50,858 nt of DNA from an uncultured bacterium (GCA_913009415.1 CAJVYM010000004.1:1-50858), one strand, 5' to 3'; counted from the stretch's first letter, positions 1 to 50,858 are shown. Program-made: numbers and translations. The notes: generated by a model from the letters alone, not told the origin.

Positions 1-1
1 G

Positions 2-199
2 AATGATTCTTTATCGAGTATCTTGTTTGGTTTGTTATGGAGGTACACTCTACAAAATCATCCTAAGCTCGGTAATGTACTGTTACAACTTAAGACCAAT
101 GCGCCCGACACCTTTGGGACGTTACCAAAATATGGAGCCTACTACGATAAGAAGAACCCTCCAGATGCGTCGCTCACAGAGAATCATCCAGGGATATAG
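2..199 (+). CDS. C-terminal fragment of an unrecognised protein, cut by window edge
   Basis: A frame open from the first bases runs to TAG at 197-199, about 65 codons, with protein-like composition (residues such as LKTNAPDTFGTLPKYGAYY near the end). No start is visible and I do not recognise the family. It directly precedes the hsdM tail remnant, so it may be a fragment of a restriction-modification or mobile gene in a decaying island. It could also be a chance open frame; the main support is its amino-acid texture. Confidence 0.3.
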   Translation, partial: NDSLSSILFGLLWRYTLQNHPKLGNVLLQLKTNAPDTFGTLPKYGAYYDKKNPPDASLTENHPGI

Positions 200-277
200 G
201 AATCTTCAGCCGCAACCGAAGCTTCACACGGCATGGAGCCGAGTTTTGTCCCTGGACAACAACACCATAAAGTAATT

Positions 278-442
278 TACATTGTTTGTCAAGTTCTCGC
301 CAACCTCCCCGACCCCGACGTCATCGCCGCCGAAATCATCGAAGACCTGGAAGCAGCCTTAGAAGAACTCCAAGCCATATCCGATGACTTGGCCCTCACA
401 CCTGGAGCACAGAGAGGTGATGCAGATGGCAAATCTGATTGA
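278..442 (+). pseudogene. hsdM: Remnant of type I restriction methyltransferase HsdM C-terminus
   Basis: The frame ending at TGA 440-442 encodes LPDPDVIAAEIIEDLEAALEELQAI and following residues, which closely resembles the coiled C-terminal tail of HsdM, the DNA-adenine methyltransferase subunit of type I restriction systems. Only about 45 residues match; none of the S-adenosylmethionine-binding or NPPY catalytic region is present, so this is a decayed 3' end rather than a working gene. The match is by eye and rests on a short, low-complexity helix, so it is suggestive only. Confidence 0.4.
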
Positions 443-514
443 CCGCGAGATCAGGAAAGATGTTTACGGCGTGCAAGCAAGACGTGCAAGATACTAAATG
501 AGAAATCATCCCAT

Positions 515-573
515 GAACAAGAGACACGCTTGCTAGGGACACTTGACAGAACAAGAGACACTTGTGCTATAAT
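515..573 (+). promoter_or_regulatory. Promoter and direct-repeat operator candidate for the Panacea operon
   Basis: A TTGACA at 543-548 and a TATAAT at 568-573 are separated by 19 bp, somewhat long for sigma-70 but with near-perfect boxes. A 13-bp direct repeat, GAACAAGAGACAC, occurs at 515-527 and 549-561. The second copy lies between the -35 and -10 boxes, where a bound protein would block polymerase. The arrangement suggests autoregulation by the downstream antitoxin-like protein. Operator function is inference. Confidence 0.5.
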
Positions 574-622
574 TGCTGTGCGTGCATGTAAGAATCTGAG
601 CGCGCAGGGGAGGTATGTGACC

Positions 623-1189
623 ATGAGTTCCTGCTTTGACGAGCGGAAAACCACGCAGCTAGCCGCACGATTCCTATCTAAGGCAGACAACAGAATGGAG
701 TACATTCGTCTCATCAAGCTCCTCTACATCTCTGATCGAGAAGCTCTGAAAAACTGGGGATATCCTCTGACTGGAGATGAGTACTACTCCTTAAAGCACG
801 GCCCTATCGTGAGTAACGTGTACGACTTGATCACAGCGGATCCAAATTACGTGAAGCGGTCCTATTGGGGAACCTACATACGAACAGAAGGGGTACACGT
901 CATTCTAGAGACAGAGCCGCCCTTAGAAGATATCTCGAAAACAGAGCTCAAACTAGTCGAGACCATTCATGATCGATACCACTCTGTAACCACATGGGAT
1001 CTAATCGCCCAAATGCATGACGAGTTCAAGGAATGGCAAGATCCTGGAAACGGTAGAATCCCCATAACATATGAGCAAATCCTGCTAGCAGTTGGCAAAA
1101 GCAAAGATGTGGCCGACGAGCTATCCGATATTGCCCAGCAAAGAAACTACATCGACAAAGTCATCCAAGGAGTCAAACAAGTGTCCTGA
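623..1189 (+). CDS. Panacea (SocA-like, DUF4065) domain antitoxin
   Basis: A 188-residue protein with the look of the Panacea/DUF4065 family: an N-terminal region with IRLIKLLYISDREAL, followed by GYPLTGDEYYSLKHGPIV, the conserved family core. Panacea proteins act as antitoxins for many unrelated small toxins; the founding member SocA is a proteolytic adaptor for the toxin SocB. The chosen ATG has AGGGGAGG about 9 bases upstream; an upstream in-frame ATG at 530 lies before the predicted -35 box and is unlikely. The stop overlaps the next start by one base (TGATG), so the two genes are translationally coupled, which fits a toxin-antitoxin pair. The partner is frameshifted. Confidence 0.75.
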   Translation: MSSCFDERKTTQLAARFLSKADNRMEYIRLIKLLYISDREALKNWGYPLTGDEYYSLKHGPIVSNVYDLITADPNYVKRSYWGTYIRTEGVHVILETEPPLEDISKTELKLVETIHDRYHSVTTWDLIAQMHDEFKEWQDPGNGRIPITYEQILLAVGKSKDVADELSDIAQQRNYIDKVIQGVKQVS

Positions 1190-1591
1190 TGGTTGGTCCT
1201 GGAGATACTTTCTCCATACAGGTTCCAAACGCTAGACGAGATCCAATATGTTACTTTATATTAACATCGCTGAAGATGTCCACGGACGACACTCTCCTCT
1301 GTGTATATCTCAAACCGTTGCGGCTTGGATCCGACACAAGTTGTGTTGTTCGGCCTGATGAATACCCTAGGTGTTACCGAGGATCATGTTGTCGAATACG
1401 GTCGTCCATATCTGGCAGACTTTTATGCCCTGACTGACGCTTTGAAGAATGGCCCAGATGTTACTTGGATCTCTCAAGAATGCTCTCCCGAACTTCTTAG
1501 AAAAATGCAGGAAGGCGCTCTTAAAGCCGATTATATTTCTCCACGATACCGTAAATTAGTGGAAGCTGAACTGAAGCGTCTGACTAGATAG
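1189..1591 (+). pseudogene. Frameshifted toxin-like partner of the Panacea antitoxin
   Basis: The first frame begins at ATG 1189 and reads MVGPGDTFSIQVPN through DTSCVVRPDEYPR, then the family-like sequence continues in another frame as VTEDHVVEYGRPYLADFYAL to a stop at 1591. Joined at about 1360-1380 this gives a protein of about 133 residues. The N-terminal GDTFSI and DTSCVV blocks resemble a small beta-barrel partner often seen next to Panacea genes. A single-base indel separates the halves, so either the toxin was inactivated, the assembly has an error, or translation shifts frame. The toxin role is inferred from position and from this loose similarity. Confidence 0.5.
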
Positions 1592-1606
1592 GGTGGGTAC
1601 AAGCTC

Positions 1607-1672
1607 GCTTGCTCGTTCTTCACAATAGAACTTGAAATCGCGCCCGGCATCGTAGTGGGAAGGCTTCAGCAC
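1607..1672 (+). pseudogene. Remnant of the 3' end of a second HigA/ImmA gene
   Basis: About 22 codons read ELEIAPGIVVGRLQH near their end. They match ELGIAPGVVVGRLHH near the C-terminus of the intact HigA/ImmA-like protein, nucleotides about 3187-3234. The match stops where the 140-bp hairpin repeat begins, the same repeat that follows the intact gene. This is a relic of a former second toxin-antitoxin module, or of a duplication that included the downstream repeat, with most of the coding part lost. Confidence 0.55.
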
Positions 1673-1809
1673 TGCTCCGCACAGCATAATGCCTGTGCTT
1701 TTCGTAGCGTGGCAGCTCGTCTGCCACGTTTGGTAGTGCCAATCAACGTCGAGCACAGGGCTCGACGCTACAGAAAAGCTGGGAAGAGGCAAGATCTTTT
1801 CAGCTGCAC
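1667..1809 (+). repeat. 140-bp hairpin repeat, copy A
   Basis: This segment is repeated at 3316-3459 with clear identity over most of its length, including CAGCACTGCTCCGCA at the left and AAGATCTTTTCAGCT at the right. Two hairpins are visible in this copy: CGTGGCAG paired with CTGCCACG, and CGTCGAG paired with CTCGACG around a CACAGGG loop. An outer GTAGCG/CGCTAC pairing is also possible. It has no coding capacity and looks like a small dispersed structured element. Confidence 0.7.
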
Positions 1810-1826
1810 GCACTTGCATTTTTCTT

Positions 1827-1839
1827 TACCAATATGGTA
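1827..1839 (+). promoter_or_regulatory. Palindromic operator candidate upstream of higB
   Basis: TACCA-ATA-TGGTA is a perfect 5-bp-arm inverted repeat 34 bases before the toxin start codon. It lies next to a TATAGT -10-like box at 1843-1848; a TTGCAT at 1814-1819 is too far for a standard spacing. Autorepression by the helix-turn-helix antitoxin is usual for such modules, so this is the most likely operator. Short palindromes can arise by chance. Confidence 0.4.
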
Positions 1840-1872
1840 AGATATAGTGCTGATTGGTACGCGGGAGAATGC

Positions 1873-2208
1873 ATGGAGATTCTCTTCAAGAGTCGAAAGA
1901 TGCAAAAGAGGATGAACTCGGAAGCAGAGCTGGTACGAGAGTACGGCAAGGAAAACGCCAGGATAATCATGCGGCGTATGGTGGTTTTACACGCTGCGGC
2001 GTGTTTGGCTGATGTTCCACAAAGGCCGCCAGATCGATGTCATCCATTGTCTGGCAAGAGAAAGGGGCAGTATGCTGTGGACACAAAGCACCCGTATCGG
2101 ATCATCATCGAGCCGGCCAACAATCCGATTCCACTACTCGAAGATGGCTCAACCGACACAAGGTCTGTCACATCGATTCGGATCCTCGAAGTAAAGGACT
2201 ATCACTGA
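1873..2208 (+). CDS. higB: HigB-like toxin of the RelE superfamily
   Basis: A 111-residue protein beginning MEILFKSRKMQKRMNS, the usual N-terminal texture of HigB-type killer proteins: small ribosome-dependent mRNA interferases. The conserved core includes RPPDRCHPLSGKRKGQYAVD and HPYRIIIEPANN. The ATG at 1873 is preceded by GGGAG at 1863-1867; the in-frame ATG at 1834 lies inside the palindromic operator and is rejected. The stop codon overlaps the antitoxin start (TGATG), and the toxin-first order is the one typical of higBA. No frame damage is visible, so the module is probably active. Confidence 0.8.
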   Translation: MEILFKSRKMQKRMNSEAELVREYGKENARIIMRRMVVLHAAACLADVPQRPPDRCHPLSGKRKGQYAVDTKHPYRIIIEPANNPIPLLEDGSTDTRSVTSIRILEVKDYH

Positions 2209-3308
2209 TGAACACCGCCAAGCAATACACATTCAATCCCGACTACTCGGTTCATCCAGGTGAGATACTGGGAGAAACATTGCAAGCACGTTCCATATCG
2301 CAGTCGGAACTGGCCTCCCGCTGCGGAATATCGGAGAAGCATGTCAGCCAGATTATCAATGGCAAGGCATCCATTACATCGGAGACTGCCCTACTATTCG
2401 AGCGAGCCCTAGGGATTCGCGCAAGTTTGTGGATGAACCTCGAATCGAGTCATCGCCTTCACGTCGCAAGGAGAGCAGAAGAGGCAAGATTCGCGTCGTT
2501 CTACGAATGGGCAAAGGAGTTTCCTATTCGCAGCCTAACCAAACGCGGTTGGATACCAGAGACCACTAGCAAGGAGGAGCAAGTTCGTGCTCTGCTAGAT
2601 TTTTTCGGCGTTTCAAGCCCTGCTGCTTGGGAAGCTCATTACAAGAAACTCGCAGTGGCATACCGCAAATCACCTGCATTCACGACCTCCCTCAAATCGA
2701 TCACATCGTGGCTACGGATTGGTGAACTTGAGGCAGCCGACATTGAGACTGATCCGTTCAGCAAGAAAAACTTCCGTCGCTCGCTGGATGAGATTCGTGG
2801 GCTCACTTCCCTTGACCCTTCCGATTTTGAACTTCGCATGAAAGAACTATGTTACAAGGCGGGCGTCGTACTGGTGTTCCTCCCGGAACTTCCAGGCACC
2901 CACGTCTCCGGGGCCACAAGATGGCTCTCCTCGGGAAAAGCGCTGATCATTCAAAGCTTGCGGTATCGCGCGGATGATCATTTCTGGTTCACCTTCTTCC
3001 ACGAAGCGGCACACATACTACTGCACGGAAAGAACGCGGTCTTTATCGACGAAGAGTCGAAGGTGCTTTCTGATGAAGAAGCGAAAGCAGATGCTTTTGC
3101 GGCAAACCATCTTATCCCAAGAGCGCGATACGAGAGGTTTGTGAGCGTTCGTCCGATCTCAAGGTCAAGAGTGCTTGCGTTCGCAAGAGAACTGGGAATA
3201 GCGCCCGGCGTCGTCGTGGGAAGGCTTCACCACGATAAGGTCGTTCCCTTCAGCTGGTTTCAGGATCTCAAGCGCACGTTCGTCTTTGCTGAAGATGATA
3301 CCAGCTAG
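2208..3308 (+). CDS. higA: HigA-type antitoxin fused to an ImmA/IrrE metallopeptidase domain
   Basis: A 366-residue two-domain protein. Residues about 15-75 form an XRE helix-turn-helix of HigA type (HPGEILGETLQ, SQSELASRCGISEKHVSQII). The C-terminal half is an ImmA/IrrE-like zinc peptidase with the signature HEAAHILLHG at about residue 264. Stand-alone HigA is about 100 residues; the long COG3093 plus COG2856 fusion is a known variant. The HTH would repress the operon and neutralise HigB, and the peptidase could couple release to a signal; the latter is inference. Translation starts at the ATG overlapping the higB stop. A truncated 3' relic of a paralogue lies upstream at 1607-1672. Confidence 0.85.
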   Translation: MNTAKQYTFNPDYSVHPGEILGETLQARSISQSELASRCGISEKHVSQIINGKASITSETALLFERALGIRASLWMNLESSHRLHVARRAEEARFASFYEWAKEFPIRSLTKRGWIPETTSKEEQVRALLDFFGVSSPAAWEAHYKKLAVAYRKSPAFTTSLKSITSWLRIGELEAADIETDPFSKKNFRRSLDEIRGLTSLDPSDFELRMKELCYKAGVVLVFLPELPGTHVSGATRWLSSGKALIIQSLRYRADDHFWFTFFHEAAHILLHGKNAVFIDEESKVLSDEEAKADAFAANHLIPRARYERFVSVRPISRSRVLAFARELGIAPGVVVGRLHHDKVVPFSWFQDLKRTFVFAEDDTS

Positions 3309-3315
3309 TACCCAT

Positions 3316-3459
3316 TCAGCACTGCTCCGCACTATATAATACCTGTACTTCTCGTAGAGTGATAGCTTGTCTGCGATGTTTGGTAGCGGCAATCAACGTC
3401 GAGCACAGGGCTCGACGCTACGAAAAAGTTGGAAAGAGCCAAGATCTTTTCAGCTCCAC
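3316..3459 (+). repeat. 140-bp hairpin repeat, copy B
   Basis: Second copy of the element at 1667-1809. The CGTCGAG/CTCGACG hairpin is conserved, while the other hairpin has decayed (GTGATAGCTTGTCTGCGAT). It begins 8 bp after the higA stop. Both copies therefore follow a higA 3' end, one intact and one relic, so the element was probably duplicated with the toxin-antitoxin gene or is a preferred recombination point. Confidence 0.7.
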
Positions 3460-3580
3460 TCTTTGATGCTCTCCTTGGCGCCCTGCTTATCAAAGCACAA
3501 CAACAGACAGGCCTTTTCGTGAGGCTGCTTTTCCTGTTCCGCGCTCGGCGTTCCGAACTCCCAGTTTGCCTGGCCTGCTC

Positions 3581-3960
3581 GTCGCGGTAGGGACACCCGT
3601 CGCCGGGTGCCCCCCGCACAGATCCGGACGTGAGGAATTACGCTCATCCGGCTCCTACCTCGGGTTGATGACGCGGAGGCGTTCTGCGCCTCCCGTACTC
3701 GCTCCAATCCCTGTGACACACCTCTGAGATCAATGTAGGTCCTTCCTCTTGGCTGTATCCCCGGTTTCCCGGTTCGTGCCCGTTTAGAGTTCGCCATATC
3801 GCTCCCTCCGGCTCTGTGTCCGGCGTGTGCTGGACTCAACCGAGTTCCCCTTGGGGGGTGTAGTAAGTTCCTCTTCGGCTACTACATCCCCCGAGGGGCC
3901 GTAGCGGCTCGCTACGCCTTACCACGTAGTGGACTTCCACCACTTCCTCCATGCCAGTTT
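3581..3960 (-). mobile_element. Degenerate group II intron 3' region with domains V and VI
   Basis: On the minus strand, positions 3654-3621 hold a 34-base domain V-like hairpin beginning GAGCCGGA and ending TCCGGATC, with the usual two-base CG bulge. The apical loop is TAAT rather than GNRA, and the base facing G of the AGC triad is A instead of U. Downstream is a domain VI-like 10-bp stem with a GCGA loop and a CTACC stretch carrying a bulged A (3619-3586), ending in CGAC. Upstream, a frame reads TYIDLRGVSQGLERVREA, resembling the N-terminus of an intron-encoded protein, but no reverse transcriptase follows. I read this as an intron that lost its protein; the left boundary is uncertain. Confidence 0.55.
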
Positions 3961-4180
3961 TACCGGCGCTTTCACTCATTACCCATCACTGCATTTCTGG
4001 TGTTCTCTGCGCCTGCCTGTCCTTCGTACGCAGACAGGTCTTGGCGTCTCTGCGAGAGAATGCTGTTGCTCTTTCTACTGACTCGTCACTCATTACCCAT
4101 CACCGTTTGGAGTCCTTGCCAGAGGCTCTCTGTATACGCACTATGTTCTCAAGCGCCCACCCCAAACGATAAGCGAACGA
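3961..4180. other. Intergenic stretch with short direct repeats
   Basis: No gene is supported here. An 18-bp sequence, TCACTCATTACCCATCAC, occurs at 3972-3989 and again at 4086-4103. Between them is CCTGCCTGTCC facing GCAGACAGG (a weak hairpin) followed by CTTGGCGTCTCTGCG, a string that recurs in reverse orientation inside the element at 12276-12710. This looks like debris of small repeats. Confidence 0.4.
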
Positions 4181-4185
4181 AAAAA

Positions 4186-4213
4186 GCGGGGTAGGCTCTG
4201 GAGCCTACCCCGC
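4186..4213 (-). terminator. Rho-independent terminator of the acs-satP operon
   Basis: Read on the minus strand, a perfect 13-bp stem (GCGGGGTAGGCTC with GAGCCTACCCCGC) closes a 2-base loop and is followed by TTTTTT. It lies 13 bases beyond the stop codon of the SatP-like gene. Strength and position make this a confident intrinsic terminator. Confidence 0.9.
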
Positions 4214-4226
4214 CATATCACACTAG

Positions 4227-4808
4227 TTACTTGCGCACTCCCATAGGAAGCACAGTTTTCCCGTGCACTGTATTGATAAGCGTCCCTGCCGAGGCGTACC
4301 AGGCAATCAACGCGCACAGCACACCTTCGTAACCGGCAATGGTGTGTACTATGGGAACGAACTCACCGATTGCCAGCAAGAAGAAGAGGATCGTCAGAGT
4401 GATGAACACCCACGTGATCGCCTTTGGCAACTTGAGAGAGGCGATCATCGCGTAGAAGGTGAATATCCCCCACGCGATGAGGACGATTGCCACTCCGCCC
4501 GCTGAGACATCGGCGACTACAGGGAGACCGGCGAACTTCAGGAAGAAGAACAGCGCCAGGCCCATCCAAAACGCACCGTAGGAGGTGAAACAGGTGGCAC
4601 CGAAGATGTCCCCACGGCGTACGTCCCACATCCCCGCCATGAACTGAGCCAGTCCTCCGTAGAGCATGGCTACAGGCATGACGATGCCGATCGCAGATGC
4701 ATCCACCCAACCAGCGTTGACGATGTTCAGGATGAACGTCGAGAGGGCAAATCCCCCCAACCCCAGCGCACCGACATTGGCCAATGCAGGCTTGTTCGCT
4801 TCGCTCAT
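4227..4808 (-). CDS. satP: SatP/YaaH-family acetate-succinate transporter
   Basis: A 193-residue integral membrane protein with six hydrophobic segments, matching the length of the GPR1/FUN34/YaaH family. The N-terminus keeps the family pattern (ANVGALGLGGFALSTFILN), with changes from the typical NPAPLGL motif. Family members move acetate and related short acids across the inner membrane, by proton symport or as channels. The gene follows acs by 10 bp on the same strand, so uptake and activation of acetate are co-transcribed; a strong terminator follows. Direction of net transport cannot be told from sequence. Confidence 0.9.
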   Translation of the reverse strand: MSEANKPALANVGALGLGGFALSTFILNIVNAGWVDASAIGIVMPVAMLYGGLAQFMAGMWDVRRGDIFGATCFTSYGAFWMGLALFFFLKFAGLPVVADVSAGGVAIVLIAWGIFTFYAMIASLKLPKAITWVFITLTILFFLLAIGEFVPIVHTIAGYEGVLCALIAWYASAGTLINTVHGKTVLPMGVRK

Positions 4809-4818
4809 CTGTTCCTCC

Positions 4819-6777
4819 CTAGCCTTTATAGCCGACCATCTCTTTCAGGTGATTGACGCTCTCTGGGTTCTGCAGCGTGCTCAGGTCACCGACAGGGTCG
4901 TTTCGCACCAACGCCTTCAGGACGCGGCGCATAATCTTCCCGGAACGGGTCTTCGGGACATCGTCGACGAAGATGATCTCATCAGGTCTTCCAGTCGGGC
5001 CGATGACCTTCGTCACCGTCGCCAGTAGTTCCTTGCGAATCTCGTCGGAATGAGCGACTCCCGCCTTGAGGAGGACGAACGCCACCGGGACCTCGCCCTT
5101 CAGATCGTGCGGGCGGGAGACGACGGCCACTTCGCTTACCTTGTCATTCTGCGCCAGCGCGCTCTCCACCTCGGCCGTGGCGAGTCGATGGCCGGCGACG
5201 TTCATCACGTCGTCGACGCGCCCGGTAATGCGGATGTTCCCCGCTTCGTCCTTGCGAGCGCCATCGCTCGTGAAGTAGCGCTTATCGCCGTATTCGGTGA
5301 AGTACTGCGCTTTGAACCTTTCCATGTCGCCATAAATGCCGCGCGTGAGTGCGGGCGGGAACGGGCTGAAGATGGAGAGGTATCCGCCTTCACCGGGAGC
5401 CACGGGCGATCCACCGGCATCGAGGATGTCCGCGATTATGCCCGGGAAGGGCCTACCGGCGACAGTAGGCACGAACGGCCCTATTCCAGGGAGGCTGTTC
5501 ACCATGTTCGCGCCGGTCTCGGTCTGCCACCATGTATCAACGATCGGGCAGCGTCCGCCGCCGATCTTGTCAAAGTACCACAGCCAGGCGTCAACGTTGA
5601 TCGGCTCACCGACCGTGCCCAGCAGGCGCAGGGATGACAGATCGTACTTCGCCGGCCACTCGTCCCCCCACTTGAGGAACATACGGATCGCGGTCGGCGC
5701 AGTGTACAGCTGGGTGACCTTGTGCTTCTCGATGATCGCCCACATGCGGCCGTAGTCAGGGGCATCCGGGGATCCCTCGTACATCACGCTCGTGACGCCA
5801 TTCATCAATGGAGCGTAGTTGATGTAGGTATGGCCGGTGATCCAGCCGACATCGGCGGTGCACCAGAAGACGTCTCCGGGATGGAGATCGAAGTTCCACT
5901 TGGCGGTGAGATAGGACTGAACAGCATAGCCACCGGTGGTGTGCATGATCCCCTTCGGCTGGCCCGTCGTCCCTGATGTGTACAGGAGGAACGCCAGATC
6001 CTCGGCATCCATCTCTTCTGCCGGGCAATCTTCGGATGCATCCTTCATCAGCTCGTGGTACCACACATCGCGGCCTGGGGTCATCGACGCGCTTCCATCG
6101 AGGCGCTTGACGACGACGACTTTCTCCACGGGTGTCCCTTCGACACCGGTATCTGCGTTCTTCTTCAGGTTGATTGCCTTGCCGCGCCGATAGTAGCCGT
6201 CCGCGGTGATGACGACCTTCGCCCCAGTGTCGACCATCCGATCGCGCAGAGAATCGGGTGAGAAGGCCGAGAAGACGACGCTGTGCGGCGCGCCGATGCG
6301 GGCACACGCCTGCATGGCGACTACCGCTTCCGGAATCATCGGCAGGTAGATTCCCACGCGGTCACCCTTCTTCACACCCAACCCTTTGAGCACGTTGGCG
6401 AACTTGCTCACCTGACGGTGCAGTTCCTTGTAGGTCAGCTTGATTGCCTCTTCCTCTACCGGTTCCGGCTCCCAGATGAGGGCGATCCGATCCCCGTTCC
6501 CCTTCTCGATCTGGGCGTCGAGTGAGTTGTACGAGAGGTTGAGCTTCCCGCCGACGAACCACTTGTAGTTCTCGGGGGCGAACTCGTAGGACTTGTCCCA
6601 ATGCTTGAACCAGTGCAATTCTTCGGCATGTTTGCTCCAGAAAGCAACTGGGTCTGACTTTGCCTCAGCGTAGATCAATTCATCCGAGATCCACGCCTGC
6701 TCCTTCATGGCCGCATTTGGCCAGAAGACGTTTTTCTCTTTCGGGTCCTTCTCGACCCACTTCATCGAATTCGACAC
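4819..6777 (-). CDS. acs: Acetyl-CoA synthetase (AMP-forming)
   Basis: A 652-residue enzyme, the usual length for Acs, converting acetate, ATP and CoA to acetyl-CoA, AMP and PPi in the cytoplasm. Visible motifs in order: YTSGTTGQPKG (phosphate loop), WWQTETG, TGRVDDVMNVAGHR, and PKTRSGKIMRR near the C-terminus, whose lysine is the catalytic residue acetylated in other bacteria. The frame opens with GTG at 6777; an ATG four codons in (6765) is an alternative, with AGGAG upstream of both. It leads an operon with the SatP-like transporter, a pairing that points to acetate assimilation. Confidence 0.95.
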   Translation of the reverse strand: MSNSMKWVEKDPKEKNVFWPNAAMKEQAWISDELIYAEAKSDPVAFWSKHAEELHWFKHWDKSYEFAPENYKWFVGGKLNLSYNSLDAQIEKGNGDRIALIWEPEPVEEEAIKLTYKELHRQVSKFANVLKGLGVKKGDRVGIYLPMIPEAVVAMQACARIGAPHSVVFSAFSPDSLRDRMVDTGAKVVITADGYYRRGKAINLKKNADTGVEGTPVEKVVVVKRLDGSASMTPGRDVWYHELMKDASEDCPAEEMDAEDLAFLLYTSGTTGQPKGIMHTTGGYAVQSYLTAKWNFDLHPGDVFWCTADVGWITGHTYINYAPLMNGVTSVMYEGSPDAPDYGRMWAIIEKHKVTQLYTAPTAIRMFLKWGDEWPAKYDLSSLRLLGTVGEPINVDAWLWYFDKIGGGRCPIVDTWWQTETGANMVNSLPGIGPFVPTVAGRPFPGIIADILDAGGSPVAPGEGGYLSIFSPFPPALTRGIYGDMERFKAQYFTEYGDKRYFTSDGARKDEAGNIRITGRVDDVMNVAGHRLATAEVESALAQNDKVSEVAVVSRPHDLKGEVPVAFVLLKAGVAHSDEIRKELLATVTKVIGPTGRPDEIIFVDDVPKTRSGKIMRRVLKALVRNDPVGDLSTLQNPESVNHLKEMVGYKG

Positions 6778-6927
6778 GATTTGACCACACTCCTATAGGT
6801 TGATGATCTTGCGCAATACTAGCCAACTGGGGCGCCTGGTGCAAAGGGCGCCATGAAAAGCTGCCAGACGGGTAGTATGCCACTGCTCAGCGGCAAGCAT
6901 TTTGAAGCTAGGCAAAGGCGCACGGTT

Positions 6928-7014
6928 ATGAGAGCAACGGCAGACTTCCTCCCCAAGGCTGAACCGGGGAAGATCGATAAGCGAAAGATCAAGGAGATGT
7001 ACGAAGAGAAGTAG
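6928..7014 (+). pseudogene. C-terminal fragment of an AMP-dependent acyl-CoA synthetase
   Basis: Twenty-eight codons ending in TAG at 7012-7014 contain FLPKAEPGKIDKRKIKEMY, the A10 motif (PKxxxGKIDK) that ends many acyl-CoA synthetases and carries the catalytic lysine. No more of the enzyme is present upstream, so this is a leftover 3' end on the plus strand, squeezed between acs and the transglycosylase, both on minus. It is unrelated in detail to acs, whose corresponding motif is PKTRSGKIMRR. Confidence 0.5.
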
Positions 7015-7018
7015 TTTT

Positions 7019-7582
7019 CTAGAGCGGCAGTGCTCGAAAGAAGGGCCCGATGACCGGGAGCGTGTAGAGAAGACGGTACGCACGCGCTGCCTCCATCGCT
7101 CGACTGACATACTCTGTCGTCTCAGGGAACATCTCGTCCGCATTCTCCCGCCAGCGCTCAGCGTTTCGCGGGCCAGCGTTGTAGGCAATCAGCGCCGTGT
7201 CGATATCGCCGAAGCGATCAATGAGGTAGCCCAGGTACCACGCTCCAAATCGAATATTGGTCCCGGGGTCATTGAGGTTGGTCGCTGTGAATGCCTCCAC
7301 ATTGAGTTTACCGGCTATCCATTCTCCAGTCGCCGGCATAATCTGCATTAGGCCGATCGCTCCCGCTGATGATACGGCGTGAGGGCGAAAGTGGCTTTCC
7401 GTCCGGATGAGCGCCGCGACAAGAGACGAATCAATGCTGTACTCACTTGCCCACCGATCGATCTCTTTACGATAAGGGAATGGATATAGAAGCTTCAGCC
7501 CCGCTGCTGCAAAGGCCAGCAGGAGAAACAGCAACAAGATCCACTTCCCAGTTCTAACAGCCAGTGCTTGTCGGTTCATCAT
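7019..7582 (-). CDS. Membrane-anchored lytic transglycosylase (SLT domain)
   Basis: A 187-residue protein with an N-terminal membrane anchor or uncleaved signal (residues about 14-32) followed by a compact SLT domain. The catalytic glutamate is E62 in LIRTESHFRP, followed by the family blocks SSAGAIGLMQIMP and IAYNAGP. Such enzymes cut peptidoglycan glycan strands in the periplasm, making 1,6-anhydromuramyl ends. It resembles the short, MltE/Slt-type catalytic domain without accessory domains. It is divergent from the DUF502 gene, with only 29 bp between starts. ATG codons occur at 7582 and 7579, and either may be used. Confidence 0.88.
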   Translation of the reverse strand: MMNRQALAVRTGKWILLLFLLLAFAAAGLKLLYPFPYRKEIDRWASEYSIDSSLVAALIRTESHFRPHAVSSAGAIGLMQIMPATGEWIAGKLNVEAFTATNLNDPGTNIRFGAWYLGYLIDRFGDIDTALIAYNAGPRNAERWRENADEMFPETTEYVSRAMEAARAYRLLYTLPVIGPFFRALPL

Positions 7583-7586
7583 CGCC

Positions 7587-7592
7587 TATAAT
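7587..7592 (+). promoter_or_regulatory. -10 box candidate for the DUF502-accDA operon
   Basis: A perfect TATAAT lies 20 bases before the ATG at 7612, with a ribosome site GGGAGGGG between them. A -35 box at the correct spacing is poor (TGCTTG around 7564), so the assignment rests on the -10 and the very short divergent gap. Confidence 0.4.
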
Positions 7593-7611
7593 ACCCTAGT
7601 GGGAGGGGAGA

Positions 7612-8325
7612 ATGAATGGCGGGATACCGAGGGTTGATGTTATGAACGCGTTCTTGCGCCATCTACGTGACGCTTTTGTTAGCGGGCTGCTAGCAATCCT
7701 ACCAGTGGGTGGCCTGTTCTACATCTTGTGGTTCCTGTACCACCTGATTGACAGTCTCGTGGGGAGACAGACCCCTTTTGGGCAGATGGTGCAGGATACT
7801 CTTGGTCACTGGATCCCGGGAATGGGGATCTACATGACTTTGGTGCTAATCGTCATTGTGGGATTTATCACGCGCAATTTCTTCGGCCGCACGCTGCAGT
7901 ACTATATAGATCATCTGCTTGCTTCGGTGCCTGGAATTCGCAAGATGTACTCGACGCTCAAGCAGTTCTCAAATGCCCTTCTAAACCGTAATAGCAAATC
8001 ATTTCACCGGGTAGTCATGTTCGAGTACCCAATGGAGGGGATCAACATCATCGGCCTGGTGACAAACGAGAATCTGGGAAAATTGAACGACAAGACAAAG
8101 GAGGAATCGATCCTCGTCTACGCCCCCACCGCCCCCAATCCCTTGTCCGGGATGATGCTTCTCGTACCGAAGAGCAGGATTACCGAGCTCGACATGGCCG
8201 TCGATGATGCTCTGTCCATGATCCTCTCCAGCGGGTCCGTCCTTCCTGCAAGCTTGGGACGCTCGGAGGATAGTGCCCCGCGCCCTCGGTTCAATCCATT
8301 CAGGCGGCGAAGGGAAAAGGAGTAA
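7612..8325 (+). CDS. DUF502-family membrane protein
   Basis: A 237-residue protein with two hydrophobic segments near the N-terminus (about 20-45 and 78-98), each preceding conserved DUF502 blocks: FVSGLLAILPVGGLFYILW and GIYMTLVLIVIVGFITRNF, then a soluble part with SVPGIRKMYSTLKQ. The C-terminus is basic (RRRREKE). The function of DUF502 proteins is unknown; they occur widely in bacteria and in plants. The ATG at 7612 has GGGAGGGG just upstream; a second ATG at 7642 is possible. It ends 2 bp before accD, so it is co-transcribed with fatty-acid genes, as a neighbour rather than a demonstrated partner. Confidence 0.8.
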   Translation: MNGGIPRVDVMNAFLRHLRDAFVSGLLAILPVGGLFYILWFLYHLIDSLVGRQTPFGQMVQDTLGHWIPGMGIYMTLVLIVIVGFITRNFFGRTLQYYIDHLLASVPGIRKMYSTLKQFSNALLNRNSKSFHRVVMFEYPMEGINIIGLVTNENLGKLNDKTKEESILVYAPTAPNPLSGMMLLVPKSRITELDMAVDDALSMILSSGSVLPASLGRSEDSAPRPRFNPFRRRREKE

Positions 8326-8327
8326 CT

Positions 8328-9176
8328 ATGCCGATCTTCAAAGACAAGCAGTACTTTCGTGTCAAGCTGGACAAGGAGGCAGATGAATCCCTGTGGCTGC
8401 AGTGTAAGTCATGTGGTGAACTCGTCTTCAAGCGACGCGTGCGTGAGAACAACAACATCTGTCCCAACTGCGGTGAGTACTTTTTTCTCACCGCAAAAGA
8501 GAGGATAGAATCGCTGATCGATGAAGGGAGCTTCGAGGACGTATCCCGTCCAATCATTGCGGACGATCCGCTCGGTTTCCAAGACGAGAAGGCGTATCCG
8601 CAACGCCTGGAGGAGGCTCAGCAGAAAACAGGCCTTCCGAGCGCGATCATCCTGGCCAGTGCGAGTATCTCTCAGATGCCCTCCGTGATAGGCGTGATGG
8701 AGTTCCAGTTCATCGGCGGCAGTATGGGATCGGTGATGGGTGAGCAGATCTGCCACGGGATGGAGGAGGCGATCAGACGGCACTGTGCATTTATCCTCGT
8801 TTCATCATCCGGCGGAGCACGAATACAGGAGGGCATCTTTGCCCTGTTGCAGATGGTGAAGACGACTGCCGTGCGCGCTCGATTGGCAAGAGAGCGCCTC
8901 CCGTTTATCTCTGTGATGACGTATCCCACAACGGGTGGAGTGCTGGCATCGATCGCAAGCCTGGGTGACATTATCATCGCCGAGAAGGGAGCGATGATCG
9001 GGTTCGCCGGGCGACGCGTAATCAAGGAGACCATCGCCGAGGAACTGCCGAAGAACTTTCAAACGGACGCTTTTGCCCTAGAGCATGGTATCATCGATCG
9101 CGTGGTTAAGCGCGAAGATCTACGTAGCGAGCTGACGTCTGTTCTGAAGTTCTTCCAGGAGGAGAAGAAGAGATGA
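8328..9176 (+). CDS. accD: Acetyl-CoA carboxylase carboxyltransferase beta subunit
   Basis: A 282-residue protein carrying the N-terminal four-cysteine zinc ribbon (C26, C29, C45, C48) that separates AccD from related carboxyltransferases, then a crotonase-like fold with SSGGARIQEG and TYPTTGGV. With AccA it moves the carboxyl group from carboxybiotin to acetyl-CoA, making malonyl-CoA for fatty acid synthesis. The stop overlaps the accA start (ATGA). The biotin carrier and biotin carboxylase genes are not in this window. Confidence 0.95.
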   Translation: MPIFKDKQYFRVKLDKEADESLWLQCKSCGELVFKRRVRENNNICPNCGEYFFLTAKERIESLIDEGSFEDVSRPIIADDPLGFQDEKAYPQRLEEAQQKTGLPSAIILASASISQMPSVIGVMEFQFIGGSMGSVMGEQICHGMEEAIRRHCAFILVSSSGGARIQEGIFALLQMVKTTAVRARLARERLPFISVMTYPTTGGVLASIASLGDIIIAEKGAMIGFAGRRVIKETIAEELPKNFQTDAFALEHGIIDRVVKREDLRSELTSVLKFFQEEKKR

Positions 9177-10123
9177 GTGACGAAAAGACACTCGACCTGC
9201 TAGAGGCGAAGATACAAGAGCTGCGCGAGCTGAATAAGGTCGATGGCCTCGACCTGTCGGCGGAGATCAGCAAGCTTGAGAAGAAGCTCGCCCAGATGCG
9301 AACGGAACTGTACGCCAACCTCGCTGACTGGGAGCGAGTACGGATCGCAAGGAACACCAAACGCCCTTATGCTCTCGATTATATAGGTGCAATCTTTCCC
9401 GGCTTCTACGAGCTTCATGGGGATCGCATGTGTGGAGATGATCGCGCGCTCCTCACCGGCTTTGCCGAACTGGATGGTCGCAAGGTAGCAATAATTGCCC
9501 AGCAGAAGGGGCGCGATCCAGCTGAAAACAAGGAGCGCTATTTCGGGATGGCTCGCCCGCAGGGATATCGCAAGGCAACCAGGATGATGCATTTGGCTGA
9601 GAGGTTCAGATTCCCGATAATCAGCCTGATCGATACCCCAGGGGCTTACCCCGGCCTAGAATCGGAGGAGAAGAATATCGGAGGGGCGATCGCGGCAAGC
9701 ATCCTTTCCATGCTGGAGATAGAAGTTCCCACGATTGCCGTAATCATTGGGGAAGGTGGATCAGGAGGAGCGGTGGCGATCGGTGCCGCCGATCGTGTGT
9801 TGATGCTGGAGAATGGCATCTTCTCCGTGATCAGCCCCGAGGGGGCAGCGGCTATCCTTTGGAAGAGTAAGGAGCGGGTGAAAGAGGCAGCAGCATCACT
9901 AAAGCTAACTGCGCCGGAACTCCTCGACATGGGAGTAATCGATGAGGTCATCCCCGAGCCGCTTGGTGGAGCGCACAAGGATATAGTACAGACTGCATCC
10001 GCGCTCAAGCAGGGCCTCATTCATCACCTGGACGAACTGAGTGAGAAGACCATCGATGAGATCATGGCCGCCAGGTACGAGCGCTATCGCGACGTTGGGC
10101 GCTACAGTACACTATCTGACTGA
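9173..10123 (+). CDS. accA: Acetyl-CoA carboxylase carboxyltransferase alpha subunit
   Basis: A 316-residue AccA of typical length. An N-terminal helical segment (about 1-45, ISKLEKKLAQMRTEL) precedes the carboxyltransferase domain with DRALLTGFA, SLIDTPGAYPG and IIGEGGSGGAVAI, which shape the active site and oxyanion hole. It forms the heterotetramer with AccD. The start ATG overlaps the accD stop by four bases, giving translational coupling and equal subunit supply. Nothing is unusual apart from the adjacency of D and A, which occurs in many lineages. Confidence 0.95.
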   Translation: MSDEKTLDLLEAKIQELRELNKVDGLDLSAEISKLEKKLAQMRTELYANLADWERVRIARNTKRPYALDYIGAIFPGFYELHGDRMCGDDRALLTGFAELDGRKVAIIAQQKGRDPAENKERYFGMARPQGYRKATRMMHLAERFRFPIISLIDTPGAYPGLESEEKNIGGAIAASILSMLEIEVPTIAVIIGEGGSGGAVAIGAADRVLMLENGIFSVISPEGAAAILWKSKERVKEAAASLKLTAPELLDMGVIDEVIPEPLGGAHKDIVQTASALKQGLIHHLDELSEKTIDEIMAARYERYRDVGRYSTLSD

Positions 10124-10173
10124 TCCACGTAAGTGATTGGCCGGCATCCACTGGCGCTTGCATACGAAGCACA

Positions 10174-10202
10174 TTGAGAAGAAGTCAAAAAACGAGTATA
10201 AG
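10174..10202 (+). promoter_or_regulatory. Promoter for fba-pfk
   Basis: TTGAGA at 10174-10179 and TATAAG at 10197-10202 are spaced by 17 bp, the optimal distance for a housekeeping sigma factor. A TTGGAGG ribosome site follows at about 10209-10215 before the fba ATG at 10224. Confidence 0.6.
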
Positions 10203-10223
10203 CTCACTTGGAGGTTCTAGAAA

Positions 10224-11222
10224 ATGGCATTCTACGGCGGCAAGGAGTTACGAGAAGCATATCGTAGCGCGCAGGCGGGCTCTTACGCGTTTATGGCAAA
10301 CAACATCGCGGAGCAGAACATCCTTATCGGGCTTCTGCAAGGGTATAGCGAACGCAAATCCGACCTTGTGCTGCAGGTCTCCCCGGGGGCAGCGAAGTTC
10401 GCTGGTGCGGGTGATAAACTCGCTGGGCTGCGAAGTCTCTCACACCAAGTGCAGATTCTCGGTGATCGGTTCCCGGTTGGGATCTTCCTGAACCTCGATC
10501 ACTTTACTACAAAGGAGATGGATATTATCGAGATCGCCATTTCCGAGCGGCTCGTTTCATCGATAATGATTGATGCCTCTAAGGAAGACTACGACAAGAA
10601 TATCGAGATCACGAACAAGGTCGTTGATATGGCTGCGGGAAGTGACATCCTGATCGAGGCGGAACTGGGAAAGATCAAGGGTGTCGAAGATGAGGTGGTT
10701 TCCCTTGATGCGTTCTACACTGATCCCGACGAGGCCGTCGAGTTCGTGAAGAAGAGCGGTGCTGATCTGCTGGCGATCTCCGTTGGTACGCAGCACGGTG
10801 TTTCCAAGGGCAAAGATGTGGTGCTCCGCACGGATATCGCCGATAAGGTGCACAAGCGCCTTGTCGAGAACGGACTCGATGTTCCGCTAGTTCTGCACGG
10901 TACGTCCGGCCTCCTGGCAAGTCAGATTCGCGAGATCATCCGCTATGGCATCTGCAAGCTGAACAAGGATACCCGCTACCAGTACGAGTATGCGCGTGCG
11001 GCACATGATTACTATGTTTCACACACATCGTCGATCGTACCACCGGCCGGCGTTCCAGATGACGCCAACGGCCTTTTCTCCAAGAGCGATTGGACCCCGG
11101 TGAAAAAGGACTTCGATCCACGCGTCGTGGGAAGGGCAATTCAGGAGCGGATCAAGCGGGTGGCGATGGAACTTATCGATCAGGCAGGAAGCGCAAATCA
11201 TTCAATCGTTGGAGGGAAATGA
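10224..11222 (+). CDS. fba: Class II fructose-bisphosphate aldolase family protein
   Basis: A 332-residue TIM-barrel aldolase of class II, zinc-dependent. Visible landmarks: FMANNIAEQN near the N-terminus, NLDHFTT (the aspartate is the expected catalytic acid), IEAELGKIKG, and LHGTSGL where most relatives have LHGGSG. The next gene is phosphofructokinase, with a 4-base overlap, so the role is most likely fructose-1,6-bisphosphate cleavage or synthesis. Tagatose-bisphosphate or ketose-bisphosphate aldolases of the same family cannot be excluded, as the HF in place of HG after the LD motif and the T in LHGTSG are variations. Confidence 0.85.
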   Translation: MAFYGGKELREAYRSAQAGSYAFMANNIAEQNILIGLLQGYSERKSDLVLQVSPGAAKFAGAGDKLAGLRSLSHQVQILGDRFPVGIFLNLDHFTTKEMDIIEIAISERLVSSIMIDASKEDYDKNIEITNKVVDMAAGSDILIEAELGKIKGVEDEVVSLDAFYTDPDEAVEFVKKSGADLLAISVGTQHGVSKGKDVVLRTDIADKVHKRLVENGLDVPLVLHGTSGLLASQIREIIRYGICKLNKDTRYQYEYARAAHDYYVSHTSSIVPPAGVPDDANGLFSKSDWTPVKKDFDPRVVGRAIQERIKRVAMELIDQAGSANHSIVGGK

Positions 11223-12247
11223 TAAGAGCAGGGATACTGACTGGTGGTGGGGACTCACCCGGGATCAACGCGGCGATCCGTTCGGTCGTTCGCTTCGGGT
11301 ACAAACATGGCGTGGAGACGATCGGCTTTCGCGAGGGATGGCTGGGCCCGATGGAGGACCTGACGAAGCCACTCGAGGTGAAGGACGTCTCCGGCATTCT
11401 CCACATCGGAGGAACGATCCTCGGGAGCTCGCGCACCAACCCGTTTAACATCGAGGGAGGGGTAGAGAAGATCATGGGTACGCTCAAGCGAAACGCGATT
11501 GATTTCCTCGTTGCCATCGGTGGGGACGACACACTCGGTGTTGCGCACCGCCTCGCTGAGCACGGCGTCAATGCGGTCGGTATCCCACAGACGATCGATA
11601 ACGACATCGCAATGACTGACTATGCGATCGGTTACTCCTCCGCCCTCGATGTGATCACTGAAGCGCTGGATCGGCTGCATACGACCGCCTTCTCCCATCA
11701 TCGGGTCCTTATCCTCGAGGTGATGGGACGGAATGCGGGCTGGTTGAGCCTGATGGGGGGAATTGCCGGTGGCGCTGACGTCATCCTCATCCCCGAGCAG
11801 GAATTCGACATCGAAGAGGTGCACCGGAAGATCCTTCATCGCCAGGCGCGCAAGAAGCACTTCAGTATCATCATCGTGGCCGAGGGAGCGATGCCCAAGG
11901 GATTGGACGGGCAGGTTCTGGCTGAGGCAGAGGTCGATTCATTTGGGCACGTGCGCCTGGGAGGAGTAGGTCAGTATATCGCCAATCAGCTCTCCAAGAT
12001 GATGGAAATACCGGTTCGAGTGACGAACCTAGCCTACCTGCAGCGAGGAGGAAGCCCATCGCCGTTCGATCGCATCTTGGCAACGAGATTCGGCGCGGCA
12101 GCGATCGAGTTTGCCCTTCAAAAGAAATTCGACGTGATGACCGCCATCCAAGGGACGAAGATCGCGGCAGTCAGCCTGGAGGAGGCACTACGCGAGTCTC
12201 GTCCAGTCGATCCCGGGCTGTTCTACCTGATCGACCTCTTCGAGTAG
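11219..12247 (+). CDS. pfkA: Phosphofructokinase, GGDD type (probably PPi-dependent)
   Basis: A 342-residue PfkA-family enzyme phosphorylating fructose-6-phosphate. Motifs: TGGGDSPGINA at the N-terminus, AIGGDDTLG near residue 102, IPQTIDND near 123, and VMGRNAGW. ATP enzymes have GGDG and PGTIDND, while pyrophosphate enzymes have GGDD and PKTIDND. Here the first position is of the PPi type and the second is glutamine, so donor use is uncertain. The ATG at 11219 overlaps the fba stop (ATGA); an upstream frame extension inside fba is not used. The last residues, LFE then TAG, run straight into the decayed ATPase gene on the other strand. Confidence 0.88.
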   Translation: MIRAGILTGGGDSPGINAAIRSVVRFGYKHGVETIGFREGWLGPMEDLTKPLEVKDVSGILHIGGTILGSSRTNPFNIEGGVEKIMGTLKRNAIDFLVAIGGDDTLGVAHRLAEHGVNAVGIPQTIDNDIAMTDYAIGYSSALDVITEALDRLHTTAFSHHRVLILEVMGRNAGWLSLMGGIAGGADVILIPEQEFDIEEVHRKILHRQARKKHFSIIIVAEGAMPKGLDGQVLAEAEVDSFGHVRLGGVGQYIANQLSKMMEIPVRVTNLAYLQRGGSPSPFDRILATRFGAAAIEFALQKKFDVMTAIQGTKIAAVSLEEALRESRPVDPGLFYLIDLFE

Positions 12248-12939
12248 TCTACAGCAAGGTCTTCTCGGTCTCTTGGCTCCTCGCTATTTGGTGTGGGTAA
12301 CCGGCCCAGCGATGCTGCCGCGTAGATACGCTCGGCTTCGGAGTAGCTGATTGAACCGACTCGAACGCTAGAATGACCCGCTCCTGTCTGCCTCACCGGC
12401 ACAGGCAGGCGGAACAGGACAGCATCCCCAAAACCATACTCGCGCAGAGACGCCAAGGAAGAACAGGACAAGAGCACAAACCTATCCAGGGAACGGCACA
12501 GCAAGGTATCCGTGCAGTAGGGGTTAAGTTGTACCCCTCTGCGCCTCAGCGTCTTGAGTGAGTGCAACGAACAGGCGAGAGAAGAGGTGTTGGTCTTTCA
12601 ACCAAGGGGCAGTCTCTCTCCTTGCTGCAGTTGGAATTCTCATGGCTTCCTTAGGGCAGGATTCCGAGCACGCGCGAGTGGTCTGTTACCCACTCGAAAC
12701 GACGAAGAGCCGGTCTCTTGATCGAACAAGTGCATGACATCGAGATTGGGAGAGAGCTTGATTGTAGAGTCGATCTCGATGTGCTGATGCGGATCGAGGT
12801 TGGCTACCACCTGCTCGCTACCGCAGTCGGCGTAGATGATCAGCTCGTTTCCTAACGGTTCCGTCACCTTCACCGTCATCTGGATGAGGTTCTCCCCCTC
12901 GGTGAGCGGACCGGCGATGCCACACACCACTTTTGCCAC
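12241..12939 (-). pseudogene. Internally deleted and interrupted copy of the ugpC-like ATPase gene
   Basis: On the minus strand, a ribosome site and start (GGAGGGTCG then GTG GCA AAA GTG) match the start of the intact ATPase gene at 36986, but are joined directly to its C-terminal TOBE region (GPLTEGENLIQMTVKVTEPL onward). All nucleotide-binding motifs are missing. The frame is then broken after DQET by a 435-bp insertion; beyond it, at 12241-12266, the original end ETEKTLL and stop are found. The copy lies next to the first ABC operon, suggesting that this importer once had its own ATPase. The residual frame 12640-12939 could be translated but has no plausible function. Confidence 0.8.
12266..12720. 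mobile_element. MITE-like element with 10-bp target duplication
   Basis: A 435-bp non-coding insert (12276-12710) is flanked by perfect direct repeats CGGTCTCTTG at 12266-12275 and 12711-12720. Its ends are imperfect inverted repeats: the left begins GCTCCTCG and contains GTGGGTAAC, the right, reverse complemented, begins GCTCTTCG and contains GTGGGTAAC at about the same distance. Removing it and one repeat restores the ATPase 3' end exactly. No transposase is encoded, so it would need one in trans. It carries the CTTGGCGTCTCTGCG string also found near 4052 and a CCTGTCTGCC/GGCACAGG weak hairpin. Confidence 0.75.
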
Positions 12940-13022
12940 CGACCCTCCTTTAGACAAACAAATGCGATACCACTGTCTCTAGACCTGTACGGCCAGCTCC
13001 CACACTACTCCCTAGTTTGCAC

Positions 13023-13050
13023 TTGACATGCTCGGATTTTTCACTATACT
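13023..13050 (+). promoter_or_regulatory. Promoter of the deoR gene
   Basis: TTGACA at 13023-13028 and TATACT at 13045-13050 are separated by 16 bp, a strong sigma-70 type promoter. The predicted start of transcription is about 13057, only a few bases before the first ATG at 13060, so the message would be leaderless if that ATG is used. The ATATTCGAATGAAC just after the -10 is a partial palindrome and could be the repressor's own site. Confidence 0.65.
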
Positions 13051-13059
13051 GATATTCGA

Positions 13060-13863
13060 ATGAACTCGCAAGGAAAGGCAACAAATCGACAGCATATGTT
13101 GACTGGCCAGCGCCGCCAGGTAATCCTGGAGCATGTTCAGTCGTATAAGGCAGTGAAGACTTCTGAGCTGTCGGAAACCTTTGCTGTCTCACCGATGACA
13201 ATCCGCAATGATCTGAATGCGCTGGCAGAACAGGGCCAATTGGTGCGCGTCCATGGTGGCGCAATCATGCGGCAGTGGCTGACAACCGAACCCTCCTATG
13301 ATGATAAGACAGACATAAATCGATCGGAGAAGGAAGCAATCGGTCGCGAGGCAGCAGCTCTAGTTGAGGAAGGGATGGCTGTCTTCATCGGCAATGGAAC
13401 GACCACCATGCAGATCATTCGCCATCTCCCTACTGATCGACATTTTCGCGTGTTCACCAACGCACTGAACCACTCGTTAGAGGTGAATCAGCTCCCACAG
13501 GCGAAGGTGTTCGTCGTTGGCGGGTACTTGCGCGAGGTCTCGTTGGCCATGGTAGGCAGATTGGCGCACCAGGCCCTGAAGGGGGTTTACTTTGACCTTG
13601 CTTTCCTTGGGGCTAATGGCATATCGATCGATCATGGATTGACGGTCCCTTCTTTGGAAGAAGCGGAGACGGCTGCCGAGGTCATCGACCACAGCCAACG
13701 GACGATTGTCGTGGCTGATCATACGAAATTTGGCATAGTGGCACATGGCAAGATCGCTGATATCTCTGATGTAGACGTAATTATCACCGACTCGGGATTG
13801 GATCCTCGACTAATGAATAGCCTCTCCAATTTGGATGTCGAGATCAATACCGTTATGGTATGA
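13060..13863 (+). CDS. DeoR/GlpR-family transcriptional repressor
   Basis: A 267-residue regulator. The N-terminal winged helix (about residues 15-70) has the DeoR signature RRQVILEHVQ, VSPMTIRNDLNALAEQGQLVRVHGG; the C-terminal DeoRC sensor domain (about 85-245) resembles sugar-phosphate isomerases and usually binds a phosphorylated sugar or glycerol-3-phosphate. The start at 13060 lies within a few bases of the predicted transcript start; ATG at 13096 (MLTGQRRQ) fits the family length better. It leads directly into the ABC importer and phosphodiesterase genes, so it is the likely repressor of this catabolic region, with a phosphorylated intermediate as inducer; both are inferences. Confidence 0.88.
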   Translation: MNSQGKATNRQHMLTGQRRQVILEHVQSYKAVKTSELSETFAVSPMTIRNDLNALAEQGQLVRVHGGAIMRQWLTTEPSYDDKTDINRSEKEAIGREAAALVEEGMAVFIGNGTTTMQIIRHLPTDRHFRVFTNALNHSLEVNQLPQAKVFVVGGYLREVSLAMVGRLAHQALKGVYFDLAFLGANGISIDHGLTVPSLEEAETAAEVIDHSQRTIVVADHTKFGIVAHGKIADISDVDVIITDSGLDPRLMNSLSNLDVEINTVMV

Positions 13864-13943
13864 CAGGAGGTGAGAGCACGGAGTTGGTTTTTAGGAAGTT
13901 GAGGCTGGTAGCAACGTTTGCCAAAGAATTAAGGAGGTAACAA

Positions 13944-15281
13944 ATGAAACGTGTTTTAGTGCTTGTTATGCTGGGCCTTCTGGTTTTCTCAGGACTGGCA
14001 CTGGCACAGGCGAAGCCGGTACAGATCACATTCTGGCACGCTTTTGGCGGCGCCCGGCAGCAGTGGGTCGCACGAAGGGTGGCAGATTTCAACTATACCC
14101 ATCCAGGGATTCAGGTCAGTGTGCAATTCAAGGGTTCCTACCGTGACACCTTGAATGCGGCTATCCTCGCTGCACAACAAGGTGACGCCCCAAACGTAGT
14201 GCAGATCTTCGAGATAGGTACTCAGCTCGCTCTGGACTCGGGCATCTTCATGCCAATTCAGGACCTTGTGATAGGGCCAGAATTCCAACCAGATGACTAT
14301 ATCAGTGCACTGACAGACTACTACAAGATCAATGGCAAGTTCAATTCCATCCCGTGGAACTCCTCTAACCCGGTACTGTTCTACAACAAGGACATCTTCC
14401 GCAAGGCAGGACTCGATCCTAACAAGCCGCCACGCACCTTCGAAGAGATGCTCGCTGATAGCAAGCAGATCGTGGAGAGCGGTGCCGCCAAGAACGCGAT
14501 CACCTGGCCTCTGCACTCATGGTTCTTTGAGCAGTGGATGGCAAACATGGGTGAAAACCTCGTGAACAACGGTAACGGACGCGACGCTCGCGCTACAGAG
14601 AGCCTCCTCACCGGTGACGGGGCAAAGACGATCCTCACTTGGTGGAAAGAGATGGCTGACAAGGGTTACTGGACCTACAGCGGCAGGGTGGAGGACTGGG
14701 ATGGCTCTGATGCTATCTTCATCTCCGGCCAGGCAGCCATGGAGATCACTTCCACAAGTGATGTTACCCAGCGCCAGAATGACGCTGCGGCAAATGGCTT
14801 CGAACTGGGTACGTCCTATCTGCCTTATCCCGCAATAACTGTCGGTGGCAGGAAGCTTACCGGTCCGGAAGGTGTCATCGTGGGTGGCGCCAGCCTCTGG
14901 ATCACCAAGGACCATCCGACCGCCCAGTTGCAGGCAGCCAAGACGTTTGTCCTTTGGTTCACCAATACGGAGAACAGCATCGCTTGGCACAAGGCCACTG
15001 GATACTTTCCGATTCACAAGTCGGCTATTGATGTACTCAAGGTCCAGAACTGGTTCGTGCTTAATCCAGCGTACAAGGCGGCATTTGATCAGCTGCTGAA
15101 CACAAAGCCGAGCCGCGCTACCCAAGGCGCGCTGATCGGTGCCTTCCCGCAGGTTCGAACGATCATCGAGCAAGCAATAGAGAAGGTTATCGCTGGTAAG
15201 GCCACAGTGGATGCTGCTCTAACGGAAGCTAAAGCGCTGGCCGATAAGGCGATCCAGGAATACAACCAGAGTGTTGAATAG
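13944..15281 (+). CDS. ABC importer substrate-binding protein (UgpB-like), system 1
   Basis: A 445-residue periplasmic binding protein with a Sec signal (residues 1-22, ending ALAQA) and no lipobox cysteine. The mature part starts ITFWHAFGGARQQWV and includes FKGSYRDTLNAAI and IPWNSSNPVLFYNKDIFRKAGL, the pattern of family 1 solute-binding proteins for sugars and glycerol-3-phosphate. AAGGAGG lies just before the ATG. Two permeases follow after a hairpin. Because a glycerophosphodiesterase follows in the same operon, glycerol-3-phosphate or a glycerophosphodiester is the favoured ligand, but sugar ligands are possible. It is paralogous to the protein at 26235, even in the start region. Confidence 0.88.
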   Translation: MKRVLVLVMLGLLVFSGLALAQAKPVQITFWHAFGGARQQWVARRVADFNYTHPGIQVSVQFKGSYRDTLNAAILAAQQGDAPNVVQIFEIGTQLALDSGIFMPIQDLVIGPEFQPDDYISALTDYYKINGKFNSIPWNSSNPVLFYNKDIFRKAGLDPNKPPRTFEEMLADSKQIVESGAAKNAITWPLHSWFFEQWMANMGENLVNNGNGRDARATESLLTGDGAKTILTWWKEMADKGYWTYSGRVEDWDGSDAIFISGQAAMEITSTSDVTQRQNDAAANGFELGTSYLPYPAITVGGRKLTGPEGVIVGGASLWITKDHPTAQLQAAKTFVLWFTNTENSIAWHKATGYFPIHKSAIDVLKVQNWFVLNPAYKAAFDQLLNTKPSRATQGALIGAFPQVRTIIEQAIEKVIAGKATVDAALTEAKALADKAIQEYNQSVE

Positions 15282-15317
15282 GAGACTTGTTCAAACTCTT
15301 TAACTAAGGCATAAAGA

Positions 15318-15355
15318 GATCGGGTGATCTCTGAAGTATCTTAGATCACCCGGTC
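15318..15355 (+). terminator. Intercistronic hairpin after binding-protein gene 1
   Basis: A 13-bp stem (GATCGGGTGATCT with AGATCACCCGGTC) with a 12-base loop lies between the binding protein and the first permease and is followed by TTGCTTTT. It probably acts as a partial terminator or mRNA stabiliser so that the binding protein is made in excess over the membrane subunits. Confidence 0.65.
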
Positions 15356-15394
15356 TTGCTTTTCAGCTCGCTCATAGGCACAAAAGGAGTAACC

Positions 15395-16285
15395 ATGCAT
15401 CAAGCCAGGTTCAAGGGAAAACTGATCCCATTCCTACTCATGGCACCCACCTTGGCTATCCTAGTCCTGTTCTTATACTTTCCAGTCTTGCAGACGTTTC
15501 GCCTCTCACTGTTTCGAGTTGCCTTCTTGGGGCTGCGGAAGAAATTCATCGGATTTGCCAACTTTGTCGACTTGTTCCAAAGCCCCGCCTATTTGCACAC
15601 GGTGTTGATTACGCTTCTCATCGCTGCCGCCATCGTTGTCATTGGGTTAAGCCTCTCTTTAGCCATCTCCGTTCTGGCTAACCAAAAGGTCCGCGGTGCG
15701 CGCGTCTATCGTCTGCTTCTGATATGGCCGTATGCCCTTTCTCCTGCGGTTGCCGGCATAATCTGGCTGTTCATGTTCTCTCCCGGTTTTGGAATAGTGA
15801 ATTACTTGCTCTCTATCACGCTACACATTGCGCCGAACTGGTTGGGTGATCCAGTTCTGGCGGTTATCCTCATAATTGTCGTTAGTATATGGAAGAATAT
15901 CGGCTATAACGTCGTCTTCTACCTTGCTGCCTTGCAGAACGTCAACACGGATATCTTGGAAGCGGCGGCGATTGACGGCGCGGGTCCCTGGCGTCGATTC
16001 CGGTCGATAACGTTTGCCCTTCTCTCTCCGATGACCTTCTTCCTACTGATCACCAACATAACCTACGCCTTCTTCGGTATCTTTGGCACAGTAGATATCA
16101 TGACCAAAGGGGGCCCAATCAATGGGACTAATGTCATGATCTACAATCTGTACCGTGATGGCTTCCAGTACTACAAGACAGGCTTTGCGGCTGCACAGTC
16201 AGTGATCCTCTTCGTTGGGGTGATTATTCTGACCATCATTCAGTTCCGCACCAGCGGACGCCGCGTGTATTATGGAGGAACATAA
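15395..16285 (+). CDS. ABC importer permease (UgpA/MalF-type), system 1
   Basis: A 296-residue membrane protein with six predicted helices. The cytoplasmic EAA loop, where the ATPase docks, reads ILEAAAIDGAGPWRRFRSITF at about residues 188-208. Starting at ATG 15395 is supported by AAAGGAG at 15384-15390; the open frame upstream overlaps the hairpin and is not used. It pairs with the next gene to form the channel. No ATPase gene is in this operon. Confidence 0.88.
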   Translation: MHQARFKGKLIPFLLMAPTLAILVLFLYFPVLQTFRLSLFRVAFLGLRKKFIGFANFVDLFQSPAYLHTVLITLLIAAAIVVIGLSLSLAISVLANQKVRGARVYRLLLIWPYALSPAVAGIIWLFMFSPGFGIVNYLLSITLHIAPNWLGDPVLAVILIIVVSIWKNIGYNVVFYLAALQNVNTDILEAAAIDGAGPWRRFRSITFALLSPMTFFLLITNITYAFFGIFGTVDIMTKGGPINGTNVMIYNLYRDGFQYYKTGFAAAQSVILFVGVIILTIIQFRTSGRRVYYGGT

Positions 16286-16287
16286 AA

Positions 16288-17112
16288 ATGAGAAGGAAAC
16301 GGATGCATTCTATCCTCACTCATATAGCGCTGATTATCGTGGTGTTTCTCCTCATCTCGCCCATCTTAGTGGCTTTAACTAAATCCACACAGACAAGGGC
16401 GCAAGTCTATCACTTTCCACCTGTCCTGGGATTTGGCTCATCGATGATTCAAAACTATGCAGCCGCGTGGAACGACTTCCACTTAGGTATGTACATGAAG
16501 AACAGTCTGATCATTGCCATGGTAGTGACCGTGGCTAAGACGGTTCTTTCCATGTTGGCGGGAATGGCCATCGTCTACTTTGACTTTCCTTTAAAGAATG
16601 CTATTTTCTACTTTGTACTGTTCACGTTAATGATGCCAACGCAAATACTTATCATTGCCCTATTCAACCTGATGTCAAACTTCGGCCTAGGAAACACCTA
16701 CGCTGCGCTGACCATGCCATTCTTAGCGAGCGCCACCGGTGTTTTTCTGTTCCGGCAACACTTTTCTAGCATCTCCCCCCACCTTGCAGATGCAGCCCGT
16801 GTTGATGGCGCCGGGCCGATCCGATTCATGTGGAGCGTGTTGATTCCCATGTCGTGGAACACGATTGCTGCACTCGGCCTTATTCAGTTCATCTACATGT
16901 GGAATCAGTATCTGTGGCCGCTGGTAATCATCAGGCAGAATGCGCGCCAGGTAGTGCAGGTAGGGCTGCGGAGCATGACGGCTCAGCAGGACGTTACCAA
17001 TTGGGGAATCGTAATGGCCGGAGCAGTACTCGCCATGCTCCCTCCTTTACTCATCTTCATCGGGTTGCAAGAGCAATTCACAAAGGGCTTTGTCTTAGGC
17101 AAGGAGAAATAG
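16288..17112 (+). CDS. ABC importer permease (UgpE/MalG-type), system 1
   Basis: A 274-residue membrane protein with six helices and an EAA-type loop LADAARVDGAGPIRFMWSVL at about residues 168-188. It ends in the family pattern FTKGFVLGKEK. The start follows GGAGG, with the upstream permease ending 2 bp before. Together with the preceding permease it makes the heterodimeric inner-membrane channel of a carbohydrate-type importer. Confidence 0.88.
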   Translation: MRRKRMHSILTHIALIIVVFLLISPILVALTKSTQTRAQVYHFPPVLGFGSSMIQNYAAAWNDFHLGMYMKNSLIIAMVVTVAKTVLSMLAGMAIVYFDFPLKNAIFYFVLFTLMMPTQILIIALFNLMSNFGLGNTYAALTMPFLASATGVFLFRQHFSSISPHLADAARVDGAGPIRFMWSVLIPMSWNTIAALGLIQFIYMWNQYLWPLVIIRQNARQVVQVGLRSMTAQQDVTNWGIVMAGAVLAMLPPLLIFIGLQEQFTKGFVLGKEK

Positions 17113-17113
17113 G

Positions 17114-17944
17114 ATGCCACGTGTCCTGAACATCGCACATGCGGGAGCGCGCAGTCTGGCACCTGAGAATACGGTCGCTGCAGCCAATAAGGCGCAGGAA
17201 GTGGGAGCCGACATGTGGGAGCTGGATGTCGCGGTAACGAGCGATCATGAGTTAATCCTGTTCCACGATGACTCGCTTGCCCGCACCACCAACGCGGGAG
17301 CCGTCTTTCCCAACCGGGCCCCGTGGACATTCAGCACGTTCGCCCTTGATGAGATTCGCACCCTCGACGCCGGATCGTGGTTTGTCGAAACTGATCCGTT
17401 CGGGGAGATCGCCGCGGGCAGGGTGAGCAAGGCCGAACTTGTCTCATACCGCGGGGAGCGCGTCCCGACGCTGCGTGAGGCGCTGTTGTTCACCAAGAAG
17501 CATCACTACCGTGTTAATGTGGAGTTGAAGCCGCTCCCCGCACCGCTTGAATCCTTCGCGGTTGTCCCGCCCGTACTGGCTCTGATCGATCAATTGGGCA
17601 TGGCAGAAGACGTTGTCATCTCCTCGTTTAATCACGCCTGGCTGCTCCAAGTGGAGCATGAGTGGCCGGAACTTACGGTGGAGTCGCTGATCGGTTGGCC
17701 GCGCAACAAGCCATTGGAATGGGATAACTTCCATTTCAAGACGTACAACGCCTCAGCAACACGATTGGAGCTAGCACAGATTCACATGTTGCGAGAGAAG
17801 GGACTGGAAATAAATGTGTACACCGTCAATGGCGAGCAAGAAATGCGGCGGTTCATCGCCGCCGGCGTGACCGGCTTGTTCACCGACTTTCCACAGCGGC
17901 TCGCGGCGATTCTTCATGAGGACGAGGAACAAACAGACGGTTAG
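17114..17944 (+). CDS. ugpQ: Glycerophosphodiester phosphodiesterase, cytoplasmic
   Basis: A 276-residue GDPD-family TIM barrel without a signal peptide, one base after the permease, as in ugp operons where UgpQ hydrolyses incoming glycerophosphodiesters to glycerol-3-phosphate and an alcohol. The start region reads IAHAGARSLAPENT; nearly all relatives have HRG, so the arginine that contacts the phosphate is replaced by alanine. The other catalytic features are present: ELDVAVTSD (metal-binding E and D), LILFHDDSLARTTN, and VYTVNGEQEM near the end. Its substrate could therefore be shifted within the family. Activity is likely but not certain. Confidence 0.88.
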   Translation: MPRVLNIAHAGARSLAPENTVAAANKAQEVGADMWELDVAVTSDHELILFHDDSLARTTNAGAVFPNRAPWTFSTFALDEIRTLDAGSWFVETDPFGEIAAGRVSKAELVSYRGERVPTLREALLFTKKHHYRVNVELKPLPAPLESFAVVPPVLALIDQLGMAEDVVISSFNHAWLLQVEHEWPELTVESLIGWPRNKPLEWDNFHFKTYNASATRLELAQIHMLREKGLEINVYTVNGEQEMRRFIAAGVTGLFTDFPQRLAAILHEDEEQTDG

Positions 17945-17956
17945 AGCGGAGCGAAA

Positions 17957-19354
17957 GTGACTAGGCAAGAGCCGCATGGGATGATCAACCTCAATGAACT
18001 GCAAGAGCTGATAAATCAGGAAGAGGTGGAGACGGTCATCGTTTCCTTCCCCGACATGTACGGTCGCCTGTTGGGTAAACGAGTCAGCGCAACATTCTTC
18101 TTAAGCGATGTAGCAGAGCAGGGCATCAACGCCTGTGACTACCTTCTCGCCTCGGATATGGAGATGAGCCCGAGCGTCGGTTACGAGTTCACCAGTTGGG
18201 AGAAGGGATATGGCGATATCAAACTTGTTCCCGACTGGAATACACTGCGGATTGCCAGTTGGCTGTCGAAGACTGCGCTTGTCCTGTGCGACGTAACGAC
18301 CTCTGATGGATTGCGCCCTGTCGCCATCGCTCCGCGCACGATCCTTGCTCGGCAGGTGGAAAAAGCAAAGGCGGCCGGGTTCCTTCCGCAGGGGGCGACG
18401 GAGCTTGAGATGTTCGTCTTTCGCGACTCCTACGGGCAGGCTAGAGAGAAGGGCTTCTCCAACCTACAGCCGTTTTCTTCCTACATTGAGGACTATCACA
18501 TTTTGCAGGCAGCGCGTGAGGAGCCCTTGATCGGTGCGATACGCCATCACCTGGAACAATCGGGAATCCCGGTGGAGACGAGCAAGGGGGAATGGGGAGC
18601 GGGTCAACACGAGATCAATATTCGTTACTCACCGCTTGTGGAGATGGGCGATCGAACCGTGCTCTTCAAGGAGATCTGCAAGGAGATAGCGATCCAGCAA
18701 GGAGTATCCTTGACATTCATGGCTAAGTGGAGCGAGGATGCGGCTGGTAACAGCATGCACGTTCACTCCAGCCTGTGGGAGATGGACGGGGAAAAGAGCA
18801 TATTTGCCGGGAATGAAAGAGTCCCAGGCCTTCCTGTCACCTGCTCACCGCTCTTTCGCTGGTACCTGGGCGGACTGATCGCGCACGCCCGCGAGCTCGC
18901 CCTGTTCTTTGCTCCCAACGTCAATTCCTACAAGCGCTACCAACAGAGCTCGTTTGCCCCGACACGCATCGCTTGGGCCTATGACAACCGCAGCGTCGGG
19001 TTTCGCGTCCTCGGAAGTGGGAACAACCTGCGCGTCGAGTGCCGCATTCCGGGAGCGGACGCCAATCCCTACCTTGCATTATCCGCGATCCTTGCAGCTG
19101 GCCTGGACGGGATCGAGAACAGGACCGAGCCTCCAGAGGCGATGAGCGGGAACGCTTACTCCGCATCCGAGGCCCAGCTCCTTCCGGGCAACATCTCTCA
19201 AGCGATCAGGCTGTTCGAGGGGAGCTCGTTCGTGCGCGCTGCGTTCGGTGACGACGTGGTAAATCACTACGTGCAGTTCGCAAGGCAAGAGGAGGAAGCG
19301 TTCTCCCGTGCGGTGACCGACTGGGAACGGGCGCGATTCTTCGAACGCATTTAA
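17957..19354 (+). CDS. Glutamine synthetase-like gamma-glutamyl amine ligase
   Basis: A 465-residue protein of the GlnA superfamily. It keeps the catalytic domain motifs ATELEMFVF, NSMHVHSSLW, and the NRSVGFRV...VECRIPGADANPYL region that binds ATP and glutamate. The N-terminal segment expected to hold the ammonia-site Asp and Ser of true glutamine synthetase (DGSS) instead reads DMEMSPSVGYEFTSWEKGYGD, the arrangement of PuuA and GlnA4-like enzymes that ligate amines such as putrescine or ethanolamine to glutamate. GTG at 17957 follows GGAG; ATG at 17981 is an alternative. It lies between a phosphodiesterase and AOR/GATase genes, matching use of a released amino alcohol. Substrate is inferred. 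Confidence 0.8.
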   Translation: MTRQEPHGMINLNELQELINQEEVETVIVSFPDMYGRLLGKRVSATFFLSDVAEQGINACDYLLASDMEMSPSVGYEFTSWEKGYGDIKLVPDWNTLRIASWLSKTALVLCDVTTSDGLRPVAIAPRTILARQVEKAKAAGFLPQGATELEMFVFRDSYGQAREKGFSNLQPFSSYIEDYHILQAAREEPLIGAIRHHLEQSGIPVETSKGEWGAGQHEINIRYSPLVEMGDRTVLFKEICKEIAIQQGVSLTFMAKWSEDAAGNSMHVHSSLWEMDGEKSIFAGNERVPGLPVTCSPLFRWYLGGLIAHARELALFFAPNVNSYKRYQQSSFAPTRIAWAYDNRSVGFRVLGSGNNLRVECRIPGADANPYLALSAILAAGLDGIENRTEPPEAMSGNAYSASEAQLLPGNISQAIRLFEGSSFVRAAFGDDVVNHYVQFARQEEEAFSRAVTDWERARFFERI

Positions 19355-19394
19355 TTCAGGTAAATATTATTCGGAAGGTTCTAAGGAGACAATA

Positions 19395-21329
19395 ATGCCG
19401 TATGGATACAATCAAAAGGTCCTCCATGTCGATCTATCCGCCGGGAAGATAACGGTGGAGGAGCCGGAGGAGAGGATATACCGCAAGTACATCGGTGGAA
19501 GCGCGCTCGGCCTCTACTACCTGTTGCATGAGATGCCGGGTGGCGCTGATCCCCTCGGGCCGGACAACGTGCTCGTCATATCGCTCAGCGCGATCACCGG
19601 CGCTCCGATATCGGGGCAGAGCCGGCTCACGGTTAGCGCCAAATCGCCGCTCACCGGCGCGATCGGTGACTCTCAGTCCGGCGGATTCTTCCCCGCGGAG
19701 ATGAAGTTCGCCGGGTACGATGCCATCGTCATCCGCGGTCGGGCGAACATACCGACGTACCTGTTCATCGAAAACGGGCATGCGCAGCTGCGTGATGCCT
19801 CGACGCTATGGGGAAAGGCGACCGGGGACGTAGAAGAAATGCTGCGCGCCGAGCACGGTGAGAAAGTCCAGGTTCTCCAGTGCGGTCCGGCGGGAGAGAG
19901 GGGAGTCCTCTTCTCAGGGCTTGTTAGCAGCGGAAACCACATCAACGGACGTACGGGGATGGGCGCGGTTATGGGATCGAAGAACCTGCGCACGGTCGTC
20001 GTCCGCGGTGATAACAAGCTTCGGCTCGCCGATCCGGATGCGTTGCGCGGTCTTGCTCGCCGCGGGGCGCGTTCTCTTCCCGAATCCGGGGTAGCCGGCC
20101 TCGGAAAGTACGGGACAGCGGGGATCGTCAGCTCTCAGAACGCGCGGGGCGGCCTTCCCACCCACAACTATTCGAGCGGCGTCTTCCGTGGACATGAGAA
20201 CCTCGATGGGAAAGCGATGTACGACACGATCCTGCGCGGTGCCAAAGATGGGAAACAGGACCAGTTGGGCCGTGGAACCTGCCACGCCTGTGCGGTGCGC
20301 TGCAAGCGCGTCGTCGAGGTGAGTGAAGGCCCGTTCACGGTCGATCCTCGCTACGGCGGCCCGGAGTACGAGACGCTCGCTGCGTTCGGTAGCTACTGCG
20401 AGGTGGACAACCTCGCCGCTGTGGCGCGAGCAAACCAGCTGTGCAACGCCTACGGGCTGGACACGATATCCTGCGGTGGGACGATCGCTTGGGCGATGGA
20501 GTGCTACGAAAACGGGATCCTCACCAAAGACGATACCGGTGGGATCGATCTGGCCTTTGGAAATGCCGAGGCTATGGTGCAGATGGTTGAACTGATCGCC
20601 AAGCGTGAGGGATTCGGAGACGTGTTGGCTGCCGGCTCGGCACGGGCTTCAAAGGCGATCGGGCGCGGCTCAGAGGTTTATCTAACGACCTCCAAGGACC
20701 AGGAAGCACCGGCGCACATGCCTCAGGTTAAGCCGACCGTCGGCCTGATCTACGCGGTCAACCCGTTCGGCGCCGACCACCAGTCACACGAACACGATGG
20801 CGCCTACGCTGGAGCGCCCGAGCGGATGGCACAGCTGGGGCTGTTCGACCCGCAGCCCCCGTTGACTCTGAACGCGGAGATGGTGCACTACGCCATCGTT
20901 ACCGAGCACTTCTACGGCCTGATGGACTCGCTCAACGTCTGCCAGTTCGTCTTCGGACCGGCGAGTTGGCAACTGTACGGGCCGAGCGATCTGGTGGAGA
21001 CGGTGCGCGCGGTCACCGGATGGAACGTGAGCTTGTACGAGTTGATGCAGGTCGGCGAGCGTCGATTGAACATGCTGCGCGCGTTCAACGCCCGCGAAGG
21101 GATCGGCCGCACTGATGATACCCTCCCCGAGAAGTTCTTCTCCGTCCCGCTCTCCGGAGGGACAAGCGACGGCTACCGGGTGGACCGGGGGAAATGGGGA
21201 CAGGCACGTGAGACGTACTACGCCATGTGTGGGTGGGATAGTGCGACCGGCTATCCCACACGAGCAACGCTTGAATCGTTGGGGATCGGCTGGGTCGCGG
21301 ACAAGCTGGAAGAAACGCAAAAGGACTGA
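19395..21329 (+). CDS. Aldehyde ferredoxin oxidoreductase family enzyme
   Basis: A 644-residue AOR-family protein. The N-terminal domain (VLHVDLSAGKITVEEP, KYIGGSALGLYYLL) is the tungstopterin-binding fold; CHACAVRC at about residues 295-302 gives three cysteines of the [4Fe-4S] site and the fourth is near 515 (LNVCQFVFG). Family enzymes oxidise aldehydes to acids and reduce ferredoxin; they are oxygen-sensitive and need W or Mo pterin. AGGAGA precedes the ATG. Position between a GS-like ligase and a class I GATase suggests a gamma-glutamyl aldehyde as substrate; free glyceraldehyde or acetaldehyde are simpler alternatives. Confidence 0.88.
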   Translation: MPYGYNQKVLHVDLSAGKITVEEPEERIYRKYIGGSALGLYYLLHEMPGGADPLGPDNVLVISLSAITGAPISGQSRLTVSAKSPLTGAIGDSQSGGFFPAEMKFAGYDAIVIRGRANIPTYLFIENGHAQLRDASTLWGKATGDVEEMLRAEHGEKVQVLQCGPAGERGVLFSGLVSSGNHINGRTGMGAVMGSKNLRTVVVRGDNKLRLADPDALRGLARRGARSLPESGVAGLGKYGTAGIVSSQNARGGLPTHNYSSGVFRGHENLDGKAMYDTILRGAKDGKQDQLGRGTCHACAVRCKRVVEVSEGPFTVDPRYGGPEYETLAAFGSYCEVDNLAAVARANQLCNAYGLDTISCGGTIAWAMECYENGILTKDDTGGIDLAFGNAEAMVQMVELIAKREGFGDVLAAGSARASKAIGRGSEVYLTTSKDQEAPAHMPQVKPTVGLIYAVNPFGADHQSHEHDGAYAGAPERMAQLGLFDPQPPLTLNAEMVHYAIVTEHFYGLMDSLNVCQFVFGPASWQLYGPSDLVETVRAVTGWNVSLYELMQVGERRLNMLRAFNAREGIGRTDDTLPEKFFSVPLSGGTSDGYRVDRGKWGQARETYYAMCGWDSATGYPTRATLESLGIGWVADKLEETQKD

Positions 21330-21339
21330 AGGAGAAAAC

Positions 21340-22206
21340 ATGGTTGTTGATAGGAGTCTATCGATCTGTATCTTGAACGCATACCCCAAGGAGAGCAGGG
21401 AGAAGTTCGATCGTTCAAACGTCGGGCACCCGCACGACATGTACCGCGCATTCCTCTCGGCCTACGTTCCGCCGGCCAAAGTGAATATTGCCTTTGTCGC
21501 CGATGTCGACGTGCCATTGCTGACGAATGACGAGATCGCCGCGTATGACGGGTTTATCTGGACCGGATCGGATCTCACCATCTACCACACCGACGACCAT
21601 CGAGTGGCGCGGCAGATCGAGCTGGCGCAGCGGATCTACGAGGTCGGCGTCCCCAGCTACGGAAGCTGTTGGGCGATCCAGATGGCGGTCGTCGCCGCTG
21701 GCGGAGAGGTGAAGAAGAACCCCAAGGGGCGCGAGTGGGGGATCGCCCGCGACATCACGCGGACGGAAGAGGGAAAGAAGTCGCTGCTGCTGGAGGGAAA
21801 GCCCGACCGCTACGACGGGTTCATCATGCACCTCGATGAGGGGACCGAGCTCTCCGCCGGGGCGACGCTCCTTGCTACAAACGAGCATACCCACGTGCAG
21901 GCGGTCGAGGTGAAGCACGCAAACGGCGTATTCTGGGCCACGCAGTACCACCCCGAGTACAACCTGTACGAGATGGCGCGCCTGATCGCCGCCCGCGCCG
22001 AGCCGCTAGTAAACGAGGGATTCTTCGGTACGACCGATGCGGTTGCCCAGTACGCGGAGAGGATGCGCGCCCTGCACGACAATCCTTCTTCAAAGGAGTT
22101 ACGAGCGCAGCTCAAGGTCGGAGACGACATCATCGATTCCACAATTCGCCAGCAGGAGATGCGTAATTGGATCGATTATTTGGTAATTCCATCAATAAAG
22201 CGTTGA
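21340..22206 (+). CDS. Class I glutamine amidotransferase-like hydrolase
   Basis: A 288-residue stand-alone GATase1 domain protein (the GMP-synthase-like group without a synthase domain). The nucleophile is the Cys in PSYGSCWAIQ at about residue 110, with the His and Glu of TQYHPEYN at about 204-206, so the triad is complete. Close structural relatives include gamma-glutamyl peptidases that cut gamma-glutamyl amides. The ATG at 21340 follows AAGGAGAAAAC, 10 bp after the AOR stop. In this operon it could release glutamate from a gamma-glutamyl compound made by the GS-like ligase; the substrate is inferred. A C-terminal 70 residues beyond the catalytic core are charged and helical. Confidence 0.8.
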   Translation: MVVDRSLSICILNAYPKESREKFDRSNVGHPHDMYRAFLSAYVPPAKVNIAFVADVDVPLLTNDEIAAYDGFIWTGSDLTIYHTDDHRVARQIELAQRIYEVGVPSYGSCWAIQMAVVAAGGEVKKNPKGREWGIARDITRTEEGKKSLLLEGKPDRYDGFIMHLDEGTELSAGATLLATNEHTHVQAVEVKHANGVFWATQYHPEYNLYEMARLIAARAEPLVNEGFFGTTDAVAQYAERMRALHDNPSSKELRAQLKVGDDIIDSTIRQQEMRNWIDYLVIPSIKR

Positions 22207-22222
22207 TCAACAGGAGGCACAA

Positions 22223-22987
22223 ATGAGACTAGCAGATAAGGTAGTATTTATCAGTGGAGCCGGTGGTGGAATGGGCCGCGAAGCGGCGCTCATGTTCGCC
22301 AAAGAAGGGGCGAAGATCGTGGCCAACGACTACCGCCCCGAGGCGGTGGAAGAGACGGTCAAGCTGGTGCAACAGCAGGGTGGCGAGGCGATCGCCGCTC
22401 CCGGCGACGTGGCAAACGCCGCTGACGTCAAGCGTGCGATCGAGATTGGGGAGAAGGAGTTTGGGAAGATAAATGTCCTGTACAACAACGCTGGGGTCAT
22501 GCCCGACGCCGACGAGTCGGTCACCGGTATGATCGACGAGGTGTGGGAACGGGTGCTGAACATCAACGCAAAAGGGGTCGCTCACTGCTGCCAATACGGG
22601 ATCCCAGCACTCCTGCGCGTCGGTGGCGGATCGGTGATCAACATCGCCTCCTTTGTCTCCCTCGTTGGATGCAGCATCCCGCAGGATGCATACACCGCGA
22701 GCAAAGGGGCGGTACTAGCCCTCACCCATTCCCTCGCCGTTCAGTTCGGCCCCAAGGGGGTGCGTACCAACGCCATCTCCCCTGGCCCCATACTCACTCC
22801 TCTCCTCGATGAACTCCTCGCCGATCCGGCCAAGCGCGCACTGCGCCTGAACCGCATCCCGATAGGGCGATTCGGGAAGGCAAGCGACATCGTCTATGCC
22901 GGGATCTACCTCGCCTCCGATGAATCGACATGGGTTAACGGGGCGAACTTGGTTGTTGACGGCGGAATTACAGTCAACTACTTCTAA
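22223..22987 (+). CDS. Short-chain dehydrogenase/reductase
   Basis: A 254-residue classical SDR. The Rossmann signature SGAGGGMG is at residues 11-18, then NNAG, the catalytic Ser in NIASFVS, and YTASKGA with the Tyr/Lys pair at about residues 155-159. The C-terminal WVNGANLVVDGGITV is typical. SDRs oxidise or reduce an alcohol using NAD(P). Within this cluster it could oxidise a gamma-glutamyl alcohol to the aldehyde for AOR; sugar-alcohol or glycerol-type substrates are equally possible from sequence alone. AGGAGG precedes the start. Confidence 0.9.
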   Translation: MRLADKVVFISGAGGGMGREAALMFAKEGAKIVANDYRPEAVEETVKLVQQQGGEAIAAPGDVANAADVKRAIEIGEKEFGKINVLYNNAGVMPDADESVTGMIDEVWERVLNINAKGVAHCCQYGIPALLRVGGGSVINIASFVSLVGCSIPQDAYTASKGAVLALTHSLAVQFGPKGVRTNAISPGPILTPLLDELLADPAKRALRLNRIPIGRFGKASDIVYAGIYLASDESTWVNGANLVVDGGITVNYF

Positions 22988-22999
22988 GGAGATGAAGAT

Positions 23000-23860
23000 A
23001 TGAGCAATTACTACCCGGATGTAGCGGCGGCGGCCTTCCCGGCTGATCATCCGCTGAGCGTGTGCAAGGGTTTTGTGTTCGATGTCGACGGCGTCCTCGT
23101 GCGGGGAGAGGAGACCATCCCCCGCTCACCCGAGGCGATCGAGCGGTTGCGCCGCGGTGGGAAGAAGGTGATTTTCATCTCCAACAATTCCACCAAGTCA
23201 CGCGAGGAGTACATCGCCAAGTTCACCCGCATCGGGATTCCGGTGACCGCGGACGATCTCGTCCTTTCCACGTACGCCACCGCGCGCTACGTAGCGAACG
23301 AAAAGCCGAGGGCGAAGGTGTACATGGTCGGCGCGCCCGGGCTGCGCCGGGAGCTGGAGCTGGCTGGGCTAGAGCTCGTCGACGATCCGCTCGTGGCTGA
23401 ATACGCGGTCGTCGGTTCGGCGTTCAACGGTAAAGGACAACTTACACCGGAGAACGGAGAACGGATCACCGGTGCGCTGCGCGCTCTCTACCACGCCGGG
23501 GCCAAGTTCATCGCCACGAACCCCGATCGCATATTCCCGGCCAAGGACGGCGTCATCCCCGGGACAGGCGCGGTGATCGGCGCGCTATCCTACATGGTCG
23601 ATCGGCAGCCGGACGCGATCATCGGCAAGCCCTCCCCGTACATCGTCAAGATTGCCCTCAACCGACTCGGACTCTCTGGAAGCGAATGTGCTATCGTTGG
23701 GGATATGGATACCGACATGCTCGCCGGGAAGGGAGTGGACATGACCACGATCTTCGTGCGCTCGGGGGCGATGAGCGAGGAAAAGCTGCGTTCCCTCGGG
23801 ATCTCTCCCGGGTTCGTGTTTGATTCAGTGATCGATATTTTGGAAGCAAAGGAGCAATGA
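23000..23860 (+). CDS. HAD-IIA family phosphatase, copy 1
   Basis: A 286-residue haloacid dehalogenase superfamily phosphatase of subfamily IIA (NagD-like). Motif I is FDVDGVL at about residues 25-31, motif II FISNNST, motif III a GKPSPYIVK, and motif IV VGDMDTDMLAG. The C2a cap lies between. Subfamily members hydrolyse p-nitrophenyl phosphate, phosphoglycolate, glycerol-3-phosphate or nucleotides. Position among glycerophosphate genes makes glycerol-3-phosphate or a related triose phosphate plausible. A paralogue is at 29336, each near an importer/phosphodiesterase set. Confidence 0.85.
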   Translation: MSNYYPDVAAAAFPADHPLSVCKGFVFDVDGVLVRGEETIPRSPEAIERLRRGGKKVIFISNNSTKSREEYIAKFTRIGIPVTADDLVLSTYATARYVANEKPRAKVYMVGAPGLRRELELAGLELVDDPLVAEYAVVGSAFNGKGQLTPENGERITGALRALYHAGAKFIATNPDRIFPAKDGVIPGTGAVIGALSYMVDRQPDAIIGKPSPYIVKIALNRLGLSGSECAIVGDMDTDMLAGKGVDMTTIFVRSGAMSEEKLRSLGISPGFVFDSVIDILEAKEQ

Positions 23861-23861
23861 G

Positions 23862-25079
23862 ATGAGCAAAGAGTCGTACATCGAGGCCTTGAAGGGTGGG
23901 ATCGCCAAGCTGCGCGCTGCCGGGCATGAGGTGACGCTGGTGCACCACAACGATGCCGACGGCCTCACCGCGGGAGGAATCCTGGAGACTGCACTCACGC
24001 GCGACGGATTCAAGGTAGAACGGATCGCGCTGGAGCGGATCCATCCGCCGATCGTCGAGCGGATTCACGATCGCGCCGCCGGCCACCCGGTAGTGTACAC
24101 CGACCTTGCGGGAAGAGCGGCCCCCATCATCTGTGAGCTGAACCGCGACCGCTCGTTCACCCTCATCCTCGACCATCATCCGGCCGAGGAGTCGACATCG
24201 GAGGAGGTGTTGAACCTGTCGAGCGAGCGCTTCGGCCTCTCTGGAGAGGATGAGATCTCCGCCGCCACGGCAGCGACGATCTTCGCCACCGTGCTCAACG
24301 AGAAGAACGTTGATCTTCGCTACCTCGGGGTGATCGGGGCGATCGGAGATTCGCACGATCGCAGCGGGAAGCTCATAGCCTACAATCGGGAAGCACTGCT
24401 GGATGCCGTGAAGCGCGGCGATATCAAGATCGTTTCGAAAGGAAGCGACAAAGAAGAGTACGTTCTCACCCGGTTCGGTGGGGAGATCCCGCTGACGCCG
24501 TTCTCCAAATCACTCACCATCCTCGGCGCCGCCGGGTACACCGTCGGCGGCCCGGAGGTGGGGATCCGTGCCTGCTTCGAAGGCCGAAGCGATGAGTACG
24601 ACAAGAAACTGGCGGAGCTGAGCGCACTCAAGGAAGAGCGGTTCGCAGTGCAGCTTGCCCGTCTGAAAAGTGGGAACCTGCACGTGACAAGTCACAATCA
24701 GTGGTTCATCGTTGGGGACGGCTTCTCCCCGATGGGCGTGAAGATCATCGGCGAATTCTGCATGGACATTCGCGATGAGGGATTCATGGATCCCGAAAAG
24801 TACATCGCCGGGTTCCAGGACATGCCGACCGAGATCCCTGGACTCGGGACGTTTGAGTGGGACCTTGCCAAGGTGTCGATGCGCGTTCCCACCCCACTTG
24901 GTCAGAAGATCATCGATAAGCAGATGCCCGGCCTCGACTGGCTCCTGCCGGAGGCGGCGTTGCAAGTTGATGGTACGATCGATGCCTGCCACGGTTATGC
25001 CGCCGCCGCGCTCGTGCCGCATGGGCGCGAGGAGGAATTGATCGTGCTGATGGATGAGCTAGTGGAGAAGGGACAATGA
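23862..25079 (+). CDS. DHH-family phosphoesterase
   Basis: A 405-residue protein with the DHH core: VHHNDADGLTAGG near residue 27 (first metal ligands), TDLAGRAAP around 84, and LILDHHPAEE near 103, the name-giving motif. Length and lack of an obvious OB fold resemble archaeal RecJ-like or GdpP/NrnA-like relatives more than bacterial RecJ. Two Mn ions would cleave phosphodiesters in nucleic acids, oligonucleotides or small molecules. It sits between HAD-IIA and GlpQ genes, overlapping the latter by four bases, so a small phosphodiester substrate in the same pathway is possible. I cannot settle the substrate. Confidence 0.75.
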   Translation: MSKESYIEALKGGIAKLRAAGHEVTLVHHNDADGLTAGGILETALTRDGFKVERIALERIHPPIVERIHDRAAGHPVVYTDLAGRAAPIICELNRDRSFTLILDHHPAEESTSEEVLNLSSERFGLSGEDEISAATAATIFATVLNEKNVDLRYLGVIGAIGDSHDRSGKLIAYNREALLDAVKRGDIKIVSKGSDKEEYVLTRFGGEIPLTPFSKSLTILGAAGYTVGGPEVGIRACFEGRSDEYDKKLAELSALKEERFAVQLARLKSGNLHVTSHNQWFIVGDGFSPMGVKIIGEFCMDIRDEGFMDPEKYIAGFQDMPTEIPGLGTFEWDLAKVSMRVPTPLGQKIIDKQMPGLDWLLPEAALQVDGTIDACHGYAAAALVPHGREEELIVLMDELVEKGQ

Positions 25080-26035
25080 AGAGACTAATGATGCTACTTA
25101 GTATTGGCATGGTGCTCATGATCAGTCTGGTGGGAGTGGCCCAGGGGAAGATCATCATCGGGCACCGCGGTGCAGCGGGATACCTCCCTGAGGAGACCCT
25201 TGCCGGGTATGCGTTCGGATATGCCTTGGGCGCTGACTACCTGGAGCCGGACCTGGTGCTGACCAAGGACGGGCATTTTATCTGCATGCATGACATCTAC
25301 CTGGAACCGACGACCAACGTGAAGCAGGTCTTTCCAAATCGGCATCGATCCGACGGACACTGGTATGCCGCCGATTTCACCCTGGCGGAGATCAAGACGT
25401 TGTCGGCTCATGAGCGGTGTAAGAGCGATGGCACGCCGTACTTCCCTGACCGATTCCCAGTGGGAAAGTCGCACTTTTCCGTGCCCACATTTATCGAGAT
25501 GATCGAGCTCGTGCAGGGGTTGAACAAGAGCACCGGGCGCAATGTGGGGATTTACCCTGAGCTGAAGCGCCCGGCTTGGCACGCGTCGCAGGGCCTTCCG
25601 ATGGAGAAGAAGCTGCTCGACATCCTCGACAAATACGGCTACAACAAACAGGGGGCGAGGATCTTCATCCAGTGCTTCGAGCCGGCTGCGCTGCAGAAGC
25701 TGCGTGCGTTAGGAACGAAGATTCCACTCATTCAATTGATCAGCGCCAACTGGTCGTACGCCAGCATGTGGACGAAGAGCGGCCTTGATCAGATCGCCAT
25801 TTATGCTGCTGGGATCGGGCCATCGAAGACGATCATCGAGAAGAACCCGGCATTCGTGCAGTGGGCACACGATCGGGGCCTCGTCGTTCACCCGTACGTA
25901 TTCCGGCGCGATGAACTTCCATCCAAGTATTCGAGCCTGGAACAGGAGATGAAACAGTTCTACTTCACCTACAACGTCGATGGCCTGTTCACCGACTTTG
26001 TCGATGTCGCCGCACGTGTGTTGCGGGGGCATTGA
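25076..26035 (+). CDS. glpQ: Periplasmic glycerophosphodiester phosphodiesterase
   Basis: A 319-residue secreted GDPD. Residues 1-24 are a Sec signal (MKRLMMLLSIGMVLMISLVG, cleavage near AQG). The mature start IIGHRGAAGYLPEETLAGY has the intact HRG motif, followed by DYLEPDLVLTKDG and CMHD (metal-binding and catalytic residues). A family-specific long insertion follows, as in GlpQ. It would hydrolyse glycerophosphocholine, -ethanolamine and similar compounds in the periplasm, delivering glycerol-3-phosphate to an importer. It overlaps the DHH gene by four bases and ends the first operon. Unlike UgpQ in this window, its catalytic residues look canonical. Confidence 0.92.
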   Translation: MKRLMMLLSIGMVLMISLVGVAQGKIIIGHRGAAGYLPEETLAGYAFGYALGADYLEPDLVLTKDGHFICMHDIYLEPTTNVKQVFPNRHRSDGHWYAADFTLAEIKTLSAHERCKSDGTPYFPDRFPVGKSHFSVPTFIEMIELVQGLNKSTGRNVGIYPELKRPAWHASQGLPMEKKLLDILDKYGYNKQGARIFIQCFEPAALQKLRALGTKIPLIQLISANWSYASMWTKSGLDQIAIYAAGIGPSKTIIEKNPAFVQWAHDRGLVVHPYVFRRDELPSKYSSLEQEMKQFYFTYNVDGLFTDFVDVAARVLRGH

Positions 26036-26073
26036 TGAGCGTTTTGGCTCCCAGCGTCAATAGTGCTTAGTAT

Positions 26074-26134
26074 TTGTTGCGATGGTTGCCGCTTGCTATA
26101 ATGAAGTTCGCAAGCCGATGCAGCCAATCGCAAC
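26074..26134 (+). promoter_or_regulatory. Promoter within a large inverted repeat, upstream of importer 2
   Basis: TTGTTG at 26074-26079 and TATAAT at 26097-26102 have a 17-bp spacing. The -10 lies in the loop of an inverted repeat: the left arm 26076-26096 (GTTGCGAT ... GCTTGC) pairs with the right arm 26110-26134 (GCAAGC ... ATCGCAAC). A TTTTAG follows the right arm, so the same DNA could also act as a terminator for the upstream operon. Either it is an operator around the promoter or a combined terminator and promoter. Confidence 0.55.
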
Positions 26135-26234
26135 TTTTAGTGGCTGTACTCAGGTGAGGGGGTGATGAAATAGGGCCAACGATCAGCAAGAGGGCTTTGG
26201 TGTTAGTGGTCAAGAGATCCAAAGGAGGTAACAA

Positions 26235-27533
26235 ATGAAACGTGTCCTAGTGGTTGCTCTACTGGCGGTACTGGTTCTGTCTTCGTTCGCGTTTGCGGAG
26301 AAGACGCAAATTACCTGGTGGCATGCGATGAGTGGATCCCGTCTGCCGATAGTAAATGCAATTGTAGACGGATTCAACGCAAGTCATCCAGATATTCAAC
26401 TGACAGCAATGTTCACCGGAAGCTACTCTGAAACACTGACCAAGTTCATCGCATCGTACAAGACGGGCACAGCTCCGAACCTTGTTCAGGTCTACGAAGT
26501 GGGAACACAGACCATGCTTGATAGTCAGGCGATCATCCCCGTGTACAAGGTACCGGGTATGCTGGGAGAGACATGGGATTGGGCACAGTACATCATCCCG
26601 ATTACCAACTACTACTCTACCAATGGGAACCTGTGGTCGATGCCGTTTAACTCTTCAACAGCGATGCTCTACTACAACAAGGACCTGTTTACTAAGGCAG
26701 GTTTAGATCCCAACAAGCCACCTACAACGTGGAAAGAGGTTGAGGAATACGGCCAGAAGCTCCACGATAGCGGTGTAAAGAATGTCCTCTCCTTCGGTTG
26801 GCCTGGCTGGATATTCGAGCAAATGTTTACTACCCACAACCAACTGTTTGCCAATAATAACAACGGGCGCAGTGGGCTGGCAACAAAGATGTTGTTCAAC
26901 GGCGACTTTGGTACGATGGTCCTCGGTACTTGGACGAAGCTAGCTAAAGAGGGAATCTTCCTCTATGGTGGACCGGAATACTCCGCCAACACCGCCTTTA
27001 AGTCGGGGCAGCTTGCTATGCTTCTGCAGTCAACTTCCTCCCTTTCTGGAATAGAACAGGGTTCTGAGTTCGCTGTTGGTACAAGCTTCCTCCCTCGCTT
27101 TGAGGGATACCCGATGGGCGACTCTGTCATTGGTGGCGGAAGCCTGTGGATCCGCAAAGGTCAGAGCACAAAGGAACTTAATGCCGTATGGGAGTTCTTG
27201 AAGTATCTTGCCAAGACCGATGTTGCCATCCAGTGGCATAAAGGGACAGGCTATTTCCCGACGGTGAACTCCGCAGTGAAGGCCCTTCTCGATGAGGGGT
27301 GGTTCAGCAAGGATCAGAACTATCTGACCGCTTTCTTGCAGATTCTCTCTGGGCGGCGCGATACGGCTGCGGTCAGGGGCGTACGCCTTGGGCCGTTTGT
27401 TCAGATTCGCGAGATCGAACGGACAGCGATCGAGAAGGCTGTTTCGGGAGTGATGACTCCCAAGCAGGCCTTGGACGAAGCTGCACAAAAAGCAGATCAG
27501 CTCCTCCAGGATTACGCAGCGTTAAATAGCTAA
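26235..27533 (+). CDS. ABC importer substrate-binding protein, system 2
   Basis: A 432-residue periplasmic binding protein with signal MKRVLVVALLAVLVLSSFA and cleavage after FAFA, no lipobox. The mature start QITWWHAMSGSRLPIV and the blocks FTGSYSETLTKF and LYYNKDLFTKAGLDPNKPP parallel the system 1 protein closely, and the ribosome-site/start region (AAAGGAGGTAACAAATGAAACGTGT) is practically the same in both, so the two arose by duplication. It precedes permeases and a HAD-IIA phosphatase. Likely ligands are glycerol phosphates or sugars; the two systems may divide related ligands. Confidence 0.88.
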   Translation: MKRVLVVALLAVLVLSSFAFAEKTQITWWHAMSGSRLPIVNAIVDGFNASHPDIQLTAMFTGSYSETLTKFIASYKTGTAPNLVQVYEVGTQTMLDSQAIIPVYKVPGMLGETWDWAQYIIPITNYYSTNGNLWSMPFNSSTAMLYYNKDLFTKAGLDPNKPPTTWKEVEEYGQKLHDSGVKNVLSFGWPGWIFEQMFTTHNQLFANNNNGRSGLATKMLFNGDFGTMVLGTWTKLAKEGIFLYGGPEYSANTAFKSGQLAMLLQSTSSLSGIEQGSEFAVGTSFLPRFEGYPMGDSVIGGGSLWIRKGQSTKELNAVWEFLKYLAKTDVAIQWHKGTGYFPTVNSAVKALLDEGWFSKDQNYLTAFLQILSGRRDTAAVRGVRLGPFVQIREIERTAIEKAVSGVMTPKQALDEAAQKADQLLQDYAALNS

Positions 27534-27544
27534 GGAAAAAGATC

Positions 27545-27576
27545 GTGCGGAGGCATGCCTTGCGCTGCCTCCGCAT
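27545..27576 (+). terminator. Intercistronic hairpin after binding-protein gene 2
   Basis: An 11-bp stem (GTGCGGAGGCA with TGCCTCCGCAT, final G-T pair) with a 10-base loop sits 12 bp after the binding-protein stop. No T-run follows, so it is more likely an mRNA-stabilising or processing structure than a full terminator. The same arrangement occurs after the paralogous gene at 15318. Confidence 0.55.
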
Positions 27577-27606
27577 ATTCAGATCTCCCAACTAAGGAGA
27601 AAGTTT

Positions 27607-28500
27607 ATGCAGGAAGACAGGTTCCCCGGGCATCGGTACCTGCCCTATATTCTAATTCTGCCTTCAGTGGCAATTATCGTTATATTCCTAGTAGTTCCCT
27701 TTGTTCAGAGTGTACACCAGTCTTTCTTTACCTCGACCGCTTTCGGAACGAGGACTATATTCGTTGGGCTGCGTAATTACATGCGCCTCTTTTCCTCGCC
27801 TGACTATCATAGGAGCATCGTTACTACATTGGTGTTCTCCGCTTTTGTAATCCTGATTGGTCTTTCCATGTCGCTAGCAATTGCGCACTTGTTGAATCAG
27901 AGGATCCGCGGGCGAGGATTCTATCAGATTGCCCTTATCTGGACATACGCGCTATCACCTGCTGTCGCGGGGACTATATGGGCGTTGATGTTTGCCCCAG
28001 CGACAGGGATCGTCCCATATATCGTCGCCAAGCTATTCGGAGGCTACGTTCTCAATTGGATGACAAATGGGAAATTGGCCCTGCTGATAGTGGCTGCCGC
28101 TGCCACCTGGAAGATGCTTGGATACAACATCGTCTTCTTTCTCGCAGGGTTGCAGAACGTGCCAGGAGAGTTATTGGAGGCGGCACGCGTCGATGGGGCA
28201 AGTGGGTGGTTGGCATTCTGGAGAATAACTTTCCCTATGCTCTCGCCAACGACCACTTTCCTTCTGTTTGTGAACATGCTCTACTCGTTCTTCCAGGTGT
28301 TTGGACTCATAGACATAATGACCCGTGGTGGACCAGGCGATGCGACGAATATTCTCGTGTACAAGCTGTACCGAGACGGCTTCCTCTACTTGAATTCAGG
28401 TTCAGCCTCTGCACAGTCATTCATTATTTTTATTGTTATTTCCATTGCCGCGGTCATTCAGTTGAGGGTGGCCACAAGGAAAGCCGTTTACGCTCGGTGA
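27607..28500 (+). CDS. ABC importer permease (UgpA/MalF-type), system 2
   Basis: A 297-residue six-helix permease with an EAA loop LLEAARVDGASGWLAFWRITF at about residues 190-210. AAGGAGA precedes ATG 27607. It is paralogous to the permease at 15395, retaining the same order and lengths, and pairs with the next gene. The operon again lacks an ATPase gene. Confidence 0.88.
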   Translation: MQEDRFPGHRYLPYILILPSVAIIVIFLVVPFVQSVHQSFFTSTAFGTRTIFVGLRNYMRLFSSPDYHRSIVTTLVFSAFVILIGLSMSLAIAHLLNQRIRGRGFYQIALIWTYALSPAVAGTIWALMFAPATGIVPYIVAKLFGGYVLNWMTNGKLALLIVAAAATWKMLGYNIVFFLAGLQNVPGELLEAARVDGASGWLAFWRITFPMLSPTTTFLLFVNMLYSFFQVFGLIDIMTRGGPGDATNILVYKLYRDGFLYLNSGSASAQSFIIFIVISIAAVIQLRVATRKAVYAR

Positions 28501-28511
28501 GGTGACACACA

Positions 28512-29339
28512 GTGGTTACAAGGAATAGAACTCGGATACTTATCCATTTCGCGCTCATTGCACTTGCATTGGTTATTGCCTTCCCAGTGATATACGCGCT
28601 GATCACAAGCACGCTCACCTTTCAACAGGCATATTCTTATCCCCCACGCTTGATTCCGGGCAATCAGCTATGGAACAACATCGTGAATGCTTGGCAGCGG
28701 GTGAATTTCGGGCGCCTTTTTATCAATAGCACGATTATTTCAGTGGTTGTAGCATTCGTGAAGATTGTCCTGGCGCTTCTGGCAGCGTTTGCCTACACGC
28801 ACTTCCGTTTTCGTGGGCGTTCGATACTCTTCCCGATGACGATGGTGACGCAGATGCTCCCACTTCCTGTGCGAATTCTTCCGACGTACCAGTTAATGGC
28901 CTCATTCCATTGGATCAATTCCTATTATGCGCTCATGTTCCCATACTTTGCCAGCACAACGGGCATTCTCCTGTTTCGTCAGTTCTTTATGACGGTCCCA
29001 CGCGATCTCTCCGATGCAGCACGCGTGGATGGTACGAGCCCAATGCGCTATTTCCTGCAGATTCTCGTCCCTATCTCGAAGACGAATATCGCCGCGCTGT
29101 TCGTCATTGAGTTTATATTCATGTGGAGTCAATATCTGTGGCCGTTGATTGTAACCAACACTGCGAATATGCGTGTCGTCCAGATCGGGCTCAAGATGTT
29201 GCTCGCCGGTGAGCAGAATGCTCCTCAATGGAACGTGATTATGGCAGGGACAGTTATTGCCATGCTTCCTCCACTTGTGATTCTAATTCTGTTCCGCAAG
29301 AGCTTCGCTGAAGGGATAGCAATGCACTCGGGGAAATGA
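28512..29339 (+). CDS. ABC importer permease (UgpE/MalG-type), system 2
   Basis: A 275-residue six-helix permease starting at GTG 28512, after GAGGTG at about 28499. Its EAA loop is LSDAARVDGTSPMRYFLQIL. The C-terminus (FRKSFAEGIAMHSGK) differs from system 1. The stop overlaps the start of the HAD-IIA gene (ATGA), suggesting coupled expression of uptake and phosphatase. Confidence 0.87.
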   Translation: MVTRNRTRILIHFALIALALVIAFPVIYALITSTLTFQQAYSYPPRLIPGNQLWNNIVNAWQRVNFGRLFINSTIISVVVAFVKIVLALLAAFAYTHFRFRGRSILFPMTMVTQMLPLPVRILPTYQLMASFHWINSYYALMFPYFASTTGILLFRQFFMTVPRDLSDAARVDGTSPMRYFLQILVPISKTNIAALFVIEFIFMWSQYLWPLIVTNTANMRVVQIGLKMLLAGEQNAPQWNVIMAGTVIAMLPPLVILILFRKSFAEGIAMHSGK

Positions 29340-30127
29340 GCATGATTAAAGGATATCTACTTGACTTTGATGGCACTGTCTACTTGAGCGATCACCTGAT
29401 CGACGGGGCGGCGGAGACGATCTCTACCCTGCGCTCGCGCGGTCGCAGGATCGTCTTTCTCACCAATAAGCCACTCTATTCGCGTGCCGATTATGCGGAG
29501 AAGCTGTCACATTTGGGTGTGCCCGCAAGCGAAGATGACGTGATCAACTCGTCATACGTGCTCGCCCGTTATCTCGCTGAACGTGCGCCTGGGGCGCGGG
29601 TGTATGCGATCGGCGAGCCGCCGCTGCTCGCTGAATTGGAAGGGGCCGGGTTGTCGTTGTGCGACGATCCGGAGCGAATCGAGTACGTCATCGCCGCCTT
29701 CGACCGTACCTTCAACTACGAGAAACTGAACATCGGCTTCCAGGCGATCCGGCGGGGTGCGCACTTCGTTGCGACAAATCCGGATCGTACGTGCCCCGTG
29801 GATGGAGGGGAGATACCCGATGCTGCTGGGGTGATCGCCGCACTGGAAGCGACGACGATGAAGAAGGTAGAAATAGTGGTTGGGAAGCCTTCGCCGGTGA
29901 TCGTCTCTGTGGCGATAGAGCGGTTGGGGATCCCAAGAGAGAAGTGCGCCATGGTCGGCGACCGTTTAGAGACCGATATGCGGATGGCAAGGGATGCTGG
30001 CTTCATTGGGATCCTGACGCTCTCCGGGATCACTTCGCGCAGCGATCTCGATCATTCTAACATACAACCAAATTACATAATTAATAGCATTGCCGAGCTT
30101 CGCGACCTCGATGCAAAGCTAAACTAA
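29336..30127 (+). CDS. HAD-IIA family phosphatase, copy 2
   Basis: A 263-residue NagD-like phosphatase. Motif I is LLDFDGTVYL at about residues 8-17, motif II FLTNKPLYS, GKPSPVIVS for motif III, and VGDRLETDMRMA for motif IV. It is paralogous to the protein at 23000 but shorter at the N-terminus. The start codon overlaps the permease stop. Candidates include glycerol-3-phosphate and phosphoglycolate; a futile cycle with glycerol kinase would need regulation, so another phosphate ester imported by system 2 is possible. Confidence 0.85.
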   Translation: MSMIKGYLLDFDGTVYLSDHLIDGAAETISTLRSRGRRIVFLTNKPLYSRADYAEKLSHLGVPASEDDVINSSYVLARYLAERAPGARVYAIGEPPLLAELEGAGLSLCDDPERIEYVIAAFDRTFNYEKLNIGFQAIRRGAHFVATNPDRTCPVDGGEIPDAAGVIAALEATTMKKVEIVVGKPSPVIVSVAIERLGIPREKCAMVGDRLETDMRMARDAGFIGILTLSGITSRSDLDHSNIQPNYIINSIAELRDLDAKLN

Positions 30128-30151
30128 AGGTTATTTCCAACGGAGGCATGT

Positions 30152-31258
30152 ATGGCTGATAAGACAGTACGAGTACCGGTAGAAACGATTCACCGCTTCA
30201 TGATCGACGTGTTCACCAGTCTTGGCGTACCACACGATGAAGCAAAGACCTGCGCACAGGTTCTGCTCACGTCTGACCTGCGCGGAATCGAGTCGCACGG
30301 TGTCGGGCGACTGAAGATGTACTTCGATCGCGTCAAGCAGGGAATCCTCTCCACGACGACGAAGTTTGAGATCGTCAAGGAGACGGAGACGACAGTGTTG
30401 ATCGACGGACACAACGGGATGGGACACGTCATTTCCGTGCGCGCGATGGAGATGACGATCGAAAAGGCGAGAAAGTACGGGATGGGCTCGGCTGCGGTGC
30501 GCGAGTCGACACACTTCGGGATCGACGGCTACTACCCGCTGATGGCTGTTGCGGAGGGAATGGTCGGGATGGCGTTCACCAACGCCCGCCCGTCGATGGC
30601 CCCGACGTTCGGTGTCGATCCGCTGCTCGGAACGAACCCGATCGCCTTTGGGGCACCGAGTGATGAAGAATTCCCTTTCCTGTACGATGCAGCAACTTCG
30701 ATAAGCCAACGCGGGAAGATTGAGGTCCTGGATCGAGCGGAGAAGCCGACTCCCGCCGGCTGGGTCATCGATCGCGTGGGAAAGACCGCCACAGACACCG
30801 TAGCGATCCTTGCCGGACTGAAGAAGAAGGAGAACGCGTTCGTTCCCCTAGGCGGCATCGGGGAGACGATGGGAGGTCAGAAGGGATACGACCTGGCGAC
30901 GATGGTGGAGATCCTCTCAGCATCGCTTCAAGGGGGGATGTTCCTGCGTGCCCTGAGCGGGTTCAACCCCGACGGCAGCCCGCGTCCGCATCGGCTCGGG
31001 CACTTCTTCATGGCGATCGACATCGAGCACTTCGTCCCTCTGGAGCAGTTCAAGAAAACGACCGGCGATATCCTGCGTGCCCTGCGCAACTCGACGAAGA
31101 TGCCAGGGGCTGAACGGATCTACACTGCCGGCGAGAAAGAGTGGTTGAAGGAAAAAGAGATCCGCGCTCAGGGCATCCCGATCAATCCCAACCTGCAGAA
31201 GAACCTGCTCATTATGCAGGAGGATCTTGGCCTAGATAGCTACAACTTTCCGTTCTGA
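30152..31258 (+). CDS. Ldh2/malate-lactate dehydrogenase family oxidoreductase
   Basis: A 368-residue member of the YlbC/ComC-type (Ldh2) dehydrogenases, structurally unlike Rossmann malate dehydrogenases. Conserved blocks: SDLRGIESHGVGRL near the N-terminus, STHFGIDGYYPLMA (usually SxHFG, supporting catalysis), and GTNPIAFGAP. Family enzymes oxidise malate, lactate, ureidoglycolate or sulfolactate with NAD(P). CGGAGG precedes ATG 30152. In a glycerol catabolic cluster, lactate or glycerate-type hydroxyacids are reasonable; the exact substrate is unknown. Confidence 0.85.
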   Translation: MADKTVRVPVETIHRFMIDVFTSLGVPHDEAKTCAQVLLTSDLRGIESHGVGRLKMYFDRVKQGILSTTTKFEIVKETETTVLIDGHNGMGHVISVRAMEMTIEKARKYGMGSAAVRESTHFGIDGYYPLMAVAEGMVGMAFTNARPSMAPTFGVDPLLGTNPIAFGAPSDEEFPFLYDAATSISQRGKIEVLDRAEKPTPAGWVIDRVGKTATDTVAILAGLKKKENAFVPLGGIGETMGGQKGYDLATMVEILSASLQGGMFLRALSGFNPDGSPRPHRLGHFFMAIDIEHFVPLEQFKKTTGDILRALRNSTKMPGAERIYTAGEKEWLKEKEIRAQGIPINPNLQKNLLIMQEDLGLDSYNFPF

Positions 31259-31278
31259 ACCCGTCTGCCATGCCCCTC

Positions 31279-31307
31279 TTGATTCATAGGGTGAGCTTTC
31301 GTACCAT
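31279..31307 (+). promoter_or_regulatory. Weak promoter candidate for the glpK operon
   Basis: TTGATT at 31279-31284 and TACCAT at 31302-31307 are 17 bp apart in the 99-bp gap before glpK. Just behind is a 7-bp hairpin, ATTGCTT with AAGCAAT (31306-31328). Box matches are moderate, so this is only a candidate. Confidence 0.3.
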
Positions 31308-31357
31308 TGCTTCGAAAGAAAAAGCAATCAAGCGCAAGAAAGAGATAGGGAGGCGCG

Positions 31358-32845
31358 GTGGCGGGTAAGTACATCGGAGCGATCGATCTGGGGACAACGG
31401 GGGTACGCTGTGTCATCTTTGATCGCTCCGCAAAGCCCGTGTCGAAAGCTTATCGTGAGCTTTCCCTGTCCTACCCGCAGCCGGGATGGGTCGAGCAGGA
31501 CCCGGAAGAGCTATTTCGGGCCACCCTGAGCGCCATGCGCGGCGCCATCTTTCAAAAAGCAATCCCACCCGAGGACATCGTGTCCTTCGGGATCACCAAC
31601 CAGCGGGAGACGACGATCGTCTGGGATCGCACGACAGGAGAGGCAGTTTACCCGGCGATCGTCTGGCAGGATCGGCGCACCGCGGCAGAATGCGAAAGGC
31701 TTCGCCAGGATGGCGTGGAGAATGATGTTCGTGCACGTACGGGCCTTCCGCTTGATCCATACTTCTCCGCGACCAAGCTCTCCTGGATCCTGAAGCACGT
31801 ACCGCAGGCACGGGCGCGCGCAGAGAATGGCGAAATCCTGTTTGGAACACCCGATACCTGGCTTCTATGGAAGCTGACCGGCGCGCACCTGACGGACACA
31901 TCCAACGCTTCGCGCACGCTCCTCTTTAACATTTACAAGCTGACGTGGGATGAGGATCTCGCGGGGATATTCTCCATTCCGCTGAAGTGCCTTCCGCAAG
32001 TGCAGCCGAGCCTATCGCAGTACGCCTCAATCAAGCCGGAGTTTATCGGTCGATCGGTACCAATCACTGGCATACTCGGCGATCAACAAGCAGCACTGTT
32101 TGGGCACGTCGGACTCTCTCGTGGTGCGACCAAAGTAACGTGGGGGACCGGTGCGTTCCTCCTGGCAAACACGTGCGATAAGCCGGTGGAAAGCTCCCAC
32201 CGCCTGCTGAGCACGGTCTTCTACAGTGCCGATGATTCCGTCTCTTACGGCCTGGAGGGATCGGTATTCGTCGCGGGAGCGGCGGTTCAGTGGCTACGCG
32301 ATGGGTTGGGGATCATAACTGACGTTGCGCAATCACAGGAGTTGGCAAGGAGCGTGGAATCGACGGGCGGTGTCTACTTTGTCCCCGCGCTCACCGGGCT
32401 GGGCGCACCGTACTGGGATCCGCACGCTCGCGGAACGATCGTGGGGATCACTCGCGGTACGGGGCGCGCACAGATCGTACGTGCGGCGCTTGAGGCGATC
32501 GCCTACCAGACTCACGCCCTTGTGCGAGCGCTGGAGGACGACCTCGGATACCGTCTCGATCTGCTGCACGTGGATGGGGGCGCAGCGAGAAACGATTTTC
32601 TCTGTCAGTTTCAAAGTGACATCCTCGGCACTCCGATCATTCGGCCCGCGTACCTGGAGATGACCGCTCGCGGGGCGGCGTTCGCTGCAGGGCTAGCAAG
32701 TGGCTTCTGGAGCACGCTCGATGAACTGGCAGACCTTTCGAGCTCAGAGACCCGCTTTGAGCCGGGGATGAAAAGTGCTAAACGGGGGCTCCTCGTTGCC
32801 GGTTGGCAGCGAGCCGTGGAGCGGGCAAAGGAGTGGGAAAAATGA
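31358..32845 (+). CDS. glpK: Glycerol kinase
   Basis: A 495-residue FGGY-family kinase of standard glycerol kinase length. Motifs: AIDLGTTGVRCVIFD (phosphate loop), FGITNQRETT, WQDRRT, PDTWLLWKLTG, DTSNASRTLLFN, ILGDQQAALFG with the catalytic aspartate near residue 243, and HVDGGAARNDFL for ATP. It phosphorylates glycerol to glycerol-3-phosphate. GTG 31358 follows GGGAGG. The stop overlaps the next start (ATGA), so glycerol-3-phosphate oxidation is coupled. Confidence 0.95.
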   Translation: MAGKYIGAIDLGTTGVRCVIFDRSAKPVSKAYRELSLSYPQPGWVEQDPEELFRATLSAMRGAIFQKAIPPEDIVSFGITNQRETTIVWDRTTGEAVYPAIVWQDRRTAAECERLRQDGVENDVRARTGLPLDPYFSATKLSWILKHVPQARARAENGEILFGTPDTWLLWKLTGAHLTDTSNASRTLLFNIYKLTWDEDLAGIFSIPLKCLPQVQPSLSQYASIKPEFIGRSVPITGILGDQQAALFGHVGLSRGATKVTWGTGAFLLANTCDKPVESSHRLLSTVFYSADDSVSYGLEGSVFVAGAAVQWLRDGLGIITDVAQSQELARSVESTGGVYFVPALTGLGAPYWDPHARGTIVGITRGTGRAQIVRAALEAIAYQTHALVRALEDDLGYRLDLLHVDGGAARNDFLCQFQSDILGTPIIRPAYLEMTARGAAFAAGLASGFWSTLDELADLSSSETRFEPGMKSAKRGLLVAGWQRAVERAKEWEK

Positions 32846-34272
32846 GAATCGCCGTCATCGGTGGAGGGATCGTTGGATCGCTCATTGCGCGCGAGCTTAC
32901 GCGTTATGACGCCGACATCCTCCTATTTGAGAAGGAGGCGGACATCGGCTGGGGGGTGACCAAGGCCAACTCAGCCGTTGTTCACGGCGGCTTTCACGAA
33001 ACACCGGGGACGGACCGCGCCTCCTTCTGCGTTGAGGGTAACAGACTGTACGAATCGATCTCGCGCGAGTTGGACGTTCCCTTCAAGCGGATTGGCGCCT
33101 ACGTGGTCGCCTTTTCCGATGATGAGGTACCAGCTCTTCATCTGCTCTACGAGCAGGGGCTGGAGAACGGAGTACCTGGCCTTGAGCTGCAGGACAGAGA
33201 GACGGTCCTCACGCGCGAGCCACACTTAAGCCCAAGTGTGGTCGCGGGCCTATGGTCGCCGAGTGTAGGGATCACGGAGCCGTGGGGCCTAGCCATCGCT
33301 TCCGTGGAGAACGCGGTAGCAAACGGCCTCGACCTCCACGTCGCCGAAGGAGTCACAGGGCTCGATGTCGCTGATTCCCGTGTGAAGCGGATGATCACGG
33401 GCAAGGGAGAGTACGAAGTGGACGCGGTGGTGAACGCCGCCGGGTTGTTTGCGGACCGGATCGCCGAGATGGCTGGCATCGCTCAACCGATCATCTCCCC
33501 CCGTCGAGGAGAGTATGCTCTCCTCGATAAGAAGGTGGGCCCGCTCGTCTCATCGGTGATCTTTCCTACCCCAAGCGACATATCCAAGGGGACGCTCGTC
33601 GTTCCCACAATCGATGGGGGCATCCTGCTCGGGCCAACTGCGAAAGACCTTCCCGCCGGTGATAAGACCGCTACTGAGACGACCCGCGACGGCGTGCACG
33701 AGGCGATCGAAGGGGCGAGGCGGCTAGTGCCCGATCTCGATCTCTCACTCGTCGTGAAGACCTTTGCCGGGCTGCGCCCGGAGACACCGGATAAGCAGTT
33801 TATCGTCGGCCAGAGCGATGTCGATGGCTTTTTCCAGGCGGCGGGGATGCGCTCTCCCGGATTGACGGCTGCTCCTGCCGTGGCGCAATACCTCGTCCAT
33901 GAAGTGATGGCATCCGCGCTTAACCTCGTCAAGAAGCGCTCGTTCGATCCGGTCCGCCATGGGATCAGAAAGGTCATCGAGCTTTCAGGTGAAGAGGCTG
34001 ATGCGCTGATCGAGGCTGATCCGAGCTACGGCAGTGTAATCTGCCAGTGCAATCACGTAACGGAGGGTGAAGTCGTGGAGGCGATCCATCGCGGAGCGCG
34101 CACGCTGGATGGAGTGAAGTTTCGTACCCGTGCCGGATTTGGCCGCTGCCAGGGAGGGTTCTGCACCGATAAGATCCTCATGATCCTCGCGCGCGAACTC
34201 AATCTCTCTCCGGGCAGCATCACCCTGCGCGGCGGGGAGAGCGAGGTCCTGAGCGGGAAGGTGCGACTATGA
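32842..34272 (+). CDS. glpA: FAD-dependent glycerol-3-phosphate dehydrogenase with BFD-type Fe-S domain
   Basis: A 476-residue protein. The N-terminus is a DAO-type FAD fold (IAVIGGGIVGSLIARELT) with KANSAVVHGGFH; the C-terminal about 100 residues are a BFD-like [2Fe-2S] domain (ICQCNHVTEGEVVEAI and GRCQGGFCTDKIL, with four cysteines). This is the GlpA-like layout, oxidising glycerol-3-phosphate to dihydroxyacetone phosphate. The usual GlpC Fe-S membrane subunit is absent, so electrons probably pass to the flavoprotein encoded next. ATG 32842 overlaps the glpK stop; the longer frame is not used. Confidence 0.88.
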   Translation: MRIAVIGGGIVGSLIARELTRYDADILLFEKEADIGWGVTKANSAVVHGGFHETPGTDRASFCVEGNRLYESISRELDVPFKRIGAYVVAFSDDEVPALHLLYEQGLENGVPGLELQDRETVLTREPHLSPSVVAGLWSPSVGITEPWGLAIASVENAVANGLDLHVAEGVTGLDVADSRVKRMITGKGEYEVDAVVNAAGLFADRIAEMAGIAQPIISPRRGEYALLDKKVGPLVSSVIFPTPSDISKGTLVVPTIDGGILLGPTAKDLPAGDKTATETTRDGVHEAIEGARRLVPDLDLSLVVKTFAGLRPETPDKQFIVGQSDVDGFFQAAGMRSPGLTAAPAVAQYLVHEVMASALNLVKKRSFDPVRHGIRKVIELSGEEADALIEADPSYGSVICQCNHVTEGEVVEAIHRGARTLDGVKFRTRAGFGRCQGGFCTDKILMILARELNLSPGSITLRGGESEVLSGKVRL

Positions 34273-35507
34273 ACGAGAAGTCAGTTGATGTACTTGTCGT
34301 TGGTGGAGGAGCTGCCGGGCTCGCAGCGGCCACAGCAGCGGCGAACGCGGGGGCGCAGACGCTTCTCCTGGAGCGAGACGAAGAGGCTGGAGGAGTGCTC
34401 AACCAGTGCATCCATACCGGTTTTGGGCTCCATCGCTACCACGAAGAACTCGCCGGTCCGGAGTTTGGCTACCGCTTGTTAACGGAGCTAACGCGTACCG
34501 GCGCGGAGGTCCTCTCTGGGTGCAGCGTGATCAACATCGACCCGCAGGGCCGAGCCGTTGAGGCAATGAGCCCTGAAGGAAGAATGACAATCCACCCCAA
34601 GGCGCTCGTATGGGCGAGCGGGGCGCGTGAACGCCCGTACGGGGCGTTGATGGCCCCTGGCCCACGCCCGGCGGGGATCTACACCGCGGGCCTGGCGCAG
34701 AGGTTCGTAAACATTCATGGATTTCTCCCCGGCAAGCGTGCCCTGATACTCGGCTCAGGGGACATAGGGCTGATCATGGCGCGCAGACTCCGTCTGGAAG
34801 GGATGGACGTCTTGGCGGTGGTGGAGCTGCAGCCGACCCCCGGGGGGCTGATGAGAAATGTCGTGCAGTGCCTGGAGGACTACGATATCCCCCTCTTGTT
34901 GAGCCACAGTATCGTGGGAGTCGAGGGGCATGAGCGGCTTACGGGTGTAACCATCGCGCGGGTGGATGAATCGCGCCGACCACTCCCCGGGACCGAGAAA
35001 CACTTCGCGGTCGATACGTTGATCCTTTCGATCGGCCTGATCCCGGAGAATGAGCTGATCCTGCCCTTTACGCCGATCGATACTGTGAATCGTGGCCCGC
35101 GCGTCAATTCGTTGATGCAGACGGAGGTCCCATGGCTGTTTGCCGCCGGGAACAACGTCGCTGTATTTGACCTCGTTGATTCCGTGGCCGCAGTCGGCGA
35201 GACCGCTGGAAGATCGGCGGCTCTCTACGTGCAAGGGAATCTGCCGCGAGAAGGATCTACACACCTTGTTCGCGGCAAGAACGTGCTCCACCTTGTCCCC
35301 ACGTCGCTCGTCGCCGACGTGCCGACGACGATCTACCTACGGGCCTCCCGCACGATGGGCCAGGCAACGCTGCACATAGGCGATGTCATCTCTCGCAAGC
35401 TGCCGGTGGTTCGTCCGAGCGAAATGATTGAGATTCACATACCGCAGGACGTATTGACAAGACTCACGAGAGAGAAAGAAGCGCGCGTTGAGGTGATCGA
35501 GACTTGA
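34269..35507 (+). CDS. FAD/NAD-binding oxidoreductase, partner of the GlpA-like protein
   Basis: A 412-residue flavoprotein with two dinucleotide folds: VLVVGGGAAGLAAATAAAN at residues about 8-26 for FAD and ALILGSGDIGLIMARRL at about 158-174 for NAD(H). ASGARERPYG and FAAGNNVAVFD are also seen. It resembles the NADH-linked oxidoreductase found between GlpA-like and DUF1667 genes in anaerobes, and could pass electrons from glycerol-3-phosphate to NAD+. Starts and stops overlap on both sides, supporting a complex with its neighbours. GlpB similarity is limited. Confidence 0.82.
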   Translation: MNEKSVDVLVVGGGAAGLAAATAAANAGAQTLLLERDEEAGGVLNQCIHTGFGLHRYHEELAGPEFGYRLLTELTRTGAEVLSGCSVINIDPQGRAVEAMSPEGRMTIHPKALVWASGARERPYGALMAPGPRPAGIYTAGLAQRFVNIHGFLPGKRALILGSGDIGLIMARRLRLEGMDVLAVVELQPTPGGLMRNVVQCLEDYDIPLLLSHSIVGVEGHERLTGVTIARVDESRRPLPGTEKHFAVDTLILSIGLIPENELILPFTPIDTVNRGPRVNSLMQTEVPWLFAAGNNVAVFDLVDSVAAVGETAGRSAALYVQGNLPREGSTHLVRGKNVLHLVPTSLVADVPTTIYLRASRTMGQATLHIGDVISRKLPVVRPSEMIEIHIPQDVLTRLTREKEARVEVIET

Positions 35508-35905
35508 TGGAGAAAAAGCTCATCTGTGTTTCTTGCCCGATTGGCTGCGAGCTTACAGCCAGAATAGAGAATGGCGTTGTCACAAGCGTCACCGGGAACC
35601 GCTGCCCGCACGGGGAGGCATACGCCCGCCAGGAAGCAATCGATCCGATGCGCGTCCTCCCAACAAGCGTGCGAGTGATAGGTGGAGAACTGCCGCTCGT
35701 CTCTGTTAAGACAGATCAGCCGGTGCCCAAGCGGCTGATCTGGCAGATCATGGACCACATACGCACGCTCTCAATAGAAGCACCGGTGAAGATCGGACAG
35801 GTGCTGGCAGAAAATATAATGGAAACGGGAGCGAACCTCGTCGCTACGCGCGAGGTTCGCCTCGCACAGGAACAGTCACCGAGCCGATCCGCCCTATTCG
35901 AGTAG
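35507..35905 (+). CDS. DUF1667 four-cysteine protein of the glycerol-3-phosphate dehydrogenase operon
   Basis: A 132-residue protein with CVSCPIGC near residue 7 and a further cysteine in GNRCPHG, giving four cysteines that could bind an Fe-S centre or metal. DUF1667 proteins are typically encoded after GlpA-like and NAD-flavoprotein genes, as here, and are presumed electron-transfer or assembly partners. The ATG at 35507 overlaps the upstream stop (TGATG); a TTG just before is less likely. Its stop is one base from the stop of the convergent ATPase gene. Confidence 0.8.
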   Translation: MEKKLICVSCPIGCELTARIENGVVTSVTGNRCPHGEAYARQEAIDPMRVLPTSVRVIGGELPLVSVKTDQPVPKRLIWQIMDHIRTLSIEAPVKIGQVLAENIMETGANLVATREVRLAQEQSPSRSALFE

Positions 35906-35906
35906 T

Positions 35907-36986
35907 CTACAGCAGGGTCTTCTCGGTCTCCTGATCGAACAGGTGAATAGTGGGAAGGTTGGGAGCGAGCTGGATGATGGAGTCGATCTCGATGTGCTGA
36001 TGCGGATCGAGGTTGGCTACCATCTGCTCGCCACCGCAGTCGGCGTAGACGATCAGCTCGTTTCCTAACGGTTCCGTCACCTTCACCGTCATCTGGATGA
36101 GGTTCTCCCCCTCGGTGAGCGGACCGGTGAGATCCTCGGGGCGGATACCGACAAGCACGTGCTCGGGAACAGTGTCGATCCTCCCATCCTTGGGGAGATT
36201 GATCGCAAACCCGTTTCCCGTAAGGGTGATCATCCCTCCCGACTCCGTTGCCTGCGCGGATAGGAAGTTCATCGCCGGGCTGCCGATGAATCCGGCAACA
36301 AATTGGTTTAAGGGATGATCATACGTCTCCTGCGGCGATGCGTACTGATGGATTACCCCATCCCGCATCACGGCGATCTTACTGCCTAGCGTCATCGCTT
36401 CCACCTGGTCGTGCGTCACATAAACGGTCGTCGTCTGCAACTTGTGGTGTAGCTGCTCAAGCTCGGTGCGCATCTGTACACGTAATTTCGCATCCAGGTT
36501 CGATAGCGGCTCGTCAAACAGGAATACCTTCGGATTACGCACGATCGCTCGCCCTACCGCCACCCGCTGCCGCTGACCACCGGACAGCTCTCTGGGCTTG
36601 CTCTTCAGTTTGCTCTCAATCCCAAGCAGAGCCGCCGCTGCCTGTACCCGCTGCTCAATCTCTTTCTTCGGGATCTTGCGTAGCTTCAGTCCGAACGCCA
36701 TGTTGTTGTATACGTCCATGTGCGGATACAACGCGTAGTTCTGAAAGACCATCGCTATGTCACGGTCTTTCGGGGGCACTTGGTTCACTACCCGCTCCCC
36801 AATGCTCACTTCACCCGATGTCACCTCTTCCAGCCCAGCGATCATCCGCAGCGTCGTCGTCTTCCCACACCCCGATGGACCTACAAGTACCGTGAACGCT
36901 CCATCTTCCACCTGTAGGTCAATCTCCTTCACCGCCACAAAGTCACCAAACTTCTTCATCACCTTGCTAAGCGTCACTTCTGCCAT
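35907..36986 (-). CDS. ugpC: ABC importer ATPase, UgpC/MsmK type
   Basis: A 359-residue ATPase. Walker A is GPSGCGKTT near residue 36, Q-loop VFQNYALYPH, signature LSGGQRQRVA, Walker B VFLFDEPLSNLD; the C-terminal TOBE part contains LTEGENLIQMTVKVTEPLGN. This long form energises carbohydrate or glycerol-phosphate importers and can serve several systems. It is the only intact ATPase in the window, and both importers lack one, so it is probably shared. ATG 36986 follows GGGAGGATC; a GTG 4 codons earlier is less likely. A deleted paralogue lies at 12241-12939. Confidence 0.92.
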   Translation of the reverse strand: MAEVTLSKVMKKFGDFVAVKEIDLQVEDGAFTVLVGPSGCGKTTTLRMIAGLEEVTSGEVSIGERVVNQVPPKDRDIAMVFQNYALYPHMDVYNNMAFGLKLRKIPKKEIEQRVQAAAALLGIESKLKSKPRELSGGQRQRVAVGRAIVRNPKVFLFDEPLSNLDAKLRVQMRTELEQLHHKLQTTTVYVTHDQVEAMTLGSKIAVMRDGVIHQYASPQETYDHPLNQFVAGFIGSPAMNFLSAQATESGGMITLTGNGFAINLPKDGRIDTVPEHVLVGIRPEDLTGPLTEGENLIQMTVKVTEPLGNELIVYADCGGEQMVANLDPHQHIEIDSIIQLAPNLPTIHLFDQETEKTLL

Positions 36987-37090
36987 CGATCCTCCCACAT
37001 TCCTGTTTTCTTATGAGATAGATTCCGCAGGATCTGATCTCCCGTCCAATACTATCACAAATTGCCCATAAAATGAAAGATCGCCGTATG

Positions 37091-38938
37091 TCATCCGCGC
37101 TCGATACCCGTGCCTCTCTTTTCCCGTGAGATGCAGATCAGGCTCCTCTTCCCTTTTCCATCCACGTATACATCCAATCCTTTCTCAAAATGTACATGTT
37201 TGACGAATTCATCTGATGACACGACTCCTTGTCCATCGAGCAGATCCCGATTGAAGTAGTCGCCTTCGCTCTCGTTGAACGGAAGATAGAGGACGCCGCT
37301 TGCAACCATGTCGGCGTAGAAGTGTGTCCCGTACGAGAGTTCAGGAGAGAATGACTCTGTCGCCATCTCCACAATGACGGATGCCCCGGCGATCTCGCCA
37401 TACTGAACGGGCACGCCAAGCTGCGGATTCGACGTTCCCCACCTGCCCGGACCGATCAAGATGTATTCTCTCCCACTCAACTCCTCGTCGATCTTCCCCA
37501 CCTGACGAGCTATTCCGTGTGCCCCCTCCCAACGGTAGGTGGCTGGATCGACGAAGATCAGGTCGTGGATCCTCTTTCGCTCCCCATTTCCCAACACGCG
37601 CTGACTGCTCAGGAGCATCTCCTGCCTGGGTGCGCTGGGCAGGTGAATCACTCGATGTTGCGACCTTCCACCGAGTGGACGGGCTTGCAGAAGGTAGAAC
37701 AGGGGAGGACCATCTTCTTTTGATGTCGGGAAATTGACGGCAAACTCGATGTCGATTGGGCGTTCGAACAACCCTTGCAGCCCAGCCAGCAGATCGCGCA
37801 ACAGAGGGGTAAATAGCATGATGTTGTTCCTACTGATGAACCGATCGAATGATGCTATGTATCTACCTCCCGGGGGCAGGGCGGATACGGGTTCGCTCAA
37901 TACGCCTTCTGCATCGACAACCGAGCAGACCTCGCGCAGCAGGGGGTTGTGCAACAAGGGGAGGCGTGTCTGACTGAGACACTTCTTGTTCATATCGAGC
38001 ACGTCTACAGTCTCCTGCGAGTACTGAATGATCGCCCGCTCATCCGACCCCTCCGGCCGCAATCCAGGGAGTTTGGGGGAGAAGACGCGGGCATACTCTC
38101 GCCCCACCGCGCGTGTCCCCACGCCAACGACGAGACGGGCAACGCCGTCCTCCGAGCGTAAACGGTCACTCCAGGGATAGAAATTGAGGGAGAAGGCGAC
38201 TCCGCCGATCAGTGGGTAAAACAAGTCCTGCGCATAGTGTTGCCCGATCATATTCTGAATCAGGATCGCCATCTTCTCTTCGCGCCAGGCAAGGCCGTGT
38301 CGCTTGCGGTACGCACGCGCATTCTGGCCAAAGGTGGACGCATACACGCGTTTGATCGCGGTGATCAGCGACTCCAGGCGCTCTTCAACGCTTCCGGTGT
38401 TAGCAAGGAAGTCCGATAGATAGATTCCGGCAAACGAGTGATCGGGGCTGTCCTCCATCAGGGATGACGATCGCACGACGAGCGGGCGATGTTCCCTGGC
38501 GACAAATCGCGCCAGTATCTCTCGCGCCGCCTGAGGAAACGCCGCGGACACAATCCTCTCTTCCAGTTCATCCGGGTCGAGCTTCTCATTGCATCTGGCA
38601 AGAACATATGCATTCAGGTTATTCGCAGCCATAAACTCATCGAACACATCTGTCGTTATAACTAGAGAATCGGGGAAACGAAGGAGCTCGTCATGGGCGG
38701 TTAGGTGACCGCCTTTATCCAGGTGATCGATGACAAACAGCAACCCGCGTGCCTTCCCTCCAATCTCCCCATTTCCGATCAATCGGACGTTCTTGGGGAT
38801 AGATGCAGAAGCGAAGTGATACTCCCCGTTGGAGTAGCGTCCAAAGCGGAAAAAACGCGACCGCTTCCATGGTTGAGCTGTCTTCTTAGCCTGCGGAGTC
38901 TCTTTCATGCGACCTAGGATAGCGCGTATTGCCGCCAC
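37091..38938 (-). CDS. PEP/pyruvate-binding (PPDK N-domain) protein
   Basis: A 615-residue protein whose region about 150-300 resembles the N-terminal ATP-grasp domain of pyruvate phosphate dikinase and PEP synthase (VRSSSLMEDSPDHSFAGIYL). It has a GGKARGLLF block before and LIGPGRWGTSNPQLGVPV near the C-terminus. The mobile phosphohistidine domain and the PEP barrel are absent, so it cannot be a complete PEP synthase. Related stand-alone proteins exist but lack an assigned function. The first in-frame codon is GTG 38938; ATG 38908 (MKETPQAKK) is equally possible. No clear ribosome site favours either. Confidence 0.75.
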   Translation of the reverse strand: MAAIRAILGRMKETPQAKKTAQPWKRSRFFRFGRYSNGEYHFASASIPKNVRLIGNGEIGGKARGLLFVIDHLDKGGHLTAHDELLRFPDSLVITTDVFDEFMAANNLNAYVLARCNEKLDPDELEERIVSAAFPQAAREILARFVAREHRPLVVRSSSLMEDSPDHSFAGIYLSDFLANTGSVEERLESLITAIKRVYASTFGQNARAYRKRHGLAWREEKMAILIQNMIGQHYAQDLFYPLIGGVAFSLNFYPWSDRLRSEDGVARLVVGVGTRAVGREYARVFSPKLPGLRPEGSDERAIIQYSQETVDVLDMNKKCLSQTRLPLLHNPLLREVCSVVDAEGVLSEPVSALPPGGRYIASFDRFISRNNIMLFTPLLRDLLAGLQGLFERPIDIEFAVNFPTSKEDGPPLFYLLQARPLGGRSQHRVIHLPSAPRQEMLLSSQRVLGNGERKRIHDLIFVDPATYRWEGAHGIARQVGKIDEELSGREYILIGPGRWGTSNPQLGVPVQYGEIAGASVIVEMATESFSPELSYGTHFYADMVASGVLYLPFNESEGDYFNRDLLDGQGVVSSDEFVKHVHFEKGLDVYVDGKGKRSLICISREKRGTGIERG

Positions 38939-38981
38939 CTGCCAGTGAGGGCGGCGCTAACCATGCAGTGATAGTGCGCAA

Positions 38982-39527
38982 TCAACTTGAGGGAACCTGA
39001 TGGGATAGGATCGCGAGGATCGTCTTTGCGTCGCGAAGCGTGCCGTCCTCGATCATGCCTGTCAGTTCGGATAGTGAGAAAGCACGACAGGTCTCGATCT
39101 CATGTGGGTCGGGGTCGGCAACCGCGGAAAGGCCTCGCGCCTCATACAGCGTCACCACCTCGTCGGTAAATCCGGGCGATGTAAAGAATGAGACGCGCTT
39201 CTCCCATCCCTCCGCCTCGTACCCCGTCTCTTCGCGCAGTTCCCTCCTAGCAGCAATGAGCGGAGACTCATCAGGTTCGATCAATCCAGCCGGGATCTCC
39301 CATAGATGGTCCTCTACCGGGTGGCGATACTCCTTGACCAACAGAATACGATCATCGGGGAGAATCGGGAGTATCGCCACAACAGCAGGATGAAGGACGA
39401 CCTCCCGCGTTACATCGGCTCCGCTGGAGAGGAACAAGCGATCGACGCGAAGGCTGATGAGCTTCCCAGCGAACACCTGTTGAGAATCAATGGTACGCCC
39501 GTCAGTGTGCGGCGTTGTATCCCTCAT
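38982..39527 (-). CDS. Nudix hydrolase, ADP-ribose pyrophosphatase-like
   Basis: A 181-residue Nudix protein. The Nudix box GLIEPDESPLIAARRELREE is at about residues 82-101 with its glutamates intact; the upstream KEYRHPVEDHLWEIPAG is the pattern of ADP-sugar pyrophosphatases. These cleave ADP-ribose or related NDP-sugars, removing toxic or regulatory nucleotides. It overlaps the oxidoreductase gamma gene by 26 bp in another frame, making it the last gene of that operon. Confidence 0.9.
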   Translation of the reverse strand: MRDTTPHTDGRTIDSQQVFAGKLISLRVDRLFLSSGADVTREVVLHPAVVAILPILPDDRILLVKEYRHPVEDHLWEIPAGLIEPDESPLIAARRELREETGYEAEGWEKRVSFFTSPGFTDEVVTLYEARGLSAVADPDPHEIETCRAFSLSELTGMIEDGTLRDAKTILAILSHQVPSS

Positions 39528-40041
39528 CGAGAGCCTTTGCGTTTAGCGGGACGAACTTCCCCTTTCCTCCTTTCTCCAGCATCTGCGCCATCGTCTCCTT
39601 CACTACTTCGAGCGGGACGACGCCGGTCGCCTTCACGTATCCACCGAGGGCGATCATGTTGATCGCGCGCATGTTCCCCACCTTCGCTCCCAGGTCGTTT
39701 AGCGGTAACTTGATCACGTTCAGGTCGTTACGCGCAACCTCGCGATTGACCAATGAGGAGTTGACGATGATCGTTCCTCCCTTGGCGACCATCTGTTCGA
39801 ACTTGTCGAGTGAGGGGAGGTTCATCGCGATGAGGGACGTCGGCTCATCGACGATCGGCGAACCGACCGTCTCGTTTGCCATGACCACCGTGCAGTTGGC
39901 CGTTCCTCCGCGCATCTCCGGACCGTACGATGGAAGCCACGTTACTTCGAGACCGTGGTTCATCGCTGCCTGAGCGAGGATTTTCCCCGCCAGGATCACT
40001 CCCTGCCCTCCAAATCCCGCGATAATGACTGACCGTTCCAT
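39502..40041 (-). CDS. korC: 2-oxoacid:ferredoxin oxidoreductase gamma subunit
   Basis: A 179-residue gamma subunit with GFGGQGVILAGKILAQAA at residues about 8-25 and PSYGPEMRGGTANCTVV, conserved in the KorC/PorC family. It joins the alpha and beta subunits encoded upstream and the ferredoxin-like delta subunit. The complex oxidatively decarboxylates a 2-oxoacid with CoA and reduces ferredoxin, and may run in reverse. The substrate (2-oxoglutarate, 2-oxoisovalerate or pyruvate) cannot be settled from this subunit. Confidence 0.9.
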   Translation of the reverse strand: MERSVIIAGFGGQGVILAGKILAQAAMNHGLEVTWLPSYGPEMRGGTANCTVVMANETVGSPIVDEPTSLIAMNLPSLDKFEQMVAKGGTIIVNSSLVNREVARNDLNVIKLPLNDLGAKVGNMRAINMIALGGYVKATGVVPLEVVKETMAQMLEKGGKGKFVPLNAKALDEGYNAAH

Positions 40042-40044
40042 TTT

Positions 40045-40803
40045 CTACCCCCTATCCACCAGATCGCCAAGGGGATAAACCTTGGTTACCACATCGACGA
40101 CGTGTCTGCTCGCATCGACCGGCTTCATGTGCCAGTTCGTCGGGCACGTGGCGAGGACCTCGACAAGCGAGTATCCCTTACCCTCCACCTGATTAGTGAA
40201 TGCCTTCTTGATCGCCTTGGTGGCATCCATGATCCGTTTCGTGTCGTACAGCGCCTGCCTGGTCACGTACACCGGCGCATCGAGCTGTGCGATCATCTCG
40301 GAGAAACGGATCGGATAGCCAAACATCGCCGCATCTCGGCCACTCGGGGTGGTCGTCGTCTTCTGTCCAATGAGCGTCGTCGGCGCCATCTCACCGCCGG
40401 TCATCCCGTACACCTGGTTGTTGACGAAGATGACCGTGATGTTCTCTCCGCGGTTCGCGGCGTGAATCGACTCGGCCGTTCCGATGCTGGCAAAGTCTCC
40501 GTCCCCCTGATAGGAGAGGACAACGAGGTTCGGATCGGCACGCTTGATTCCCGTGGCGACGGCGCTGGCACGACCGTGCGCCACCTGCACGGCATCGCAG
40601 CGATACCACAGATAGGCAAAGACGGAGCAGCCGACCGGGGCGATGATCAACGTTCGTTCGGCGATGTTCAGTTCGTCGATCGTCTGCCCGATGATCCGCG
40701 TCAGGATCCCGTGCTGGCAGCCGGGGCAGTAGGTGGAACGGGCCTCGGTGAGGCTCTTCGGACGTGAGAATACCTTGACCATGCTATCCAAGTCAGTGGG
40801 CAT
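40045..40803 (-). CDS. korB: 2-oxoacid:ferredoxin oxidoreductase beta subunit (TPP-binding)
   Basis: A 252-residue subunit with YCPGCQHGILTRI at residues about 22-34 (cysteines near the proximal cluster or cofactor site) and the thiamine pyrophosphate/Mg motif QGDGDFASIGTAE, GDGD at about 101-104. It holds the cofactor on which CO2 is released. It overlaps the alpha gene by 11 bp in another frame and lies 3 bp from gamma. KorB/VorB relatives match in length; pyruvate-specific PorB is longer. Confidence 0.9.
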   Translation of the reverse strand: MPTDLDSMVKVFSRPKSLTEARSTYCPGCQHGILTRIIGQTIDELNIAERTLIIAPVGCSVFAYLWYRCDAVQVAHGRASAVATGIKRADPNLVVLSYQGDGDFASIGTAESIHAANRGENITVIFVNNQVYGMTGGEMAPTTLIGQKTTTTPSGRDAAMFGYPIRFSEMIAQLDAPVYVTRQALYDTKRIMDATKAIKKAFTNQVEGKGYSLVEVLATCPTNWHMKPVDASRHVVDVVTKVYPLGDLVDRG

Positions 40804-41851
40804 ATTTCTTCACCTCTCTCAGGATTCCACGCGGTGTGGGAACTACACCGCCCATCTCCCCGTAGAACGGAGTCTCGGCGCGCTCGGCCACAGCCAGGCG
40901 CACATCCTCCCACATCTGACCGGCGCTCATCTCCACCGTAAGAACCGTACTCACGCGCTCGGAGAGCTTCTTCAGCGGCGCGTACGGGAATGGCCACAGG
41001 GTGATCGGGCGGAACAGGCCGAGCTTGATCCCCTCGGCTCTGGCCATGCGGATGACCGTCTTTGCGATGCGCGCCGTCGTGCCGTAGGCGGCGATGACGA
41101 TATCGGCATCGCCCGTCTCAACTTCCTCGTAGCGCACCTCATTCTTCTCGATCTCGCGGTAGCGGCGCTGCAATTCGAGGTTCATACGCTTGAGGACCTC
41201 CGGGTCGAGGTCGAAGCTCAGGATGATGTTTGGATCGCGCCCCTTGGCGCCGGTCGTCGCCCACGCCTTCTTCGGAAGCGATGCGACATCGATCGGATCG
41301 GGGAGGTCCACCGGCTCCATCATCTGTCCGAGCATCCCATCGGCGAGGATCATCACCGGCGTACGGTATTTGTCGGCGAGGTCGAATGCGAGCATCGTCA
41401 GCGTTCCCGCCTCGGGAACAGTCGATGGACCGAGGACGATCATGTGATAATCACCGTGTCCTCCTCCCTTGGTCGCCTGGAAGTAGTCGCACTGCGATGG
41501 GGCGATGTCGCCCAGCCCCGGCCCTCCACGCACGACATTCACGATCACGGCAGGCAAGCTAGATCCGGCAAGATAAGAGATCCCTTCCTGTTTCAGGCTA
41601 ATTCCCGGCGAAGAGGAAGAGGTCATCGTTCGGACCCCGACGGAAGCAGCTCCATAGACCATGTTGATCGCCCCAAGTTCGCTCTCCGCCTGTACGAACG
41701 TGCGCCCAAGTCGGGGCATGTTCACCGCCATGTGCTCCAGAAGCTCGGCCTGCGGGGTGATCGGATAGGCGAAATAGCACTGGCAACCGGCGCGTATCGC
41801 CGCCTCGGCGATCACCTCGTTCCCTCTCAGCAACACTTTCTCTCCCATCAT
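40793..41851 (-). CDS. korA: 2-oxoacid:ferredoxin oxidoreductase alpha subunit
   Basis: A 352-residue subunit with CYFAYPITPQAELLEHMA and ESELGAINMVYGAASVGVRTMTSSSSPG, conserved in the pyrimidine-binding half of the active site. ATG codons lie at 41851 and 41848; AGGAGG at this distance favours the second. The subunit order delta, alpha, beta, gamma matches many anaerobe kor/vor operons. With the other subunits it links amino-acid or TCA 2-oxoacids to reduced ferredoxin. Confidence 0.9.
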   Translation of the reverse strand: MMGEKVLLRGNEVIAEAAIRAGCQCYFAYPITPQAELLEHMAVNMPRLGRTFVQAESELGAINMVYGAASVGVRTMTSSSSPGISLKQEGISYLAGSSLPAVIVNVVRGGPGLGDIAPSQCDYFQATKGGGHGDYHMIVLGPSTVPEAGTLTMLAFDLADKYRTPVMILADGMLGQMMEPVDLPDPIDVASLPKKAWATTGAKGRDPNIILSFDLDPEVLKRMNLELQRRYREIEKNEVRYEEVETGDADIVIAAYGTTARIAKTVIRMARAEGIKLGLFRPITLWPFPYAPLKKLSERVSTVLTVEMSAGQMWEDVRLAVAERAETPFYGEMGGVVPTPRGILREVKKYAH

Positions 41852-41883
41852 TCCCTCCTAGCACAGCGCTTCCTTAAGAAACT

Positions 41884-42108
41884 TCAGGCGGCGACCTTCT
41901 CCCGATAGACCTCAATTGCGATATCAGGGCACGTCAGGGCGCAGAAGGTACAGCCGACACACGCCTCTGGGTGTTCCGTGTGAACTACATTGTACCCACT
42001 GTGATTGAGCTGCCCTGAATAGGCAAGCACTTTCTGTGGACACGCAGCAATGCACAGCCCGCACCCCTTGCAGCGCTCCTTGTCGATCACAACCATCCCT
42101 CTTGGCAT
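41884..42108 (-). CDS. korD: 2-oxoacid:ferredoxin oxidoreductase delta subunit, 2x[4Fe-4S]
   Basis: A 74-residue ferredoxin-like subunit with two CxxCxxCxxxCP motifs: CKGCGLCIAACP and CVGCTFCALTCP. ATG 42108 (MPRGMVVIDKE) has GGAGGT immediately upstream; the longer frame to 42150 overlaps the next gene and is rejected. It ferries electrons from the TPP site to soluble ferredoxin. It leads the operon korDABC-nudix. Confidence 0.92.
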   Translation of the reverse strand: MPRGMVVIDKERCKGCGLCIAACPQKVLAYSGQLNHSGYNVVHTEHPEACVGCTFCALTCPDIAIEVYREKVAA

Positions 42109-42121
42109 AGTGACCTCCATT

Positions 42122-42571
42122 CTATTCCTTGTTGTTGTAGAACTCCTCACTCAACCGCTTGCCGCGGTTCTTCCGCAAGCGTGCCAGGCCTTGCTCGGCC
42201 TTGGCGATCCACTCCTCCATCCTCTCCTCAATCGATGGCCCCTCGGAGGAGGAATCTGGCGGCGTGGTCTGTGGAGAAGAGTAATTGGTCAATTTGTGAT
42301 TCAGCCGGGCGAACTCCTGATCAAATTCGGCCCCGTCAGCGTCCATCGGTTTCTGTTCGATGGACAGAGTGTAGCTCCCACTCTCGTCCTGCGCTCCGAT
42401 CAAGACACGCACCTGCGCACCGGAAGAAAACCGCTCCATCATCGTTTCAACGGACAATGAAGCGGAAACAGGAACAATACCGATGCCATCATCGGACAGG
42501 GACACGACAAGCCCCCTCTCCGACACCTTAACGATCTTGCCAATAACAGTCTTTTCGGTCTCTAGTGCCAT
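42122..42571 (-). CDS. S1 RNA-binding domain protein
   Basis: A 149-residue protein with one S1-type OB fold at about residues 5-75 (VIGKIVKVSERGLVVSLSDD, IGIVPVS, VRVLIGAQDESGSYTLSIEQK), then an acidic/Ser-Pro linker and a basic C-terminal helix (ARLRKNRGKRL). Small single-S1 proteins such as YugI/CvfD bind RNA or ribosomes. ATG 42571 follows GAGGGGG. It lies between rpmB and korD, which suggests a translation-linked role rather than metabolism. Confidence 0.75.
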   Translation of the reverse strand: MALETEKTVIGKIVKVSERGLVVSLSDDGIGIVPVSASLSVETMMERFSSGAQVRVLIGAQDESGSYTLSIEQKPMDADGAEFDQEFARLNHKLTNYSSPQTTPPDSSSEGPSIEERMEEWIAKAEQGLARLRKNRGKRLSEEFYNNKE

Positions 42572-42642
42572 CCGATCCCCCTCGTTACGGGAATTGCCTT
42601 CACCCCTTAAGCGCAACTAGCGAAGGCGCGCTTGGCACTGCA

Positions 42643-42834
42643 TCAGACGACTTTCTTGACCTTTCCCGACTTGATGCAGCGTGTGCATGCATTGATCCAG
42701 ACCTTCTTCCCATCGACATAAGCGTGTACGCGCTGAATGTTGGGCATGCGCATGCGCCGTGTATGGCGCATGGAGTGGCTGACCTGGTTTCCCGCCGCCG
42801 GTCGCTTTCCACAAATATCACAGACTTGAGACAT
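42643..42834 (-). CDS. rpmB: 50S ribosomal protein L28
   Basis: A 63-residue L28 with CDICGK and CTRCIK forming a zinc ribbon, and SHSMRHTRRMRMPNIQRV in between, the usual rRNA-binding part. ATG 42834 (MSQVCDIC) has AGAGGTGAG upstream; a GTG three codons before is less likely. It lies 15 bp from tsaB, forming a translation-linked cluster with the S1 protein. Confidence 0.93.
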   Translation of the reverse strand: MSQVCDICGKRPAAGNQVSHSMRHTRRMRMPNIQRVHAYVDGKKVWINACTRCIKSGKVKKVV

Positions 42835-42848
42835 CAAACTCACCTCTT

Positions 42849-43511
42849 CTAAGATTTCTTATTCATCCTTGCTAGTACTGGCTCAACATACGCCGGCTCC
42901 AGCTCGTAGAGCTGATCCTGCGAGAAACTCCGCGCCCCGAGGATCGCGATCCATGCCGGTGATTGCTGATTTAGCTCATCTGGCGCACACTCGGCAAGCC
43001 CGCATCTTGCTAGGCGCTGACGTAGAGCAGGAACACCGCTCCCGATCACATACACTGGCCTCCTCTCCGCGCAAATCTTCTGTACTACTTCATCACCGGA
43101 GACAACGGCTGCCTCGTGCAGCGGCCTATCACCGACGTACCACTGCACGTAGTACAGGTCGCGCCGGTTCTCGATCACCACACACACGCGCGCGCCGGAT
43201 GCTTCCCTCTGCCGGAACATCATCCACCCATCAACCCCAACGAGCGGGATCCTGGCCGCCTGGCATATCCCCTTTACCGTCGCGAGCCCAATCCTCAAGC
43301 CGGTGAACGACCCGGGGCCGCTGTTCACGCTCACGAGATCGACGTCAGAGATCTTCATCTCGCACCTGTTCAGGACCTCGTCGATCAACGGCAAAAGCTC
43401 CTCTGCGTGCTGCAGAGGAGACTCCATCATGAGTTCCATCAGCGTTTCATTGTCCTTACACAATGCCACGCCGCCGCCAGCCGCGGATGTATCGATCCCC
43501 AGGATTATCAT
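42849..43511 (-). CDS. tsaB: tRNA threonylcarbamoyladenosine protein TsaB
   Basis: A 220-residue actin-like protein with ILGIDTSAAGGGVAL at the N-terminus and LVSVNSGPGSFTGLRIGLAT, the TsaB signature. It works with TsaD and TsaE to transfer the threonylcarbamoyl group onto A37 of ANN-decoding tRNAs. Length matches the short TsaB rather than TsaD, and the TsaD iron-binding motif is absent. It precedes rpmB in the operon. Confidence 0.92.
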   Translation of the reverse strand: MIILGIDTSAAGGGVALCKDNETLMELMMESPLQHAEELLPLIDEVLNRCEMKISDVDLVSVNSGPGSFTGLRIGLATVKGICQAARIPLVGVDGWMMFRQREASGARVCVVIENRRDLYYVQWYVGDRPLHEAAVVSGDEVVQKICAERRPVYVIGSGVPALRQRLARCGLAECAPDELNQQSPAWIAILGARSFSQDQLYELEPAYVEPVLARMNKKS

Positions 43512-43545
43512 TCTAAGACAATGATAATTCCGAATCTACCTGTTT

Positions 43546-44502
43546 TCAAGTAACAATCGGCTCTTGCGGCCAATCGGAGGAGGCAAGGATCTCTCGGGCA
43601 CGCTCAACATCCCGCTCCATCTGATCTTGCAATTGCGCAAGCGTCGGGAAACGCCGGTTGTCCCGCAGCCTGCGCCGGATATGCACCTCCAGGATCTTCC
43701 CGTACAACCCATCCGCTACCGGTGGAGTGTGCTGCCCTAAGCCATCCGCTGCCGCGAACAGGTGCACCTCACAGCGGCGATCGGTCCCATCAAGCGTCGG
43801 GCGCGTGCCGACGTACAGCAAGCCCGGTGATCGATCATCGTCCCAGAAGGCGTGCACGAGATAGATTCCGTCCCGTGGAAGGAGGATGCTCGCATCGATC
43901 GATAGGTTCGCTGTCGGGTAACCGAGTTTCCTCCCCAACCGATCGCCGTGGACAACCTCTCCCACAAGAAGCGGAGGGCGCCCCAGGAGAACGGATGCCT
44001 CCTCGACCATTCCCTCGGCAATGAGCTGCCGGATGCGCGTGCTGCTCACCGGAGATCCATCGACGATAAGGGGAGGAACAGCGACCATCGACACAGACTC
44101 CTCCTCGCAGATCGTTTGCAGCAAGGCAAGATCACCCGCTCGATCACGCCCAAAACGGAAGCTCTGTCCGACTACAATTGCCCGTGCCGCAAGCCGTTCG
44201 ATAAGCGCCTCCCGCACGAACACGTCGGGAGCGATCCCGGAGACATCTGCAAAGCTTACCCTCTCCACACGATCAACGTATTGCCCAAGAAGGCCTACCT
44301 TGATTTCCTCGGGCAGAAGGAGACCGCGTTCTTCTCCCCGTACAGTCAACCGGGGAGGGAAAACAAATGCGTACGCTACCCGATCGAGCCGATCTCTGCT
44401 GGCGATCTCACTTAGAGAGGCAAGGATGCGCTGGTGCCCTCGATGGACTCCATCGAACGTTCCGATCGCTACAGCACTCTTTGCTGCCATTTCTTTGGGC
44501 AT
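43546..44502 (-). CDS. ribF: Bifunctional riboflavin kinase/FAD synthetase
   Basis: A 318-residue RibF. The N-terminal FAD synthetase part has AIGTFDGVHRGHQRIL (nucleotidyltransferase motif) and SSTRIRQLIAEG; the C-terminal riboflavin kinase part has GDRLGRKLGYPTANL and a later E-rich helix. It converts riboflavin to FMN and FAD, needed by the many flavoproteins in this window. It lies 34 bp upstream of tsaB on minus. No FMN riboswitch is visible in the short upstream gap. Confidence 0.93.
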   Translation of the reverse strand: MPKEMAAKSAVAIGTFDGVHRGHQRILASLSEIASRDRLDRVAYAFVFPPRLTVRGEERGLLLPEEIKVGLLGQYVDRVERVSFADVSGIAPDVFVREALIERLAARAIVVGQSFRFGRDRAGDLALLQTICEEESVSMVAVPPLIVDGSPVSSTRIRQLIAEGMVEEASVLLGRPPLLVGEVVHGDRLGRKLGYPTANLSIDASILLPRDGIYLVHAFWDDDRSPGLLYVGTRPTLDGTDRRCEVHLFAAADGLGQHTPPVADGLYGKILEVHIRRRLRDNRRFPTLAQLQDQMERDVERAREILASSDWPQEPIVT

Positions 44503-44523
44503 GGTAGACAGATGGTAACAGAA

Positions 44524-44583
44524 TAGCTATCAGCTATCAGCAGTCAGCCATCAACCATCAACCATCAACCATGAGCCATCAGC
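44524..44583. repeat. Short tandem repeat tract between ribF and ruvB
   Basis: Repeats of AGCTATC (two) and ATCAACC (three) and variants AGCCATC, GAGCCATCAGC form about 60 bp. No protein is encoded. It resembles simple variable-number repeats in intergenic regions and could vary among strains. Confidence 0.6.
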
Positions 44584-44605
44584 AGCCGCCGAGAGCTGCT
44601 CGCGG

Positions 44606-44635
44606 TTGACCGGCGGGATTGCCCTCATGTAAGAT
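44606..44635 (+). promoter_or_regulatory. Promoter of ruvB
   Basis: TTGACC at 44606-44611 and TAAGAT at 44630-44635 are separated by 18 bp. Transcription would start about 44642, three bases before the ruvB ATG, giving a leaderless or nearly leaderless message, and indeed no ribosome site is seen in front of the ATG. Confidence 0.5.
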
Positions 44636-44644
44636 CTACCCATA

Positions 44645-45649
44645 ATGCCGACCGAGCGAATCATAGGACTCCAAGCCTCAGATGAACCCTCCTTTGTCAA
44701 CCTGCGCCCCGGGCGGCTCGACGATTTCATCGGCCAAGAGGAGATCAAGGAGAAGCTGCACATCTACATCGCCGCCGCACAGGGGCGCGAGGAGCCCCTC
44801 GACCACGTCCTGTTGCACGGCCCGCCGGGACTAGGGAAGACCACCCTCGCGCAGATAATCGCCGCGGAGATGGGGGTCAGCATTCGTACAAGCTCCGGGC
44901 CGGCGATCGAGAAGGCGGGTGACCTCGCTTCGATCCTGACCAACCTCAAGCCACACGACGTTTTCTTCATCGATGAGATTCATCGCCTGCGCAGGAACGT
45001 GGAGGAGATCCTCTACCCGGCGATGGAGGACTACAAGATCGACATCATCCTCGGTGAGGGGCCGAACGCTCAATCGCTGCGCATCGACCTCCCTCCGTTT
45101 ACCCTCATTGGAGCCACCACTCGTGCTGGCCTGATATCGGCGCCGATGCGCGATCGCTTCGAAGTGGCGTTTCGCCTGGCATTCTACAACACTGAACAGC
45201 TGCAGGAGATCATCATCCGTGCGGGAAAGCTCCTCGGAGTGGAGGTCACCGCGGACGGTGCACGCGAGTTGGCCAGCCGTTCACGCGGAACACCGCGGAT
45301 CGCCGTTCGCCTCCTCCGCCGCACCCGCGACGTGGCACAAGTCAAGGGAATGGGGAGCATCGACGAAGACATGGCAAGGAGATCCCTTGACCTCCTGCGG
45401 ATCGACGAAGTCGGATTGGATACCCTCGATCGCGCTCTGCTGCAAGCGATCGTCGTCAAGTTCGGCGGTGGACCAGTCGGACTGGACACACTGGCCGCAT
45501 CCCTCTCGGAGGAGAGGGATACGATCACCGACATGGTCGAGCCTTATCTGTTGCAGGAGGGGTTCATCCAGCGCACTCCCCAAGGGCGAATCGCCACCGA
45601 GCGCGCCTACAAGCACCTGGGGAAGGAACAAGCTGATCGCCTCTTTTGA
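44645..45649 (+). CDS. ruvB: Holliday junction branch migration ATPase RuvB
   Basis: A 334-residue AAA+ motor. Starts with [19 protein letters not shown], Walker [14 protein letters not shown] near residue 60, Walker B FIDEIHRL, sensor [17 protein letters not shown], and [13 protein letters not shown] with the arginine residues near the C-terminal winged helix. It migrates Holliday junctions with RuvA. No ruvA or ruvC is adjacent. The ATG lies just downstream of a predicted transcription start without a ribosome site. Confidence 0.95.
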
Positions 45650-46095
45650 AGGTCCTCACGGTTCAAAGTTAGTAAGAAATCCTAACGGCAAATGATAGAA
45701 CGTTGTTTTTTTGCGTCTTGCAGTTACACGAGCGGACAAACCCTTCCTCTTGCCCGCTCGCTACGCTCACTTAAGCCGCAAGGATCGCCAAGGGGTAGAG
45801 CTCAACATCACTCTTGTTCTTGGTTTGTCCCGCACTTTGCTTCTCAGGCCCTGTCTCCCTCTGTTCTTTGCGGCTCAGCGAGAGACTCATCTCTTGAGTC
45901 TTTCTCTGGGGTAGATTGCCTTAAACCGTGAGGAGGAGAAATGGGGAGCAAGACGGACTATCGGATAATTGCGGAGTGCAAATAGAATCCGGCACGAGTG
46001 GAACGTGTCTATTCTGGGCACACCCTGCACAATGAACACCGCCGGTGGAACCATCGAATCCCGTCCAGTGACCGATGAGATAAGGGAATTATTCG
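45650..46095. other. Intergenic stretch with repeat debris and a 14-codon frame
   Basis: No family is recognisable. At 45941 an ATG with a strong AGGAGGAG site starts a frame of 14 codons (MGSKTDYRIIAECK) ending in TAG, perhaps the broken start of a lost gene. Strings such as CTCAGCGAGAGACTC and GCCGCAAGGATCGCCAAGG recall the small repeats near 4050 and 12450. Otherwise I see nothing functional. Confidence 0.4.
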
Positions 46096-46371
46096 TTGGT
46101 GGACGTGATCACGGTAGGTAGAGGGACAATCTACGGTGGTCGAGCTAGGATCGGGCTGCCTGAAGAGCTGTGTCGACTCCTGTGGCAGGGCGAAGGGAGA
46201 ATGGATCTCTTGTGTTGTGAGACCAGAATTGCATTAGCACGAGATCTGAGGAATAGGAGCTCCTGTCTCATAGCCGTTGACCAGACTTGGAGAATGTTCC
46301 CTCCTCAGGGTAAGGAAACCTGCCTGAGGGAAGGGAAGACAGCTAAAACCCTACGATCCCAACTCTTATGA
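46096..46371 (+). CDS. Small unrecognised ORF, possibly AbrB-like
   Basis: A 91-residue frame from a TTG start. The middle (RARIGLPEELCRLLWQGEGR and RIAL) loosely fits the swapped-hairpin AbrB pattern GRIxLPxELRxxL-G, but the conserved hydrophobic spacing is imperfect. It runs 29 bp into the 3' end of the convergent barrel-like gene. There is no good ribosome site. It may be a fragment of a regulator or a chance frame. Confidence 0.25.
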   Translation: MVDVITVGRGTIYGGRARIGLPEELCRLLWQGEGRMDLLCCETRIALARDLRNRSSCLIAVDQTWRMFPPQGKETCLREGKTAKTLRSQLL

Positions 46372-48286
46372 AAGGACCTCTTCTGACAGTGCCGTCAAAA
46401 GATGAGACGAAATCCGAGAAGTTGAATCCCACAGTGACCTGTGCATTATCGCATACCCTGTATCTCAGCTCCAGCATAGAACCGCCTCTTAAGCTTCTGT
46501 CTACATCCTGATGATAAAGCCTAGCTTCTCCGACTAAATTAAGACTCTGGACAAACTCATAATTTGCTCGCCCAATCACCATTTCCATCGTTACGCTTGC
46601 CCCTTCCTTTATCGCTATCCTGTTAGCGAACTTCCCTGATATCGACAGCCTGGAGAAGGGCTCATATATAGCCTCAACGGAGCTTTCCTGCCCCATGGTG
46701 CCAGAAGTGCCTAACTCTCCGATCCTGAACTTGGATAGTAGGTTCAATCGGTCATCCCCCCAAGGTCTGTAAGCCACTCCCAAACTGAGATGCCCACTCG
46801 ACTTCTTGCCCCTTATGTGGGCTGCAAGATCGATGGACACTGAAAGAGTTTTATCGACGTTACCGTGAAGAACTAAAGAGAACGGAACTTTAGTAGGGGT
46901 AACTTCAACCGTGCCCGTAAAGGATACGACGTCAGGAATATCACCCTTTAAGCCAAAAGAAGCGGATTCGAGTAGCTGCCCAGCAAATGGAGTGAGTTTT
47001 ACCTGCAAGGAGCTATCAACGCTCTCACTGAGGGTACTATCCAACCCTAAAAAGATCGTCCCCGTTACGGACTCAGCCGAAGAATGTTTGAGATCTAATC
47101 CAAATACCCCGGTTGTCCTTTCATTCAAGCAAAACTTGGAATTTAACGAGGCTGTAGTAACAGCTGAGCTAGTATGCTCCATAAAGTTCATATCCTGTTG
47201 ATGTACTAGTGAAATGGAAGTGGTTTCTTTTATTTTTAGCTTGCCCCCTACCGTAGTAATCCCCACCAATGAAAAAGCCTCTCCAGTGTCTTTGTCCACT
47301 TTCAGGTTGAGTTTTTGCGATGCGTTAAGCGAGACATTGTCAAAGAGTGCGTATTGGACCTTGCCGGAGAGCATCTGGGCGAGCGTATCAGGATTCACGC
47401 CTGTGAAGTCATTGAAGGTCTCCAAACTATACTTAAATGCTAGGTTACCTTTCGCGAAGGAACGGCTGCCGGTGAAGGAGAAGGTACCGACACTGTTGTC
47501 CTCTTTGTGCGGCGTGAGATCATCGAAGCTAAGTATCAGGGTGTATCCAAGATCCAGTTGCCAACCCACTGAAGGTTTGTACGTTAAATCTAGATCAATC
47601 GGGCTAAAGCTGGTCGTGGTTGCCACATCGGGTTGCCTCAGTACATTGTCATGAGATATCGCTATCGTTTCGGATAGACCTATCGATTCAGTTATTCTAT
47701 GCTTGAACGTCGCACCAAACTCCTGGATATCCTTCTGGGAAACCGGATTGGTTAAATTGGCAAAGTCGGGTTCCACTAAGCGATAGTAAGAAGTTAACAT
47801 GGTTTCATCTGCGAGATTAACCTTTAGTGATGCCCTTCCGGCAAAACTTATTCTAGACTCGGACAAGTCATAAAGGTCACCCGAACTTTGCGCTAATTCT
47901 GTGCTAAGAGTTACATTACCTAAGTTCAAGACAGCATCTATCCCGCTGAGTTGGTAATCTTCCGGGGATTGGCTCTCCCGGATGTAGGTAAGGCCGAGCT
48001 GCAGGACATCGGCTAGGGAAACTTTCTGCCTTCCACCTACAATGAGGGATACTGGAGCAATACCTATCGGTATGAATTCATAATTAACCACGATGTAGAC
48101 GGGATTCTCGTTCGCGTCCTCCTTCGGTATGGGTTCAACAAAGGTGATTCCCCCTGTATCTGGATCGATGGTGTAATCTTTGTCCCTCTCTTTCTCTTCC
48201 ATCTTGATTATCTTTGTTGGGTCTTCTTTTAGCCGCGTAATTATTCTGACCAGCTCACTATTTGGCACTATAGGAACATGGGACAA
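46343..48286 (-). CDS. Beta-barrel-like surface protein, N-terminus lost at an IS3 junction
   Basis: A 647-residue protein of mostly alternating beta-strand pattern, ending in Phe (RGPFIRVGIVGF), like an outer-membrane barrel targeting signal. The start holds a domain with DKDYTIDPDTGGITFVEPIP, seen as linker modules in large surface proteins. There is no signal peptide. The TTG at 48286 is only the first possible start: the frame is open upstream as GPYQLSHVPIVPNSE through to the IS3 end at 48308. The gene is therefore the 3' part of a larger protein. Amino-acid use (Ser, Thr, Gly, Asp) supports an extracytoplasmic protein. Function unknown. Confidence 0.6.
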   Translation of the reverse strand: MSHVPIVPNSELVRIITRLKEDPTKIIKMEEKERDKDYTIDPDTGGITFVEPIPKEDANENPVYIVVNYEFIPIGIAPVSLIVGGRQKVSLADVLQLGLTYIRESQSPEDYQLSGIDAVLNLGNVTLSTELAQSSGDLYDLSESRISFAGRASLKVNLADETMLTSYYRLVEPDFANLTNPVSQKDIQEFGATFKHRITESIGLSETIAISHDNVLRQPDVATTTSFSPIDLDLTYKPSVGWQLDLGYTLILSFDDLTPHKEDNSVGTFSFTGSRSFAKGNLAFKYSLETFNDFTGVNPDTLAQMLSGKVQYALFDNVSLNASQKLNLKVDKDTGEAFSLVGITTVGGKLKIKETTSISLVHQQDMNFMEHTSSAVTTASLNSKFCLNERTTGVFGLDLKHSSAESVTGTIFLGLDSTLSESVDSSLQVKLTPFAGQLLESASFGLKGDIPDVVSFTGTVEVTPTKVPFSLVLHGNVDKTLSVSIDLAAHIRGKKSSGHLSLGVAYRPWGDDRLNLLSKFRIGELGTSGTMGQESSVEAIYEPFSRLSISGKFANRIAIKEGASVTMEMVIGRANYEFVQSLNLVGEARLYHQDVDRSLRGGSMLELRYRVCDNAQVTVGFNFSDFVSSFDGTVRRGPFIRVGIVGF

Positions 48287-48320
48287 TTGATAGGGGCCGT
48301 GGCTGTCTGGAGTGCACCCC

Positions 48321-49367
48321 TCAAGCTGGACACGATGGAGCCGAAAGCGTTAAGTGTCTGTGAGCCGACTTGATCTCTTGCTCGAACTCCACCGGGCTGA
48401 CATAGCCAAGCGCCGAGTGTAACCGCTCTTGATTGTATATCAGTTCGATGAACTCGCCAATCCTCTCTTTCACTTCCGTAAATGTTCGGTACTCTGAAAC
48501 ATAGACCTCCTCTACCTTCAACGTCTTCATGAAGCTCTCTGCTTGCGCATTGTCATAGGGATTCCCCTTGCGAGACATGCTGCTGATGAACCCGTGTTCC
48601 TTGAGAATCTCTATGTAGTCATCTGCCGCGTACTGTACACCACGGTCGGAATGGTGGATACATCCACGCGGAGGGTTCCGCGTAGCAATGGCCACTCTAA
48701 GTGCGGCACAGGTGAGTGCAGCATCAATGTGTCGCGACAACGCCCAACCAACAACCCGGCGCGAGTAGGCATCGATAATCACCGCCAGGTAGACAAAGCC
48801 GTTCAGCAAGCGAATGTAGGTAATATCCGCCACCCACACCTGGTCTACCCCGGTGATGATCGTGTCTCCGTAAACGTTTGGATATACCCGGTAAGGATGA
48901 TCGCTGTCTGTGGTCCTTACGAAACGACGCTTAGTCCTACACAACAGATCCGCCTCCCGCATCAGCCGCAGAACACGCTTGTGATTGACCTGGAATCCCT
49001 CGCGCTGCAATTGTGCTGTCATGCGACGATATCCATACCGCGTGAAGTGCAGCGCCAGTTCCTCCAATCGATCTCGGATGTCCGTGTCCTGTTTACGCTT
49101 GGCCGCGTCGGTGTGTGGTTTGTAGTAGTAGGTGCTGCGAGGGATACCCATCACTTGGCACCCCCATTCGATCGATTCGAGGTTATTCCACTGATCGTGG
49201 AGGAACGCTCGTTTTCCCGTAACAGAGCGAAGCGCACCCCTTTTTTTAGCAGCTCGTTCTCCATCGTCAACCGGCCAACCATCCGTTCCAGTTCTTTGAT
49301 TCGCTCCTCCTTGTCCGAAGGGCCCGCAATCTCTTCTAACTTCCCGTCTGCATAACGTCTCCTCCAC
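48321..49367 (-). CDS. IS3-family transposase OrfB (rve integrase domain)
   Basis: A 348-residue frame, of which the functional part begins after the frameshift site. It includes the HTH_21-like region GYRRMTAQLQREGFQVNHKRV and the DDE catalytic core: WVADITYIRL (D), HHSDRGVQYA (D), and AQAESFMKTLK (E), with NGFVYLAVIIDAYSRRVVGW between. It is normally made as an OrfAB fusion by -1 slippage at the A7 run (49241-49247), which joins OrfA to this frame. No stop or shift interrupts it, so the transposase could be active. Confidence 0.92.
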   Translation of the reverse strand: MEETLCRREVRRDCGPFGQGGANQRTGTDGWPVDDGERAAKKRGALRSVTGKRAFLHDQWNNLESIEWGCQVMGIPRSTYYYKPHTDAAKRKQDTDIRDRLEELALHFTRYGYRRMTAQLQREGFQVNHKRVLRLMREADLLCRTKRRFVRTTDSDHPYRVYPNVYGDTIITGVDQVWVADITYIRLLNGFVYLAVIIDAYSRRVVGWALSRHIDAALTCAALRVAIATRNPPRGCIHHSDRGVQYAADDYIEILKEHGFISSMSRKGNPYDNAQAESFMKTLKVEEVYVSEYRTFTEVKERIGEFIELIYNQERLHSALGYVSPVEFEQEIKSAHRHLTLSAPSCPA

Positions 49368-49492
49368 TGCAGGATTAGATTATCTGAGACACCATACCGG
49401 CGGGCCAACTGTGCCTGGGTAGCTTCCCCTGCCAGAAACTCCTCAACAACCTGACTCTTAAATGCCTTGCTGAACTTCCTGTTGCCTGCCAT
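49151..49492 (-). CDS. IS3-family transposase OrfA (HTH protein)
   Basis: A 113-residue protein with a helix-turn-helix (FSKAFKSQVVEEFLAGEATQ, ARRYGVSDNLILQWRRRY) and a leucine-zipper-like coil (RIKELERMVGRLTMENELLKK). ATG 49492 has GGAGGATATTTC upstream. Its codons CTA AAA AAA GGG contain A AAA AAA G, where -1 slippage gives OrfAB. OrfA binds the element's ends and regulates transposition. Confidence 0.92.
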   Translation of the reverse strand: MAGNRKFSKAFKSQVVEEFLAGEATQAQLARRYGVSDNLILQWRRRYADGKLEEIAGPSDKEERIKELERMVGRLTMENELLKKGVRFALLRENERSSTISGITSNRSNGGAK

Positions 49493-49535
49493 GAAATATC
49501 CTCCTTGCGACCCTCCAGACAACTTAGTGATTTCT

Positions 49536-50114
49536 TCACCCATCTGTCCAGTCGCAGGGGTTCACTCCAAAGTTCTGCTCGAAGTCGGACTGTTGCGCAA
49601 GGAGTATGCGCAAAGCTGGTACTCCAACGGCATTTAAGGCTTCCTTATGGGTAAGGAGAATCCTGTAGTACTCCCGCACCAGCCGTTCCGTCAGTTCCTG
49701 GGCTTTGGTATCGTAGATAGCCTTCAGTTGCTGCTCGGCATGCGCTAACGTAAGCATGCCCGCCCGACCCACGTCCAGGTTGGCTTTAGTTACCAGCTCT
49801 TCAGCTGAAAGCCCATGCTTTGCGAGAATCTCAAGCGTTGCCACCAACGCTATCTCTGGAGTGTTGTCATTTGGATGGCTCTTCAGTTCCGATTCGAGCA
49901 GATCCCTGAAGTCATGGACCAAACGCCGCAGCTCCTGGCGGGCTTCCTTAGGAAGATCCCGTGCAGCAATTATCTCTTCTAGATAGACACCTGTACCAGC
50001 AACAGCGGCCGCGATCAACGAACCCACCCCAGGAACAGCCTTTGCAGCCTCCACCAGGGCAGCAAACCCGACCTTAGTCAGCAGCTTGATGCGGTCTTCT
50101 TGACCTGTCGGCAT
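49536..50114 (-). CDS. N-terminal part of an unrecognised protein, C-terminus lost at the IS3 end
   Basis: A 192-residue frame whose first about 182 residues are native; the last 10 (GVNPCDWTDG) and the stop are read from the IS3 end. There is a hydrophobic, glycine-rich stretch near residues 13-50 (LTKVGFAALVEAAKAVPG, LIAAAVAGTGVYLEE), then helices with LPKEARQELRRLVHDF and HAEQQLKAIYDTKAQEL. ATG 50114 follows GAGGAG. Such N-terminal regions are found in large signalling or defence NTPases, but no diagnostic motif is present and I cannot name the family. Confidence 0.5.
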   Translation of the reverse strand: MPTGQEDRIKLLTKVGFAALVEAAKAVPGVGSLIAAAVAGTGVYLEEIIAARDLPKEARQELRRLVHDFRDLLESELKSHPNDNTPEIALVATLEILAKHGLSAEELVTKANLDVGRAGMLTLAHAEQQLKAIYDTKAQELTERLVREYYRILLTHKEALNAVGVPALRILLAQQSDFEQNFGVNPCDWTDG

Positions 50115-50298
50115 GAAGCACTCCTCACGATTGACCTGCCTTGAAGCAGCACTCCGAACAATTCTTGTCTAGAATCCAACTTTGCTCGATCCTTCTATCA
50201 TCGCTTCGAGCCTGAATTCATACTTTAGCCGTATCTCAGTCCTGTGGCAAGGATCTCTGCTATCAGAGACTCTCCGTGCAACAACAGACAGCAACTCG
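50115..50298. other. Gap between truncated gene and polA
   Basis: About 180 bp without a supported gene. It includes the presumed promoter region of the minus-strand gene ending at the IS; no clear boxes, terminator or RNA is seen. Confidence 0.3.
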
Positions 50299-50858
50299 CT
50301 AGATCTTGCTCCAGTTCCGCCCCATCTCCACCTTCACTTCCAGCGGAACACGCAGGTCCATCACCCCTTCCATCTCTTTCTTGATCGTCTCGCCCGCTTT
50401 AGGTACGTCCTCCTCACGCGCCTCGAAGATGAGTTCGTCGTGGATCTGCAGGAGCATCTTCGCCTTTAGCTGCCCACCCTCGATGAGGCGATCCACTCTG
50501 AGCATGGCAAGCTTGATCAGATCGGCGGCGCTTCCCTGGATCGGCGTGTTGACCGCGTTTCGCTTGGCGAAGTTGCGCGCGGTGACATTCTTCTCCGCTA
50601 GCTGTGGAAGCATGCGGCGACGACCGAGGATCGTCTCGGCATAGCCTTTTTTTGTCGCCTCTTCGATCATCTTGTCCATGTATGCCTTTGCCTGCGGGTA
50701 GGCGGCGAAAAAGCGATCGATATAGGCGCGCGCCTCCTCGCGCGAGATCCCTAGTTCGCGCGCCAGTCCGAACGGGCTGATCCCATAGATGATCCCGAAG
50801 TTGATCCGCTTGGCCGCGCTGCGCAGCTTGTCGGTCACCTTGTCCTGGGGGACGGCGA
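50299..50858 (-). CDS. polA: DNA polymerase I, C-terminal part, cut by window edge
   Basis: About 186 residues of the polymerase domain, frame open to the window end. Visible parts: RINFGIIYGISPFGLAREL (motif B/O helix), TILGRRRMLPQL, RNFAKRNAVNTPIQGSAADL, and motif C LLQIHDELIFEA with catalytic HDE. It ends WSKI. It fills gaps in repair and removes primers. The internal GTG at 50838 is not the true start. Confidence 0.95.
   Translation of the reverse strand, partial: AVPQDKVTDKLRSAAKRINFGIIYGISPFGLARELGISREEARAYIDRFFAAYPQAKAYMDKMIEEATKKGYAETILGRRRMLPQLAEKNVTARNFAKRNAVNTPIQGSAADLIKLAMLRVDRLIEGGQLKAKMLLQIHDELIFEAREEDVPKAGETIKKEMEGVMDLRVPLEVKVEMGRNWSKI

Follow-up and report, generated by a model that had tools for sequence, protein, structure and literature searches.

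Why should an uncultured member of the Bipolaricaulota keep a glutamine synthetase (GS)-like ligase, a tungsten-type AOR, a GATase-fold hydrolase and an SDR side by side, directly behind genes for the uptake and cleavage of glycerophosphodiesters? The question is raised by a stretch of DNA of 50,858 nucleotides (hereafter, the window), which is contig C4 of a MAG of 2.3 Mb (91% complete). The four genes lie on one strand, 10-40 bp apart. A reading made from the DNA alone (hereafter, the sequence-only reading) had described them as four consecutive genes placed behind a glycerophosphodiesterase (GDPD) and its importer, and their order, common direction, close spacing and coordinates are all as it gave them. 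So is their setting: a UgpB-like protein, two permeases and a GDPD occupy 13944-17944, directly upstream of the ligase gene. The cluster itself is much larger than that reading supposed, the operon extending over about 13060-35507 (~20 kb), with the uptake and use of glycerophosphodiesters and G3P as its theme.

The run, co-directional and entirely on the plus strand, opens with a DeoR-family regulator (13060-13863), a 62% homologue of which lies beside GDPD-GATase-SDR in locus L068. It is followed by a UgpB-like substrate-binding protein of the glycerol-3-phosphate/glycerophosphodiester type (13944-15281; NF008211, 248 bits, under the equivalog cut-off of 411), whose gene is kept beside GDPD in L034, L124, L127, L128 and L129, and by the pair of ABC permeases that completes this importer (15356-16285, 16288-17112; 70-74% identical in L034). 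The first GDPD (17114-17944; Pfam GDPD, 128 bits) is of the cytosolic type; no signal peptide is seen in its sequence, so that head groups would be freed in the cytosol, next to the pathway enzymes. Then come the ligase (17957-19354), the AOR (19395-21329), the GATase (21340-22206) and the SDR (22223-22987), a HAD-IIA phosphatase of the phosphoglycolate/glycerol-phosphate type (23000-23860; TIGR01460, 134.9 bits for a cut-off of 100.15), a DHH gene, a second GDPD of the exported GlpQ type with an N-terminal signal sequence (25076-26035; NF008354, 312 bits for a cut-off of 254), a second importer of the same type, with its binding protein and two permeases (26235-29339), a second HAD-IIA phosphatase (29336-30127; TIGR01460, 150 bits for a cut-off of 100) and an Ldh_2 gene. 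The run closes at 31358-35507 with genes for G3P and glycerol catabolism (a GlpK-like FGGY kinase, a GlpA-like FAD protein with a BFD [2Fe-2S] domain, and an FAD/NAD oxidoreductase in the GlpB-like position). Just upstream of the operon, a minus-strand fragment (12640-12957) closely resembles the C-terminal end of an ATPase of the UgpC/MsmK type encoded at 35907-36998, also on the minus strand, as if this end had been duplicated.

We think that this cluster is probably an operon for the salvage of glycerophosphoethanolamine by a gamma-glutamylation route. Glycerophosphoethanolamine would enter through the Ugp-type importer and be cut by GDPD in the cytosol into G3P, which would pass to the Glp enzymes encoded in the same operon, and ethanolamine, which the GS-like ligase would couple, at the expense of ATP, to the gamma-carboxyl of glutamate. 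The SDR would then oxidise the terminal alcohol of the gamma-glutamylethanolamide to an aldehyde with NAD(P), the AOR would convert this aldehyde to gamma-glutamylglycine with reduction of ferredoxin (a step for which the known clusters of the route use an NAD-dependent ALDH), and the GATase-fold hydrolase would release glycine and glutamate, the latter being recycled. The gamma-glutamyl cap would prevent aminoacetaldehyde from condensing and would mark it for release. Every substrate in this scheme, as well as the direction of flux, is borrowed by analogy from established pathways. That ethanolamine is gamma-glutamylated had already been suggested in the sequence-only reading, and the suggestion gains from the ethanolamine permeases found beside GS-SDR pairs and from the pathways described for GlnA4 (PMC6529630) and for Phaeobacter (PMC10132767). 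As for the EutBC route of ethanolamine degradation, EutB (PF06751) was found in none of 27 genomes (the E. coli control was found), so that, judging from these draft genomes, their owners cannot use this coenzyme-B12-dependent route.

The gene order is more than chance: in a sister genome the whole set is present at 77-94% identity, and the same families recur together in another phylum. The sister genome is the closest named relative, Candidatus Bipolaricaulota isolate AUK022 (L033), in which the order is the same. The arrangement importer-GDPD-GS-GATase-SDR is found in L069 and L124, and in L034 with two genes inserted; the full set occurs in a member of the Anaerolineae (L127) as AOR-GATase-importer-GDPD-GS-SDR, an order unlike that of the window. 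Partial versions are GlpD-GS-GATase-SDR (L035), SDR-GS-GATase with permeases (L125), importer-GDPD-GS-SDR (L229) and importer-GS-SDR (L230), and GS, ALDH and GATase are consecutive on a plasmid of P. versutus and likewise in B. vietnamiensis. Most of the related operons have GDPD directly beside GS or GATase, and GATase predicts GS in the Anaerolineae, where GS is present in 12 of the 21 genomes with GATase and in 59 of the 375 without (p = 4e-5). The expectation that all four families would be conserved together with GDPD is thus borne out for GS, GATase and SDR, which several genomes from two phyla (Bipolaricaulota and Chloroflexota) encode together with GDPD and importer, and in part for the AOR, which is linked to the operon only in the genus of the window and, rearranged, in L127, that is, in two independent lineages. 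As the ligase is also set apart from GlnA (see below), the sequence-only reading has withstood both of its own refuting conditions. A strict requirement for all genes together is ruled out by operons in which GATase and GDPD occur without a ligase. In Paracoccus pantotrophus (L062, 7103-15083), the genes behind a homologous GS-ALDH-ADH cluster are BhcBCD, which belong to the beta-hydroxyaspartate cycle, an adjacency that fits a C2 product feeding glyoxylate/glycine metabolism.

In the proposed route, two enzymes flank the oxidation of the aldehyde. The SDR, announced as the fourth gene, scores 204 bits with adh_short_C2 and is 53% and 51% identical to SDRs encoded beside GS in Thermomicrobium and Allomeiothermus; an SDR adjoins GS in 31 of the 37 loci, which span several phyla, and its probable function is that of a gamma-glutamylethanolamide dehydrogenase. 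The GATase (Pfam GATase, 47 bits for a cut-off of 22.8) was correctly seen as a stand-alone class I protein with a complete Cys-His-Glu triad: C109, H203 and E205 are present, and invariant across 26 homologues. The best match of its AlphaFold model (pLDDT 96) among solved folds is plant gamma-glutamyl peptidase 1, including the gamma-glutamyl intermediate of this enzyme, and the protein is probably a gamma-glutamylglycine hydrolase. The family is rare (5 of 100 Bipolaricaulota genomes, 21 of 396 Anaerolineae genomes).

The identification of the AOR as a tungsten-type aldehyde:ferredoxin oxidoreductase agrees with its AFOR_N and AFOR_C domains (237 and 394 bits), the four cluster cysteines, and the residues aligned with E313 and H448 of the P. 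furiosus AOR; its relatives in the PDB are 9mqx, 1aor and 8c0z. We propose that it oxidises gamma-glutamyl-aminoacetaldehyde, a role predicted from two independent linkages and from the exchange of AOR for ALDH. The AOR of L127 is not the sister of the one in the window, and the two fall in separate AOR branches, which suggests that an AOR joined the operon twice and makes a single AOR-bearing ancestral operon unlikely. As for the exchange, the order in L070 is GDPD-GATase-SDR-ALDH-HAD-GlpK-GlpD, with ALDH in the role of the AOR. A GATase-linked ALDH is present in six Anaerolineae genomes (visibly as SDR-ALDH-GATase in four of them), and among the 21 GATase-bearing Anaerolineae an AOR of the window's subfamily occurs in none of these six and in 13 of the 15 others (p = 5e-4), a pattern of exclusion to which a respiratory lifestyle may add. 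An AOR homologue (60%) also lies in a Thermoflexia locus (L082, 1016-9195) amid class III aminotransferase-like, ferritin-like and ALDH-like genes and an Lrp-type regulator, again a setting of the amine or amino-acid degradation type.

One could argue that the gamma-glutamyl route is real and the AOR a bystander, which detoxifies other aldehydes while an ALDH encoded elsewhere acts on the intermediate. Several Chloroflexota operons with GS, GATase and SDR (L034, L035, L124) indeed have no linked gene for an aldehyde-oxidising enzyme, and AORs of the window's subfamily are common in the Anaerolineae (162 of 396 genomes). Close AORs are found in 149 of the 375 genomes without GATase, so that this AOR family is not specific to the gamma-glutamyl route, and the co-occurrence of AOR and GATase across the 396 genomes is a trend only (p = 0.066). 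Against this stand the position of the AOR between GS and GATase, with gaps of 40 and 10 bp, its separate entry into the operon in two lineages, the ALDH in its place in L070, and the mutual exclusion of linked ALDH and AOR; we therefore regard a bystander AOR as rather unlikely. Returning to glycerophosphoethanolamine salvage, the stronger claim would be that of a ferredoxin-linked, B12-independent degradation of ethanolamine, in which uncultured Bipolaricaulota and Anaerolineae convert glycerophosphoethanolamine to glycine by a route encoded in a single operon, an AOR oxidising the gamma-glutamyl-protected aminoacetaldehyde, and in which both the ligase (GS/GCS2) and the aldehyde oxidase (AOR/ALDH) are exchangeable. 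On this claim as a whole our judgement is evenly balanced.

The ligase is the second module that seems to be exchanged. None of the six ALDH-type Anaerolineae genomes has the GS ligase, and five of them carry a gamma-glutamyl ligase of the GCS2 family, which argues that the gamma-glutamyl chemistry was retained and the ligase replaced. Like gene identity and order, the catalytic residues and the ligase clade, these replacements (ALDH for AOR, GCS2 for GS) are read directly from the sequence. The GCS2 gene lies within ~7 kb of GATase in L133, L135 and L138, and its product may be a second type of amine gamma-glutamyl ligase. This glutamate-cysteine-ligase-like protein (14822-16147 in L138; also in L133, L135, G261, G363 and G371) occurs where the GS-like ligase is missing, in a neighbourhood of SDR, ALDH, GATase, choline-kinase-like and GcvT/FAD genes. 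A weakness of the route lies in five genomes (G052, G078, G120, G122, G138) that have GATase, mostly with GDPD and SDR, and in which neither a GS nor a GCS2 ligase was found. Only G122 offers a candidate explanation: between GDPD and GATase (L128, 8600-8740), a frame of 43 codons joins a short GS-like N-terminus to a GS C-terminus, and is apparently a GS relic left by an internal deletion. The C-terminal match covers 15 residues at 67% identity (profile E = 0.0018), the N-terminal part by itself being short and weak evidence; no such relic was seen in L068, L129, L126 or L070. In L129, a RACo-type [2Fe-2S] ASKHA protein (10373-11941) follows GDPD-GATase, in an operon that has neither SDR nor ligase.

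It is also conceivable that the same route serves another small amino alcohol or amine (derived from 2-aminoethylphosphonate, or serinol, or isopropanolamine), and that GDPD and importer share the operon merely through phosphorus or nitrogen scavenging. GS and GATase are clustered in L136 (5018-16505) with the 2-aminoethylphosphonate genes PhnX, PhnW and PbfA, a metallophosphoesterase and an FAD oxidoreductase, the GS of L207 lies beside a 2-aminoethylphosphonate transaminase, and the neighbouring IpuC branch acts, by annotation, on isopropylamine and alaninol. We nevertheless consider a different amine distinctly unlikely: in T. roseum (TIGR00908, 436 bits for a cut-off of 382) and in the Anaerolineae locus L244 the gene adjoining GS-SDR encodes an ethanolamine permease, and the GDPD gene immediately precedes GS in the window, L033, L069, L124, L127 and L229, which points to ethanolamine released from a glycerophosphodiester.

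A choline/betaine module is less probable still, and we give it little credence. GDPD would free choline from glycerophosphocholine, SDR and AOR or ALDH would produce betaine aldehyde and betaine, and GS and GATase would be unrelated. The linked ALDHs do score best against betaine-aldehyde dehydrogenase (528 bits, under the cut-off of 669), and genes resembling those for choline kinase and sarcosine/dimethylglycine dehydrogenase are found in the clusters of the ALDH type. However, choline has no primary amine and this scheme leaves no job for GS and GATase, the ALDH-type clusters carry the GCS2 gamma-glutamyl ligase as well, the SDR tracks GS across phyla, and GS-SDR is accompanied by permeases for ethanolamine, not by choline transporters.

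Finally, the salvage route depends on the nature of the ligase (GTG start, alternative ATG at 17984; Gln-synt_C, 320.9 bits), which had been described as a GS homologue without the ammonia-site DGSS region. In the alignment the DGSS loop is indeed absent and D50, S53, N264 and E327 of GlnA are replaced by E, P, A and F, two of these losses being those of the acidic residues, D50 and E327, discussed as missing in amine ligases in the GlnA4 paper (PMC6529630); residues for glutamate, ATP and metals (E131, E212, E220, H269, R321, R339, E357, R359) are retained. The protein scores 240.6 bits with TIGR00653, for a GlnA cut-off of 429, and also misses the type III GS cut-off widely. In a tree of 79 proteins it groups with those of T. 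roseum, Allomeiothermus, Ruegeria, Arthrobacter and Embleya, with 5dm3 (Csal_0679) and with 11zs; the IpuC branch is the sister of this clade, PuuA is further out, and the organism's own GlnA (G000:C120) is far away. The grouping with T. roseum, Ruegeria and 5dm3 has moderate support (0.71-0.83), which rises to 1.0 once the IpuC branch is included; in this tree the Embleya protein (L206) stands in for GlnA4 as the representative of the Streptomycetaceae. The AlphaFold model (pLDDT 90) matches, among others, 11zs, 5dm3 and the 1-naphthylamine GS. On sequence grounds, the ligase is thus a member of the ethanolamine gamma-glutamylase clade (GlnA4/ETAGA type) and not a glutamine synthetase, which upholds its earlier designation as an amine ligase, and it probably functions as a gamma-glutamylethanolamide synthetase. 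An ordinary glutamine synthetase in an accidental neighbourhood, for which membership of the GS family by Pfam and TIGR00653 might speak, is ruled out for practical purposes by the score, the lost residues, the separate clade and the GlnA that the genome has elsewhere.

If correct, our interpretation adds Bipolaricaulota and Chloroflexota to the Actinobacteria and Proteobacteria in which the gamma-glutamyl ethanolamine route was known, and links the route physically with the uptake of glycerophosphodiesters. It also gives one of the many AORs without known substrate a definite candidate, and points to a GATase family and a GCS2 subfamily open to assay with simple compounds. Our literature searches returned nothing relevant on AOR with ethanolamine or on Bipolaricaulota with glycerophosphodiesters, and no precedent for an AOR in an operon with a gamma-glutamyl ligase.

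How does the locus compare with known systems? The AORs of P. furiosus (1aor) and Aromatoleum (8c0z) are homologous to the window AOR over the full length and have the same FeS ligands and E313/H448; the window AOR differs in sharing an operon with a gamma-glutamyl ligase and in its substrate, which is a proposed one. The Puu putrescine pathway of E. coli has the same logic (the amine is glutamylated, oxidised, and released by a GATase-fold enzyme), and to this extent the analogy drawn in the sequence-only reading stands. It is a loose one: PuuA is 27.5% identical to the window ligase and belongs to a distant branch, PuuD and the GATase share 21%, and the flavin oxidase PuuB takes the place of the SDR, with no flavin oxidase among the four genes. 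A strict Puu reading is ruled out by these low identities and by the ligase score with the PuuA equivalog NF045547 (203 bits for a cut-off of 650). The IpuC isopropylamine/alaninol cluster of pTC1 brings together the genes for a GS-like ligase (39%), an SDR, an ALDH and a GATase; it differs in the clade of its ligase, in a GATase only 22% similar, and in its P450 front end. The ethanolamine gamma-glutamylase cluster of Phaeobacter sp. MED193 (EtoVWX, ETAGA, GAADDH, GETADH, GGAH) has a homologous ligase and serves phosphatidylethanolamine breakdown; its proteins become more abundant on phosphatidylethanolamine, and its binding protein has been tested for ethanolamine binding (PMC10132767). The gene order published for it is also that of cluster L203 from Ruegeria (RpiR, amidohydrolase, three TRAP genes, GS, ALDH, Fe-ADH), the GS of which is 47% identical to the window ligase. 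The Phaeobacter cluster differs from the window in importing ethanolamine by a TRAP system and in having an alcohol dehydrogenase of the Fe type, an NAD-ALDH and a hydrolase of the N-formylglutamate amidohydrolase type, and phosphodiester handling is encoded elsewhere. In S. coelicolor, GlnA4 has been shown biochemically to make gamma-glutamylethanolamide, and its cluster holds SDR, ALDH and GATase (glutamine amidotransferase) genes, with gamma-glutamylglycine as a proposed intermediate (PMC6529630). The window likewise has an alcohol dehydrogenase (SDR) and a candidate gamma-glutamylglycine hydrolase (GATase); no NAD-dependent ALDH was found among its cluster genes, the AOR standing there instead. 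In the aerobic S. coelicolor, ethanolamine is imported as such, with neither GDPD nor Ugp importer. The chemistry of the route is already known from S. coelicolor and Phaeobacter. What is new, according to our searches, is that an AOR takes over the aldehyde step, that a single operon combines the route with GDPD and an importer for glycerophosphodiesters, that the route occurs in Bipolaricaulota, and that a GCS2 ligase is swapped in among the Anaerolineae.
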